Source: Mesostigma viride (Eukaryota; Streptophyta; Mesostigmatophyceae; Mesostigmatales; Mesostigmataceae). From it: a DNA stretch of 64,000 nucleotides. The notes below the pieces were generated by a model. The model worked only from the letters and a program-made list of their open reading frames with translations. It ran no database searches and was not told the origin of the DNA. Position numbers and translations under genes: made by a program. The stretch lies in contig RPFO01000310.1 in NCBI GenBank assembly GCA_009746045.1, forward strand, positions 2,798,445 through 2,862,444. The letters are read 5' to 3'. Below, one piece after another: positions 1 to 64,000 of the stretch (its first letter is position 1; each line of letters starts with the position of its first letter).

Positions 1-403
1 TCATTCGTCAAGCGGACCGTAAGTCGCGCCGCTGAGTGGCTGGAGCCGAAAGCCGTTCGAAAGAGTGTTAGCTAAAATTGTGCCAAGGCTGCGTTTTACA
101 AGCTTTAGTATATATGTTGTTCAGGAAGGAAACTGTCAGTCAGTCATCAGTGAGTTATCCCATGCCGAAGGAAACGGTGAGGTGCTCATGTTTGGCCCCT
201 GAGAGTGCAGGCCGCGGACCAGAGACGAAGCCCAAATTCATCAGTGTGGGGTGCACGCGCCCAGTGGGCATCGCTCGCTGGGTTCTCGCATCAGAACAAC
301 GTTTTCTAACATTCTGACTAGGAATACGTACAAAGCTGCTGAAGCATTATATGAAGGTGCTGCGACATTGTCGGGGTAAAGAGCGCTTGGCAACGTTAAC
401 ATC
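1..403. other. 5' flank of first gene, no feature seen
   Basis: No convincing coding region or repeat is visible. The stretch presumably holds the promoter and 5' leader of the gene starting at 404, but I cannot point to a defined promoter motif. Confidence 0.4.
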
Positions 404-3323
404 ATGACAAGCTCATTTCATGTCGGCCTTGGGGACGCGGTGGCGTTCCTGCAAAGCCGAGAGTCTGGCTATAACAATGCGGAGACAGCAGAATTGTTCC
501 GTACTTTGTTCGGGCCAGATGGCTCCTGCAATATGGTTTCGGCGCCGGAGCCAAGCATGCGCACCCAGCAGCAAACTGCGGCGCCGCCCCTGCGAAGATC
601 TCTGAATTTGGCTCCAGGCTATGCGCATGCCATTGAAGGGTTCAGCTCGCATCGTGAGCTTGTGCAGAACTGGTATGACCAATGCTTGACGAAGCTTGGG
701 GAGATCAGTAGGGTTTGCGGGCTGCAGCGTACCTGCTCGTTTGGCCAGGTGACTATGTACTGGCACGAGCGCGATACTGGGAGTAGTTCCAAGCCATTGT
801 CGTCTGGCTACATATTCGAACTAGACAGCTGTACCCCGTCAGGGAACAGGGTGGTCCAGTTCACGAACTTTGCCACCGAGCTGTCTCTCGACGTGCTGAC
901 ACTTGGCTTCAGCGAGAAAAGTTCTGCGAAAGCCGCAGGTACGGACGGACAGCTCGATCCACGTGGTTGACTACGTACTATAGCTCATGCCTGACGCATT
1001 GGTAAATCATGTAATGCATGACGCATGCTGTGATCTCATTTGGCTGACATGTTGCACTTTGCTGCTACTGCTTTCTGCTACCATTGATAAGCGGTTCGAA
1101 ATGGTGCCTGCCGTTGTCCATCCACAACATATCTCGATTTCCTCCCTTCCCCCGTTTTCAACAGGCTGCTTTGGCGAGGGCATGAAAGTCGAAATCAACC
1201 GCCTCGTATCGCACGACGTGAACGTGTCCATCGTGACGGGCGCCAGAAGGTGGCACTTCCAGCACGAGGCCGCGGAGGCCGAGGGATGCCAGGGCAAGAT
1301 CCTGCACGTGTACACCTACCCGGCCGACCCCTGCCGCCACACGTCCATGGTGCTGATGGGCCCCCGCGACCAACTGGCGCCCGTGGACCCCGCCCTCTTC
1401 CTGTTCCTCCAGCCGATGGACTCTGGAGCCCCAATGGACCCTGCAAACCGGTGCAGCAGCCAGAAACTCGAGGTCCTTCTCAACAAGCAGCATGAAGGCA
1501 ACGTGTACGTGCGCGGCATCCTCGTACAACACCTGGAGGGTCTCAAGGGCCTAGGCCTCAACTTCATTGGCGCGCACACCGAGTACGCCTCAATCAGTTT
1601 TGGCCGCGACCGCAACTCGTGCGACGTCTCCCGTTTGATCGGTTGGGTCCCTGAGACCGTCGAGGAGTGCCGCCGCACGTCCCCGGCCCACCACCGGCTG
1701 CTGGTGGGTAGGATCTATGATGCGCTCAACGAGCAGGAGAGGAACTCGCCCACCCGGGTGCTGGGCTCCAACTTGGTGAGTAGGTGTAAGTATCGTTCAG
1801 ATCCGGAGGAGATGGCCCTGTGCGATGCGCTCGTGGAGGTGTTCTGCACCCGTCACAAGACCCAACAGGGGGGGGGATACATCTTCCCTGTCGATCGTGC
1901 CCAGAACCATGACGCCACCAAGCACGAGGCGCGCTACCTGGGCTGCACGCCCGTGCCCGTGTCCTCGGACCTGTTCGGATGCCTCCAGGTGTCCCGCAAC
2001 TGCCCCAGCCTGGACAAGTACTGGGCGCACCTGGAAGACGAGGTGGACAGCGTACCCAACTGGCAGCCTGCCAGCCAGGAACAGGTTGCGATCGCAAGCC
2101 GCTACCTGGCCGTCGCGTACGAGTGGTACAGCCCGTACCTGAAACCTGGCCAGGTCATCTTCAAGTCATTCCCCCCGGGTAACACCCATGTCGCGATGTT
2201 AGGCAAGAAGCGGGGCTCCGGGGAGCGCTTTTATGCCGTCGACATCACGCTGCTAGAGGACGTGGCCAAGACGCACGAGTACATCCTTCGCACGTACAAC
2301 GAGCCATGCTCCGACGTCCAGTCGGGGGGCATGTGCGGTGGCGCGTGCACCATGCTGCGGTACGCCGACGCCCTGCTGGACGTGCTCGTGAAGAGCGGTG
2401 GCGTGCTCAGGGAGTTGGAACGGCGCCAGAAGACGGCGATGATGCGGATGCAGACGCGGGACCTGCCCAACGTGCCCGTGCCCGCCCCGGCCCCACCGCC
2501 TCAGGGCCCATCCCCGCACGACACAGCAGGCACTTCGCAGGGCGAGCCGGTGTCCTCCCCCCCGTCTGGGACGGAGACGTCCACGCTTGGAACTGAGAAC
2601 GATGCTCCTACGGGCCCAAGGAGTCCACCGGAGACCATCCCGGAGCCCAGGCGCGGCACGGCTGGGTCGTTCATGGAGGGCGTGAAATCGAGCATTCGCC
2701 GGTGCTTGGAGGGGAGCTTGGAGGGCGGCGCCGAGAGACAGGTGCCGGATTCCATAAGAGCAGCAGCCCAGTGTGGCGGTCTGCCGGCTGGCATCTGTTA
2801 CACGGAGGGCAAAACCGAGCTGGACCTGGTGAAGCTGGACGACTACAACGGCCGGGTGCATTTTTACCACGAAGGGAGGGATGCGCATGACGCACGCAGG
2901 CTGGGCTGTGATGACCCGGTGAGGCGGACAAGCATGCGGGCCCTGGCGTATGTCATGGAGGAACTTGCAGGGAATGTGTTCAAGACGCCGATGCGGCTGC
3001 GTGTTTTCTGGGAAGATCGGGAGCGCATCGCGTTCAACAAGGGCGGCGACATCTTTTTTAATGTGCTGTACGCGCTGCAGGGCAACCACCTGGTAGTTCA
3101 AGAGTCTAGAGGAAGTTCGAGTGTTATGATAAACCCGAGCTGCTTCATCTTTTGGTTTGTGACGTTTTGCCATGAGCTGGCACACAACACCGCCCATGGT
3201 CATGACAAAGCGCATGAAGCAGCCGAGGAAAATTTGTTGGTCGTCCACATGGCACATCTGGGTCAGTACATGGCGGGGAAGAACGTGGGTTCTAAACCCA
3301 CCATTTTTCCTGTCGGCACGTGA
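404..3323 (+). CDS. GHKL-ATPase, sacsin/HSP90-like protein (two exons)
   Basis: Exon 1 is 404-938 and exon 2 is 1165-3323, giving about 897 residues after removal of a 226-nt GT-AG intron. Exon 1 has an ATPase N-box (RELVQNWYDQC; E85, N89, D92) and the approach to the nucleotide lid (LGFSEKSS). The splice creates the glycine of the G2-type box GCFGEGMK at about residues 179-186, so the two exons clearly belong together. Exon 2 has a segment like the sacsin-family VxGI...L.RDRN region (about residues 235-270), a Pro/Ser/Thr-rich linker, and near the C terminus FCHELAHN (His848, Glu849, His852). HELAHN followed by a spaced His/Glu is typical of large GHKL proteins of the sacsin/DUF3684 type. 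HSP90-like folds bind ATP and act as chaperone-like modules; the substrate is unknown. The classical G1 box (DxGxG) is poorly conserved, so ATPase activity is uncertain. The ATG at 404 is the first in frame; a further upstream exon cannot be excluded. Confidence 0.75.
939..1164 (+). other. Spliceosomal intron, phase 1
   Basis: The donor GTACGG follows GCCGCAG at 938. The acceptor is a pyrimidine-rich stretch ending TTTTCAACAG at 1164. Joining the flanks keeps frame and completes the conserved GxxGxG box, which is strong support for this intron. Confidence 0.85.
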
Positions 3324-3485
3324 TCTTGCTACATATTGCTTGACTTGGTCAGTTATGAGGCAATGACTTGCTTTATATGTCGGGCTGTATGCACCAAGTG
3401 AGACAACCCATGTGTGTGTGTGATGACACAACGTAAAATGAGATAACACGTCCGCTGCTCGTAACAATCATGGCGGTTGTGTAAT

Positions 3486-3930
3486 AAATTAATTCATTAA
3501 ACACACGCTCCCGTTGGGGAGTCGCGGAGCACAATAATACAGAATTAAAGTGCTTTTCATCCCTGTATGTTGCACGCTGGGAAGGGGGCAGAGACACCCG
3601 TCTTCCCTCATGCCCGGAGGCAAGGCACAACTGCAATCGAAACTACTCACGAGGATAGTCTGGCATAACTGCGGGTGCACTAATGCTGAAATGTGGGTGG
3701 GTGGCATGGTGGGGGCATTGTCTGGCACCATGAAACTGAAGACAGAAGTGTGCGGGGTAGATAGGCGAGTGCATAGGCTGAACAAGTAAAGGTAGCCGGT
3801 AGCATGCTGAGCCATACACGTGGTCGATGCTGAGCCATACTATGTTGAGCCATACGTGGCAGTCGGCAGTTGTGCATGCGGTGCCCATGCTGATACCCTG
3901 CATGTCATAGACCAGGTTTCTGTAAGGCAA
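3486..3930 (-). mobile_element. 5'-truncated LINE, 3' UTR only
   Basis: Read on the minus strand, this ends in a stem-loop (CTCCCC-AAC-GGGAG, near 3508-3521) and a TTAATTAA-type tail at about 3486-3498. The body resembles the 3' UTR of the LINE at 15780-16579: the AGTGCTTTT...CCTGTATGT, GGCAGAGAC and ACTGCGGGTGCA blocks recur. No ORF remains. The upper boundary is approximate. Confidence 0.65.
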
Positions 3931-4008
3931 AACCTATTACAAGCGCTCGTGAAGACGACGCTGGCCGTGAAGCTGCAAATGCCAGCATGAGGAAATCATG
4001 CACAGTGC

Positions 4009-4046
4009 ATGTGAAGGCATAATTAATTAATTAATGTGAAGGCATA
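4009..4046. repeat. Tail-only (TTAA)n insertion with 13-bp TSD
   Basis: The 13-mer ATGTGAAGGCATA occurs at 4009-4021 and again at 4034-4046. It flanks only ATTAATTAATTA (4022-4033). This is what target-primed reverse transcription would leave if it stopped within the tail. Confidence 0.7.
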
Positions 4047-4141
4047 GTAACGTATTGGGTGTTAACGTGGAAAAAACACGAGGGGAGGGCAGAGAATGTA
4101 GGAATGGGTTATTCAAGAAAGAATATGACAGTTACGTGTAA

Positions 4142-5780
4142 ATTAATAAATAATAATAATAATAATAATAGACACGTGACTGCGTCACGTGAGCATAAGT
4201 CCTCAGTGGGAGGGGAACATGGGATGGAATGGATGGTATAAGCTATCTAGGTCCTAGTTACAGGGGTGTGGGCACCGCGGCCCGAATCGCTATGAATGCC
4301 ATACTTGGTCACACGCGGAGCCCCCACAGGCTTGGGGGTGGTCTCCTTCATTACTACTTTCCATCTATCCTTGCGCACCATCTGCCTCCATATTACAGAC
4401 AAACCAGGAGGCTGCCCGGGGGTGAGCCCGTCACGTCTACTGTAGCACATGTCCATGCCGAGTCTATCACGAAATGTCCACGGGTGGCGGCCCTGCCGCG
4501 CGCAGCCGGGGGCACGCCAGGTTAGGACATATCGTCCAGGCTGGGCGGGCTTGGTGCCAGCTAGTCTATCTGAGGTGTCTACCTGATCTGTGCGAGCCAG
4601 GTGCCCGGCTAGGCCCAGGCGCCTGTGCCTAATAATGTGGGAAACATAGGGCAAATCAGCGTACAAATCCTCATTACTAATGTGCAAACCAAAGGGGATG
4701 TTAAGGGCCTTGCGCAGCATCTTGGTGACGGCGCCGTCGAGTCGTTGCTCCAGCTCCTGCGTCAGTGCCCACGTCTCGGCGCCGTAGGTCAGGATCGTCA
4801 GAATGACGACCTTGAAGAGGTCACGCTTGACGATCCGGGGTAGGGCGGGGTTGCTCCACCAGCGGCGGTGGTCATGCATGGAGGTGCGCCCACGCCATGC
4901 CGATCCGTGTCGTCATGTCGTCCTCGCAGTCGGGAAGCCAACTGCCGAGCAGCTTGAAGCGGCCTGAAGGAGGGTAGTTGACCTCGGCATCGTCTAAGAG
5001 GCGGAGTGTGGGTGGGGGCCCTGCCATGCCGAGGGCCAGGGCCTCCGTTTTGGGGCTGATTTCTAGACCAACCGCCCGAGCCTCGAGCGCCAGGCAGTCC
5101 AGCCAAAGTTGGGCACTGAGACTCCGGCTTCTCGATGAGCGTGATGTCGTCGGCATAAATGAGGTCAGCTAGTAAATTCTGCCTGTTAGTCGGCCCCCCT
5201 TCCCCAAGCTCGTTCGTGATCGCTAGGCCAGGGGCACGGCCTGCAATGCTAGCAAAGCGAGCACGTGCCTGGCGCATAACATAATCCACTACAATAATAA
5301 ACAGGTACGGCGACAGGACGCAACCCTGTCAGACGCCGGTCTGCAGTGGGCATGGCGGGGTACTGAATGCCGTGTTGAGTGCGCACCGAAGTGGTCGACC
5401 CCTCATACAGCGTGCGGATGACGGTAATCAGGGGAGTGGGGACGCGAGCGCGAGCAAGTACAGCCCATATAGAGCGTCCCAGAGGACAGCATCAAAAGCC
5501 TTGATGAAGTCGACGAAGATCAGGATGGCGGGAAACTCACCAGGTTGCAGGAGAGCGATTTCCTCGAAGAGGCCGGATGCGCGACGAAGATGGCCATGAC
5601 GGTGTTGCGCCCAGGACGGAAGCCCATTTGACTTTCCCCAAGGTGACAGTCGAGAGCAGAACGGAGGCGGTTGAGGATCATGCGCATGAACAACTTGAGT
5701 GCGGCGCTCTGGATGCAGACTCCTCTGTAGTTGGCGGGGTCGTCAGGGGAACCTTTGTTTTTTGCAACATGCATGATATG
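4142..5780 (-). mobile_element. Non-LTR retrotransposon remnant with RT and 3' end
   Basis: Minus-strand LINE. It runs from RT (about 5774) through its C-terminal region (about 4247) into a 3' UTR. The 3' end has a perfect hairpin CACGTGAC-TGC-GTCACGTG at 4173-4191 and a (TAA)n tail at about 4142-4171. The last ~150 nt match 58895-59060, a second copy of the same 3' end in the opposite orientation. Confidence 0.8.
4247..5774 (-). pseudogene. LINE reverse transcriptase, frameshifted
   Basis: Three frames cover one RT. 5774-5520 has PANYRGVCIQSAALKLF and MGFRPGRNTVMA, the conserved RT entry region. 5340-4798 has QGCVLSPYLFIIVVDYVM and the catalytic box IYADD. 4879-4247 has TYGAETWAL and HLARTDQ, typical of the region C-terminal to RT in many LINEs. 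An in-frame stop lies just before QGC and several frame changes are present, so the copy is dead. No endonuclease domain is attached. Confidence 0.85.
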
Positions 5781-5811
5781 TAAATTAATTAATTATTTAA
5801 GAAAGAAAGAA

Positions 5812-5880
5812 TATTAGGTTGAAGGTTCCTTTACTTTGTATTGGCACCCACGTGACGCAGTCAACGTGTTAATTAATTCC
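5812..5880 (+). mobile_element. Very short LINE/SINE 3' end with TTAA tail
   Basis: TTGAAGGTTCCTTTACTTTG, then a near-palindrome (CACGTGACGCAGTCAACGTG), then TTAATTAATT. A diverged second copy lies at 8367-8445. Only the 3' terminus of the parent element was copied. Confidence 0.6.
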
Positions 5881-6117
5881 CCACGACATCGAGGGCAGAT
5901 CCTGTACTCTTCTCTCGCAGCGAAGGAGACCTCTGCAGTACTCTGTCGCAGCCGAGAGGGCGGGGGGGGGGGGGTATGGAGATCGATGAATCTCCACTAT
6001 CTCCACTCTGTGGAGTATCGACAGCAGCTCCTCGAGGGGCGAGAAATTCCGGCTAAACCCCGGACTTCTCGACTCCTAGAGAGTTGTCCGATCATCATCC
6101 GGCGCTGTCCCTCATCC
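5881..6117. other. No gene seen; short poly-G tract
   Basis: Contains a run of G near 5962-5974 and otherwise no coding or repeat signal that I can support. Confidence 0.4.
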
Positions 6118-6450
6118 TGCTGACCCCGGTAACTATCGGGGTGTCTGCCTCCAGAGCGCCGCGCTGAAGGTCTTCATGCGCATGATGCTGCACAGGCTCC
6201 GCGCCGCGCTGGACCCATGCACACCTGGGTGAGTCTCAGATGGGTTTCCGTCCTGGTCGTAACACTGTCATGGCTGTATTTGTAGCACGCCGGTTGATGG
6301 AGGAGGTGCGTCGCATTTGCCCTGATGGTTTCCCGCTGGTCTTCATTTTTTTTTACTATATCAATGCTTTCTCAAAGCTCTGGCAGGCCTTGTGGCCATC
6401 AGCTTGCGCCTTAGCCGACGTCTTGAGCCCAGTGACCTCACCTTTGTAGC
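6118..6450 (+). pseudogene. LINE reverse transcriptase fragment
   Basis: Translating in shifting frames gives NYRGVCLQSAALKVFMRMML, then MGFRPGRNTVMAVFVARRLM and VFIFFYYINAFSKLW. This is the same RT block as in the minus-strand element at 4247-5774. The expected aspartate of the first RT catalytic motif (VFIDY-type) is lost and a stop interrupts the middle. Confidence 0.75.
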
Positions 6451-6839
6451 ATAAGCTATGTGTCAGCCTACCTATATATGGTATTGCATTGGTAGTATAG
6501 CACCCACAGTGTTGCGCCCCAGCACCCTGCTGTGGAGAGAGCGCTCTGTGGCCTGGGCACCCACTTGCGGCCAGTGTGAGATCATACGCCGTATAATACG
6601 GTATAATACGGTATAATACGTAATACGCTGGCTTTTAGCGTATAATTTTTCATACGTAATACGTTTTAGCGCATAATGACGTATAATACCGTATAATACC
6701 GTATAATGCCGTGTTTTCCGCGTTTTTTTTACGTTTTGCGCGGCTAGGATGCCAGAACGACAGGGCAAGGATTTGAAGCCACAGATTTCGTATCTCTACT
6801 ATAAGTACTGACCCGTCTGAACTTTCACAATTCGACGCG

Positions 6840-7460
6840 ATCTTATTTTGACATTGTGGTGCACAGTGCGCGCACCGTGCGGAGGTGGCCATGGCGACGT
6901 GCGTTCCGTTAAAATATGGCTAATCCGGCGGGCGACAGGCGAAAAAATTAAGCCGATGGTTAAAAGTGATGTTCTATTATGATGTTTCATAGCAAGATCT
7001 GCACTATTTGCAAATTCGCTGCCTTTGTTGGTACAGATTTGCGCGGGGGTCTCATCCAACGTCAATTTGGCCGCGATGAATAATCTAGCATGTGTGCCTG
7101 CGACGGTAGAACTCGACATTCGTGGGTTATTTTGATGCAGCAAGAGGCGTTTAGTAACGGACACCATGAAAATAACCTAAGCATCTTCGATCTGCGGCCA
7201 TTTCCTGTCATTTCTAAAATGATTTCGTTCAGGCCTGCGCGATCCGCGGTTAATCCATCCATGGCTGGCTGGCTTTTCTTGCGCGCCTGGGTAGGAAATA
7301 ATGCCGGCCGTGGTACGTTGATTTGCCGCATGTCACCGCCCAGTCTGTTTGCGCTCTTAATGAACCTGGCATGAAACTTTTTGCGCCGTTTCTGGGTTTT
7401 TCTTGCTATTTTGTTCTCCACTTGTTGCAGTTGTGCTATCAGATTTTCCGCAGCTTTCAA
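6840..7460 (-). other. Diverged repeat shared with 10400-10930 (inverted)
   Basis: The minus strand encodes 132 residues including ARKKSQPAMDGLTADRAG. The related block at 10431-10634 (+) gives ARKKCQPPMDGLTAHKAG. Homology continues into flanking DNA (CGCACGTCGCCATGGCCA, GTGCACCACAAT). Most differences in the core fall at third positions, but the overlapping frame on the other strand (AVNPSMAGW / AVNPSMGGW) also shows this, so the coding strand is undecided. I do not recognise the family. Confidence 0.45.
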
Positions 7461-7739
7461 TGGTTTTACTTACGCTGCGTATGCCATGCTTCCTAAAGCT
7501 ACCCAGAATTGATCGGGCAGTTATCTGGCTTTGCTACGCTTCCTGTATGGAGGTTTTCACACGGTAGACATTCTATATTGCGTAGTCAAGGACCCTAGCT
7601 GCCTGGGAGCGGCATCACCGTTGCAAGGAGCTGGCGAGCTCATAGACGCCTGTCATGCTCTTCAGCCTGCTGGAAAACAAGGTTGTTGTATGGAAGGTGA
7701 GAATATGTGAGTTACTTATCACATCCCCACCTGTTTAGC

Positions 7740-7797
7740 CTCCGTGGTTCCCCAACGGGGACACGAGATTAATTAATTCATTTAATTAATTAATTAA
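7740..7797 (+). mobile_element. LINE 3' terminus with TTAA tail
   Basis: CCCC-AAC-GGGG stem-loop followed by ACACGAG and a (TTAA)n tail interrupted by TTCAT. Same terminus as at 16539-16579 but with almost no body. Confidence 0.6.
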
Positions 7798-8214
7798 TGC
7801 ACACCACGAGTCACACACCTGTATAGTCACATGCAGCTCAGTATATTCACATAGCATCGCACCATGCAAACATACTACATGCATTAATTGTATACTACTG
7901 TAGTATTTGCGTGCATGCACAGCCACATATATATATTAAAATATATAATTACTTGCATCAAAGTGAAGGCACCCAAGTAAACATAACCAATATAAAGCCA
8001 CATATATACACATACACACAATTATGCATGCGCACGTTTACATTCTCAGTATTACATGCAATACATCGATCGTGTCCACAATATCCACCGTATAGAGTAT
8101 AGCCGAGGGTAGGGCAACCTTGGATTATGTCCAAAACAGTGTTAAAAACATGTGGATTGATGGTGGGTGTCTTAAAATGTGTAAAATCAGAGTATTCTGA
8201 GTGTGTCCGTACGA
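7798..8214. other. AT-rich, no gene seen
   Basis: AT-rich sequence with short TATA and CACA tracts. No convincing ORF or RNA gene. Confidence 0.4.
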
Positions 8215-8366
8215 AAACGTATAATACCGTATTATACCGTATTATACCGTATTATACATTATACTCCACCGTGACCGTATAACGCGTATAACGTACGATC
8301 TCACTCTGCTTGCGGCAGAGAGAGAAGCTAGGGCGCCCTCCCTCCTTCTCGTACATAGTGTATGTA

Positions 8367-8445
8367 GGGTTGAAGGTTCCTTTACTCTGTATTGCATGCA
8401 CCCACGCGACGCAGCCACTTGCTTATTGATTAATTAATTAATCAA
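8367..8445 (+). mobile_element. Short LINE/SINE 3' end with TTAA tail
   Basis: Diverged copy of the terminus at 5812-5880 (GGTTGAAGGTTCCTTTACT), ending in ATTAATTAATTAATC. Confidence 0.55.
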
Positions 8446-8699
8446 GGCTTTCGTGACACGGTCCTCTGGGAGGCTCTTTGGGCCGTCCTAGCTCTGGATC
8501 GCGTGCCCCCAGCATTTGTTGCTGCCATTCGCCGGCTGTATGAGGGTTCATGATGTGTGTAGGCAGTTGTGCGGACTGCGGAAGGCACCACCCCACCGTT
8601 CCGGCCTTTCACCATGCACGGGGTGTGGCAAGGTTGCACGTCCTGCCCCCATTATAATATATATCTGTTCATTATTGTTGTGGAGCACGTCATTAATTA
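8446..8699 (+). pseudogene. LINE reverse transcriptase fragment
   Basis: After one frame change it reads TVLWEALWAVLALDRVPPAF then AAIRRLYEG, and later GVWQGC...NIYLFIIVVEHVIN, matching the GVRQGC.LSP.LF block of LINE RTs. Degenerate, with stops. It ends where the TIR element at 8701 begins. Confidence 0.65.
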
Positions 8700-8700
8700 A

Positions 8701-10966
8701 GGGGTCCGGACGGACCTGCCCCCCCCCAAATTGAATACACATGTTTTGCACTCAATACCCATGCTGGCAATGCAAATGATGATGGGGGACCATAAATATG
8801 ACCCTTGGGCATGCATCCCACTACTTGTTGAGTTCAAGGCCCATCACAATACATGTGCAGGGAGCTAAATCTGGCAACTACACGTCCTACAAGCACGGAT
8901 TGCCTAGGACAACCCCCCCACACTTGTGTACCAAACACCATATTTTGTTCAAATCCCCACCCACACCAAAGAATGGAGCTAATTTGCAGCACCAAAATCG
9001 CACGTCTGGGCATACTTATGCAGTTTACCGAAAAATACGTCTTTTTTGTGACTAAAAAAAAAAAATCAAATCAAATACGCATGGGTTGGGCCCAGGGAGA
9101 TAAAATTAACTTCCACAGGGTGGGAATATCAATGGCACCAATTTTCAGCTCATTCTGACCACGTATGTGAACAGTTATGTTCTTTTGTATGAAAAAAAAA
9201 ATGCACGAAAATACGGTTTTATGCCAAATGGCTGCACCAATCACAACCTTGCCCACCACCAAGTGGGGCAAACAAGGTGCCAGCAAGTTATTTATCATGC
9301 AAACTATCTTGGAATCAAAATTCAGGTCATTCTGAGCTAGACTGATGGCATAAACTAGTGTCCTCAACTGCCACCCCTCAACCCTAGTATAGACTGGCAT
9401 GAGCTCAAACATAACCCTTTTCATCACCTGCCCACCACAAATCATCAGAATCCTAACATAGACGGCTGCCAATTGAGTTATACAAACAGCCACCAAATGC
9501 AGGATCAAGCTGAGCATGAGCCTTGAGTACTAGAGAGGTCATTCATAGCATGCAGCACCACACTATGGTAGCATAGTTGGCAATCTTCATTGGTAATAAC
9601 AGAAATGTTTAGAGGCCCAAGCAACGTTCAATAGCAACAGAAACATGCGGGATTAGATGGGTGACTCGTACATGCTAGCCACACCCCACACCTCACCATG
9701 GTTGTAAACCATGCTCAACAATAAGGTGCATAAACAGCATGCTCATATACACGTGCTATGCTGACTTAGAGTAGAGGATGATGCCTCAATCAACCAGCAA
9801 TAATAACACAATGTTCTAACCCTGCAGGTTCACATCACCCCGTTCAAAAACCAACCAACAAAAGAGAACTGTAAGCGCAAACACGAACTACAGCAAAGCC
9901 ATAAGAGAAATGGCTTGCAGCCATCCTCATAAGCATGGCTAGCATTCTTGAGAGCACATTGATTAATTGTGATGCATAGTGGCTGTGATCCACAAATCTA
10001 AAGAGAACACACACGTAAGCATAGCTTACACATATACAAAGCATGGCCAGCAAGAGAAGTATATAGCCACCTTGTTTCCCAGCACGTTGAGACGCACCGG
10101 TTCATATGCTCGCCAGCTTGTTCCAACGGTCATGCCGCCCTCGAGGCATGCCGGGGTACGTGTTGAATATGCAATATAAGCACTCTGCCATCCAAATCCT
10201 TCTATATATCATTACGTAGCAGCTTACCTTGATATTACCCAAATCAATCCTAGACAGGATTTCAGAGCTTGCCACGCATAACGTAAGCGAATCGGTTGAA
10301 AGCTGCCGGAAAACTAGAGACGTGCATGCAGCAAGCGGCGAACAAAACAACGCACCCTTCCAGGAAACCGTGCTGAAAGCTTAGAATAAAGGGATTTCTA
10401 AACGCAATAGACTTCGGGGGTAACCACTGGATGATAGACGTACAATGGCATGCTATCTTTCCTGACAAGGCGCGCAAGAAATGCCAGCCACCCATGGACG
10501 GGTTGACAGCGCATAAAGCAGGACCTGGCGTTTTCTTTCCGAAAATGACGAGGAAAAGTAATAAAATAAAAGGTTCTTTAACATTTTCAATCTCCCCGTT
10601 AATGAACGTTGCTTTCTGCATCGCTAGGGACTAAGAACCTTTGTAATTACCGCTGTAGGCATGTATTGCTGCTTATTCGTTGCGGCAAGATTTCCGGGCC
10701 AGACCCCCTCGCAAACGCGGATGAAAAATGGCATCGATCTCGTCAATAATGCATCGTCGGCTACGCAAGATCATGATGAAACTTTGATTTGACGCATCTG
10801 CATACTTTTCTGCGGTCTTATTGCCATATTACTGCATTTATTACCTAACGCACGTCGCCATGGCCAACTTGGCGCAAGGGTTACGCGCATCGTGCACCAC
10901 AATTTCACGTGCCGGGTAGCGGCGGGAATTTTTTGGCGCGAAATAATTCCGGTCCGTCCGGACCCC
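8701..10966. mobile_element. TTAA-flanked TIR DNA transposon, no transposase seen
   Basis: Perfect 16-bp terminal inverted repeats GGGGTCCGGACGGACC at 8701-8716 and 10951-10966. TTAA lies directly outside both ends (8697-8700, 10967-10970). A TTAA target duplication is typical of piggyBac- and Kolobok-type elements, but TTAA is common in this region, so it is weak evidence for a superfamily. The longest ORFs inside (148 aa, 9071-9517 minus; 119 aa, 10262-10621 minus) show no recognised domain, so this is probably non-autonomous. Its right part is related to 6840-7460. Confidence 0.7.
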
Positions 10967-10978
10967 TTAATTAGCCCC

Positions 10979-11027
10979 CATAATTAATATATATCCGGTT
11001 CGTTATTGTCGTGGATCACGTCATTAA
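10979..11027 (+). pseudogene. Small LINE RT fragment
   Basis: Reads IYIRFVIVVDHVIN, the same RT segment as at 8650-8699. It is cut by the tail of the minus-strand LINE that follows. Confidence 0.45.
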
Positions 11028-11905
11028 TTAATTTAACTCGTGCTCTCGTAGCTAGCTAGAGGAGTCACGGAGCACTGAAGTGCTTTAATCCCTGTATGTG
11101 CACAATTAACAGGAAGAAAGGGCAGCTCTAGACCCCCTTTCTCCTTCATGCCAGAGGCATGCCACAGCTGTGTAGCGTGCCGACTAGGGTCGAGCCTAGC
11201 GAGCACGATACACAATGCAATCGGACACGATAGACGATCCGGCGAGTTCTGTAGGTGCAATAAGACCCATGTGAGCATATCATAACAAGGAGCGTGGGCA
11301 TGCAAGTAATCTGATCGTAGCCAGGACGTAGCATGGCTGTACAAGGGCTAAGCTAAGGCTAGCTATGCATGGCTGGTTGTGTACCGTGTGTTAGCAGTAC
11401 CAGATGACTAGGTATATCAAGGAGGTATGGTCACATGTCTATTAATTAATTTTATTAATGACTAGGTATGGTGGCACAGCTAGCTAGGCAAACATTCTAT
11501 AATAGGCATGGCTGCCATGGCGGCAGTGACTACCAATGAATTCATTGGTAGTTAATACAAGCTAGGGCTGTTCTAGCCCGCAGGGGGCGTCCACATCTTC
11601 AATTGTGGTTGATCTGATCAGGTCCCCGCCCCTTCAGTACACCTTAATTGGGCTTCTGGGGGTCCTGCTTGTGGTGGAGGTATACTCCGGCCACAGGTCG
11701 CGTCGCTGCTGCTGCTGAGCGGGGGTCGATCAGGTCGTCGTCCAGCGTCCAGGTGAGGTCGTGCAATTACCTCTTGCGACGAGAAAGGAACCGCTGCTTG
11801 TCCTCAGGGGAGGGGAAGGTGAGCAGGACTGGTGGGCCGGGGAGCCGCCTTGTCCTGTGAGTGGGGAAGGCGGTGTGTCGCGTCTGCGTACCACAATCTC
11901 CGGCG
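11028..11905 (-). mobile_element. 5'-truncated LINE: ORF1 C terminus and 3' UTR
   Basis: Minus strand. The ORF1 C-terminal region (about 11900-11640) has PPVLLTF, EDKQRFLSRRKR and LTWTLDDDL in changing frames, matching 15784-16159. A 3' UTR follows, then a TTAA-type tail at about 11028-11040. It abuts the gypsy element at about 11.9 kb and may have truncated it. No TSD was found. Confidence 0.7.
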
Positions 11906-12240
11906 CCACCATGGCGGCTGGCCATGCTCAGCTTTGGTAAAACCCAAATGAGCTGAGCTGACGTGCCTGCCTTAACTGCATGCCCGGTGGGGTGGGCGAG
12001 GAGCTGTCCCATGATTGAGGTATTGTGCCAAGGTATTGTCAATGTCAAAGGACGGAGAATTACCTTCCTCCAACGCGAGGAGGCCAGCGGCAGGGTTGAA
12101 GGGAGAAGGGTGAACTGCATTGCAGCTTGCCGCAAAGTCTGCGACTGTATACTCGACTGCGCGCCAGTCTGCCTCGGCGTCGGCGTCAGCGAAGCCTGCA
12201 GCATTAACAAAAACCACAGACCCAGGCGAGCTCTCGGCCC

Positions 12241-13168
12241 CTATAGGGCCCGCGCACCAGTGTTGTCAACAGTGGTTGGTAGAGCATACCTGGACAGGAC
12301 GTCCGCGTTGGAGTGATCCACACCTGGCCGATGGACGATTGTCAGGTGGTACTCCTGAATGATCATTGCCCACCGGGCCAGCTTACCCGTGAGTTTGTCG
12401 CTGGTCATCAACCACAATAAGGGCTGGTGATCAGTGACAAGTGTGAACACCCGCCCAAAGAGATATGGCCTGAAATGCTTGATGGCCCACACAACGGCTA
12501 ACGCTTCCCCCTCGTAGGAAGAGTACCGACTCTCGGCAGAGTTGTTACTCCGACTAGCGTACGCGATAACATGCTCGCGCCCCGCATCGTCCTTTTGTGC
12601 TAGCACAGCCCCTAGGCCTACCTTGGACCAATCGGTGTAAAGAATGAAGGGCAGAGCATAGTCGGGGGCGCGTAGGATAGGAGCGGCAGTCAGTTCCTGT
12701 TTGATGGTATCGATGGCTCGCTGCTGAGCCGGACCCCACGCCCAGACATTGCCCTTCTTCAACAACTCAGTCAGGGGTTTGACTTTCGTGCTGAAATTCT
12801 GAATATATCCTCGATAATAGCCAGCTAGCCCGATACGCGCGCACCCCCGAGATGTCGATGGGCACTGCGGCGTTGCTGATGGCTTCCACTTTGGCTGCCT
12901 CAGGGGTCCGGCCACCTGGTACAATCTGATGACCAAGAAACCCTATGGTCTGTTGGGCGAACTTGCACTTTTCAGGGTGCAGCCGCAGGTTGGCCTTATC
13001 TAGGGCGATCCGAACCTGATCGAGGTGAGCTAAGTGCTGGTCAAATGTCTCGCTAAAGACAATGACATCGTCTATCTATGTAGCAGGCTGCAAATGGCAA
13101 CCCTGCCAGCACCTGGTCCATGGCACGTTGGAACACCGCACTAGCGTTGCGATGTCCGAATGGCATGC
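12241..13168 (-). pseudogene. pol: Gypsy RT (second half) and RNase H
   Basis: Continues the RT interrupted at 33283: the minus strand from 13168 reads MPFGHRNASAVFQRAMD, typical of the RT fingers/palm. The active-site box YIDDV is disrupted by a 4-nt duplication (TCTATCTA on the plus strand, 13071-13078), which shifts frame. Further on come HPEKCKFAQQTIGFLGH and, after another frame change, the RNase H domain (YTDWSKVGLGAVLAQK ... TDHQPLLWL ... NADVLSRY). A GAESSPG...-type spacer continues to about 11970. No integrase follows. Confidence 0.85.
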
Positions 13169-13845
13169 TGTTGCGAACCCGACCAGAACGGGCGCAACAA
13201 TGGAATAAATTATGTATTTTGGCTTGTTGTCATAGTCCGTAGGACTTTGGGACTCATTTCGGGACTTAATTTGGGAATTGTCCCTTGGTCAGGACTTTTG
13301 TATGGAACTATGATAGTTTGTGTGATTCGGACCGGTTATTTTGGGCCTAGGTTGATGTACGAGATCTTCTAGAGCTAGTAGGCCGGTGCAGTCGCGCCGC
13401 GCTGCGTACTTTATAGCTGGTTGAGATATTGTACCCATGGATTCTGTAGCCTGGCGAGGGTCGATGTCGACCCGAGGATCTTGTGTGGACTGCATGTTTC
13501 GGAATTCTCTGGAAGGCCGGCGCCATGTCGGCGCCCCTTGCCAGCCTGGTGGCAGACCTAGGTGAAATTGGTCCGAGGACGAGAGTCTCGTCCTCTTGGT
13601 TCGGAATAAAGTGTGTGTTATCACCTGTCTGAACCTGGGGCATAATTCCAACTGCATTTGGTAGCTCCATCCTAAATGTGGATTGTGTAGATTAATGCAA
13701 TATTAATCAACGCGAGCCGTAACAGGCCTAAAGCCACGCCTGTTCCGTTAATCCCACTCCCAGAGAGTGGTCGTGGTTAGCCAAGAAACCGGGAATAACC
13801 TACCAACAATAGGATCTTTCGCACGACCCAGATGGGTTCGTTACA
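13169..13845 (+). repeat. Chromovirus 5' LTR
   Basis: 677 nt, TG...CA ends. Differs from the 3' LTR by small indels (3 and 2 nt) and at least one substitution. It probably contains the promoter and polyadenylation site; an AATAAA at about 13606 lies within it. Confidence 0.92.
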
Positions 13846-13846
13846 C

Positions 13847-13858
13847 TGGTATCGGAGG
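13847..13858 (+). promoter_or_regulatory. Primer binding site (initiator Met tRNA type)
   Basis: TGGTATCGGAGG lies one base after the LTR. It resembles TGGTATCAGAGC, the complement of the 3' end of initiator methionine tRNA used by many plant LTR elements. Confidence 0.75.
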
Positions 13859-14473
13859 TTAGGTTAGGGTGGTTTAACATGGCGGCCCAGAGCCGGATTT
13901 AGCTTAGCAAAGGCCCAGAGCCGACAGGGTTCATCCCGCCCAGCAAAGGCGGTTGCCAGATCCCGGTGACGCTCAGGACAGCTATAGCCACAGCCGGAAC
14001 GCCATCCAAGACCTCTTAACCCGTTGAGGGGTGTCTAAGGACGCTAGACGTCCATGCAAGTGGTAAGATTTCCCTGATTTCCCTCTTGCTCCCCCCCCCT
14101 GTCTTACCCACGCGCGTAGCAACGGGGTATATGTTTTATGTCGTGTCCGATTTCATGTTCGTGACTGTTGGTACCCACGTTGCCCCAGAGGCCAACGTTC
14201 GTGAGCCGTGGGCGGACCCCCAGAGGGCAACGCTGCCTACGGCTCGAGGGTAGTCACCGGCTGGCCGTTGCCTTACTGTGTTGCCGGTGGCTGTACCTCA
14301 ACGTTCTTCGTACTGTCTGTGAACGTTTTGTTTCTGCCTTGTGTTTCTCTCTCGCTGTGAGCACGTCACCTGCACGTAGAGGTATCCTGGGTGGGCTGTC
14401 CTCCCTTTCTTTCCCTTCCTGCATTGCATGCTTGAATACCGTGTGATATTGCTTTATACCTAATCGGTAGTTC
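13859..14473 (+). other. Chromovirus leader, non-coding
   Basis: No ORF of note. Contains two copies of the 9-mer CCCCAGAGG (14183, 14218) that recurs through this element. Confidence 0.5.
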
Positions 14474-14827
14474 ATGGGAACCTCCCGCAGCAGACGTAAT
14501 ACTGAAGGAGGATATAGACGTATTAATCAAGGAGGTAGATCCCAATACCTATACTACGCAGTAGCACACGACGGGGCCACAGGCCAACCAGGCATTTTCT
14601 ATAGTTGGGCTGCGTGTAGCAATCATATTAAGGATAAAGTCTTACACCCAGCGTCGTTAGCTAGATGGCAGGGATTTAATACATTAGCTGAGGCAGATCA
14701 GTTTATTAGGGATAATATGCCCCTCCCAGAAGGGCTGCACCAGACTAGGCGTGGCACCCAGTTACCTGCACAGGATGTGTTGCATGCACTGGAGCAGCTT
14801 CACTTGGGCCCAGTCGCCAGGGCATAA
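14474..14827 (+). CDS. RNase H1-type hybrid-binding (viroplasmin-like) protein
   Basis: 117 residues. The core YLYYAVAHDGATGQPGIFYS followed by FNTLAEADQFI matches the caulimovirus viroplasmin / RNase H1 N-terminal hybrid-binding fold: YYAV..GR.PGI..SW..C, a lysine/basic loop, then F.s..eA..fi. In RNase H1 this small domain binds RNA-DNA hybrid. Here it stands alone upstream of gag in a gypsy element that has its own pol-encoded RNase H. It starts at the first ATG after the leader and ends 180 nt before gag. A role in reverse transcription or in binding the element's RNA is inference. Confidence 0.75.
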   Translation: MGTSRSRRNTEGGYRRINQGGRSQYLYYAVAHDGATGQPGIFYSWAACSNHIKDKVLHPASLARWQGFNTLAEADQFIRDNMPLPEGLHQTRRGTQLPAQDVLHALEQLHLGPVARA

Positions 14828-15008
14828 GCACTACTACCACTACTAGATACTAGAATAGAGTGAGTCTGCTATTAGCTTAGATACCATAGTTAGTAGATAA
14901 TATTAGTACCATTAGAAGCATTAGTTGTGGCTTCTGCTCTTTTCTCTCTTGCTTGCCTGTGTTTGGGGAGGTACTGTGTAAGGTGCTGGTACGGTACGAG
15001 GGCCCAGA

Positions 15009-18000
15009 ATGCCCAAGAAGAAAAAGCAAGGTGGTGGTAACACGTCGCCCCCAGAGGGCCAGAACATTAGATCGTCCCCAGAGGACAATAGAGCAGGGCA
15101 GGAAGTATCCAGCACGTCCAGTCAGGGTTCCAGACGATCTAGCAAGTCCAGCAGGAGCTCCAGAGGCTCCCGGAGATCCGATGCAGCCGCTAGGGATACC
15201 GCAGAACGGCAGGCGACCCTGGAGTCGCAGCTAGAACAAGCCGCCCTAGGGTTTGATCAGCAACAGCAGTCGCCGCAGCGACAGCATCAGCCTCAGCAGT
15301 CGCCGCAGCTACAGCATGTGCCCCAGCAGTCGCCGCAGCGACAACAATTGTCTCAGCAGTCGCCGCAGCGACAGCCTCAGTCTCAGCAGTCTCCGCCGTC
15401 GCGACAGACGCAGCAGCAGCAACAGCAGACGCAGCAGCAGTCGCGATCGCTATTGACCCAGCATATGGGTAACTGGGACAGGGTACCTCCTACGCAGCGA
15501 CCACCTTCTGTGGAAGTCGTGCAGGAGGCTGATGAGGAGATAGAGGTCGCGGCTAGCCCGGTAGCGAGTTCGCCGTTTGCCCCTCCGGCTGAGTTCGTGC
15601 AATCCTCCCAATTGGGGGTAGGCCGCCCGCGCCTGACTCACCCTTGGGCAGGGCGTGGCCGCGGCGGGTCGGGGCTGGGTCATGGAAGGGATCCCAGTCG
15701 GGTCTCCTTTGGAGCGAACGAGAGCTGGTCGCGACCCCCGCCACGGGCGTCAGGGTCGGCGCACGTGCATACCGATCCTTCCCCCAGAAGCCAGGTGAGA
15801 CGTCAACCTCTCTTGCTGACGAGCTCAAGAACCAGCTTCTTACCCTCATGGGCCTGGTAGGTGAGGTAGAACTGCGTGGGTGCCACCGCCTTCCCCACTC
15901 ACGGGACAAGGCGGCTCCCCCACCAGTCCTACTCACCTTCCCCCCTGAGGATAAGCAGCGGTTCCTCTCTCGTCGCAAGCGGTTGCACGACCTCACCTGG
16001 ACGCTGGATGACGACCTCACCCCCGCTCAGCAACAGCAGCGACGCGACCTGTGGCCGGAATACCTCCGCCATAAGCAGGACCCCCAGAAGCCCAAGGTGT
16101 ACTGGAGGGGCGGGGACCTGATGATCAACCACAAGATGTGGACGCCCCCAGCGGGCTAGAATAGCAATAGCCCTAGCTTGTAACCATTGGCGTCACTGCC
16201 GCTAAGGCAGCCATGCCTAGAATGTTGCCTAGCTGTGCCAACACACCTAGTCACGTGCCGCCAACGCACGGTACACAACCAGCCATAGCCTTAGCCTAGT
16301 CCTAGTACAGCCATGCCACGCCCTGGCTATGTTCAGATTACCTGCCCACGCTCCTTGCTATGATATGCTCACATGGGTCTTATTGCACCCACAGTTTGCC
16401 GGATCGTTAGCCTGTCCTTTTAGCTAGCCGCGCCCGATTGCAGCTGTGGCATGCCTTTGGCATGAAGGAGACTGGGGGTCTCTGCCCTTTCTCCTGTAGT
16501 GCACACACAGGGATTAAAAGCACTTCGGTGCTCCGTGACTCCCCAACGGGAGCACGAGTTTAATTAATTAATTAATTAATACCGATCCTGAGGACGCGGA
16601 CTACGATCCCCCGGGCCCCTTTCCCACGGTACCCACCTCCCTCCCCACAAGGAGCGCGCCCACCAACGCCAACTTCAGTCGGCTGCCCCTGGACGACCCC
16701 GGTTATGAGCATCCCACGTCCGTTCGCGTTCGGCGTGAGTCAGCCCCCTTTGCGTCACAGTGGGTGTCCGCTGACTACGCGCCCCGCCGAGAATCCGGCG
16801 ACCTCGATCCCGAGCGTGAGGAGGACACCTTTGTGTCCCTACGTGGGCATGACCAGCCTGCAGGACGGGGCTCTCAACAGGAGATGCGGGCGCGTCGGCA
16901 CGAGCCCCTCACCTTTTCCAGCCCCGCGTACTGCAGCAAGGGCGGCCCCTTGCGTCCTGACCCTGTCAAGGCCCCGCCTATGCCAGATTTTAAGGCGGTG
17001 CCCAAGCTCCATGCGGGCATGACTCCCCGTGAGATCGACGAGTGGGCCCGTATGTGGCAACAGTTGTACACCGTCTGGTGTGAACACCATGAGTGGCAGC
17101 TGGCCACCAAGGTTTTGATCCCCTACGTGGTGGTGAAGTGTATGGACCCATCAGTGGTCGGGATGCTTAACGTTGAGAGTGTGGCGGCCCAGTCATACCC
17201 GCAGACGGTCGAGGAACTGCACGAGCGCATCCGGCGCAAGCTCATCCCTCCCGGCTATCGACTGACCGAGCGGTTTGAGTTCGGCCGCCTACGTCAAGGC
17301 AACACTGACTTGGCGGAGTTCCTCACCACCTTTGACTCCTTTGCGGCGCGGCTGACCGGGGACCTGACGTGGACCGAGTACAAGATTCGGTTTTTGGAGG
17401 CCATCCATCCTGACCTCCTCGCTGAGGTTAAGAAGCACTATGCCGAGGTTCCCTGGGACAAGCTTGACATCCACGCTGTCCAGCAGTACCTTCTACAGGT
17501 GGCCGACGTCGTCAAGCAGCCGCGCTACACCAGCACCCGCCGGTTCGCCTCATCCACGATGACACGCCGTGTCCACTTCACTGAGGTGGAACCCGCCCCG
17601 TCGGAGGGGGAGGAGTCCAATGACGACGAGCAGCCGGCTGCCCAACTGCACGCCATCGATGCGTCCAAGGCCCGCTGTTTCATGTGTCACGAGGTCGGGC
17701 ACCTCAAGAAGGATTGCCCGCGCCTCAAGGCGCGCACCAGCACGGCGACGGAGGCCACCAAGGAGGCCCCCACGTTTTCTGGTCCCGCCTTTGAGAGGCG
17801 CCCAGCGCCGGCAGCGCGGGATGCTCGCCCGCGCAACGCAGGCGCGCGGGCTGCCAAGCTGCGCGACGCGCGCACGCAGCCCAACCAGTTCCAGACACCC
17901 CGCTTCCCAGCGTCGTTCTCTCGGACAGTGCGCGAGCTCAATGAGATCCTGGCGCAGCAACAGGCGTCCGAGGCTGGAGGTGACGAGTATGAGGCGCTCA

Positions 18001-18092
18001 ACCCCGGCGACGACGACGACTCGGATGAGGGGGAAGGGGGGACCGGAAGGTCGGACGAGGCGGCCTCCCGGCCCCGCGATCCTCGCGCATAG
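15009..18092 (+). CDS. gag: Chromovirus Gag, interrupted by a LINE insertion
   Basis: The frame runs 15009-15779 and resumes, same frame, at 16590-18092 after the inserted LINE. Without the LINE and one TSD copy it would be about 757 residues. The N-terminal part is basic (KKKK), Ser/Arg-rich and then Gln/Pro/Ser-rich with SPQRQ repeats. The second part has a capsid-like helical region (around WARMWQQLYTVWCEHHEW and LAEFLTTFDSFAARL) and one zinc knuckle, CFMCHEVGHLKKDC, for RNA binding. The tail is acidic. It stops with TAG at 18090-18092, immediately before pol in the -1 frame. Confidence 0.85.
15780..16579 (+). mobile_element. 5'-truncated LINE inserted in gag
   Basis: Flanked by the 10-bp duplication TACCGATCCT (15770-15779 and 16580-16589). 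It carries the end of an ORF1 (15784-16159: GETSTSLADELK, PPVLLTF, TWTLDDDLTPAQQQQRRDLW, YWRGGDLMINHK), a 3' UTR, a stem-loop CTCCC-CAAC-GGGAG at 16539-16552 and a (TTAA)n tail. The ORF1 end matches the C terminus of the 449-residue protein at 56831-58180. Strong evidence for target-primed integration. Confidence 0.92.
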
Positions 18093-21000
18093 TGCCCCTT
18101 CCCACAGGGGTAGAAGTAGGAGTAGAGTTAGTCAACCAGGTAGCACAGACGCCTGCACCAGATGTGGGCGCGGAGATAGCGTCAGTCAATAACGTAGATA
18201 GGACTGGCGGGCAGGCCCCAGAGGTCTCCCCGCTCTCTTCATATGCAGACGTGTCGGCGACCGAGGTCGACCACGTTTCAGCCAATCATGTAGATAGATC
18301 TGGCGGGCAGGCCCCAGAGGCCCCCCCGTCCGCTGCCTCACCAAGCACCAGAACACTGCTAGTTTTCAGCGGCGGACTGGCCCTCCCTACCACCACACTT
18401 GACCCGTTTCTGAAGGAGAAGACGATCCTGGATGTTAAGTTTATGGTGGATACGGGGGCGACCACATCTTTTATCCATGAGGCCCTGGTGCGACGCGCTG
18501 GCTACACGATTCGACCGCACCCGACGCCCATCAACGTCCGGTATGCCGATGGTAACAAGCACCCGTCACCTGGCCTCGTGGACCTCAAGGCGGTTGTCCA
18601 GGGCATACCAGTGGAGGTAACAGCCACAGTGGCGCCGCTGGGCGCAGCTGACATCATCCTGGGCGTTGATTGGCAGGACGCCCAGGACGTGACGATCAGT
18701 GTCAAGCGACGGGTGGTTTGGTTCCCTGATGGCTCCTTCTGGTGCCCACGGCACGAGTATCTGGCGCACGGCACCGAGGTGCACAACGTTCAGCACGACG
18801 CGGGGCCCGAGAAGCCACGACGCCATGCTTCTCAGATGCTGATGAGCAGCAAGACGCTCGCGCGCAACCTGCAGAAGGGCAAGGAGTACTACATGTACCG
18901 CCTTGACTCTGTGCCCCTGCTTGAGGAGCTGCTGGAGATCGGCACCGACTTCACTGACGACGAGATCGCGCGCTACAACGCCATCCTGGCCAAGCGGGAG
19001 AAGCTGTTCGACGAGTCTACACCGCAGTTTCCCCCGCCCCGTTCTGTGCTGCACCATATCCGCCTCAAGGAAGGCTTCGGGCCCACCACGTCCCCGATGT
19101 ACCGGATGGGGCCAGTCGAGCTGATGGAGCTCAAGAAGATCCTGATGGCCCTCCTTGAGCGTGGTCTGATTGAGCCCAGTAACAGCCCTTTCTCCGCTGG
19201 GGTACTCCTAGTGCCCAAGCCTGGGGGCAAGTGGCGGCTCGTCACCGACTACAGGAAGCTCAACGCGATCACTGTCAAGTCCAAGTACCCGCTCCCGCGC
19301 ATTGATGACATCTTCAATCGAGTGCAGGGCGCCACCTGCTTCACGGTGATCGACTGCGCCGATGGGTTTTGGCAGCTCCGCATCGCTGAAGAGGACTGTC
19401 ACAAGACGGCCTTCAATACGCCATACGGACACTACCAGTTCCGTGTGGCGGCGATGGGGCTTTGCAACTCACCAGCCAGCTTCCAGATGCTCATGAACGA
19501 CATCTTGCGGCCCGTCATGGGGACTGCACACCTGCCACAGGTATCCAGTGACCTGCGCGACCCTCGCAAGGGGGACAAGCCGCCCTGGTCCTGGAAACGC
19601 ACTTGCGCTTTGGCCTATCTGGATGACATCCTGGTGTACTCCAAGACCTTCGAGGAGCACCTGGAGGACGTCGATACGGTCCTGCGCATTATGGAGGACG
19701 AGCATCTCTCGGCCCGCAGGGCTAAGGTCCGGGCGGGGCGCAGCGTCCCGTTCCTGGGCCACACGCTTTCAGCGGCAGGCGTGGCCACGGACCCGGAGAA
19801 GATCGCCTCTGTCCAACAGTGGCCAGCTCCGACCGACGTGAAGGGCGTGCGTAGCTTCCTGGGGATTGCGTCATACTATCGACGCTTCATCCCCCGGTTT
19901 GCCACGATCGCGTCGCCCATCAACGCTCTCCTCAAGAAGGGCGTATCCTTCGTCTGGTCGGCACAGTGCCAGCAGGCCTTTGAGGCCCTCAAGGCCAGTT
20001 TGACCGCGGCACCCGTGCTCGTGCTCCCAGACCCGTCCCTTCCTTTTGTGGTTGCGACGGATGCGAGCAAGGTGGCTATCGGCGGGGTCCTCTTGCAGGA
20101 CCAAGGCAAGGGCTTGCAACCGGTTGAGTACATCTCCCGCACAATGATCCCCGCCGAGCGGAACTATCCGGTCCACCAGCAAGAGCTGTTGGCTGTGGTC
20201 TACTGTTGCCACACATGGCGCCACCACCTGTTGGGCGCGCAGTTTGATGTTGCAGTCAGCGAGACAGGGGACCTCGACCCCGCCCGTTTGATTATTCACA
20301 CGGACCATAGGCCCCTGACCCACCTCTTGACGCAGCCAAATCTGACGCCCCGTCAGGCCAGGTGGATGGAGTACCTTTCCCAGTTTGCCCCTTTTAAGAT
20401 CCAGTATGTGAAGGGTGCGGACAACGTGGTGCCCGACGCCCTCTCCCGTCGTGCTGACTACTGGTTCTATGAGGACATGGGGGTGCTCCATACCACCTGT
20501 GAGGAGGCGCCTGGCGCCCCGCTCTACGATGACCTCCCACGGTCGCCGCGGGCTCGCCACCTGTTTCACATGAGTCATACCACTCCGGATGCCTTGTCGC
20601 CCCCCGATGGCGACGACGACCAGCGCGTGGACGCGCGGTCCCCCGGGGAAGGGGAGGGGTCCCACACACGGGTTCCCCTTGGCGCTGTGGCTCAGGCTAT
20701 TTTTCATCTGGAACCTCTTGGATCCCCGGTGGTCGTGTCTGAGTACCTACACTCGGCGCTGGACCAACCGGAGGAGGAGGACGAGGCCGATGCGTATACG
20801 GTCACTTCCCCCCTGGAGATGCTGATCAGCCGCTTCACGGTTACCGAGCCGGCCGCCTTGGAGGTGATCAAGTCACACCCCAAGATGATGGGCAGGCTCC
20901 CGTGCAAGTTCCAAGAGGGTCGCCTATACGTCATGGTGCGCCCGGACACGTGGCGCCTCTACATACCCGAGCTCTGTCGAGCAGCCTTGCTCCACGAGCT

Positions 21001-21289
21001 CCACGACTCTCTAGTCGGCGGTCATCAGGGCATTGGGCGGCTGCTACCAAGGGCACGTCGTCACTTCTACTGGCCTGGCATGAAGGACTACATTGCGGCC
21101 TATATACGCGAATGCCCGTCGTGCCAGATAGCCAAGTCCCAGAACACGGGTACTCAGGCTGTCCCAAAGACGCTACCTGATCCCCTGGGTCCCTGGGACT
21201 CGATCCAGATGGATTTCGTCGGCCCCTTTAAGAAGACCAAGAACGGCAACAGCAAGATCTTGGTGTTCGTTAGTATAGTGTTAGTATAG
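18092..21289 (+). CDS. pol: Chromovirus Pol: protease, RT, RNase H, integrase (part)
   Basis: 1065 residues from the first possible codon. This is GTG, so a separate start is unlikely. The frame is open from 18029 and lies -1 to gag, which ends at 18092, so frameshifting or readthrough is plausible. Protease: FMVDTGATTSF (D120) and IILGVDW (about 188-194). RT: DYRKLNAI, FTVIDCADGFWQLRI, then YLDDILVYS (509-512), preceded by an unusual insert of about 25 residues after NDILRP. RNase H: VVATDASKVAIGG through VPDALSRRADY. Integrase zinc domain: H967...GGHQG...CPSC near 1010; the core starts IQMDFVGPF. It stops early at 21287-21289 because of a small insertion at about 21271. Confidence 0.9.
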   Translation: MPLPTGVEVGVELVNQVAQTPAPDVGAEIASVNNVDRTGGQAPEVSPLSSYADVSATEVDHVSANHVDRSGGQAPEAPPSAASPSTRTLLVFSGGLALPTTTLDPFLKEKTILDVKFMVDTGATTSFIHEALVRRAGYTIRPHPTPINVRYADGNKHPSPGLVDLKAVVQGIPVEVTATVAPLGAADIILGVDWQDAQDVTISVKRRVVWFPDGSFWCPRHEYLAHGTEVHNVQHDAGPEKPRRHASQMLMSSKTLARNLQKGKEYYMYRLDSVPLLEELLEIGTDFTDDEIARYNAILAKREKLFDESTPQFPPPRSVLHHIRLKEGFGPTTSPMYRMGPVELMELKKILMALLERGLIEPSNSPFSAGVLLVPKPGGKWRLVTDYRKLNAITVKSKYPLPRIDDIFNRVQGATCFTVIDCADGFWQLRIAEEDCHKTAFNTPYGHYQFRVAAMGLCNSPASFQMLMNDILRPVMGTAHLPQVSSDLRDPRKGDKPPWSWKRTCALAYLDDILVYSKTFEEHLEDVDTVLRIMEDEHLSARRAKVRAGRSVPFLGHTLSAAGVATDPEKIASVQQWPAPTDVKGVRSFLGIASYYRRFIPRFATIASPINALLKKGVSFVWSAQCQQAFEALKASLTAAPVLVLPDPSLPFVVATDASKVAIGGVLLQDQGKGLQPVEYISRTMIPAERNYPVHQQELLAVVYCCHTWRHHLLGAQFDVAVSETGDLDPARLIIHTDHRPLTHLLTQPNLTPRQARWMEYLSQFAPFKIQYVKGADNVVPDALSRRADYWFYEDMGVLHTTCEEAPGAPLYDDLPRSPRARHLFHMSHTTPDALSPPDGDDDQRVDARSPGEGEGSHTRVPLGAVAQAIFHLEPLGSPVVVSEYLHSALDQPEEEDEADAYTVTSPLEMLISRFTVTEPAALEVIKSHPKMMGRLPCKFQEGRLYVMVRPDTWRLYIPELCRAALLHELHDSLVGGHQGIGRLLPRARRHFYWPGMKDYIAAYIRECPSCQIAKSQNTGTQAVPKTLPDPLGPWDSIQMDFVGPFKKTKNGNSKILVFVSIVLV

Positions 21290-21347
21290 TGTTACGGACC
21301 GATTTGCCCCAGTGGGCAAAAGGTTCCTGCACTATTTAACGTAACTG
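21271..21347. mobile_element. About 75-bp insertion with hairpin inside integrase
   Basis: Between ILVFV and the expected continuation RLTRMCHL lies an extra segment. It has two direct copies of AGTATAGTGTT and a perfect hairpin TTTGCCC-CAGT-GGGCAAA (21303-21320). It introduces the stop that ends pol. Its exact edges and TSD are not clear. Confidence 0.5.
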
Positions 21348-21955
21348 ACCGACTCACGCGCATGTGTCACCTGGCCCCCTGTCCGGCTGACCTCACGGCC
21401 GAGGGGTGTGCCAAACTGTACCTCAACCACGTCTTCCGGTTCCACGGGCTCAGCCGCCAGTTCATCTCGGACCGGGACACGCTCTTCACCGCCCGGTGAC
21501 TGGCAGGAGTTCTTCGACTGCCTGGGAACCAAGGTGTCGCTAGGGACGGCTTATCACAGCTCGTCCTCCCATCTGGTGGAGCGACTCAACCGCACGGTAC
21601 AGGAAACCATGCGCCATTACACCGACGAGGTGGGCAGCAACTGGGAGGAGTTGCTGTGCTTGGTGGAGTTCTCCCTGAACAACGCACCACAGGCAGCCCA
21701 TGGCCTAACCCCGTTCTTTCTCAACACGGGAAGGCATCCGCTGACGCCGACCGACTTGCTGACGAGTCCGGCGCTGGCGGAACCGGAGGTGCTGCGCACT
21801 ACTCTGGCGGGCGTGAGCAGCCTGCTGGAAAAGATGCGCCAAGCTCACAACAGTGCGGTTAAAGGGTACCGGGCCGCTGCCGAGCGCAACATGGCTCGCG
21901 TGGAAGGCAAGCGGGACTCTAGAGCACCGGACATCGAGGTCGGGGACTGGGTCCT
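21348..21955 (+). pseudogene. pol: Chromovirus integrase core (continuation)
   Basis: Reads RLTRMCHLAPCPADLTAEGC, FISDRDTLF (second catalytic Asp), then after a 1-nt shift near 21495 DWQEFFDCLGTKV...HLVERLNRTVQE (catalytic Glu) and continues to VGDWVLV. There it is cut by the Copia-like element. The first Asp lies before the small insertion. D,D,E are all present, so the enzyme was intact before these interruptions. Confidence 0.85.
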
Positions 21956-22428
21956 AGTTAGAATGCGGTGGGATATATTGCTTGAGAACACTGTAAGCTG
22001 TGAGCAATGAATTGCTTGGTTCATTAGAAAATAGGTTTACCCTTTATCAACGTTCCTCTCACCGGCTGCGCCGCCAGTGACCGTTGGGTGCAGACCGTTG
22101 GCCCGAGGCCGCACGATGACAGGTAGCTGCCTAGTCACTGCATCGTGCGATCACAGATCAATGCACGCTGCAGTACGGTCCCTATCTAGGATACTCTAGT
22201 ACCGTCCAATGACAGGACACTACGTATACTGGGTACTGACATCTGTCACGTACCTCAGTACCCAAAGTACCTATCTAGGGAAACGTATGCGACTCGACTA
22301 GCATCCCTATCTGCATAGCCCACGTGGTATTTATATTCACATACCAACGTGGGTTTACAAGGCTTATTCATACGTTGTATTCACAATGCCTTTGAGACTT
22401 AGTCTACAGCAAAGCATGGAGACTAACT
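21956..22428 (-). repeat. Copia-like element 3' LTR
   Basis: 473 nt; starts AGTTAGAATGCGG and ends AGACTAACT on the plus strand. No difference from the other LTR was noticed. Confidence 0.9.
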
Positions 22429-22802
22429 CCAGTATTGTTTTATTATTTATTTCTTAATGCAGGTCTGCACCCCCAACATTATTGTTATTGTTTTTAAGTT
22501 GATTAGGGGTACAAAAGAGACATGGCTGGTTGAGCCAGGTTGGTTACAGCTGGCTGTTCTGGCCAGGTGTTATATTGCACATTAAATAAGGTGTACACAG
22601 CTGGCTGGTTTGGCCAGGTACTGAAGCACACATTAAGTAAATGGATACAAAGCTTGTGTCCTCAAGCTGCAAATGGATACAAATCTGACCTAGCCAGCAC
22701 TCACACCCCACAACGAATGTGTTGAATTTTATGGCGCCCAGCAGCTATCGCTGTGGTAAGGGGGTGTGGTGGTTGTGTACTGTGCTATGGCCAGTCATTT
22801 AT
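22429..22802 (-). other. Copia-like element 3' non-coding region
   Basis: Contains degenerate repeats of GGCTGG(T/C)T..GGCCAGG (22520-22620). No ORF. The polypurine tract expected next to the LTR is not evident; the sequence there is A-rich. Confidence 0.5.
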
Positions 22803-23576
22803 TCAAACACTGACTCTGATATCATAGGGGTTCATGTTCTGAAAGAGGAGCTGGTACTGTTGGCCAGCAGCATCCCGCAGCTTCGTGAGAGCGTCTGCTG
22901 GGTTGTCCTCATCATCCACATGAGTCCAGCTGGAAAAATAGGTGGCCTCCTGTTTGAGGATCACCCAATCCAAGTCAGTGTGGACAGCAGCAGAGACAGA
23001 TTTCTTGGTTAGAAAGCTGATCACAGATTGGCTGTCAGTATAGAGATGTGAGATGACATTGCATGTGCTGCCTGCCTGGGTTTGTAGCCAGGTGAGCATG
23101 TGCTGCAGGGAACGAGCATGCAATGCAGCAGACACCACAGCACGACATTCAGCTGAGTTGCTGCTGCCAGGTTTTCTGCGGTGTAGCCTGCTGTACCAGG
23201 AAGTGAGGGACATGTAATCTGACCTGTTGGTGAGAAAAAACAGCCCTGATTCCCGTGCCCCCATCTGATTGATTGTTCTGCTCTCCATGGAGCTGTCCAT
23301 GACACATTGGATGTGGATGTCTTCCATCAGATTCAGGCCATGGAGGATGAGGGGGGGACAGTCATTGACCAACTTCCTGATGTGACTGCATTTGATCTTG
23401 ACTAGAACATCATGGGTGACCCTGCTGATGACAGCTAAGGGAGCCCCACAGATGGCTGACCACCACCCCAGTTTGCCCTGAACAGTGGCACACATATGTA
23501 AGGGGAGGTAGTTGTCCTGCAGCAGATCTAGACAATCTTGGATATATTCTGCAGGAGGGAGAGAGAGCAGACCCAC
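22803..23576 (-). CDS. pol: Copia-like RNase H
   Basis: 257 residues in a different frame from the main Pol, overlapping its end (SLPPAEYIQDCLDLL continues the RT-to-RNase H connection). It has AECRAVVSAALHA, HLYTDSQSVISFL and VDDEDNPADALTK, the Copia-type RNase H signature ending in the ADALTK block. A single-base shift near 23560 separates it from RT. It could be a mutation or an assembly error. Confidence 0.8.
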   Translation of the reverse strand: MGLLSLPPAEYIQDCLDLLQDNYLPLHMCATVQGKLGWWSAICGAPLAVISRVTHDVLVKIKCSHIRKLVNDCPPLILHGLNLMEDIHIQCVMDSSMESRTINQMGARESGLFFLTNRSDYMSLTSWYSRLHRRKPGSSNSAECRAVVSAALHARSLQHMLTWLQTQAGSTCNVISHLYTDSQSVISFLTKKSVSAAVHTDLDWVILKQEATYFSSWTHVDDEDNPADALTKLRDAAGQQYQLLFQNMNPYDIRVSV

Positions 23577-26500
23577 TGATCTGGCTGCCTATGCAGCTGC
23601 AACATGATGCCACAGAACTGGATGGGGGTTGTGCTCAATTCCACCTGTTTGCCAATCTCATATGATTCCTGGACCTGCTGAATAAAGGTTTCCACCTCAG
23701 CTCTAGGCCCACAAATGAGTTGGTCATCTCCATGCCACACAAAGAACAGCAGTCCAGAGGGGGTGGGTACAACAAAAAAGCATGGGTCCAGGTCATCATA
23801 CGTGGCCTTGAGCTTTTTGAATACTTCCTCTGCTGAGTCTCTGAAAATTTTTGGGGCACTGACAAGCCCTTCCACCCCAATGTTGATGATAAGGTGGGGC
23901 TCATCAATATAAGGTTTCCACACAGCTGGGGTGTCTACCACGTACACCTTCCCTTTCCACACAGATTCAGCCTTTTCTGGGTCCCCCCTGAGGAAGGCCC
24001 TTTTAATATCAGTGGCTTTGCAGACATAGTCTTGGCCTGCATTGAGGTTGTGGAGGAAGAGGGAGAGCATGATCCTGAGTGAGGTTTGTTGCAGCCCAGG
24101 TGTGTATGTTTCCCCTTTTGGCAGTGTGGAGGTCCCCTTTAATTCTGTGACACATGGTCTGGCATGGAAGATTGGGGAGCCCACTTTTTGTGGTTTTTGT
24201 TTGAGAACAAATTTTAATCTGAGCTTTTTGGCTCCCTCTGGCACGTCCCATGAAGGGGTGACAGGCGGTTTGTATTGAGGGTTTTTGGGGTTGGGCAGGA
24301 CCCATTCCTGCCTGGCTTGGTGGACAATGGCCATCAGCCACTTGGTAAACCCTTTTTGTGTTTTGCATTCTTGTATGACGTGGGAGATTTGGTGGGGTGA
24401 GTGCATGGCTATGTCCCACTTACCCAGCCCAAAGGCTGAGGGATGGAGGAACTGGCTGTGCACTAACTTGTCCAGATCAGGGATCTCCCCTGGTGCATAC
24501 TGAGTGTTGACTGCCTTGATGACAGCATCCATACCAGGGACAATACTGGAGAGAGGGATTTTAAAGTGGTCCAGAGGAACTGCACCCACCCCTGTGACAC
24601 TGAGCTCATTAGCTGAGATAAGCACCCCAGGATAGGATACAAAAGGTTCCCCCAACAAGGTGTTACCAGAGTACCCCTCCACCACCTGGAAGGGTGTCTG
24701 AATACCAAGTATAGGGAGCATCACTTGTCCCACTACATCCAGTGAGCTTTGGCCTGAGAAATCCTGCACCCGTGCCCAAAATGAAGGTGCAATCTCAAGA
24801 CCAGGGATGGCTTGTGCACTGATCACACTGACCTGTGCCTGAGTGTCTATTGCCAGGGTCCAGGGGTCCTGACTAGTGCACACAGCTGAGACTTTTGCCA
24901 ACCCTGCGGCCACAGCAGCTTGTTGCTTATGTGACCTGTGTAATGCTTGCAAGGCGACTGCCAATCTTGACCTCAGAGCGGGAGGGTTGGCAGACAATTT
25001 GGTGCCTTGGGGCTGAGCTAATGCTTCCAACCCAGCTACCTCGTGCCTGGTTAAGCAATCCCCAGGTTGTGAAGTGGGCCTGGCTTCACTGAGGGTGGAA
25101 GGGTTCACAGAGGGTGCTGTGGTGCTGTCAACAGCAGTAATTGGTGGCTCAGAGCTACTGCTGGGCATGCTGGAGTTGCCAGATAGAAGTAGTGAGTCCA
25201 TGCTTAAAGACTCTTCCCCAGGCACGTCTGCCATGGGAGAATAATACTTCTTAATTCTATGACAGCTCACCCTGTGACGCTTCCCATTGATATTGTGCTT
25301 GACCTCCACGGTCTTGCTGTTTTTGGTAAATCCACGGATGGTAACTGGACCTAGCCAAGTTCCAACCTTACCAAAGCTGTTTTCCTTGTAATAGAGAACT
25401 TGATCACCTTTTTGGAATACTGGCCTGGAATGGGTTTTATCTTTTTCTGCCAGTTTTGCTGAGGTTTGTGCACGTGCAGTGTTGTACAGTGCTATCACCT
25501 CTGGGGGATATACACCTGCCTGCAGGCCTGCTGGGATTACTTCACCCCACGTGGCATGCAAGACAGGTCTCATGTTTAGGGTTGTGCACATTTCATGACA
25601 CCAGAGTGCCCTGTCACAATAGACCCCTGAAGTAGCATCCTTGGAAGGATTTTTGGCTAGTAGGGTTTTGACAGATCTGATGGTTCTTTCAATGACCCCC
25701 TGACCCTCATGATCTTCCAGCCCAGCAATCTCTATTGCTTCACACCCTTCCAGGTCAGTCAGACAAGAAAATTGTTGATCAAGCAAAATTCTGTCAACTG
25801 GGTAGAATCTGGGTAAAGCAATCATGAGTGCAACACGTAGCTGCCCTGCAGACATGCCAGGTAGGGGTTCCATTACTGTGAACCTGGACCATGAGTCTTT
25901 TAGGATCAGGTAGGGTTGGACATCTTTGTTGATGTGCATCACATCCCCCACTATCATGCCCCTATTGGTGGAAGGAGTTGCAGTATGCCATTTTTGAGGT
26001 TTGGGGCTATTGAACTGACATTCTTGACAGTGTTGTCTAGCCAGTTTTACTGCATTCCTGAGTTGTTTTCCCATGCTACTACCCCCCAGCCGTCTGGCCA
26101 GTTCCTCAGCCACTGTTTCATGACCCATGGCTAGGTGCAGCTGATGAGCAAGCTCCTTGATATCTATGGAGTTGTCAACAGTAGGGGTTAGTGCTTTTAT
26201 GTAAGGTTCCAGAACAGGGTGTTGGGAGGACAGTAAGGTTGCTGCCTCAAAATCAATTATGCCCTGGTTGCCATCCCCAATGGTAATGAGATCATCATCC
26301 TCAGAGTACATAAGGTGAGTGAACTCACATTGATTTGGGTAGCGAGGCCTGTTGCAACGGCTGCCTGGAGGCCCCAGGGGATGACGTGCGTGCCAGCAGC
26401 CCGGGCAGAGATCCACCCCGTTGGCCAGGGAGTCGTTGTTGGGGCAGTTGTGCCGTGCGTGCCCTCGTTGGAAGCACCTCAGGCACCTTATGGACCCCCC

Positions 26501-26634
26501 AGGGTTGCCAGGCTGGTTGTTGTTGTTGTTGTTGTTGTTTCCCTGCTGGGACCGGTTCTGGCCCTGCTGGGACCTGTTGTTGTTGTTGTTTTGGCCCTGT
26601 TGGGACCTGTTGTTATTGTTGCCCTGCTGGGACC

Positions 26635-26665
<31 letters not shown>

Positions 26666-26686
26666 GGGGTTGCCATGCAGGGGCAC
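23528..26686 (-). CDS. pol: Copia-like Pol: zinc knuckle, integrase, protease-like, RT
   Basis: 1052 residues. After an Asn-rich run comes a zinc knuckle CLRCFQRGHARHNC (about 69-82). Integrase follows: HLAMGH...CQEC zinc site, GDVMHI (Asp), ILLDQQF (Asp), GQGVIERTIRS (Glu, about 330), then a C-terminal GPVTIRGF region. A retropepsin-like segment TLAIDTQAQVSVISAQ (Asp about 611, usual Gly replaced by Gln) with LLGEPFV lies after integrase. RT: KATDIKRAFLRG and WHGDDQLICG (about 985), the Copia-type palm. Protease between integrase and RT differs from the usual Copia order PR-IN-RT-RH. The frame is -1 to gag, with the overlap lying in an (AAC)n tract. Confidence 0.88.
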
Positions 26687-29118
26687 ACGGTGCCACGTGT
26701 TGCCACGCCCCTGAGAGCCACTGCCCCCTTGGTGGGAGGACTTGTGGGTCTTGGGTGCCCCCCCTGGCTGGCCTGCCCCTTGCGTTTGTGGCCTTGGACA
26801 CCCTGGACCTTGGGGTCCTGGGCCTGGTTGTTGCCAGTACCCAGGGGGTCCACTGCCTCCTCGATATAGAGCATGGCAGCTCTGAAGTTGTCCCAGAGGG
26901 ACTTGAGGCCTGTAAGCAGGGTAGCCAGGACAGAAGGTTGCAAATTAGCTTTTGTTAGCCAGGTGTGGATGAGATACCTTGGTTGGAGCTTGAGAAGCTC
27001 AAGGTCTTTCTCAATCATTACCCTGTATGTTTTTGCATCCCCAGAGAGGTTATTCTTGTTCACCTTATATGCAGCAAGCCAGTTGAAACGTTCTACTGCT
27101 TCCATGTGGTTATTGGTAAGCACTAGCTGTTTCAGATCAGTGATAAAGGTAGGCCACTGTTCAATGGCTGCTTCAGGTGTCAGGGTACGTTCCTGATAGG
27201 TTTGAATCAATGCTCTGATTGCAGGAGATGATTGATGGAATGTGGAGGAGGCCCTGAGAGCCTTAAACTGATGTCTAAGGTTAAGACCTTCCATCCCATA
27301 CTCCAAAGCAAAAACAAATTGCTTAGCTTGTTCAACAGTGTGACCCTCAGGCAAGCCAGCAATATTGATTTTGGATTCCTTTTTATGAGGGTTAAACACA
27401 CCTGTGAGAGGGGGGTTGGCCCTCAAGAAGCCGTCGGTTGCTTGTTGCAGGCGGGTGGGGTCCAGGTTGATGGTCCCCCGCTCATACCGCGACATCAGGG
27501 CGCGCAGGCCCTCGACAGTTTGCAGCTGGTTAGCTGTTAACTGCTGATCTTGCAACGAGGCCAGCTGGGCCTGGAGAATGGCGAGCTGTTCCAGGACATC
27601 CCCGCTCCTTGGGGGGGCCTCAGCAGGCCTGTTGGGTGCCTGTGGCACCTCTGCACCTCCCCCCAGGGCCTCCTGGGGTCCTGGCCACCCCCCCTGGTTT
27701 GGGAGGGGGCCCCAACCCACAGGGCGAACCTGGGGTGGTGGGGGAGGGGGAGGGGGGGTCATGGTGGCCCTGGGGGAGCCCGGGGGTGTCCGGGTAACCC
27801 CACTGGGTCCAGCCCCATCGGTGGAGGGGCGGGCAGGGGTGTCTGCCTCTGCTCTCCTCCTGGCCTCCTCCCGCATGAGACGCTTCATCTCCTTGCGTAC
27901 CTCATGCTCCCGGAGGGCTGCCTGAAAGGCAGCCTCATCCTCGGGTATGTCAGGGAGTGGTTCTCCCATGATCATAGCAGGCCGGACTGGACAGTCCGCC
28001 TCTTTGCCCTTCCTCGCACCCAGGGCCAGCAGTCCCTCCTTGTACTGCAGGGGTTGGGGGGGAGAGGGTTTCTTGCTGGTGGTTTCCAGCGGGGGGGCTT
28101 CTTCAGCTACCACCCCATGTTTGGCCAAGATGGCCTCCGTGACCCTGGCTTGGGTGATGGAGGACATGGTTTTAAAGTGTGCTGACCGAGCAAGCTCGGC
28201 CAGGTCTTGACTGTCCGCATAGTCCATGGGATAGTCAGCATTTTTTAAGAGGTCACGTAACCGCTGGGTGGCCTCGCGGTACGCGTCCGCCATCGCCTGG
28301 TGGGTAGCCAGGCGACGGGCGGCTTCCTCTTCATATTCTTGCCGCTTAGCGGCGAGCCGAAAAGCCGCCTCTCGGCGGACCTCTCGGTCCCGCTGCCGCG
28401 CTCGGCGTTCTTCATTTGCCACCAGCGCGGCCTGCTCGACCGCCAGGAGCGCTGGGGTAAGATTGATCTCAGTCTCCCCATCGGGGAGACTGGCAGTGTC
28501 GGATACCTCATCGTCGGACATTGGTTGTCCGGCGATGGGTTCCACAGGTTTTCGCACCACCCGTGCGAGTTTAATACTCTCCATGTCCTTCTTCTTGCGA
28601 AGAAGGGACGCAGAGGGTCGCCCAAACGTTAGCTCAATGTGGTTATGTCCCTGGGCGAAAGGGACATTAAGGTTTGATGTGGCGGGACGAAAGGTAATCG
28701 TCCCGTCCGGTGCCACCGAGGCCGTCTGACGGGGCATACGCTCCCGAAGAGATGGCAACGTGGGGCCGGACTGTGGAGCCTCAGTGGGGTTTACCACCGA
28801 GGTCTCCGCAGCCATGGCCGCGCCAGCCGTGGTTGCGGCTGGGGCGGCCGCCGGAGTCGAGGGTAAGCCGGTCTCCCCGGGGGGAGCCGTCTCGGCCTCC
28901 GGCCTCGCAGGGGAGGGGGGTAGGTCGGTCGGCTTTGCAGCCGCCGTCCCCTCGTCCTGGCAACCATTGTGAGTCTTTTTGTTCTTTTTCTTTTTCTTGG
29001 AAATGGCCGCATCGCCAGCCGGCTTCTTGTTGTTGTCTCTGGGCATCCGCCGATCCTGCCCATCATCATCCTCGTTGTAGGTAAGCTTCTTAGCGACATT
29101 CTTGTTCGTGATAGCCAT
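26488..29118 (-). CDS. gag: Copia-like Gag
   Basis: 876 residues from the ATG 18 nt inside the LTR. The N terminus is charged (KKKKKNKK) and Ala/Pro-rich. A long Arg/Glu/Ala helix, probably a coiled coil, spans about 230-300 (NEERRARQRDREVRREAAFR). A proline-rich linker follows, then a capsid-like region (FNPHKKESKINIAGLPEGHT ... SLWDNFRAAMLYIEEAVDPL). The C-terminal 70 residues are Thr-runs encoded by (ACC/AAC)n that overlap the Asn-runs of Pol. The zinc knuckle is not in this frame but only in Pol. Confidence 0.8.
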
Positions 29119-29136
29119 GGTAGCAAATAAAATTCA

Positions 29137-29609
29137 AGTTAGAATGCGGTGGGATATATTGCTTGAGAACACTGTAAGCTGTGAGCAATGAATTGCTTGG
29201 TTCATTAGAAAATAGGTTTACCCTTTATCAACGTTCCTCTCACCGGCTGCGCCGCCAGTGACCGTTGGGTGCAGACCGTTGGCCCGAGGCCGCACGATGA
29301 CAGGTAGCTGCCTAGTCACTGCATCGTGCGATCACAGATCAATGCACGCTGCAGTACGGTCCCTATCTAGGATACTCTAGTACCGTCCAATGACAGGACA
29401 CTACGTATACTGGGTACTGACATCTGTCACGTACCTCAGTACCCAAAGTACCTATCTAGGGAAACGTATGCGACTCGACTAGCATCCCTATCTGCATAGC
29501 CCACGTGGTATTTATATTCACATACCAACGTGGGTTTACAAGGCTTATTCATACGTTGTATTCACAATGCCTTTGAGACTTAGTCTACAGCAAAGCATGG
29601 AGACTAACT
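29137..29609 (-). repeat. Copia-like element 5' LTR
   Basis: 473 nt, appears identical to 21956-22428. The last 30 nt (29580-29609 on the plus strand) recur exactly, inverted, at 35726-35755. Confidence 0.9.
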
Positions 29610-29614
29610 GTCCT

Positions 29615-30053
29615 GGTAGAGGGACCCCAGCTCGGTCGATTCTCCCAGAAGGTGGAAGGGGAGCTCAAAACGAAGCTCCGGCCCATGTACCTGGGGCCCC
29701 ACCAAGTGCTGGAGAAATGGGATGATGTCATGTTCAAGGTGGACGTGCCCATCTCATGGGGCACCGCAACAACCTTCCACCGCGACCAGCTCAAGCTGTA
29801 CCACCAGAACTCGATCCAGGGTAGACTCAATCCCCCGGCTCCTGTGGAATACGATCCGGAGACAGGGGAACAGGAGGACGAGGTCGAGGAGATTGTCGCC
29901 CATCGCGATTTCGGGCGTGGTCGACAACGCCAATATCGGATCCGGTGGAAGTTCTCTAGATATGGGGCAGAGGCCTCTTGGCGGACGGAGAAGGAGCTCT
30001 CTGGCTGCAAGCGGTTGCTAGACGCGTACAAGAAGGTCCACAGGTTGCAATAG
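29615..30053 (+). CDS. pol: Chromovirus integrase C terminus and chromodomain
   Basis: Continues VLVEGPQLGRFSQKVEG after the Copia-like insertion. The integrase C-terminal GPF-type module is LRPMYLGPHQVLEKWDDVMF...FHRDQLKLYH. A chromodomain follows: VEEIVAHRDFGRGRQRQYRI then RWKFSRYGAEASWRTEKEL, the pattern Y.V.WkG....sWEp.. with variations. Chromodomains of chromoviruses steer integration to marked chromatin. It ends with TAG at 30051-30053. Confidence 0.9.
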
Positions 30054-30110
30054 AGGTATGTACATACACTTAGAGGTATGTACATACACATAGAGGTATG
30101 TACATACCAC
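30053..30110 (+). repeat. Three tandem copies of AGAGGTATGTACATACAC
   Basis: Each copy of about 20 nt contains the perfect palindrome GTATGTACATAC. They sit between the pol stop and ORF3. A promoter, RNA-structure or protein-binding role is possible but unproven. Confidence 0.7.
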
Positions 30111-31786
30111 AGGTACACAGTACACTAGTCGGTATGACACACCGGTACTCACAGGTGTTGCCTCGCTGCTCGTGGTCATTCCTTGTACAACAGACGGGCT
30201 CCCCAGAGGAGACTCGATCCAGCCCCAGAGGCAGCCCCAGAGGCAGTGATTCCAGCAGTCCCTTGGTGCGGTTCACACCCCCAGCCTCCCCAGAGGAGCC
30301 GGCAGGGTTCGTGCCAACTTGGACCAGTTTTGGCAAGAGGCGACGGTCGGAAGACATGACTTAGGAGCAGGGGTCGGATATAGCCGCGACCGCCAACGAG
30401 AACAACCGTGAGACCTTTAATCCGCGGACGTTTCTGCCCGACTACGGCCAGGAGGGCGTGTTCTTGGCGCGTCGACGGCGCAGGCACGGCAAGGCCGATC
30501 AAGACTACCTGGCCTCCTCGGTTCTGGAGTGGCCCCGCGATCGACACGAGAAGTTCCGCGAATCCGTGCAAAGGCATTGCGGGTTCAAAGTCGAGACCCG
30601 GACGGCGATTCGAGGGAATGTGGCGGTAGGGACAGCTTGGGAGGACCACGCACCCAGCTGTGCCTGCGACCGTTGCGTGACTACGGTGTCGGCCCTCATG
30701 GCCTACCCACGCCTCATGTTCTTGCTCGTCGCACCGGCACGACGTCAGACCCTGCAGTGGGCCTACCGGGGTTTGCCGCCAGACGGGGCCTTACGGGGCC
30801 CGTTCTGCACCACCAACGGCCAGTACTCCCTTCGGCAGGCGCTGGACCGTATCGTGGAATTGGACGAGGCGGATGATCGCGGAGGGGAGGGCCCCGATGA
30901 TGAGGAATACGGGAGTGAAGACGACGACCTGTTTCCGCCGCGTCCGGCGCCCCGGGAACCTGCCCCCTCAGCCGGCAACGCCTCGCGCGACCCCCGCCGC
31001 CGTGAGAACTCGGGTGACCGCAGCTCACAGGACGCGTCCCGCTCCAGAGAGGCTTCCCAGGGTGTGGGTGTACGCCCGGGGGCGCGTGAGGAGGAAAGGT
31101 CCTTTCGGCGGACCTGGGACCAGGCAACGGCCCACCAACGACCACACTCGGGGTCGCGGTCGCCAAAGACGGCCCCAGAGGTCGTACCCTCGGCTGGTCG
31201 TGGCAAGGCGGTGGCGGACACGTCTACTGCACAGGCCCAACGTTCGACCCCAGAGGTCGCACCATCGGCTAATCGTGGCAAGGCTGTTGCGGACCCATCT
31301 ACCGCGAAGACCCAACGATCGACCCCAGAGGTCGCTCCGCCAGAAGCCAGTGGTACGGCTGCCCCCGGCCCGTCGTCCGTGCAGTCAACACGGTCGAATA
31401 CTGAGGTAGAAATCGCTCAACCTGCGGGTCGCGGTCAGGTGCCAGAAGTTCAGGCGCTCGCGCCAGCAATTCCGGGCCCGCCGCCCTGTCACCAGGGGTT
31501 TGCGCCGGTTGTGCCATGGACGATGGGGGACTACATCCGGCCGCTGCCCGGTCGCACTGTCACCTACGGGGGCAGACGCCCCCGCATGGAGATTTTATCG
31601 GTGGCTTGGCATCGGGACGCGGACATGCATCCAGCTGCGGGCTCCATACGAGTGTGGGGGCCATGCGCTAGCGTTTACTCCAGGGCCCTGGTGTTACAAG
31701 GACCGAGGGGCGTACATGGAATTGCTGAGAGTGGACCTGTATCCCCACATCCCCCACCGGGTGCCTCGGCAGATCACCCCTGGTGA
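30098..31786 (+). CDS. Chromovirus ORF3, unrecognised, with one in-frame TAG
   Basis: One frame is open from 30098 to 31786 except for TAG at 30362-30364 (GACATGACTTAGGAGCAG). The first 88 residues are Ser/Pro/Arg-rich. After the stop it reads NNRETFNPRTFLPDYGQEG, a basic patch ARRRRRHGKAD, and CACDRC. An acidic stretch and a long Ser/Pro/Arg region with repeats (AQRSTPEVAPSA, TQRSTPEVAPPE) follow. No transmembrane segments or signal peptide are seen, so it is not an obvious envelope gene. I do not recognise a family. The C-terminal domain continues in another frame (31500-32312). Confidence 0.6.
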
Positions 31787-32312
31787 GCCCTTTCCGTTCA
31801 GTGTGGATGGGGTGACGCGTTACGCCCCGGAGGGCGATCATTGGGATTACCATGTGGCGGGTTTCCCCCGTGTGGTGAAGCCCCCCAAGCTGGCTCCGAA
31901 CGCTTTGGCGTTCCTGCACGGCGTCGCCCCCGACTTCATGGATGATCGCTTGGGCCCGCCGGCAACGGAGGTCGATCTGGGACAGGTGGCCACCGTGATG
32001 CTGGGTATGGGGGAAACATATGTGGCGGATTACCGCTGTGGGGTAGTGGACAGGAACGTCAAGTCCCTTCTGTTCACCTTCCCGGAGTACATGGCCGCCT
32101 TCCTCTCCATGTGGCCTCCCAACGCGTGGGACCGTTTGTCCCTGTCCGGACGCCGTGGCACTGGCAAGCCGGAGCAGTGGGCCTTCGAGGAGGATCTCCT
32201 GAGGTTCCCAGGGACTCGGGGCCCCCAGGCCACGGAGCACGGCGAGCGAGTCTATCGGGGGGCGCACCAGCAGCAGCAGATGGTGCGGGACAGGCGAGGC
32301 CATGGCCGCTGA
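31500..32312 (+). CDS. ORF3 C-terminal part in second frame
   Basis: From about 31650 the protein-like sequence switches to this frame: LAFTPGPWCYKDRGAYMELL, GVTRYAPEGDHWDYHVAGFP, LLFTFPEYMAAFLSMWPPNA, ending in a Gln/Arg-rich tail. It looks globular with many aromatic residues, but the family is unknown. The frame change lies between about 31560 and 31680 and may be a mutation, an assembly error or recoding. Confidence 0.55.
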   Translation: MRRLCHGRWGTTSGRCPVALSPTGADAPAWRFYRWLGIGTRTCIQLRAPYECGGHALAFTPGPWCYKDRGAYMELLRVDLYPHIPHRVPRQITPGEPFPFSVDGVTRYAPEGDHWDYHVAGFPRVVKPPKLAPNALAFLHGVAPDFMDDRLGPPATEVDLGQVATVMLGMGETYVADYRCGVVDRNVKSLLFTFPEYMAAFLSMWPPNAWDRLSLSGRRGTGKPEQWAFEEDLLRFPGTRGPQATEHGERVYRGAHQQQQMVRDRRGHGR

Positions 32313-32585
32313 CCAGGAGGGTCGGCGGTGGTACGGTGATAGCTGGAAGGATTCCATTATTTGACTACGTCAAGGCTTGCCCCTGTGTGGCAAGTTCTGG
32401 GGGAATTGGTTTTACTAGTCCGATGGGTGAACATGGGCTGGGACATAGTACCCCTATGGTCAATCTGATTTTTGCCCTGCGTGGCAAGTAGAATAACCCT
32501 GTGTGGTTAGTAGCATGTTTGTTGTGTGCTTTCTCTCTTTAGTTGCTGGTCCTTATCTACATGACGGTAGGGACTACCGTCCCCC
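32313..32585 (+). other. Chromovirus 3' non-coding region
   Basis: No ORF. Two loosely repeated phrases (GCCCTGCGTGGCAAGTAGAA, CCTGTGTGGTTAGTAG) precede the purine tract. Confidence 0.5.
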
Positions 32586-32600
32586 GGGGAGGGGGAGGAG
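32586..32600 (+). promoter_or_regulatory. Polypurine tract
   Basis: GGGGAGGGGGAGGAG lies directly before the 3' LTR. It is the expected plus-strand primer for LTR retrotransposons. Confidence 0.85.
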
Positions 32601-33282
32601 TGTTGCGAACCCGACCCTTGGAACGGGCGCAACAATGGAATAAACTATGTATTTTGGCTTGTTGTCATAGTCCGTAGGACTTTGGGACTCATTTCGGGAC
32701 TTAATTTGGGAATTGTCCCTTGGTCAGGACTTTTGTATGGAACTATGATAGTTTGTGTGATTCGGACCGGTTATTTTGGGCCTAGGTTGATGTACGAGAT
32801 CTTCTAGAGCTAGTAGGCCGGTGCAGTCGCGCCGCGCTGCGTACTTTATAGCTGGTTGAGATATTGTACCCATGGATTCTGTAGCCTGGCGAGGGTCGAT
32901 GTCGACCCGAGGATCTTGTGTGGACTGCATGTTTCGGAATTCTCTGGAAGGCCGGCGCCATGTCGGCGCCCCTTGCCAGCCTGGTGGCAGACCTAGGTGA
33001 AATTGGTCCGAGGACGAGAGTCTCGTCCTCTTGGTTCGGAATAAAGTGTGTGTTATCACCTGTCTGAACCTGGGGCATAATTCCAACTGCATTTGGTAGC
33101 TCCATCCTAAATGTGGATTGTGTAGATTAATGCAATATTAATCAACGCGAGCCGTAACAGGCCTAAAGCCACGCCTGTTCCGTTAATCCCACTCCCAGAG
33201 AGTGGTCGTGGTTAGCCAAGAAACCGGGAATAACCTACCTTAACAATAGGATCTTTCGCACGACCCAGATGGGTTCGTTACA
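32601..33282 (+). repeat. Chromovirus 3' LTR
   Basis: 682 nt, near-identical to 13169-13845. Followed by CATGC, the TSD. Confidence 0.92.
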
Positions 33283-35379
33283 CATGCGAACCCACTCGTA
33301 CAGACGGGTCCCACCCCAAAAGGCCAGCTTGCGCTGATCTGCCTCTACGACCTTGATCTGATGGAAGCCGCTACGCAAATCTAGCGACGACACATACTTG
33401 ACCTGGGGAGATATTTTATCCAAAACATCATCGACCCGAGGCATGGGGTACCTATCAACAGGAGTGTGCGCGTTCAGCTGACGCAGGTCAGTGGCCATGC
33501 GCATACCTGTCCACTCGCCTGTGATGGTATCCTTCTTGGGTGCGACCACCGTGGCAGCTGCATAACTGGAGGATGAAGCGCGGATGATCCCAGCTGCCTC
33601 TAGCTCTCGACAGTTAGCATCTACGAATTCCAGCTCAGCCAAGCTCAGCCTATGCTGCCGCCTGAATAAGGGCTGATCCGTATCTAGTGGGACCCCCATG
33701 CAGCCCCCGTTGTAGCACCCTAGTTCTTCACTGCTGAAAGCGAAAACTGAGCGTGCAGAATGCAACCAGTGCTCCATAGCCTTGCGTTGCGCGGCGGTGA
33801 GGTGCTCACCTATGGCCCATATGTGAGAGGCAGCAGGATCTGCGACTGCGGCACTCCTACTGTCGAGACAAGGCCCCTGGACAGCGGCATCGTGGAAAAG
33901 GGAAAATGCGGCTACACCGGGTGTGACGCTCACCTGCTGAATGGCACGGACTGCGCGACCAACCGATTGCTGCAGGGTGGGCGCTCCAGCGAACACCGTG
34001 CTGGACAACAAGGACGTCATGAGGATAACGCTCCATAGTTGAAGCAGCCGCGATCTCCATGGCGACCCAGTGCCGCTGGACGCTGTTGGCCGGACACCAG
34101 CCGCGTGGGCACTGACAGGCGGTGGCGGTGTGGGGATATCTCCCCCACCCTGGCGCACTTGCATTGCGGCCCGCAGAACATACCCAACCTGGAAGGCTGA
34201 CATGGCTTGCCCAACGAGAGACCACCTAGTGGCCTCTAAAACCCCCTCAGCGGCGGACGCCCCCACATGGAACCCCATGCTCACCTCCCGAAACTCAGCG
34301 GGCGGCTGCACCAACAAACCCGTACCGGTGTCCCATACCAAACCCTTGCCCCGGTCCCTGTAGGCCGATGACCCCTGGTAACTAACCAAGGTGGGAAGAG
34401 CGCACATAGGCTTACCTACGTGATTGACGGGCGCGTAAGGGTGCCGATCGGCGACGTCTACCCGCTGCGTGACCAAATGTGGTGGCAGCGCCACCTCCGC
34501 GGGCATGCCGTCGTGCTGTCGTGTGATCGCATCTACCACTGCCTGGATGGTGGTGGTGAGTGCAAGGTTGGTCCAGAATGCGCGGTACCTGTGGGTGAGC
34601 CCGCCCAATCCTGCATTGTCGCACGTGACTGGTGCCCCTAAGATGTCCACGATCTGGGCCCAGTCCTTCCTCACTACCTCGTGAGGGCTGTCGTCGGCCA
34701 CCACGTTCTCAAAAAGATACGCTAGTGGCTGGTCCTGCAGCTGCTGCAAGAGTCCAACGACTCGAAGCAGATCCCAAAACAACCCGCTCCTAGGATCCGC
34801 AAGCCCGCGTCTTACGCCGGCCTGACTCAACCCTTGACATTCCCAGCCCGCGAGGACGAGGTCTATCCTCTTGTGCCGCCTCAAAAGGCCTCGCACATGA
34901 ACCTCCCCAATAGCACGGATATCCTGAGGGCACTCCCCGAACGGATCTGTCCACGCAGACGGAGGGAACTGAGATGGATACAGGGCAGACAGCTGGGCAC
35001 AGTGATGCCTATACACTGCCCGAGCGGTAGGAGACGGCTCTACGGCGATCAACGTGTGGCACGTACCGCCTGCAGCGAGAAAGCCAGCCAGCCCCCCTCC
35101 CATCCCAGCAAACAATTCTAGCAATACAACCCCTTCGGACAAGACCCGCGACTCTGCCACAACATCGGCACTGAAGTTACCTTCGGTGGTCGCGACAGCC
35201 ACTTGTGACTGCGATTGCCGCGGGAGATGAGAGAGTTGTTGCTGCCGCACCGCGTTGGTGACGTGCTGACGCAAAAGGGCCTGCCGCGCTTGCGGCTGCT
35301 GTCGCGCCGCCCACGTGCTGTGCAATGAGGCCCGTCCCACCAGCGCTGTTGGGATGCACGGCCGATGCTTATCACGCAC
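33235..35379 (-). CDS. pol: Gypsy Pol with C5-cytosine DNA methyltransferase and RT
   Basis: 714 residues; the last 16 codons lie in the inserted LTR, so the native part ends at 33283. Methyltransferase domain, about 85-405: motif I LLELFAGMGGGLAGF (88-100), motif IV LAGWECQGLSQAG (Cys181; the usual Pro before Cys is Glu), motif VI FENVV (224-226), motif VIII THRYRAFWTN (Arg264, Arg266), and a late motif X-like RWSLVGQAMS (385-394, Gln for Asn). This set identifies a DNA C5-methyltransferase; the product would methylate cytosine. RT follows: FVDANCRELEAAGIIRASSS, MRMATDLRQLNAHT, VSSLDLRSGFHQIKV, then the break at YEWVRM. It is in the -1 frame to the protease, the change lying at a C6 run (35382-35387). 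Confidence 0.88.
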   Translation of the reverse strand: MRDKHRPCIPTALVGRASLHSTWAARQQPQARQALLRQHVTNAVRQQQLSHLPRQSQSQVAVATTEGNFSADVVAESRVLSEGVVLLELFAGMGGGLAGFLAAGGTCHTLIAVEPSPTARAVYRHHCAQLSALYPSQFPPSAWTDPFGECPQDIRAIGEVHVRGLLRRHKRIDLVLAGWECQGLSQAGVRRGLADPRSGLFWDLLRVVGLLQQLQDQPLAYLFENVVADDSPHEVVRKDWAQIVDILGAPVTCDNAGLGGLTHRYRAFWTNLALTTTIQAVVDAITRQHDGMPAEVALPPHLVTQRVDVADRHPYAPVNHVGKPMCALPTLVSYQGSSAYRDRGKGLVWDTGTGLLVQPPAEFREVSMGFHVGASAAEGVLEATRWSLVGQAMSAFQVGYVLRAAMQVRQGGGDIPTPPPPVSAHAAGVRPTASSGTGSPWRSRLLQLWSVILMTSLLSSTVFAGAPTLQQSVGRAVRAIQQVSVTPGVAAFSLFHDAAVQGPCLDSRSAAVADPAASHIWAIGEHLTAAQRKAMEHWLHSARSVFAFSSEELGCYNGGCMGVPLDTDQPLFRRQHRLSLAELEFVDANCRELEAAGIIRASSSSYAAATVVAPKKDTITGEWTGMRMATDLRQLNAHTPVDRYPMPRVDDVLDKISPQVKYVSSLDLRSGFHQIKVVEADQRKLAFWGGTRLYEWVRMCNEPIWVVRKILLLR

Positions 35380-36056
35380 AGCCCCCCAGCTGCCGTGACC
35401 TCCCCCATCCGTACCTCCACCACCGCGTCGCGCGAGCCAGCCTCGACCCGGTTGACCGTCGAGACACGCACTGCCCCAGTGTCCGAGCTGTAGCAGCTCA
35501 CCGGGATGCTTGCTTGGCGCATGGCGTCACCGTCTCTGTCAACGATGTACACCGCGCGGCCTTCCCACATGCGTACCTCGAGCCGCATGGGAAACATGAC
35601 CTCCATGCCGACCAGCACGTCATACGATGACTGCTCGGTCACAAGGGCATTCACAGGGATGCAGGCCATGTCGGATGGCCTGAGCGGGTTGAGGATGACC
35701 ATTACCTGGACCGCAGTCATGGCAAAGTTAGTCTCCATGCTTTGCTGTAGACTAACTGGTTTAGCGGCAGGGCCCTGCCAGCCCGCCACGGACACATGAC
35801 TGTCCCGCAGTCCGCCATTCTCCCTGGTTAGGTTGAGCAACTGGGCCAGCCGAGCACTGATAACGAGTGGCTGGGCCCCGCTGTCCAGTTTCACGACCAA
35901 TTCATGGTCAGTGCTGTAGACCACGTTGCTCAGGGGCTCCCCGTGCCCCTGCGCCTGAAACGCCATTGCTGGCTCGCCATCCGGATATGAGGTGACAGTG
36001 GGTGCCCTAGGCACCATTACAATTCGTTCAAGTGGCCCGCCGGAGCGGCTGTACAA
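35118..36056 (-). CDS. pol: Gypsy protease region
   Basis: The minus-strand frame holds LVVKLDSGAQPLVISARLAQ, an aspartic protease active site of DSGA type, and later SYDVLVGMEVMF, similar to the ILG-containing flap end. Past about 35380 the meaningful frame is that of the methyltransferase, so the last ~85 residues here are probably out of frame. Contains the 32-nt palindromic segment at 35726-35757, read through in frame as VSLQQSMETN. Confidence 0.75.
   Translation of the reverse strand: MYSRSGGPLERIVMVPRAPTVTSYPDGEPAMAFQAQGHGEPLSNVVYSTDHELVVKLDSGAQPLVISARLAQLLNLTRENGGLRDSHVSVAGWQGPAAKPVSLQQSMETNFAMTAVQVMVILNPLRPSDMACIPVNALVTEQSSYDVLVGMEVMFPMRLEVRMWEGRAVYIVDRDGDAMRQASIPVSCYSSDTGAVRVSTVNRVEAGSRDAVVEVRMGEVTAAGGLCVISIGRASQQRWWDGPHCTARGRRDSSRKRGRPFCVSTSPTRCGSNNSLISRGNRSHKWLSRPPKVTSVPMLWQSRGSCPKGLYC
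35726..35757. repeat. 32-nt palindromic segment shared with Copia-like LTR end
   Basis: Arms AGTTAGTCT and AGACTAACT (9 bp). Thirty nt equal, inverted, the last 30 nt of the Copia-like LTR (29580-29609). The whole matches an LTR collapsed by deletion between two TTAG motifs. Confidence 0.75.
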
Positions 36057-36059
36057 TTT

Positions 36060-36740
36060 TTCCCAGTGAGCGCGCTGCCAAGTGTACTTGTGGGCAAATT
36101 TTTAGGTGCCCCGTCACTTCGAGGTACTAAAAATTAGGCTACGGTACGAATTCAGCGAATTTCAGCGAATTTTCAGTCGAACCAAAGGAAGTGACGGCAA
36201 CTACCAAAAAGTTTCCGTTACGAATTTTCAGCCCAACACTCGCGCAAAATGAAGTGACGGCAACTACCAAAAAGTTTCCGTTACGAATTTTCACTCCCAC
36301 ACGTTTGCACAAGAGGAAGTGACGGCAACTACCAAAAAGTTTCCGTTACGAATTTTCAGTCCCACACTTCGCGCAAATTTTAGTAGGGCTGCACGCAAGC
36401 TACCTTTCAAAATTTTGCGCTAGTATGGAACGCATTTCATTCGTCTGGAGGAACGCTGCCCGCCAACTACCCCCGTTCAGAAAGTTCCGCCGAAATTTAC
36501 TTGAGATTTGGAAATCTGAACGTCCGCGCAAATTTTAGTAGGGCTGCACGCAAGCTACCTTTCAAAATTTTGCGCAAGTATGGAACGCAATTCATTCGTC
36601 CGGAGGAATGCTGCTCGTCAACTGCCCCCGTTCAGAAAGTTGCGCCGAACTTTACTTGAGATTTGGAAATCTGAACGTGCGGTTGGAGTTTCGCGGGGAA
36701 ACCCAAGTTCCCGAGTAATTCACCAATGACGCGCTTCGAA
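36060..36740. repeat. AT-rich tandem repeats between gag and protease
   Basis: Three copies of a 63-65-nt unit begin GAAGTGACGGCAACTACC at 36188, 36251 and 36316. Two copies of a 155-nt unit begin GCGCAAATTTTAGTAGGG at 36371 and 36526. Non-coding and far more AT-rich than the surrounding gypsy sequence. Could be an insertion or an expanded internal spacer of the element. Confidence 0.8.
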
Positions 36741-36750
36741 CACTTGCCCG

Positions 36751-37251
36751 CTAAAACCTAAGCAGCCGCTCCGGCTGGCCACTTAAACGAAACTTGATGC
36801 TACGCACGCCCGCTGCGCGTTGTCCAAGACACCATGAGCGACGTGACCCACGATTACCGAAGCCGATGCAGGGCGACATGCCCGACAAATGTGGCTGTCT
36901 CAGCGTTGTGCAACCGGCTACGGGCGTCCATTGTGTCAGCGTACCGCTGTACCTCTGACGCATGCGACCCGAGCACCTCCACGGCCCGCTGACCGAACCA
37001 CTCGACCACTTGCCGGGGAGTGTATGCAGGCGTGTCCACGACCGACGGCATAGGGTATAATGGCAACAACCTGCGCCGCTGCTCTGCCCCAGCAGGATTG
37101 TCGTGTTCCAGGGTGGAGCCGGTCCGAGCGGGAGCCATGCGAAAGGACTGAGGCAGCTGCCCCACAGTCTCACTTGGCTGCCCCACCTGAAACGACGGCG
37201 GTGCACGTGCTTGCTTCCCTCGCGCGCCAACTGCGTGGATGTCCAACGCCA
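36751..37251 (-). pseudogene. Gypsy gag-pol linker
   Basis: Minus-strand peptide overlapping the gag end (HNPAGAEQ...LYPMPSVVDTP, VVEWFGQRAVEVLGS). It probably joins the zinc-knuckle region to the protease. Frames change and the tandem-repeat block interrupts it. Confidence 0.45.
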
Positions 37252-39266
37252 TCACGTCGGCTGGCCGCCAGAAGTCCTCGTCCCTGTATTGAACCTGCGA
37301 TCCCCCATCCTCCCTTTCACGTCCCCCGCCTCGCCCGTCGGCTGAATGATGACCACCCCCGCGTCCACCTTCTTGTCCTCCACGTCCGCAAAGTGCACCC
37401 CCGGCGCTGGGCACTGCCCCGCCAGATGGGTGCGGACCGTTGCCGGGTGTGACTTCTTACACGCCTTGGGACAATCACGTTTGATGTGCCCATCCTGACC
37501 GCACAGGAAGCAGCCCGATTTGCGCGCATCTGTCCTACCCGTCTGTGAGGACGTGGCCCCCCCAGCTCGCGTCGGCGGAGCGGCAGCGTCCTTGTTGCCG
37601 CCAGCGGCGTTACCCTGGGTTGCATCATGCGATGAGGCGTTGCGAGACCCCCCTTGGTTCCTGCTAGCACCGTGGCCGCCTTGCGGGCGCGCTTGTCTTG
37701 TGGCAGACGACTCACCCGACTTGGCCTTGGTCAGCGCGTCGACCTTGGCCTGCAGCTCGGCCACCACCGTGCTTACCGAGATCCGGCCTTGCGCGTGTCG
37801 TCGCATCATGGCCCTGACCTCAATGCACAGTGACCGCAATCGCCACGGCTGGCCGTTGGGCGGCGTGGGCAGCTCCATCTCCTTGGAGCCTAGCGCTTGC
37901 AGCCATTTCTGACACGCCAGCTTTTCGGACCAGTCCTCCGCTTCGCCGGCGAACTCCATGAGGCGCTCGTAAGATTGCTCCGGGGTTTCACCCTCGGCTA
38001 TCTTGAAACTGCGCCACTCACGCTCTGCCTTGATGGTCTCCACCGGGTATTCCTGGCGAAGGAGGTCCCACAGTTCCTCTGCAGGGTCGACACCATACAT
38101 GATGTTGTCATAGTCGGGCTGGCCACGCCCGTCGAAGCCGAACTGACACGTCCGTGTGACGCGTGTACAGCGAGACCTCTCTCCACTGCTCCACCAGCCT
38201 AGCCACTCGCCTCAGCGTAAGGCCGTGAAAGAAGAAATGCATGTTGTTCATCACAAACTCATGCATTACAGCGCCTTGCGTAGTCATGTAATATTGCAGA
38301 TCAATCCATGACTTGTACGCGTTGTAGGCCTGCGCCAGCGTGGCCAGATTGCCGGTTGTGGAGAACTTCTCGCGCATATCCACCCGTGGTAGGGTGGGCA
38401 TCTTCGCGCCTTCAGGTATGAGGCGCACCCTTTGCGGGTACTGCACCCCATCGGCATCTTCCGGCGGTCGCTGAGCTGCGCGTCCCTGCGCCAGCGTGCT
38501 TGGGCGTGCTGCCTCCCGTACTCGGAAAGCCAGCGGCGTGGTTATGTCCTCCATGGGCGGAATGCGCCCAATTGGCACACTTGACCACCGTGCAGTCGAC
38601 CCGCCGGTCAGCGCCCCACCGCCTCGCCCAAACGGAATTGAGACCCCGCCTGGCAGCATGCGTCCTGGTGCACCCCTGCGTGGGTCCATCGCGCGCGCCA
38701 GCCCTGCCCCGTTCTCCTCGTGCAATCCGTCTCGCGCTTGATCGAAAGGCAGGCGCCTGGGCGCCAGCGTATACTCGCCCCGTGGCTGACCATCCGCCTC
38801 ACCAAGCAAGTCGTGTTGGGTTAGCGACCCAACCAAAACCCCCGGTTCCATCGAAGCCCTTCCCGCCGCATTACCTGAGGTTGGCGGCTGGTCCCGCTCC
38901 CTCGGCTCCGCGGCAACACCACTTGGGCCCGGCATCGTTGCCTGCCCGTCCCATGCATGGTGTGGACTGCAGATGACGACCCTCTACGGCCACCAATCTG
39001 TCGGTCACTTCCCGCATCTGCAGCGCCAGTTGCTGCTGCAACTGTTGCGACTGTTGCTGCATCTGCGCTTGCATCTGCGCGAACAGCGCCACCATACTCA
39101 GCGGCGCTTCTTGGTCGCGACTCTCACCCACTGCGGGTACGGCGGGAGGAATCCCGCCATTCGACCCCGGAGCGGACGTGTCGGCATCTGCTCTATTTGC
39201 ATCCGCCATGGCTCGAGTCTGCGCTCGCGTCAGTGGCATGCACCAGCTGACCGATGGGCAAAACAA
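37252..39266 (-). pseudogene. gag: Gypsy Gag, several frames
   Basis: Minus strand. 39266-38871 is an N-terminal piece with a Gln-rich coiled coil (AQMQAQMQQQSQQLQQQLAL). 38935-38108 holds a Pro/Arg-rich region and a capsid-like start (NLATLAQAYNAYKSWIDLQ). 38100-37252 has the capsid C-terminal part (WDLLRQEYPVETIKAEREWR) and one zinc knuckle CFLCGQDGHIKRDC. Frame changes at about 38900 and 38100 split one protein. Confidence 0.75.
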
Positions 39267-39270
39267 GAAC

Positions 39271-40815
39271 CAACAAGCCTAGGTTTCGCTGAGAAGAAGC
39301 AACAACCAAAGGCTTTATAACAGGCGTCAAGGGTAACGACTCGACTAGCCTGCCAGAAAAAAAGACAAGAGCCAGCAAATTCTGGCTAGTTCTATTTTCT
39401 TAAAATCTGTCTTGAGCAAGACACTTCCTTTACAAACTGTCAGCCAGGCCGTTCCCTGTACTGCTGATGGTTGATAAACACTAAAGCCAACGTCTTGGCT
39501 TCGAACAGAAGGAAGCAGACTACCGGGTAGTCTCTTCGAGTAACGTAAGGAGGGTTCTCAGCCGAGGACAAGGAACTGTCCCTCGTGCCTGATGACCACC
39601 TTAATGCTTTTGCCTCCCCTGCTATAGAACAATGTTTTCACAACACACACTTTGCACAGTCTGATGATGAAGCCGCACATGCGGAATTTATTGAGAAAGT
39701 TAATACAATTACAACACGTTGATAGTCTCAATATCGATGCACTCCATGCTCACGAGCCCGCAGTTAGGCAGCGCTCCATGACATGCTACCGGCCTTGCTC
39801 CCAAGGAAAGGGAGAAACACGAAGGCCACTAACGAGAGACTCGAAGAGACTACACGCTACGTGAGAGTCCTCTTCGACTATGAACCAAACCATTCGTCAT
39901 GCCACACGCATGACACACGCCACACTTGTCAGTCCAGCCAGGAATGCCAAAACTATCTTGCTGCCTGAACCATGCAAACAGAAACCGCATTCCAGTTGCC
40001 GTCCTGGCTTACTACCACACATGCCAACAAAAACAGGAAGGCATCCCGACAAATCTAAATTGCTACCCTGTTGCCGATCTCATCTCCTAGCTAGAGGCTC
40101 CGGCATTTCTGTCCCTGGGAATGTCCGGCATTTAGTCACGACCACCAAGGTCGAAGCATAATATCCTTCAAACAATCTGCACGCTCACACCTAATTGCGT
40201 GTGAGTGGCCCAGCAAACATTGCTTCTAATCTTTCCTTTCTAGAAGAAATCCCTTTGTAGGGCTGCCAGCGATTTCGCATTCATTCCAGCGATCTGGCTC
40301 CGCACCGCAAATTGTCCTTTTCCATTTTCTGTCCAGTCCTCATAACGTTGACCCGCTATTCTACACCACAAAGACACCTGGCCTGTCAATAGCCTCGGCG
40401 CTGTTGAAGTCCAGCAGTCCAGCTGCAGCTCCAGCTCCAGCTCCAGCTCCAGCTGTCCACTAACTCGCGTATGATCCTCTCGACGCTGCGCACTTGTGCT
40501 GCCGTCCGCTCAAGTACGTCAGTGCTGCGCGCCCAGCCGTGCCTGGCCCGGCGCGCGCGCACGTGCACTTTCGTCCGCTCTTATGCTGCAAGTGCTAGTG
40601 TCCCCCCCCCGGTCACTAGCCTTTGTCGAAAATGCGCAGAAAACAAATTCCTTGCGCACGTCACCGGTCTTGTGCATAGTGGGCGCCCGGATGACATAGC
40701 TCGCGTCCGTGACAGGTGGCACCCACGCCGAGTTATACCTCACCTACCAGGCCTATGAGGGTATAAGGAGCTGGTCCTTGAGCTCGTCGGCAAGGGCCCG
40801 GCGGTGGTTGACGTC
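39271..40815. other. No supported gene; upstream of gypsy gag
   Basis: Probably includes the 5' leader and LTR of the minus-strand gypsy, but with no second LTR I cannot define it. A short (CCAGCT)n run lies at about 40418-40452. Confidence 0.35.
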
Positions 40816-41376
40816 TCACCGGCCTAGGGCTTCTGGGGGACTGAAGCGACGCAGCACCAGGCCCGGCACGGCCCGGCAGTCGCGGCAAGCGCGGTCGATG
40901 GCCTCCCGTTGTTGTGCCTGCATGGCGAAGGTCTTCACAAGCTCCTGGAATTTCGTGGCGATGGCGTCAGTGGTTGAGGCGGTCGCTGACAGTCCGCAGC
41001 AGGTCCGCATAAGCTCGAGAGCGGCGGGAGGCCGCATCCTGGCAGGCTCGGCCGGCCGGGTGCATATGCGATGGTGGCCGTCTCAGGCTCCGCTAGATTT
41101 CTTTGGGACCTGTGTGGCCAGGGCCTCGGTGTGGGCCGGTGATGCCAGGCTTCAAGCACGCACGTTAAGCAAGTTGAGCACGCCGCACTTGCCCTCCACC
41201 CAGTGGTTTAGGCGAGAGACAAACGGCAGCGTGCGTCTCAGAGGCTGCCTGCGCCGCGGTGTGCAGTACCGTGAACTGAGGTTGGAGCTTGTGGACGACC
41301 TTGGTTTCCACATTGGAGACCCGCGGGCCTCCACACCGTGTTGAGCGTCGTGTTCAGCGAGGTCAGCTTCTCGGCG
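40816..41376 (-). pseudogene. Coiled-coil protein remnant
   Basis: Minus strand has TDAIATKFQELVKTFAMQAQ and, nearer 41340, LTSLNTTLNTV and VSNVETKVVHKLQPQF in changing frames. Heptad-like spacing suggests a coiled coil, perhaps a LINE ORF1, but no family is certain. Confidence 0.3.
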
Positions 41377-41935
41377 GGGTGGTTTTACCGGATTAGGATA
41401 CATTTTTTTGTCTAGGATACATTTGATGCACTGTGCAGTTTTCAGATGTGTTTGTGGGGGTTGATTGCGCCTAGCATGCATTTTATTGAAGCAATGAGTT
41501 TCCCAAGATATACATTATATAAACTAAGACAATTGACCCATTAACGCAATGAGACAACATCAATGAGACAACATATGCCAATTGAAGGCTGCCCGCAACT
41601 TTATTCCAAGTTCATTATTATATGATTCCAAGACCATAACTCTTCCAAGACCGTACATCTTCAAGATATAGCACTACAGACACCCACGCGGCTTCCGCGG
41701 TCATCACGCTCCTCCTCCAAGACAACTCAACCTTACAGGACGTTGGGCCATCATACGTCCGGAATAATTGTGTCACTTATTACATAACCAAACTTTTTGA
41801 GGGATCGCCATGGTTGCATGGTTTCAACACATGCGCCCTGCACTCATGTGCATCAAAGGTGTTGCGTAGTGCCAACTCAGTGTCAAAGAACTGATTCAAT
41901 AATATTTCCCGTATGGCCATGAAGGCCCACATGAG

Positions 41936-43300
41936 TTAAACATGGCCGAGAGTGATTGCATCATCCTTCTTGGCGACATCGGTCTTGACGACGTCGATGG
42001 GGAAGACGGCAGCACCTGCATGTGAACAAAAGAATCCATGAACTGTGGCATCCAAAGGCAACAACATATTAGCATCCCATTGAACACGAAGCCACGCTGA
42101 CCCGGCCATCCAGCCGCCCACGCAGCCACAGAGCCAGCCAGCCACGCAGTGACGCACCCACCCAGCCACACATCCACGCATCCACGCACCCGGCACCCCC
42201 CCCCCCCCCAGCCAGCCACGCAGCCACGCAGCCACGCAGCCACGCAGCAGCGCAGCCACGCAGCCACACAGCCACGCACCCTCCTTTCCAGCCACGCAGC
42301 CACGCAGCCACGCAGCCACGCAGCCACGCAGCCACGCAGCCACGCAGCAGCGCAGCTACACGCAGCCACACAGCCACGCACCCTCCTTTCCAGCCAAGCA
42401 GCCACGCAGCCACGCAGCCACGCAGCCACGCAGCAGCGCAGCCACGCAGCCACACAGCCACGCACCCTCCTTTCCAGCCACGCAGCCACGCAGCCACGCA
42501 GCAGCGCAGCCACGCAGCCACACAGCCACGCACCCTCCTTTCCAGCCAAGCAGCCACGCAGCCACGCAGCCACGCAGCAGCGCAGCCACGCAGCCACACA
42601 GCCACGCAGCCACGCAGCCACGCAGCCACGCAGCAGCGCAGCCACGCAGCCACGCAGCCACGCAGCAGCGCAGCCACGCAGCCACACAGCCACGCACCCT
42701 CCTTTCCAGCCACGCAGCCACGCAGCCACGCAGCCACGCAGCCACGCAGCCACGCAGCCACGCAGCCACGCAGCCACGCAGCAGCGCAGCCACGCAGCCA
42801 CACAGCCACGCACCCTCCTTTCCAGCCAAGCAGCCACGCAGCCACGCAGCAGCGCAGCCACGCAGCCACACAGCCACGCACCCTCCTTTCCAGCCACGCA
42901 GCCACGCAGCAGCGCAGCCACGCAGCCACGCAGCAGCGCAGCCACGCAGCCACACAGCCACGCAGCCACGCAGCCACGCAGCAGCGCAGCCACGCAGCCA
43001 CGCAGCCACGCAGCCACGCAGCCACGCAGCAGCGCAGCCACGCAGCCACACAGCCACGCACCCTCCTTTCCAGCCAAGCAGCCACGCAGTCACACAGTCA
43101 AACCCCCCTACACCCCCCCCCCACACACCCCCCCACCCCACCCACTCAACACTACACGAATGACTCACAAAGAACTGCTGCACCACCGATGATCCCTGCG
43201 GGAACTGCTCTGCTGCCGACGGTCCCTGCGAAAACTGCTGCAGTGCCGACAATGCCTGTGGAAACTGCGACATTGCCGACGCTGCCTGCGGGAACTGAAG

Positions 43301-43366
<66 letters not shown>

Positions 43367-43403
43367 AGTTGTTGCTGCAGTTGCTGCTGCAGTTGCTGCT
43401 GCA

Positions 43404-43448
<45 letters not shown>

Positions 43449-43796
43449 GCTGGACCACTTGTTTCTGCACCTCTTGACGCAGCTGCAAACCAAGCTCTTC
43501 AACCTTCTTGCTTTGGTTCTCCATAGCTCGTTGCATCTCTCTCATCGTCTGTTCCACGCCCACCAGTACGGGGGTCGGCGGCGGCAGCGGCTGGGTACGC
43601 TCTGGCTGGGTGCGCTCTGGCTGCCGTGCAGGACCTTGCCACATCGGCCGGCGCATTGGTGGTTTGCACCGGCCAAAAAATCTACTTTCATGGCACCAGA
43701 TTTCTTTCCTAGCACCCATTTTCTACAATCGTCCCCGGCATAACACAAATCAATCAATTCGTCCATGTCATCGCTTCGGCTATCAGCATCGGGCAT
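41936..43796 (-). CDS. Possible Gln-rich protein, exons around a minisatellite intron
   Basis: Minus strand. The start at 43796 reads DDMDELIDLCYAGDDCRKW. A frame change leads to REMQRAMENQSKKVEELGLQ, a coiled coil, then a poly-Gln run from (CTG)n. A GTGAGT donor sits near 43165. The minisatellite would then be an intron, and a final piece at about 42098-41936 reads WDANMLLPLDATVHGFFCSH and ends DDAITLGHV. Exons are inferred only from reading frames and splice-like sites. No family is recognised. Confidence 0.35.
42190..43090. repeat. Minisatellite, 8-nt unit CAGCCACG
   Basis: Dense 8-nt repeats broken at intervals by ACCCTCCTTTCCAGCC. Because 8 is not a multiple of 3, all frames read the same 8-residue peptide repeat, which explains the long spurious ORFs here. 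Confidence 0.95.
43302..43446. repeat. (CTG)n trinucleotide repeat
   Basis: Nearly pure GCT/CTG with a few TTG or CAG variants. On the minus strand it encodes poly-Gln. Confidence 0.95.
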
Positions 43797-43959
43797 AGTT
43801 CCCGTGGCTAGTGCCCATCATTCTTTCCACCTTGAGCGGGGCGAAGTCACGAATTCAAGCGCGAAGTGCATTTGAATCAAGCGGGAACTGGGTGACACTG
43901 CTTGAAGACGTGCAGCTCCAAGGCATGCAAATGATGCAATGTATGAAAGATACGATACG

Positions 43960-45180
43960 CAAAGTTCAGGTGTTCAGGTGAAGCCGTGAAGACGTGGTGA
44001 AGACAGGTGAAGACGCGGTGAAGACGTGAAGACGTGAAGACGTGAAGACGTGAAGACACGATACGGCAAGTTCAGGTGAAGTTCAGGTGTTCAGGTGAAG
44101 CCGTGAAGACGTGAAGCCGTGAAGCCGTGAAGACGTGGTGAAGACAGGTGAAGACGCGGTGAAGACGTGAAGACGTGAAGACGTGAAGACGTGAAGACGT
44201 GAAGACACGATACGGCAAGTTCAGGTGAAGTTCAGGTGTTCAGGTGAAGCCGTGAAGACGTGAAGCCGTGAGGCCGTGAAGACGTGGTGAAGACAGGTGA
44301 AGACGCGGTGAAGACGTGAAGACGTGAAGACGTGAAGACGTGAAGACGTGAAGACACGATACGGCAAGTTCAGGTGAAGTTCAGGTGTTCAGGTGAAGCC
44401 GTGAAGACGTGAAGCCGTGAAGCCGTGAAGACGTGGTGAAGACAGGTGAAGACGCGGTGAAGACGTGAAGACGTGAAGACGTGAAGACGTGAAGACGTGA
44501 AGACACGATACGGCAAGTTCAGGTGAAGTTCAGGTGTTCAGGTGAAGCCGTGAAGACGTGAAGCCGTGAAGCCGTGAAGACGTGGTGAAGACAGGTGAAG
44601 ACGCGGTGAAGACGTGAAGACGTGAAGACGTGAAGACGTGAAGACACGATACGGCAAGTTCAGGTGAAGTTCAGGTGTTCAGGTGAAGCCGTGAAGACGT
44701 GAAGACGCGAAGACGTGAAGACGTGGTGAAGACAGGTGAAGACGCGGTGAAGACGTGAAGACGTGAAGACGTGAAGACGTGAAGACGTGAAGACACGATA
44801 CGGCAAGTTCAGGTGAAGTTCAGGTGTTCAGGTGAAGCCGTGAAGACGTGAAGCCGTGAAGCCGTGAAGACGTGGTGAAGACAGGTGAAGACGCGGTGAA
44901 GACGTGAAGACGTGAAGACGTGAAGACGTGAAGACACGATACGGCAAGTTCAGGTGAAGTTCAGGTGTTCAGGTGAAGCCGTGAAGACGTGAAGACGCGA
45001 AGACGTGAAGACGTGGTGAAGACAGGTGAAGACGCGGTGAAGACGTGAAGACGTGAAGACGTGCATGCAAGGTATCAAAGATACGATACGCCGCAAGTTC
45101 AGGTGAAGTCGTGAAGACGTGAAGACGTGAAGACGTGAAGACGTGAAGACGTGAAGACGTGAAGACGTGAAGACCAGGAC
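43960..45180. repeat. Minisatellite, 8-nt unit GTGAAGAC in higher-order blocks
   Basis: The 8-mer GTGAAGAC is arranged in blocks of about 140-155 nt. Each block begins near ACGATACGGCAAGTTCAGG (about 44050, 44205, 44355, 44503, 44645, 44795, 44936). No coding value. Confidence 0.95.
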
Positions 45181-45239
45181 TGACACGTGAAGACTGGGAC
45201 GTGAAGGCAAGTTGCAGCACTCGGCCGCTGCAGTCGCAC

Positions 45240-45575
45240 GCAGGTAGAAACGAGTATTGCTGCTTGAATCTGTCAAGACCCCATCGAATGTAAAACAGGT
45301 TTTTCGTAAAGAAATCCGATTTGTGGGCGGGCTTTATATTATATTGCTTCTGTCCAAGCACTACCGGATGTAAAACAGTATACTTCTTGAAGAAATAAGT
45401 TGGGGCTTTGTTGGGCGTCACATTTGACCGGTGGGCGGAGTTTCCTGCTTCTGTGAAGGCGCCATCGAATGTAGATCAGTAGATTTTCTAAAGAAATCTG
45501 AGTTGTGGGCGGGGCCTTTATTGCTTGTGTCCATCCACCACCGGATGTAGAACAGTAGACTTATTGAAGGTGAAT
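45240..45575. repeat. Imperfect tandem repeat, about 90 nt
   Basis: Four degenerate copies centred on GAATGTAAAACAG / CGGATGTAGAACAGTAGACT followed by GAAGAAAT and GTGGGCGG. They lie upstream of the plus-strand gene and might be part of its control region. Confidence 0.6.
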
Positions 45576-45710
45576 CACGATACAACAGCTGTAGTTGACA
45601 ACATCATGACCGGCACATCTTTCCCCCACCGCTGCTCAACCCGGTCCCCCCCAAACTCCTCCACACTTGCCCACCTTTCCACCCTCCTCCACGGCCCGTT
45701 GTGTTTGCAG

Positions 45711-48700
45711 GCGTCGGCACAAAGGGAGGAGGCCGTGCGAGCCGGGAAACTCACGGTATGGTTTGATTTCTAGTTTTGTATTAGGACCCTAGGGTAGCTA
45801 TGTTATATAGGCATGTCTGACAGCATAGCTCACCATTTCATTACCATGGGATGCTGAGCATACCATTTCCAGAGAGGTAAGTCAGTCACTCTTCGCAGTT
45901 GACAAGTCAGAGAAAGCAATCAAGTGCAGCGTTCACAACTCTTGCCGCTCGTAACCTTTTGTCTGCCCTGTTTGGCAGCTCCCTGTCTTTGCTTTCTCTC
46001 GTATTTCTTTCTTTTGTCTCTTTTCTACATCTTTCTTTGCTAATTCTTGAATATATGATGCTATTGTAGCATCCTTCTAGCGCGGATCGCTCTTAATATC
46101 CTTCTCGCGCACGTTTCCTCGCTTTTTCTCATGTAAGAGCGTCTTCCCTGCCCATGCAGCGTGTACCTGGTGTGTGTGGCTCTGCCTTGCCAATCACAAC
46201 TGACCGACATGCTGGTCAGGCACTGCAGGTCGTTGCCCTTGCGTGTGTGAACCTGCTGTTTTGGCTGTTCCCATGGCCGCTGCGTGTGTCCGTGAATGAT
46301 ACCATGGGAGGGAGACTTCTCCCATGGGTCCCCTTCGCTGACACTCGTGATGTAGGTTCGCGTCGACTTGTTTCTCTCACTGTGCCCATATTGGCCTCGC
46401 ACGGCTTTGTCTCTCATTCCTTGTTTGCATGCGGCGGCGTGTAGACCATCATCTTCATCCGAGACCGCAACAGCAAGGGCCAGGAGGTGAGTAATTGCTG
46501 AGGGCATGGCTCCTATCCCTTGATGAGTCTAGCGCCATGTACCACCCTCTATGCCTGCATATAGGTGACGCATTGAAAATGCAAGCATCTTACTAGAAGT
46601 AGCACGGGCCTCCGAGGTGAGATTCTGCGCAGGCCTCATGATCCCAATGGACCTGCGAAGCGCATGGCGCGCATGGGCGGCCGGCCGGCGCAGCTGGCAT
46701 GCGGCGGGGCGGGGCTGTCGACGGGCGGCGGGGCAGGGCCGTCGGCGCGCGGGGGGCCAGCGGCGCTGCCGGTGCGCGCGGGCGGCGGGCCGGCGCACCT
46801 GGCATGCGGCGGGGCAGGGCTGTCGACGGGCGGCGGGGCGGGGCAGTCGACGGGCGGCGGGGCAGGGCCAGCGGCGCTGCCGGCGCGCGTGGGCAGCGGG
46901 CCGGCGCAGCTGGCATGCGGCGGGGCGGGGCTGTCGACGGGCGTCGGGGCAGGGCTGTTGACGGGCGGCGGGGCAGGGCCGTCGGCGCGCGGGGGGCCAG
47001 CGGCGCTGCCGGCGCGCGCGGGCGGCGGGCCGGCGCACCTGGCATGCGGTGGGTCGGGGCTGTCGACGGGCGGCGGGGCGGGGCAGTCGACGGGCGGCGG
47101 GGCAGGGCCGTCAGCGCGCGGGGGGCCAGCGGCGCTGCCGGCGCGCGTGGGCGGCGGGCCGGCGCAGCTGGCATGCGGCGGGGCGGGGCAGTCGACAGGC
47201 GGCGGGGCGGGGCAGCCGGTGCGCGGCGGGGCGGCGCCGTCGGCGGGCGGCGAGGTGGCGCAGCCAGCGCGCAGCGAGGTGGCAGCGGCGGCGCAGCCTG
47301 CATGCGGCGGGGCAGGGCTGTCGACGGGCGGCGGGGCGGGGCAGTCGACGGGCGGCGGGGCAGGGCCGTCGGCGCGCGGGGGCCAGCGGCGCTGCCGGCG
47401 CGCATGGGCGGCGGGCCGGCGCAGCTGGCATGCGGCGGGGCGGGGCTGTCAACGGGCGGCGGGGCAGGGCCGTCGGCGCGCGGGGGGCCAACGGCGCTGC
47501 CGGCGCGCGTGGGCGGCGGGCCGGCGCAGCTGGCATGCGGCGGGGCGGGGCAGCCTGTCGACGGGCTACGGGGCGGGGCAGCCGGCGCGCGGCGGGCCGG
47601 CGGCGCAGCCGGCGGGCGGCGGAGCGGCGGAGCGGCGGAGCGGCACAGCCGGTGCCTGAAAAACGCGGTCGCTCAATGAAGGTGCACCACGCCGTCTTCT
47701 TCCAGGTACAGGGCAACACAGAGACCTGGTTGTCCTACCGGACCACGGAGTCCCAAAAGACGCCGTGGCAGCCCGCGGGGACTCGACAGGAAGGCGCGCC
47801 ACGGTGCGGGAAGGCGATGACACAGCCATACAGGTTTGATGCGGAGGGGCGGCCGCTGTTTGGCGTCCGACTTGTGGATCCAGACCGCATTCCGATGTTG
47901 CAGGACACCCCAGCCTTCGCACCATTGAACATGGAGTTTCTGGGGAAGGAGCTGGAGTCGATCAAAACAAGGGTCGAGAAGTTGCCCCATGGCATCTGGC
48001 AGTGGTACTTTCCGCCCGACACCATCAAGCCAAACAAGGCCTTTTTTCGCAAGTCAAGTCCCACATGCCCCTGAGGAGGTGCCTGAGGAGTGGCGCCCTT
48101 TGCCGTGGCCATCTCGCGCGGACATCTCCGCCCTGCGTGAGCACGATGCAGCGCCTGAACCACCACCGACGCAAGAAGAGCACTTCATGGCGTTGGTCGA
48201 CGCAGAGGCGGTGCGCGTCACCCCGCTGGTAGACCGAGTTCGTCATGATGGCCACACACAGCAGGAATGGGCGGCAGAAGACAGGGCCATGGCAGCCAAG
48301 GTCGCTTACTTGAAGCGCATGCAAGGCGTTGAGAAAGGCTCCGCTGTTCTATACTGGCACCCTTCAGCTGGTATTCTCTGCAACTCGAAGCTCACGTGGA
48401 CTCCAGTCCTCGTTGGCATCATCAAGGAGGTGGTTGCGAAGGAGGATGGCGGCCAACCTTCTATTGAGCTCTTTGTATACCGCGCTAAGCATTTGCATGA
48501 CACGTGGCACCCGTGGAATACAGACATTGCGCAATGGCCCCATCCGCCAACCACTGCGGCGCACACGGTGATCATCACCGCCTCAGACCTCGTCTTGACA
48601 CAAGTGGTGGGCAAGCGAGGTCAGCCGCCCCATGGAGTCTCCTTGGGTGCGAACGAAAAGCTCACCAAGGAGTGCCTAAAGGCGCTGAAGGAGGTGCCCT

Positions 48701-49206
48701 ATGACGCGGAACACCCGGTCGTGAAGTGGCAAGATGCTGAATGCTCGAAGGGCATCGTCGGCATGGCGAAGGCATGCTGGGAAGGCGTAACGCTGCAGGT
48801 CAAGAGTGGCAGCCGCAACCTCGTAGGGCAAGTCGTGTGTCATTGGGCGTCGGAGCGTGTGACATCCGCGGACGGTCGCACCGAAAGCCGGGACGGCAGG
48901 TACCATGGTCGTGTCGCTGTTGTCGACACGCAAAACGACATGGTAGCCATGTACTGGGGTGCCCGTTGGGAGGAGGACGCGGTTTCTTGCGTGCCTCTCC
49001 ACGAGCTGGAGGCACAGATCTGCGGGTGCCCCGGTGTGGTCGTCCCTGCGTTGCAAGCGCCGGATATCACCCTGGCCGAGGCTCGATTGCGCGAGATGGT
49101 TCCACCCAGCGACGTTGTGGCGGAGAACAACAACGCAGGCGCCTCCCGGCGTCGGAAGCGAGCGCTCATCCTTGCCGATGACGATGACGACGACGACGAC
49201 TGCTGA
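45711..49206 (+). CDS. Spliced gene of unknown function in the 9.1-kb element
   Basis: Proposed exons, all phase 0: 45711-45755 (ASAQREEAVRAGKLT; acceptor GTGTTTGCAG, donor GTATGG), 46445-46486 (TIIFIRDRNSKGQE; donor GTGAGT) and 47706-49206 (acceptor TCTTCTTCCAG). The last exon has one frame break in a T6 run (48042-48047); with five T it reads NKAFFASQVPHAPEEVP. The product includes TETWLSYRTTESQKTPWQ, VLYWHPSAGILCNSKLTWTP, VYRAKHLHDTWHPWN, VAMYWGARWEEDAVS and an Asp-rich end, over 500 residues. The repeated YW and W-rich beta patterns recall Tudor- or chromo-like barrels, but I do not recognise the family. More 5' exons may exist. Confidence 0.5.
46680..47650. repeat. GC-rich minisatellite inside an intron
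   Basis: Units of about 105-130 nt made of GGCGGGGC, GTCGACGGGCGGCGGGGC and CAGCTGGCATGCGGCGG. It lies wholly between the donor at 46487 and the acceptor at 47705, so long Gly/Arg/Pro ORFs in it are not real. Confidence 0.95.
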
Positions 49207-49620
49207 AGCGCAAGCAGCGTTGTTGTCATTGAGCTGCTCATGTGCTGCTGCTGCTGCTGTGCTGCCATGCTATTGCTGCTGCATTGCTGCCGTACTGCTG
49301 CTGTGCTATTGTGCTGATGTGTTGCTGCATTGCTGCCGTGCCGCTGATGTATTGCTGTCGTGCTGCTGTGTTGATGCACTGCTGCATTGCTGCCGTGCTG
49401 CTGAGCTAGTACTGCCTATTAGTGAATTTCCTATCAATGGACTATAGTCCACTGATAGGAAATTCAGGAATCGGCATACTAAGTTGCTGCTGCGCTGACT
49501 TGTGCTCCTGCTATGCGGCCGTGTTGATGTGCTACAGTTGTGCTGCTGCTGTGCTACGGTCATGCTGCTGCTGTGTTGCTGGGCTGATGTGTTGTTGCAT
49601 TGATGTAGTGGCTATTGTTC
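49207..49620. repeat. Degenerate GCT/TGT-rich repeat
   Basis: TGCTGCTG, TGCTGTGCTA and GATGTGTTGCTGCATTG recur. Low-complexity 3' flank of the preceding gene. Confidence 0.8.
49424..49465. repeat. 42-nt near-perfect palindrome
   Basis: Arms GAATTTCCTATCA and TGATAGGAAATTC with an inner perfect GGACTATAGTCC; one mismatch. Could form a cruciform or an RNA hairpin. Position 3' of the gene would suit a terminator-like or transposon-subterminal role, unproven. Confidence 0.85.
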
Positions 49621-50479
49621 CGCTACTACAATTTGCTACTGATGCCGCTGCTGGTGCTTTTTTGCATGTCAGTGCCCGCTATGTTCACACCACTGTTGCC
49701 GCGGTTGGTATCGCGTGATTTCCACCGGTTGTGCGTTGACATGTGTTACTCATGCATTTGCCCCTATATTTGGTAGCACGCGGTTTCGCGTTAGTTAGGT
49801 GCAGACAGCTGCATGTAGACAAACATCTTGTTTAAGTCGGTCAATTAACTGTTCTTGACGCATCATGGTCCAAGTCGACCGACCTGTAGGGACCAGTAGA
49901 GCAATTGTCTAGGAGAAAGAGCGTGATCGCTGCAGAAGCCGCGTGGCAGCCGTGGCTGTACCTGTAGTACGACCTGCATATATATGGATACTGTATTTGG
50001 ATACTGGGTTGTTTATCAATTCTGGTTTTAATTTATTTAGTGTACCTGGTGTTGGCATGCCAACTCAGTGCTAAACTACTTTATGCACAATGATGCAACT
50101 TGATGCTATAGTGACGTGCCACGATGTAACTTTATTAACTTCACCATTAGTCATGGGGTCAATAGGATTGCTCATTATGCCATGTTAACATGAACCATGG
50201 GTTACGTAATAGTGAAAACAGTAATCATGATGCTCCACTTGAAGTCTCCAACATGGTCATGTTTGGAATTTTATTGATCATATTCACAATATATGAAAAG
50301 AGACAACAAACGTGGAAGCATGGCACGCCGAGGCCGATAATATATGTGTGAAATATGAAAAGAGACAACATCTTTGGCAAGCATGATCATATTATGCTTG
50401 CCAAACATATTAATGATATCGACCATGTCCAGAAACCATGTTTGCCAATGGTGCATTTAGGATACATTTGAAGCCGTGC
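49621..50479. other. Right subterminal region of 9.1-kb element
   Basis: AT-rich, no convincing ORF. AATATATGAAAAGAGACAAC and AATATGAAAAGAGACAACAT recur; AATGAGACAACAT is also found near the left end (about 41550). Confidence 0.45.
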
Positions 50480-50508
50480 AAATGTATCCTAATCCGGTAA
50501 AACCACCC

Positions 50509-51139
50509 GCGCGCCAACGGCCAGGTCACGTGCTCCTCCAGCACTACAGCTGCTCGGATGTCATCCTTGCAGAGGGAGGCAGCCGATGTGGCTGCACTGC
50601 CAGCTGCGCAGGCCGGGCTGCCAGGGTTGCGGAGCTTAGCGACGAGGTCGCGTTAAGTTAGCTGGAAGAAGCTGAAGAGGATGGCGAGGCGATATGGTTG
50701 AATGCTGGCAGGGTGAGGAAGCTACTAGGCCTCCACTTTGTCGGCGGGGACGCCGGCCCCTCGCGTTCACGGAGCTTGTGTTCCATGCAGTGCGAAGTAC
50801 TGGACTATCATGATTCTCGGCGCATTCTGCGTCGGTCAGCTAGTTGCAGCCAGCCGCGGAAAGAAAAGCTTGCGTAGTCTAGGTACCGTCGCGATTTGCT
50901 TTTGTCGTATATCATGGTTTCTTGGGCTCTGGCGAGGCGCTTGGCGATGCCCGGTTTTGCTGGCGATGGGTTTGCGGGCCCAGTCGACTGGGCAAGGACG
51001 ATGGCGAGTGGGTTGCATGGGCTGGGAGCCAGAAAGCTCCTTTTCCAAACTTCGTTTTGCTTTTGGAGTCGTCATAGCTGCTTGTCACATTATACTTTTC
51101 GATCGGCCGAGGGTGGTAAAAAGCATCGATCCGAGGCGT
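50509..51139. other. No supported gene
   Basis: Short ORFs on both strands show no recognised domain. The first ~140 nt on the minus strand may continue the remnant left of the 9.1-kb element (40816-41376). Confidence 0.35.
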
Positions 51140-51430
51140 TAAGTCCCAGGTGGTAACTTACGGCTCCGGACTACCACTATACTGTATACATCTTACTTTG
51201 GATCCCGCTCGTTAGTTATCACTAAGATGATTCCCTGGCAGGTGAGATCACAAACGGTAAAGTACGAGGTGGTATTATGTGCGAGGTGGTAATGTGCGTA
51301 CGGTAAGTTACGAGCTGGTAAGTTACGAGCTGGTAAGTTACAATCTTGTAAAATACGGCCGGCCGGTAAGACTCGAATGGTAATTTACCATGCACCTGGT
51401 AGTTTACAATCCCGGTATTCGTCCCGTAGG
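51140..51430. repeat. Degenerate GGTAAGTTACGAGCT repeat
   Basis: GGTAAGTTACGAGCT twice in tandem near 51305-51335, with many diverged relatives around (GGTAACTTACGG, GGTAAAGTACGAG, GGTAATTTACC). GTAAnTTAC is itself palindromic. Confidence 0.6.
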
Positions 51431-51872
51431 TTACGACGCCGGGTATGCTTCATTGCTTCTCGCGTACACTACCAGTAAGCTACAATCATGTCGCTATGTC
51501 GTTCTGAATTGCAGTACGCATGTCACTTAGAATTTCACTTAATTTACAGATCACCTACCACATTATACACATTGGGTAACCAGCTGGTCGCTATGTGGTA
51601 CCCCTTAATTGCCTAACGATATTCTCATCAATGATGAATGGTTAATAAAAATACCCATGGTTTACCCGGAATTTCCACCGTGTGCAAGAAAAGTTCTTGG
51701 ACGTTTGGAAACATGCAGCCGGGCATGGCTGACGTAATGACTGCAAACATACGGGAAGCACGCCAGACAGGTCCCCTAGGGTAGAGAGCTTACGGACTAG
51801 TTGGCTTTTTTGATGTTGTAGATAGATGTTGTAGATAGATTAGACCCCGGTAGCTAGCTAGTAGGACTGTTT

Positions 51873-53133
51873 GCATCCATCCATCCATCCATCCATCCAT
51901 CCATCCATCCATCCATCCATCCATCCATCCATCCATCCATCCATCCATCCATCCATCCATCCATCCATCCATCCATCCATCCATCCATCCATCCATCCAT
52001 CCATCCATCCATCCATCCATCCATCCATCCATCCATCCATCCATCCATCCATCCATCCATCCATCCATCCATCCATCCATCCATCCATCCATCCATCCAT
52101 CCATCCATCCATCCATCCATCCATCCATCCATCCATCCATCCATCCATCCATCCATCCATCCATCCATCCATCCATCCATCCATCCATCCATCCATCCAT
52201 CCATCCATCCATCCATCCATCCATCCATCCATCCATCCATCCATCCATCCATCCATCCATCCATCCATCCATCCATCCATCCATCCATCCATCCATCCAT
52301 CCATCCATCCATCCATCCATCCATCCATCCATCCATCCATCCATCCATCCATCCATCCATCCATCCATCCATCCATCCATCCATCCATCCATCCATCCAT
52401 CCATCCATCCATCCATCCATCCATCCATCCATCCATCCATCCATCCATCCATCCATCCATCCATCCATCCATCCATCCATCCATCCATCCATCCATCCAT
52501 CCATCCATCCATCCATCCATCCATCCATCCATCCATCCATCCATCCATCCATCCATCCATCCATCCATCCATCCATCCATCCATCCATCCATCCATCCAT
52601 CCATCCATCCATCCATCCATCCATCCATCCATCCATCCATCCATCCATCCATCCATCCATCCATCCATCCATCCATCCATCCATCCATCCATCCATCCAT
52701 CCATCCATCCATCCATCCATCCATCCATCCATCCATCCATCCATCCATCCATCCATCCATCCATCCATCCATCCATCCATCCATCCATCCATCCATCCAT
52801 CCATCCATCCATCCATCCATCCATCCATCCATCCATCCATCCATCCATCCATCCATCCATCCATCCATCCATCCATCCATCCATCCATCCATCCATCCAT
52901 CCATCCATCCATCCATCCATCCATCCATCCATCCATCCATCCATCCATCCATCCATCCATCCATCCATCCATCCATCCATCCATCCATCCATCCATCCAT
53001 CCATCCATCCATCCATCCATCCATCCATCCATCCATCCATCCATCCATCCATCCATCCATCCATCCATCCATCCATCCATCCATCCATCCATCCATCCAT
53101 CCATCCATCCATCCATCCATCCATCCATCCATC
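51873..53133. repeat. (CCAT)n tetranucleotide array, about 1.26 kb
   Basis: About 315 uninterrupted CCAT units. Translates as IHPS or MDGW repeats in every frame, none of which is a gene. The true length may differ from the assembled one. Confidence 0.98.
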
Positions 53134-53266
53134 GGGGTTAATGCTGCGTGACTCCCCAACGGGAGCACGAGTCTAATTAACTAATTAATTAATTAATTAA
53201 TTAATTAATTAATTAATTAATTAATTAATTAATTAATTAATTAATTAATTAATTAATTAATTAATG
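53134..53266 (+). mobile_element. Minimal LINE 3' terminus with long TTAA tail
   Basis: Only about 30 nt of body (CGTGACTCCCCAACGGGAGC plus ACGAG) followed by about 90 nt of TTAA repeats. Same terminus as 16530-16579. It lies against the end of the CCAT array. Confidence 0.8.
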
Positions 53267-53285
53267 ACTGACTCGGACCTTTCAG

Positions 53286-53660
53286 CAGTGGTTTTCCTTT
53301 TGCGGGTATTTCCTCGTAAATGGTATAGGAGAGCCGGCGATATCGCAGCAATGGTGCTCAATACTGCTGGACACCGTCCCGGCCAGTTATAGGTTCGAAA
53401 CACACGCCCTGATCAAGCAAGCTACCAATACCTGATCAAGCAAGCTTCCGGCCCCACCGTCTAGGTCATCTCGTCACTCTTCACGTAAGCCAGCCGCAAT
53501 TTCACTGATGAACAAGGCTACACAGTTCCATCTCCATTCATATTCATCATCCTGAACGACTCGAAAACGCGGAAAAGATAACGGCAGGCTAGCTCGAGCT
53601 ACCATGGTTCGGATTCTCCCGATTTCTGCCCGGGCTGCGCTGGTTGTCTTGCATTGATAT
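53286..53660 (+). repeat. Dispersed repeat, copy 1
   Basis: CAGTGGTTTTCC.TTTGCGGG, GGCCAGTTA and CGGATTCTCCCGATTT also occur in order at 58420-58625. The second copy contains CCATCCATGCATCCATTCATG, a possible seed for the nearby CCAT array. Nature unknown. Confidence 0.6.
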
Positions 53661-53675
53661 ATTGTACCCGTCCAA

Positions 53676-53760
53676 TAGAATTAAAAATTAAATTAAATTA
53701 TAACATGACTCCATTGGGAGATCATGTAGCACGTATTCCCTTGCTGGATGGATGGCTGGA
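53676..53760 (-). mobile_element. Short LINE 3' terminus, minus strand
   Basis: On the minus strand GTGCTACATGATCTCCCAAT then GGAG, followed by an AATTTAATTTAATT-type tail. Resembles the 3' ends of the elements at 54031 and 56390 but with almost no body. Confidence 0.55.
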
Positions 53761-53805
53761 GGTGGGCGAAGCCGGGAAACCAAACTAAGCTAACTCTAGC
53801 TAATT

Positions 53806-53975
53806 AATTAAAGGGTTAATTAAATTACTCGTGCCGCCCGTTGGGGAGTCACTGAGCACCGAAGTGCTTTGAATCCCTGTATGTGCACAACAGGAAGAAA
53901 GGGCAGAGACCCCCTTTCTCCTTCATGCCAGAGGCATGCCGCAGCTAGCTGCAATCTAACTCTTCAGCTATTCTA
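53806..53975 (-). mobile_element. 5'-truncated LINE 3' UTR
   Basis: Minus strand. GGCATGAAGGAGAAAG and GGGATTCAAAGCACTTCGG lead to the stem-loop region (CTCCCCAACGG) and a TTAATTAA tail at about 53806-53830. Same family as 11028-11905 and 15780-16579. Confidence 0.75.
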
Positions 53976-54030
53976 GAAACCCTAACTACTCATCTCAGCA
54001 AATAGAATAGCATGCTTCTATCACCAGTGC

Positions 54031-56031
54031 CACTGGACACATGGATGAGCCACGAGGTAGCCATGGCTGACGGCGGAGCTCATAACTTTCACGTTTGAGC
54101 ACCGAATTTAGCCGTGAATATCACTATCGCTTCGTCTTTCTAAGACGCACATGCTGATATGATTTTCCGAATCTAAAACGCAATATATGACGAGCAAACG
54201 TCCTTTGACGCAACGCAGTTTGGCGGATGCGCTCGGCCATGAAAATCCGTCTGCAGCTCAGGCTCGGCAGCTTCGCCCTCAGGTCCGGCAGGCAGCGGTG
54301 ACACCACTGAGTCGTGCACTGGTGGTCGCCCAGCAACCTCCCGGGCTTACTGCCTCGCCATCAGCATTGCCTGACCCGAAACGCACCCGCTCAGCCGACA
54401 AAACAGGAGGGTCTTCACGCCCCTCTGAACCGCGCTTTCGGCCCAAACCTTTCCAGGTCGATGATCACGACTGGACCAACACGTCTCCGGCCGATGCTAT
54501 GCAATGCATCTTCTTCGGGGACTACGCCTCGCTATACGACCTGTGCCTCCATCTCCACGACCTTGATCGCCTCCTCTGCAGCAACGGCAGCCGCTGGACC
54601 AACATCAACATGCTGTACGGCTGCCCCCGCCGGCCCCCAACTCCAGCACGCCATCGATCCTCAACTCCCTTCTCCAGCGCTCTGACGGCGAGATCTGGGC
54701 TCCATCCATCTCCGCCGCCGCATTCCGTTCCATCCTCATGGAAGCCTTCCAGCAGCACGTGACCCCCCTTGCTGCCGACGTAGCAGCAATGGGTGCATGG
54801 CCCGCTGGCTGCTGAACTTCCTCACCTCACCGCCACCTCCACTGCCATTTCCGCCTCCACTGCCGACATCAAAGCCCAGCTCCTCGACCTCGACCAACGC
54901 CCAATGCCTTCAAGCCGTGACCGCCACCGCCCTAGTTGAGAGCTTGCATGACACCGCCGGCCTCACCGCCCAGGCGGTGAAGGACATCGCCGCCCAGCCG
55001 GCGCCCTGCTGGCCCGGCCGGCGATGAGCACGTACTCCCTCCACCTGGTCGGACTTGCCGTTAAGCAGCACACCACCTCCACCACCTCCATGCACCATCA
55101 CGGCACAACTCAAGCAACAAGCCCTCGACCTTTGCGAGGAAGCCGACATCGCCCGGCGCAGCCACAATGTCATCGTCAAGCACTTCGACCAGCCGGCAGG
55201 TGAGACCTCCACGAGCCTTCTTGAGGCATTTAAGCGCGACATTCTTGCCCCCATGCTACTCACTGGTGAGCTGGACATGTCGGCTGTCCGCCTCCCCCGC
55301 GCGCGGGGGAAGGCTGGCCCGGCACCCGTGCTCCTCACCTTTTAAGTACATGGCGGACAAGCTGTCGTTCCTTAAATGCCGCAAGAAGCTCTCGAGGACT
55401 CGCTTCACGCTGGACGACGACTTGACCCTGGCCCAGCAACAGCGGCGACGCGAGCTATGGCCGACCTACCTTCAGCTCCGGCAGAGCGCAAGGGGGAAGC
55501 CGGTCTACTGGAGGGGGGCGGTCATCCACGTTGACCACAAGCCCTGGCAGCCCCCCCCTGCCACCTCAGACTAGGGAATATATACCAGTAGTGTAGATTA
55601 GTCAGGCTTAGCCTAGCATGTGGCCCACGCGCATGTGCGCTCATAATGGCCCCCATGGATGATGCCTTCAGAATTTAGCCACGCCCTGCCTATAATGGGA
55701 CCCCCATGGATGTCGCATTAAGAATTTAGCCATGCTATGCCATGCAGAGAGATGCTCTCTGTCGAGAAGCCATGCCCTAGCTCTTGTATAGCCATGATGA
55801 TCTTCCCCCACATGACATACTCCCCCTTAGCTGGGCATAGTGTGAAGATCATGAGGGTGCAGGTGCCCTGGTGCACCTAGAGCAAGGGTAGCTTACATTC
55901 CCACCCTTGCAGGAAGTAGCCCAGAATGTATTAAAAGCCATATGCCCCTTCTCAGGGATATGTGCTACATGTACTCCCAACGGAGTTACGGTTTCTAATT
56001 AATTGATTAATTAATTAATTAATTAATTAAT
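54031..56031 (+). mobile_element. ORF1-only LINE-derived element, copy 1 (complete)
   Basis: 2001 nt flanked by the 12-bp duplication TATCACCAGTGC (54019-54030 and 56032-56043). It has a 5' leader shared with the other copies (GCCACGAGGTAGCCATGGCT...), an ORF1-like gene, a 3' UTR, a stem-loop ACTCC-CAAC-GGAGT (55973-55986) and a TTAA tail. No RT or endonuclease. Confidence 0.9.
54187..55574 (+). pseudogene. ORF1-like gene, frameshifted
   Basis: The same protein as the intact 449-residue copy, read in several frames: SKRPLTQRSLADALGHENPS at the start and LDDDLTLAQQQRRRELWPTY near the end. Indels at about 54640, 54790, 55020 and 55340 break it. Confidence 0.85.
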
Positions 56032-56043
56032 TATCACCAGTGC

Positions 56044-56378
56044 ACGAGGGTCATATTGCCTTGTGGCTTCCCAATTTGGAACCACGTTTAATGACTAAGG
56101 GTCCCCTGGTCCCGTCGCAACCCACTGGCAAACTTGCGCGCGCCCCGCACCGACGCGGCGCGACACGGACTGCTATGTGACACAACTGCTTGAGGATGCA
56201 GGGCTTCTGGATCGGCTATCCGCATACTCCACGTTCGCATGATAGACGTACAAGGAGAAATGGGCTGCACCATCTTCGAGAAGCACCTTCCTGAGGGGCA
56301 TGCTCCTGAAACATTATCGCGGGCCCCGCGGCCTATTGCTAGCATGCAGGGTAGAAGTCCGCAGGTGGAGGTTGTTGC
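56044..56378. other. Unique spacer between two element copies
   Basis: Pre-insertion DNA of both elements. A short open stretch starts at 56241 (IDVQGEMGCTIFEKHLPEG) but nothing allows a gene call. Confidence 0.35.
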
Positions 56379-56389
56379 CCCTCAGGATA

Positions 56390-58324
56390 ATTAATTAATT
56401 AATTATCAACATCACTCCGTTGGGAGTAGATGTAGCACATAGCCCTGAGAAGGGGCATATGGCTTTTAATACATTCTAGGCTACTTCATGCAAGGGTGGG
56501 AATGTAAGCTACCCCTGCTCTAGGTGCACCAAGGCACCTGCACCCTCATGGTCTATCACGCTATGCCCGGGTAAGGGGGGAGCATGCCTGTGAGGGAGGA
56601 AGATCATCATGGCTATACAAGAGCTAGGACATGGCTTCTCGACAGAGAGCATCTCTCTGCATGGCATAGCATGGCTAAATTCTTAATGCAACATCCATGG
56701 GGGTCCCATTATAGACAAAGCATGGCTAAATGTTGAAGGCATCATCCATGGGGGCCATTATGGGCGCACATGCGCGTGGGCCACATGCTAGGCTAAGCCT
56801 TACTAATCTACACTACTGGTATATATATTCCTAGTCTGAGGTGGCAGGAGGGGGCTGCCAGGGCTTGTGGTCAACGTGGATGACCGCCCCCCTCCAGTAT
56901 ACCGGCTTCCCCCTTGCGCTCTGCCGGAGCTGAAGGTAGGTCGGCCATAGATCGCGTCGCCGTTGTTGCTGGGCCAGGGTCAAGTCGTCGTCCAGCGTGA
57001 AGCGAGTCTCCGAGAGCTTCTTGCGGCATTTAAGGAACGCCAGCTTGTCCGCCATGTACTGAAAGGTGAGGAGCACGGGTGCCGGGCCAGCCTTCCCCCG
57101 CGCGCGGGGGAGGCGGACAGCCGACATGTCCAGCTCACCAGTGAGTAACATGGGGGCAAGAATGGCGCGCTTAAATGCCTCAAGAAGGCTCGTGGAGGTC
57201 TCACCTGCCTGCTGGTCGAAGTGCTTGACAATGACATTGTGGCTGCGCCGGGCGATGTCGGCTTCCTCGCGAAGGTCGAGGGCTTGTTGCTTGAGTTGTG
57301 CCGAGATGGTGGAGGTGGTGGAGGTGGTGTGCTGCTTAAGCAAGTCCGCCCAGGTGGAGGGAGCATCGCCGGCCGGGCCAGCAGGAGCCGGCTGGGCGGC
57401 GATGTCCTTCACCGCCTGGGCGGTGAGGCCGGCGGTGTCATGCAAGCTCTCAAGGGCGTTGGCGGTGGCTTGAAGGCGGTGGTCGAGGTCGAGGAGCTGG
57501 GCTTTGATGTCGGCAGTGGAGGCGGAAATGGCCGTGGAGGTGGAGGCGGCGGCGGTGGAAATGTGAGGAAGTTCAGCAGTCAGCGTGCCGCCGATTGCTG
57601 CTATGTCGGCAGCAAGGGGGGTCACGTGCTGCTGAAAGGCTTCCGTGAGGATGGAGCGGAGGGTGGGGACGGAAAGGGGTGGAGCCCAGATCTCGCCGTC
57701 AGAGCGCTGGAGAAGGGAGTTGAGGATGGCGTGCTGGAGATGGGGGCGGACGCAGCCGACCAGCTGGGAGATGTGGGCCCAGCGGCTGCCGTCTGGGCAG
57801 AGGAGGCGATTGATGGAGTGGAGATGGAGGCACAAGTCGTAAAGCGAAGCGTAATCCCCGAAGAAGATGCAGCGCATAGCATCGGTCGGAGAAATGGTGG
57901 CCCAGTCGTAATCTGCGACCTTGAAAGGCCGGGGCCGAAAGCTCGGTTCTGGGCGTGAAGACCCTCCTGTGTCGTCGGCTGGGCGGGTGCGCTTGGGGTC
58001 AGGCGATGCAGATGGCGAGGCGTTAAGCCCGGGGGGTTGCTGGACGACCACCAGTGCACGACTAGTGTCATCGCCGCCTGCCGGACCTGAAGGCGAAGCT
58101 GCAGCCTGAGCTGCAGACGGATTTTCATTGCCGAGCGCAGCCGCCAGGCTGCGTTGCGTCGAGGCGCGTTTGTTCGCCATATATTGCGTTTTAGATTCGG
58201 AAAATTATATCAGCATGTGCGTCTTAGAAAGACGAAGCGATAGTGATATTCACGGCTAAATTCGGTGCTCAAACGTGAAAGTTATGAGCTCCGACAGCCA
58301 TGGCTACCTCGTGGCCGGCGTAGG
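56390..58324 (-). mobile_element. ORF1-only LINE-derived element, copy 2 (complete)
   Basis: 1935 nt flanked by the 11-bp duplication CCCTCAGGATA (56379-56389 and 58325-58335). On the minus strand: leader from 58324, an intact 449-residue ORF, 3' UTR, stem-loop (56414-56427) and TTAA tail (56390-56404). A full-length insertion with no RT. Confidence 0.93.
56831..58180 (-). CDS. LINE ORF1-type nucleic-acid-binding protein
   Basis: 449 residues, start at the ATG in ANKRASTQRSLAAALGNENP. Residues 1-75 are low-complexity Ala/Ser/Pro. A conserved region follows (VADYDWATISPTDAMRCIFF, GDYASLYDLCLHLHSINRLL). A Ser/Thr/Ala-rich helical part at about 185-265 (DIKAQLLDLDHRLQATANAL) is a likely coiled coil for trimerisation. 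The C-terminal third has AGETSTSLLEAFK, VRLPRARGKAGPAPVLLTFQ, RFTLDDDLTLAQQQRRRDLW and YWRGAVIHVDHK. This pattern (R.p..vlv.F.....k..v...r..L......l..Dlt...r..Lwp) is that of L1-type ORF1 RRM and C-terminal domains that bind RNA and act as chaperones. Expressed function is inferred. The intact frame contrasts with the broken copy next door. Confidence 0.8.
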   Translation of the reverse strand: MANKRASTQRSLAAALGNENPSAAQAAASPSGPAGGDDTSRALVVVQQPPGLNASPSASPDPKRTRPADDTGGSSRPEPSFRPRPFKVADYDWATISPTDAMRCIFFGDYASLYDLCLHLHSINRLLCPDGSRWAHISQLVGCVRPHLQHAILNSLLQRSDGEIWAPPLSVPTLRSILTEAFQQHVTPLAADIAAIGGTLTAELPHISTAAASTSTAISASTADIKAQLLDLDHRLQATANALESLHDTAGLTAQAVKDIAAQPAPAGPAGDAPSTWADLLKQHTTSTTSTISAQLKQQALDLREEADIARRSHNVIVKHFDQQAGETSTSLLEAFKRAILAPMLLTGELDMSAVRLPRARGKAGPAPVLLTFQYMADKLAFLKCRKKLSETRFTLDDDLTLAQQQRRRDLWPTYLQLRQSARGKPVYWRGAVIHVDHKPWQPPPATSD

Positions 58325-58419
58325 CCCTCAGGATAGCCGCTACACTACCGCCTCGTCGAAATGCCATTACAGTCGAGGACAGCTCAGATGAGGATCATAT
58401 CCCCCTCTAGTTACCTTTT

Positions 58420-58625
58420 CAGTGGTTTTCCATTTGCGGGTATTTCCTCGTCAATGGTGGGAGAGCGATCGATCGCAGCAGTGGTGCTCACCACTAGACA
58501 CTCCCGGCCAGTTAGGCTCGAAGCCAGCCACAATTTCAATGCACAACGCTACATATTTCCATCCATGCATCCATTCATGCATCCGGATTCTCCCGATTTG
58601 TGGCCTGCGCTGGTTGTCTCCTTTC
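58420..58625 (+). repeat. Dispersed repeat, copy 2
   Basis: Diverged copy of 53286-53660, shorter, with the CCATCCATGCATCC segment. Confidence 0.6.
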
Positions 58626-58894
58626 AGATATGATTGGGCATGATGCAGACGATATTTGTAACTTTCGTGTATTTTTTTTCTAATGAGATTAGCATAGTAC
58701 TCCGTGTGGCATGCCCATGCACATGACACGCAAGTACTTACTTACCTACATATTTAATGAATAAAATGATTTTGCCTGCAAAGTTAACGTATTGGCTTGA
58801 AGTGAAATTCTCAGCATGTGTCTCAATAATATTCACGCCTATGCTAGCTATTCTGATCAGACACTCCGCAAAGGTGAAAACCTTTGCGTTCAGT

Positions 58895-59062
58895 GCCGGG
58901 CCGCGGAAAACGCCTATGCTAGCTATACCCACACCCCTGTAACTAGGACCTAGATGATAGCATATACCATCCATTCCATCCCATGTTCCCCTCCCACTGA
59001 GGACTTATGCTCACGTGACGCAGTCACGTGTCTATTAATTAATTAATTAATTAATTAATGCT
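58895..59062 (+). mobile_element. LINE 3' end (second family) with TTAA tail
   Basis: Matches, inverted, the 3' end of the RT-bearing LINE at 4142-4320: ACCCCTGTAACTAGGACCTA, CCATTCCATCCCATGTTCCC and the hairpin CACGTGAC-GCA-GTCACGTG (59012-59030), then (TTAA)n. 5'-truncated, no coding part. Confidence 0.8.
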
Positions 59063-59070
59063 AGCTATAT

Positions 59071-59322
59071 TTAGGTTGTCTCCTTGATATTACACCCATT
59101 GAAGGCACCAGCCCAGATGATAATTAGGTCAACAGCGCTGACATTCATGCATCCACGTCCGTTCTTGTTGTTGCCCACCCTTGGATCCACCTTTTCAGTG
59201 AAGACTCCGGGCAAAGTGCTTCGCATTCGTATCCTTGCTTGGTGTGCCTCACCTTGCTGCCCTTGACTTGTATGGGTCTTGGACTTGTACCTCGCCGTGT
59301 GGGTCTCCTGCGGGGCATCCAC
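59071..59322 (-). pseudogene. LINE endonuclease fragment
   Basis: Minus strand reads VGNNKNGRGCMNVSAVDLII then IWAGAFNGCN. This resembles the N.NGR.L....dLii.NG.F segment of apurinic-type LINE endonucleases. Only this block is left. Confidence 0.45.
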
Positions 59323-60103
59323 ATGAAGGCTTGATTGCGCTCATAAACAGAGGGCTTGGCACCCTCAACACAACAATTTCTAAATCCTACCGTAGCATCC
59401 CATGGAAAGGTAGCGTCCTTGGTTACAGGACCACCATGGTGAGTAGGGCCCGCTTCTGAAAAAGGGCGTGTGGTTGGCGTCCCATCAGCGTGGCCAGAAG
59501 GGTGCATGGGTGCAGATGTCACATATTGCCTTGCCGTCTCTCATACGTGTCCGTCGCTGCGAAACCGATACTGCGCTTGTCGAGCGGTGAAGGGGGATGC
59601 ATGCCAGTCATCGGCCCTGCCGACTTTGCTTGCGGCTGTCCACTAACATACCGCCACAAGGCCGAGTGGCCACAGAAGATGAAGATGTTAGGTTCTCGTT
59701 ACTTAGCCTCCCCCACATGCTGCCACCCGCAACTATTCATATGCTGGTGCCGAGTGACAGATATATGAGTCTCATGAAAGCTCAGCGTTGGTGAGTTGAC
59801 CACTGCACGCTGGCAAACCCTTCCCAAACGCACCCCCCAAACTCGCGTGATGCCTGGCACCTGTTTCAAAGAAGGATTGGACCATGCAGTTGCCATGACG
59901 GATGCAGTTTTCTTCCCCCGGCTGACGGCTGACAGAATGCCAGAAACCAAACATAGCCTTATAATGCCATGCTTTTGTGCAAGTCCACGGCGTAAGCACT
60001 CTCTAGCACAAATATGCACACCTCTTACCATGCACACCTCCTCTTACTATGCACACCTTTCCTATGCTGCCCACGATGTGAAGAAGTGAACTGCGGGCCC
60101 CCG
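59323..60103. other. No gene seen
   Basis: No domain-bearing ORF or repeat family recognised. Includes the 3' flank of the SMP-30-like gene. Confidence 0.4.
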
Positions 60104-61180
60104 TCAGCAGTATCCCGCGTTGTACCAAGGGACGCTGCTGTGCCGCGCAGGGCCGACCGCTACTGGCACCGTCACCAGCCGCGCGTTCTCCGCCCCAAGC
60201 CGCTTGACCCTCTGCTCGTTGTACTGCCGTGCCTGCAATAGACACAGGAGCGGGGCGCCAGATTTATCCACTGTGAGCATGCATGCGACGCAGCCCTGGG
60301 TGATGCCGTTGCCCCCAAACCCGAGGATGTGGGTGATCGCCCCGCCTTCCCTCACGCGGACCGCGCCCCCTGGGAGGAAAGTATACATGCCGATCTGAGG
60401 CACTGCCACCCAGACGCATCCCTCCGCGTCCAGGCAGATGCCGTCGGGGGGGACTCCCAGCCACGCCCACACCCGGCGGTGGCTCAGTGACCCGTCAGGG
60501 GCCACGTCGAATGCGGTCAGGCAAGCGGCGAGTGTCTCGGCGACGATCAGCGTCTTGCCGTCGGGGGTGAGCACGGCGCCGTTGGGGAAGAAGATATTTT
60601 TAGAGGCCACGCGCACCGAGCGGTCGGTGTCGACCATCACCAGCGTGGTGCGGCGCATGTGGAGGACGCCCCGGGAGAGGTCGAACCCAAAGTTGCCCAC
60701 GTAGGCGCGGCCCAGGGTGTCCACGACCATGTCATTGCAGGCGAACGCGGACACGTGGCCGACGTCCACGTATTCCGACGTTTGCCCCGTGGCCTCGTCG
60801 TGGACGAGCAGCTTTTTCTCTTTCATCGCCACGACGAGCATTCTTCCGTCGGGCAGCCACCCGAGCCCGGAGACGGACCCGCACGGGAAGGAGATCTCCT
60901 TTTTCAGGGTCCCGTTCACCACGTCGAACACAACTACCTTGGCTAAGTGCATATCGCTGAAATACACGTGGCCGTTGTGGAAGCGAGGGCCCTCGCCAAA
61001 GTTGATTCCGGGAAGTACGAGTTTCGCCCGGGCTTCCGTGGACTTCCACCCGAGGAGCGCTCGCAGGCGGACGGGCAGCAGACGACGAAGGAAACGGCCT
61101 AGCAGAACACCCATCCACCATAACGGTAATGCCGCAGTGATGATGCCAGGTCTGGCCGGGGTGGTGTGGTCCTCCATCAC
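60104..61180 (-). CDS. SMP-30/gluconolactonase-like (strictosidine-synthase-like) protein
   Basis: 358 residues, single exon, first ATG at 61180 (a second Met follows at once). A hydrophobic stretch at 12-29 (GIITAALPLWWMGVLLGR) with basic residues after it suggests a signal anchor. The rest is a six-bladed beta-propeller of the SMP-30/LRE group: INFGEGPRFHNGHVYFSD (Glu63), HVSAFACNDMVVDTLGRAYV (Asn149), FGFD, NIFFPNGAVLTPDGKTLIVA (Asn200) and VPPDGICLDAEGCVWVAVPQ (Asp246). Glu63, Asn149, Asn200 and Asp246 sit where the metal ligands of SMP-30 proteins lie. Members are lactonases or esterases binding Ca or Zn; the substrate here is unknown. The frame is intact, with no sign of transposon origin, so it is a genuine host gene. 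Confidence 0.85.
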   Translation of the reverse strand: MMEDHTTPARPGIITAALPLWWMGVLLGRFLRRLLPVRLRALLGWKSTEARAKLVLPGINFGEGPRFHNGHVYFSDMHLAKVVVFDVVNGTLKKEISFPCGSVSGLGWLPDGRMLVVAMKEKKLLVHDEATGQTSEYVDVGHVSAFACNDMVVDTLGRAYVGNFGFDLSRGVLHMRRTTLVMVDTDRSVRVASKNIFFPNGAVLTPDGKTLIVAETLAACLTAFDVAPDGSLSHRRVWAWLGVPPDGICLDAEGCVWVAVPQIGMYTFLPGGAVRVREGGAITHILGFGGNGITQGCVACMLTVDKSGAPLLCLLQARQYNEQRVKRLGAENARLVTVPVAVGPARHSSVPWYNAGYC

Positions 61181-62703
61181 AGCCGAAGAAAAAAAGGCGC
61201 TTATAGTTCAAAGCCGAGGTCGTGCGACGTCAAGAGTCAATTGCGGAATTCAGAGCCGCAAATCTATTCACTGTCAAATCCAAGCACTGACAAAAGCCCC
61301 GCTGCTTGCATGCGCGACGCAGCTACAAGGTCGCGCACAGGGGATCAAATCCACGACATTAAACTCCGACTTGCGCACTGCGCTTCCAGAAATTCAGCGC
61401 GTATTGATCACCATTAGCATTCCAGAGAATAGGGCCTGCAATTCTGCAACTGCAGAGAAGTTTCGAAGGGTGCCAAAGCGCAATTAATCTTTTTTGGTGA
61501 CGATGCACTTCCTCCTGAGGAAACGTGGAGCTAAATTTTTGTCTGCACGAGCTACTCGACGGTAAAGGATTCTGGGTGAATTCGAGGCCCGAGTCCCAGA
61601 GAGCCCGTGATTATGCGCCACCGTCAATCCATGCTCTTGCAGCAAGTGGATGCGTGGTTCCGTACAATGATCTCACGGAAAGACCCTCGTTGTCATAATA
61701 AGGACATGCCACGTGTATAAAGGGAATAGACCGTGGCGTGCGCACGAATCGCGCGCATGTTCCTAGACAGCAGTAGGCGATACCGGATCATCAAATGGCA
61801 CGAGCTTTCACAAGGTGGGGACGCCACGCGAGCTGTTCAGGACTCCATAGCTCCCCAGTAGTATTTAATACGTAATAAGATGATACCACTCGGAATCTTA
61901 GTTATACGACAGCACATTATAAAACACGCGTTGGTTACGTATTGGTTATGTGATTTACAGTGATTGCGACGTCTGGTGGTTTGCGTGATCCGGGCGGCTA
62001 TTACTGTCGCCGCACCTGTGGGTAATATGTTCGTTTGCAGGCTGAGAAGGCCCTGTGAACGAGAACCCGCGCATATTTGATCTGCAAGCTGCCCACATCT
62101 TGCACATCCCACTGGTAACTCGGGCTGCCCCCGGCAGTGGCTGATGCACACACAATTGGGAGCACACATGCTGGCTTGGTTGCTGACTTGCCAGGGTCAC
62201 GGATTTTGTCGGATGCACCAGCCTCAACTCGTCACAGGCCGGGAAACGAGGCGTAGGTGCGGTATGGACTTGGCAGATGTAAGGCCGACGGCCACGAAAT
62301 CGATGAACCAGTTAGCGTGTCAACTCCGCGGGCTAACCTGACGTTTCTCGTATGTCGTATAGCCAAGCGGCAATGATGATGTTGGTTAATGATGATGTTG
62401 GTCACATTCTGATCAGACCGGCTCTGCCTGATACCGGTTAGCAGAGCCTTTATGAGCCACCTATTAGCACGTCCCGCACACATGGGTCATATCTCGCTCA
62501 CAATCGATGCCAGACTCTCCTCATGAGTAGTTGCAATCGCACCTTTGGCTGGCCTTTAAGCATGCGAGAAGGTGGGAATCCCTGCCCCCCTCCTTGTTGT
62601 GCAGCATGCAGGGACCGAAAGCACGTGTCCCCCCCACAGGACCACGTGGCTGATTGACAAAAAAATGTTGGTGAAGTACATCCACGGAGGCAAAAACAGG
62701 GTA
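61181..62703. other. No gene seen; upstream of SMP-30-like gene
   Basis: Probably contains the promoter of the minus-strand gene. Short ORFs on both strands lack domains. Confidence 0.4.
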
Positions 62704-63081
62704 CCGTAGTGGTCAAAATCACTTTGCGAATAATTACTTTTGCGACCCCAAAACAAGGTGAAATGTATAGTTTGCGACCCTAAACAAAGGCAAAGTTTTA
62801 GGTTTGCGAGCCGATGGACTTGTTTGTGGTCAGTGGCTTCATCTCACCGACTTCATATCCCTTGGCCCCCTTTCGATGTAACCCAACTACCCACCTGAGT
62901 AATTTTGTTTGATCCATTGGGTACAGCACTGATTAAAATAGCTAGGCTTGGGGCTGTGCGGCGCGGCGCAGGCGCGGCGCGGTAACATTTGAACTTTGCG
63001 ACACAAAATGAAGCCCATTAATAGCAGTTTGCGAGGTGGATTCGCAAACAATTAGACGCAAAGTGATTTTGACCACTACGG
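62704..63081. mobile_element. 378-bp MITE with 25-bp TIRs
   Basis: Ends CCGTAGTGGTCAAAATCACT...: a 25-bp perfect inverted repeat at 62704-62728 and 63057-63081. TA (within GTAC) lies outside both ends, so a TA target duplication as in Tc1/mariner (Stowaway-like) elements is plausible. Internal repeats of TTTGCGA(C/G) near both ends. Non-coding. Confidence 0.85.
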
Positions 63082-63288
63082 TACTCCAATGCTTGCAAGG
63101 TGTTGAAGTCGGATTACAACATCCACTGTCCCACGAGCAATTAATCCCCAGGTACAATGTCGTACACATGAAGATTGAGAGGCTCAATACCACAAAATGG
63201 GGCATAGTTCGTTGTCTCCTTGATAGTAGTCTTGCTTCAACTTTTATGCTCACAAAATGGCCTGAGTAATGACAGGCACGAGCCACGA

Positions 63289-64000
63289 GCCACGAGGTAG
63301 CCATGGCTGACGGCGGAGCTCATAACTTTCACGTTTGGGCCCCAAATTCGGCCGTGAATATCAAAATCGCTTCGTCTTTCTCAGACGCACACGCTGATCT
63401 ATTTTCCCGAAGCTATCCCGCAATTTATGTCGAGCAAACGCAACTCGACGAACCGCAGTTTGGAAGCTGCGATGAGCCAAGCAAATACGCCTGCAGCCCC
63501 GGCTGCAGTTCAGCCTCCCGGCCTCGCAGGCAGCGGTGACCCTCGCCAAGCGTTAGTGGTTCACTGAGCTCCTCCCGCGGCCTCGCCCTCGGCATCGCCT
63601 GAAACCAAACGCAGTCGCCCATCCATTCAAGCTCCACGCGAACCACGTTTCAAGCCCTATTCCTTCCATGTCGACGATCACAACTGGTACAATATGGCCC
63701 CGTGCACTGCTATGCGCTGCATTTTTTACGGGGATTACACCTCGCTTCTTGCGCTGTGCATCCACCTTCACAGCATCGACCGCCTCGAACCGGACGGCAT
63801 CGGGTTTACGTAGCTAGAGCCGAGAGCTGCTGCTGACGGGCATGTACACGGGTCCGGCCCGAGCTTCAGCACATGCTTCTCAGATGCTCCCTACTCACGA
63901 AGTCTGACGGCGAGATCTGGGCTCCATCCATCTCCGCACCTACACTCCGCTCCATCCTTACGGAAGCCCTCCAGCAGCACGTGACCCCCCTTGCTACAGA
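63289..64000 (+). mobile_element. ORF1-only LINE-derived element, copy 3 (cut by window end)
   Basis: Begins GCCACGAGGTAGCCATGGCT as in the other two copies. The leader (AGCTCATAACTTTCACGTTT) and the beginning of the ORF1-like gene follow. More diverged than copies 1 and 2. Confidence 0.85.
63427..64000 (+). pseudogene. ORF1-like gene 5' part, broken
   Basis: SSKRNSTNRSLEAAMSQANT at the start, a stop after RQALVVH (about 63565), then FHVDDHNWYNMAPCTAMRCI and SLLALCIHLHSIDRL downstream. Same order as residues 1-150 of the intact 449-residue copy. Confidence 0.8.

Follow-up and report, generated by a model that had tools for sequence, protein, structure and literature searches.

The window, the whole stretch of 64,000 nucleotides analyzed here, carries on its minus strand what is probably a dead copy, truncated at its 3' end, of an LTR retrotransposon of the Ty3/Gypsy-like type, with a Pol that contains a C5-cytosine methyltransferase (MTase) between the protease and the reverse transcriptase (RT). 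From high to low coordinates, gag-like open reading frames (ORFs), a minisatellite, the protease, the MTase and the first half of the RT follow one another (Table 1). The identity of this region as an MTase-bearing, Gypsy-like Pol is assigned with high confidence, and the same placement of the MTase in a preliminary description of this DNA is upheld by domain searches, ORF continuity, a structural model and fold comparison.

Table 1 Features of the MTase-bearing element and of the elements inserted into it (window coordinates; residues are those of the 763-aa ORF)
Feature	Position	Strand	Details
Gag-like region	37252..39278	-	ORFs 39278-38871, 38983-38108 and 38211-37252; three frames, two frame switches
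Minisatellite between gag and protease	36179..36679	.	65-bp and 155-bp units
Protease ORF with DSGA	35118..36101	-	PF13650, residues 65-166 of this ORF, E 5.4e-5, 24.3 bits, at cut-off
Stop-free MTase-RT frame up to insertion point	33283..35526	-	748 codons
C5-cytosine methyltransferase domain (predicted)	34153..35139	-	Residues 130-458
Motif I	35086..35124	-	LLELFAGMGGGLA, residues 135-147
Motif IV	34816..34851	-	AGWECQGLSQAG, residues 226-237, candidate catalytic Cys230
Motif VI	34702..34710	-	ENV, residues 273-275
Motif VIII	34567..34593	-	HRYRAFWTN, residues 312-320
Motif X region	34174..34212	-	GQAMSAFQVGYVL, residues 439-451
RT, first half	33286..33540	-	RVT_1 positions 2-103; Ty3 RT chain 4ol8_A, E 7.8e-9
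Chromodomain Ty3/Gypsy element splitting the RT	13169..33282	+	LTRs 13169-13846 and 32601-33282, 98.98% identical
Copia-like element inside the chromodomain Gypsy	21956..29609	-	Identical 473-bp LTRs, target duplication GTCCT
RT, second part	12770..13163	-	Begins PFGHRNA; RVT_1 positions 153-205 at 13075-12770, E 2e-9
RNase H of the MTase-element Pol	12244..12942	-	PF17917, E 2.5e-39

The gag had been described as decayed, which agrees with its division into three ORFs in three frames. A CCHC zinc knuckle is encoded by the ORF nearest the protease (PF00098, E 6.5e-6), and the other two gag ORFs have no Pfam match. The DSGA protease lies, as previously noted, in a frame adjacent to that of the MTase, and the two ORFs overlap at 35118-35526. 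According to codon-preference windows, coding passes from the protease frame into that of the MTase around 35.3-35.2 kb, although this evidence is weak because the windows were trained on the same ORF; either programmed frameshifting or mutation could account for the change. The MTase frame is open, as had been claimed, and the whole ORF (35526-33235, 763 aa) consists of the element's own part, which ends at 33283, and a short extension beyond it. The open run of the element's own part is longer than the longest run in every one of 2000 first-order Markov simulations of equal length read in three frames (median 166 codons, maximum 494). No stop occurs within the MTase-RT stretch, even though both the gag and the RT/RNase H tail carry frame switches.

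The preliminary description regarded the RT as decayed and 33283 as the lower limit of the feature. Both statements have to be revised, as the RT is split by a chromodomain Ty3/Gypsy element, 33283 is the insertion point of that element, and frame switches are confined to the second part of the RT. The first half is matched more firmly by the Ty3 RT chain than by RVT_1 (residues 663-747, E 1.1e-4, 22.4 bits, under the cut-off of 29.6). Joining the outer flanks over a short distance yields a continuous RT in one frame (...YEWVRM|PFGHRNASAV), and in the RT/RNase H tail the frame switches twice, once at the YIDD motif and again after it. The chromodomain Gypsy is flanked by a CATGC target duplication (13164-13168 and 33283-33287), has the ends TGTTGC...GTTACA, and shows domain matches for protease, RT, RNase H, integrase zinc-binding domain and chromodomain. 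Immediately after its 5' LTR, at 13847, stands TGGTATCGGAGG, which we take to resemble a tRNA-Met primer site; with the loose pattern used, about two chance matches are expected per window of this size. The Copia label of the innermost element derives from a weak RVT_2 match (PF07727, E 8.7e-5, below cut-off). The three elements thus form a three-layer nest, Copia-like in chromodomain Gypsy in MTase element, with 5-bp target duplications on the two inner layers. The Copia-like element ends in AGTTAG...CTAACT, not TG...CA. A 30-bp piece of the protease ORF (35726-35755) is an exact inverted match to the ends of both Copia-like LTRs (22399-22428 and 29580-29609); the shared piece terminates in AGTTAGTCT...AGACTAACT, and no target duplication was seen by eye.

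Downstream of the RNase H, none of the 31 minus-strand stop-to-stop ORFs of 60 or more residues between 12265 and 4250 contains an integrase, and no tyrosine recombinase was matched in the ORFs scanned. An LTR pair of the MTase element was likewise absent from the 30 blastn matches listed between 1-13168 and 33284-64000 (at most 186 bp, none at the element edges) and from a blastn comparison of 29001-41000 with the window. Near 11.9 kb the element gives way to sequence that resembles blocks found at 55.4 and 57 kb, and it appears to be cut there by other repeat sequence. A gag with CCHC, an aspartic protease, a Ty3-type RT and an RNase H are all present, the set that characterizes Ty3/Gypsy elements. 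As neither integrase nor LTR pair was found, the superfamily assignment rests on the gag zinc knuckle, protease, RT and RNase H, and for the same reason the copy is considered dead: it is a nested, truncated fossil.

The MTase domain was identified by several profile searches. The search with hidden Markov models that had been suggested earlier returned PF00145 above its curated cut-off (residues 136-275, E 1.2e-11, 45.1 bits versus 22). Furthermore, the phage profile phrog_363 matches the whole domain (E 8.5e-18), phrog_116 covers the front part (E 3e-21), and the NCBIfam dcm model gives E 3.8e-12 at 46.5 bits, below the cut-off of 100.65. Structure prediction had been named as a way to reveal a missing MTase fold; an alignment-based AlphaFold2 model, compared with folds in the PDB, contains the C5-MTase fold, with the reservation that the alignment consisted of phage enzymes and the model leans to the phage fold. 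A single-sequence model was useless (pLDDT 35.3). DNMT3A is the best Foldseek match of the modelled domain, and DNMT3C is its best PDB sequence match (26.0 bits). Motifs I, IV, VI, VIII and X are recognizable; as originally reported, residues 227-232 read GWECQG and motif X contains a Gln (residue 440). Cys230, ENV273-275 and the RxR arginines (R313/R315) are kept in the right order. Profiles and model together assign the domain the fold and descent of C5-MTases. Since the Pro-Cys of motif IV is missing (Glu229-Cys230), the claim is limited to fold and descent and does not extend to a proven active enzyme.

The altered residues of motif IV are encoded by TGG GAA TGT (W-E-C). For the structural model and for comparison, at least 569 relatives of a six-phage alignment were found among viral contigs (viral_contigs), of which 80 were kept, and 55 of the 92 ORF matches in those were aligned; these rows are mostly the shorter ORFs and not a fair sample. 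All 55 rows have Ser-Pro before the Cys where the window domain has Trp-Glu, and none has W or E at these places. To this extent, for motif IV, the earlier suggestion of a divergent lineage is supported. Given the genetic code, a Pro codon needs two or more base substitutions to become Glu, and a Ser codon one or more to become Trp; W-E-C is therefore not a single recent hit. In motif X, Gln440 replaces an Asn found in 53 of the 55 phage rows, and Met442 and Tyr449 stand in place of a Trp and a His that are invariant in them. Altogether, the window domain keeps 20 of the 33 phage-invariant columns and loses 13. DNA patterns for GWECQG, which also required a residue class after CQG, were run against collections without eukaryotes: they matched 12 stretches in viral_contigs (5 in frame in ORFs of 60 or more residues; no MTase by phmmer) and 31 in the prokaryotic genome_contigs (11 in frame in ORFs of 50 or more residues; no MTase). 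Judged from these sequences, the W-E-C loop appears unusual among the MTases compared.

The 55 aligned viral-contig enzymes share 21-27% identity with the window domain, and pattern searches returned no relatives among 6 stretches in genome_contigs and 5 and 7 stretches in viral_contigs. In tblastn against phages, the 763-aa ORF had no match at 1e-5, and the domain, with E up to 10, gave 513 partial-match records, none of the 30 listed covering 80%. Pairwise scores were 28.5-43.4 bits for 20 of 23 phage rows and 8.8-18.1 for the other three, 22.8-27.4 for DNMT3A/B/C and 22.7 for M.HhaI. The phage set is itself DNMT3-like, its profile scoring DNMT3B at 153 bits and M.HhaI at 114 bits. In a tree of 28 rows the window domain joins a group (92/92, unstarred) that contains M.HhaI and two phage rows and lies apart from DNMT3, a grouping flagged as long branches meeting; the end branch of the domain measures 3.97 and its placement is not safe. 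The AU test rejects neither a grouping with DNMT3A/B/C (p 0.137) nor one with M.HhaI and L134 (p 0.434). The phage rows of the tree had been picked for likeness to the window, to each other or to one another's kin and were cut to 240 residues, DNMT3A, DNMT3C and HhaI fill no more than a part (38-45%) of the columns, and no algal DNMT3 is included. Because of this sampling, the higher phage scores are not evidence of phage origin, nor is placement near M.HhaI evidence against DNMT3. A host-derived Dnmt3 origin and a bacterial-like origin thus both stand on the sequences compared. A further proposal, that an undescribed Gypsy lineage separately captured a bacterial- or phage-like C5-MTase, not a host Dnmt3, and that the W-E-C loop changes chemistry or substrate, is considered unlikely.

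Retrotransposons with MTases have been reported before. The study cited in the preliminary description exists and describes DNMTs carried by LINE and DIRS elements in Symbiodinium and, in Klebsormidium nitens, by a Gypsy element that has a Dnmt3 in Pol, with purifying selection on them (de Mendoza et al. 2018, PMC5890265); the idea is therefore already published. When tested in yeast, the DIRS domains methylated CG sites de novo, while the Gypsy-Dnmt3 domain showed no activity there, a result its authors regard as inconclusive (PMC5890265). A 2025 survey lists DNMT3s carried by streptophyte and dinoflagellate retrotransposons of the LTR and DIRS types as well as orphan DNMTs in eukaryotes, and writes Copia where PMC5890265 has Gypsy (PMC12344493). 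In Ectocarpus, a DNA transposon carries an enzyme predicted to act as N4C/N6A methyltransferase, which is another matter (PMC12477816). No further case of this kind appears in passages of PMC6338049 or PMC9861306, and literature searches on Klebsormidium and on charophytes brought up no paper beyond PMC5890265.

Like the window element, KnitGypsy-Dnmt3 of K. nitens belongs to the Gypsy elements and has an intronless DNMT within its Pol ORF, but conserved key residues are reported for it where motif IV of the window element reads W-E-C, and its repeats are reported to be arranged as in DIRS, whereas none were found for the window element (PMC5890265). SymbioDIRS-Dnmt3 of Symbiodinium also has its DNMT in a Pol polyprotein with RT, but belongs to the DIRS class with a tyrosine recombinase (PMC5890265), whereas the window element has a protease of the aspartic type and a zinc knuckle in gag. 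In comparison with the de novo methyltransferases DNMT3/DRM, HRYRAFWTNL of the window domain resembles HRARYFWGNLP of DNMT3, while its CQGLS and DPRSGLF are closer to phage enzymes than to the CNDLS of DNMT3; the phage MTases of phrog_363 differ in turn by S-P-C in motif IV of the 55 aligned enzymes. The window element probably belongs to, and works like, the published kind of MTase-bearing retrotransposon, of which it looks like a further, unusually divergent example. Such elements carry the enzyme class that normally silences them, which bears on the interplay of mobile DNA and the host epigenome, and the weight of this case depends on the host and its methylome.

As to function, we tentatively favor self-methylation of the element's own cDNA. 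In a living element, Pol would methylate cytosines in its new cDNA, within the particle or soon after integration, and the methylated copy would arrive already carrying the methyl mark of the host, as PMC5890265 proposes for SymbioDIRS-Dnmt3. New cDNA in the particle would be the natural substrate, given the position of the MTase in Pol beside the RT and that proposal for DIRS. The replacement of Pro by Glu and of Ser by Trp ahead of the Cys, together with the 13 of 33 invariant columns lost, argues against this function, and with such a loop the loss of catalysis has to be taken seriously as an alternative. The fold could be catalytically dead, W-E abolishing methyl transfer, and either kept for another job, such as binding or flipping of DNA or RNA in Pol, or a relic. 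Such a dead fold would fit Ser-Pro at both places in every aligned phage MTase, the lack of an MTase among the stretches matching the GWECQG DNA pattern (12 viral, 31 prokaryotic), and the changes at Met442 and Tyr449 of motif X. However, the Cys, the Gln that follows it, the EN of motif VI and both RxR arginines are kept, and the MTase-RT frame has no stop despite the frame switches on either side; we hold the dead fold to be the somewhat unlikely case. With an altered catalytic site in a further example, whether methyl transfer or the fold alone is the selected trait becomes testable.

Self-methylation could also act as restraint, the element marking itself for silencing and so limiting damage to the host. 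PMC5890265 discusses, among other options, that slower retrotransposition might benefit the host; we consider restraint improbable here. Equally improbable is methylation of RNA, either genomic RNA or the primer tRNA, in place of DNA. The odd catalytic loop leaves substrate choice wide, and RNA methylation was raised for SymbioLINE-Dnmt in PMC5890265, but DNMT2 is among the weakest PDB C5-MTase matches of the domain (13.4 bits versus 26.0 for DNMT3C), with DNMT1 equally weak. Finally, an unrelated MTase gene might have entered by chance between the protease and RT of one copy, as the different frames of protease and MTase and the single copy seen would allow. Against this, the single open frame that MTase and RT have in common is well beyond the simulated maximum in length; a chance local insertion is unlikely, and we give it very little weight.

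Several other features occur in the window. RVT_1 pieces under the Pfam cut-off at 5792-4801 are taken for a LINE-like RT. Together, the Gypsy, Copia-like and LINE-like sequences point to a eukaryotic host. Related dispersed blocks lie on both strands (11688-11873, 15780-15887, 40715-40840, 55407-55463 and 56942-57116); some encode PVLLTF...KQRFLSRRKRL-like sequence and perhaps come from a LINE-like ORF1, and the ORFs at 54-58 kb have no Pfam match. Long arrays of 8-bp units, CCACGCAG and GTGAAGAC, occupy 42118-43060 and 43978-45174, and a perfect CATC tetranucleotide array of 315 copies (100% match) spans 51874-53133. At 60107-61207 lies an SMP-30/gluconolactonase-like ORF of 367 aa (PF08450, E 2.5e-33).
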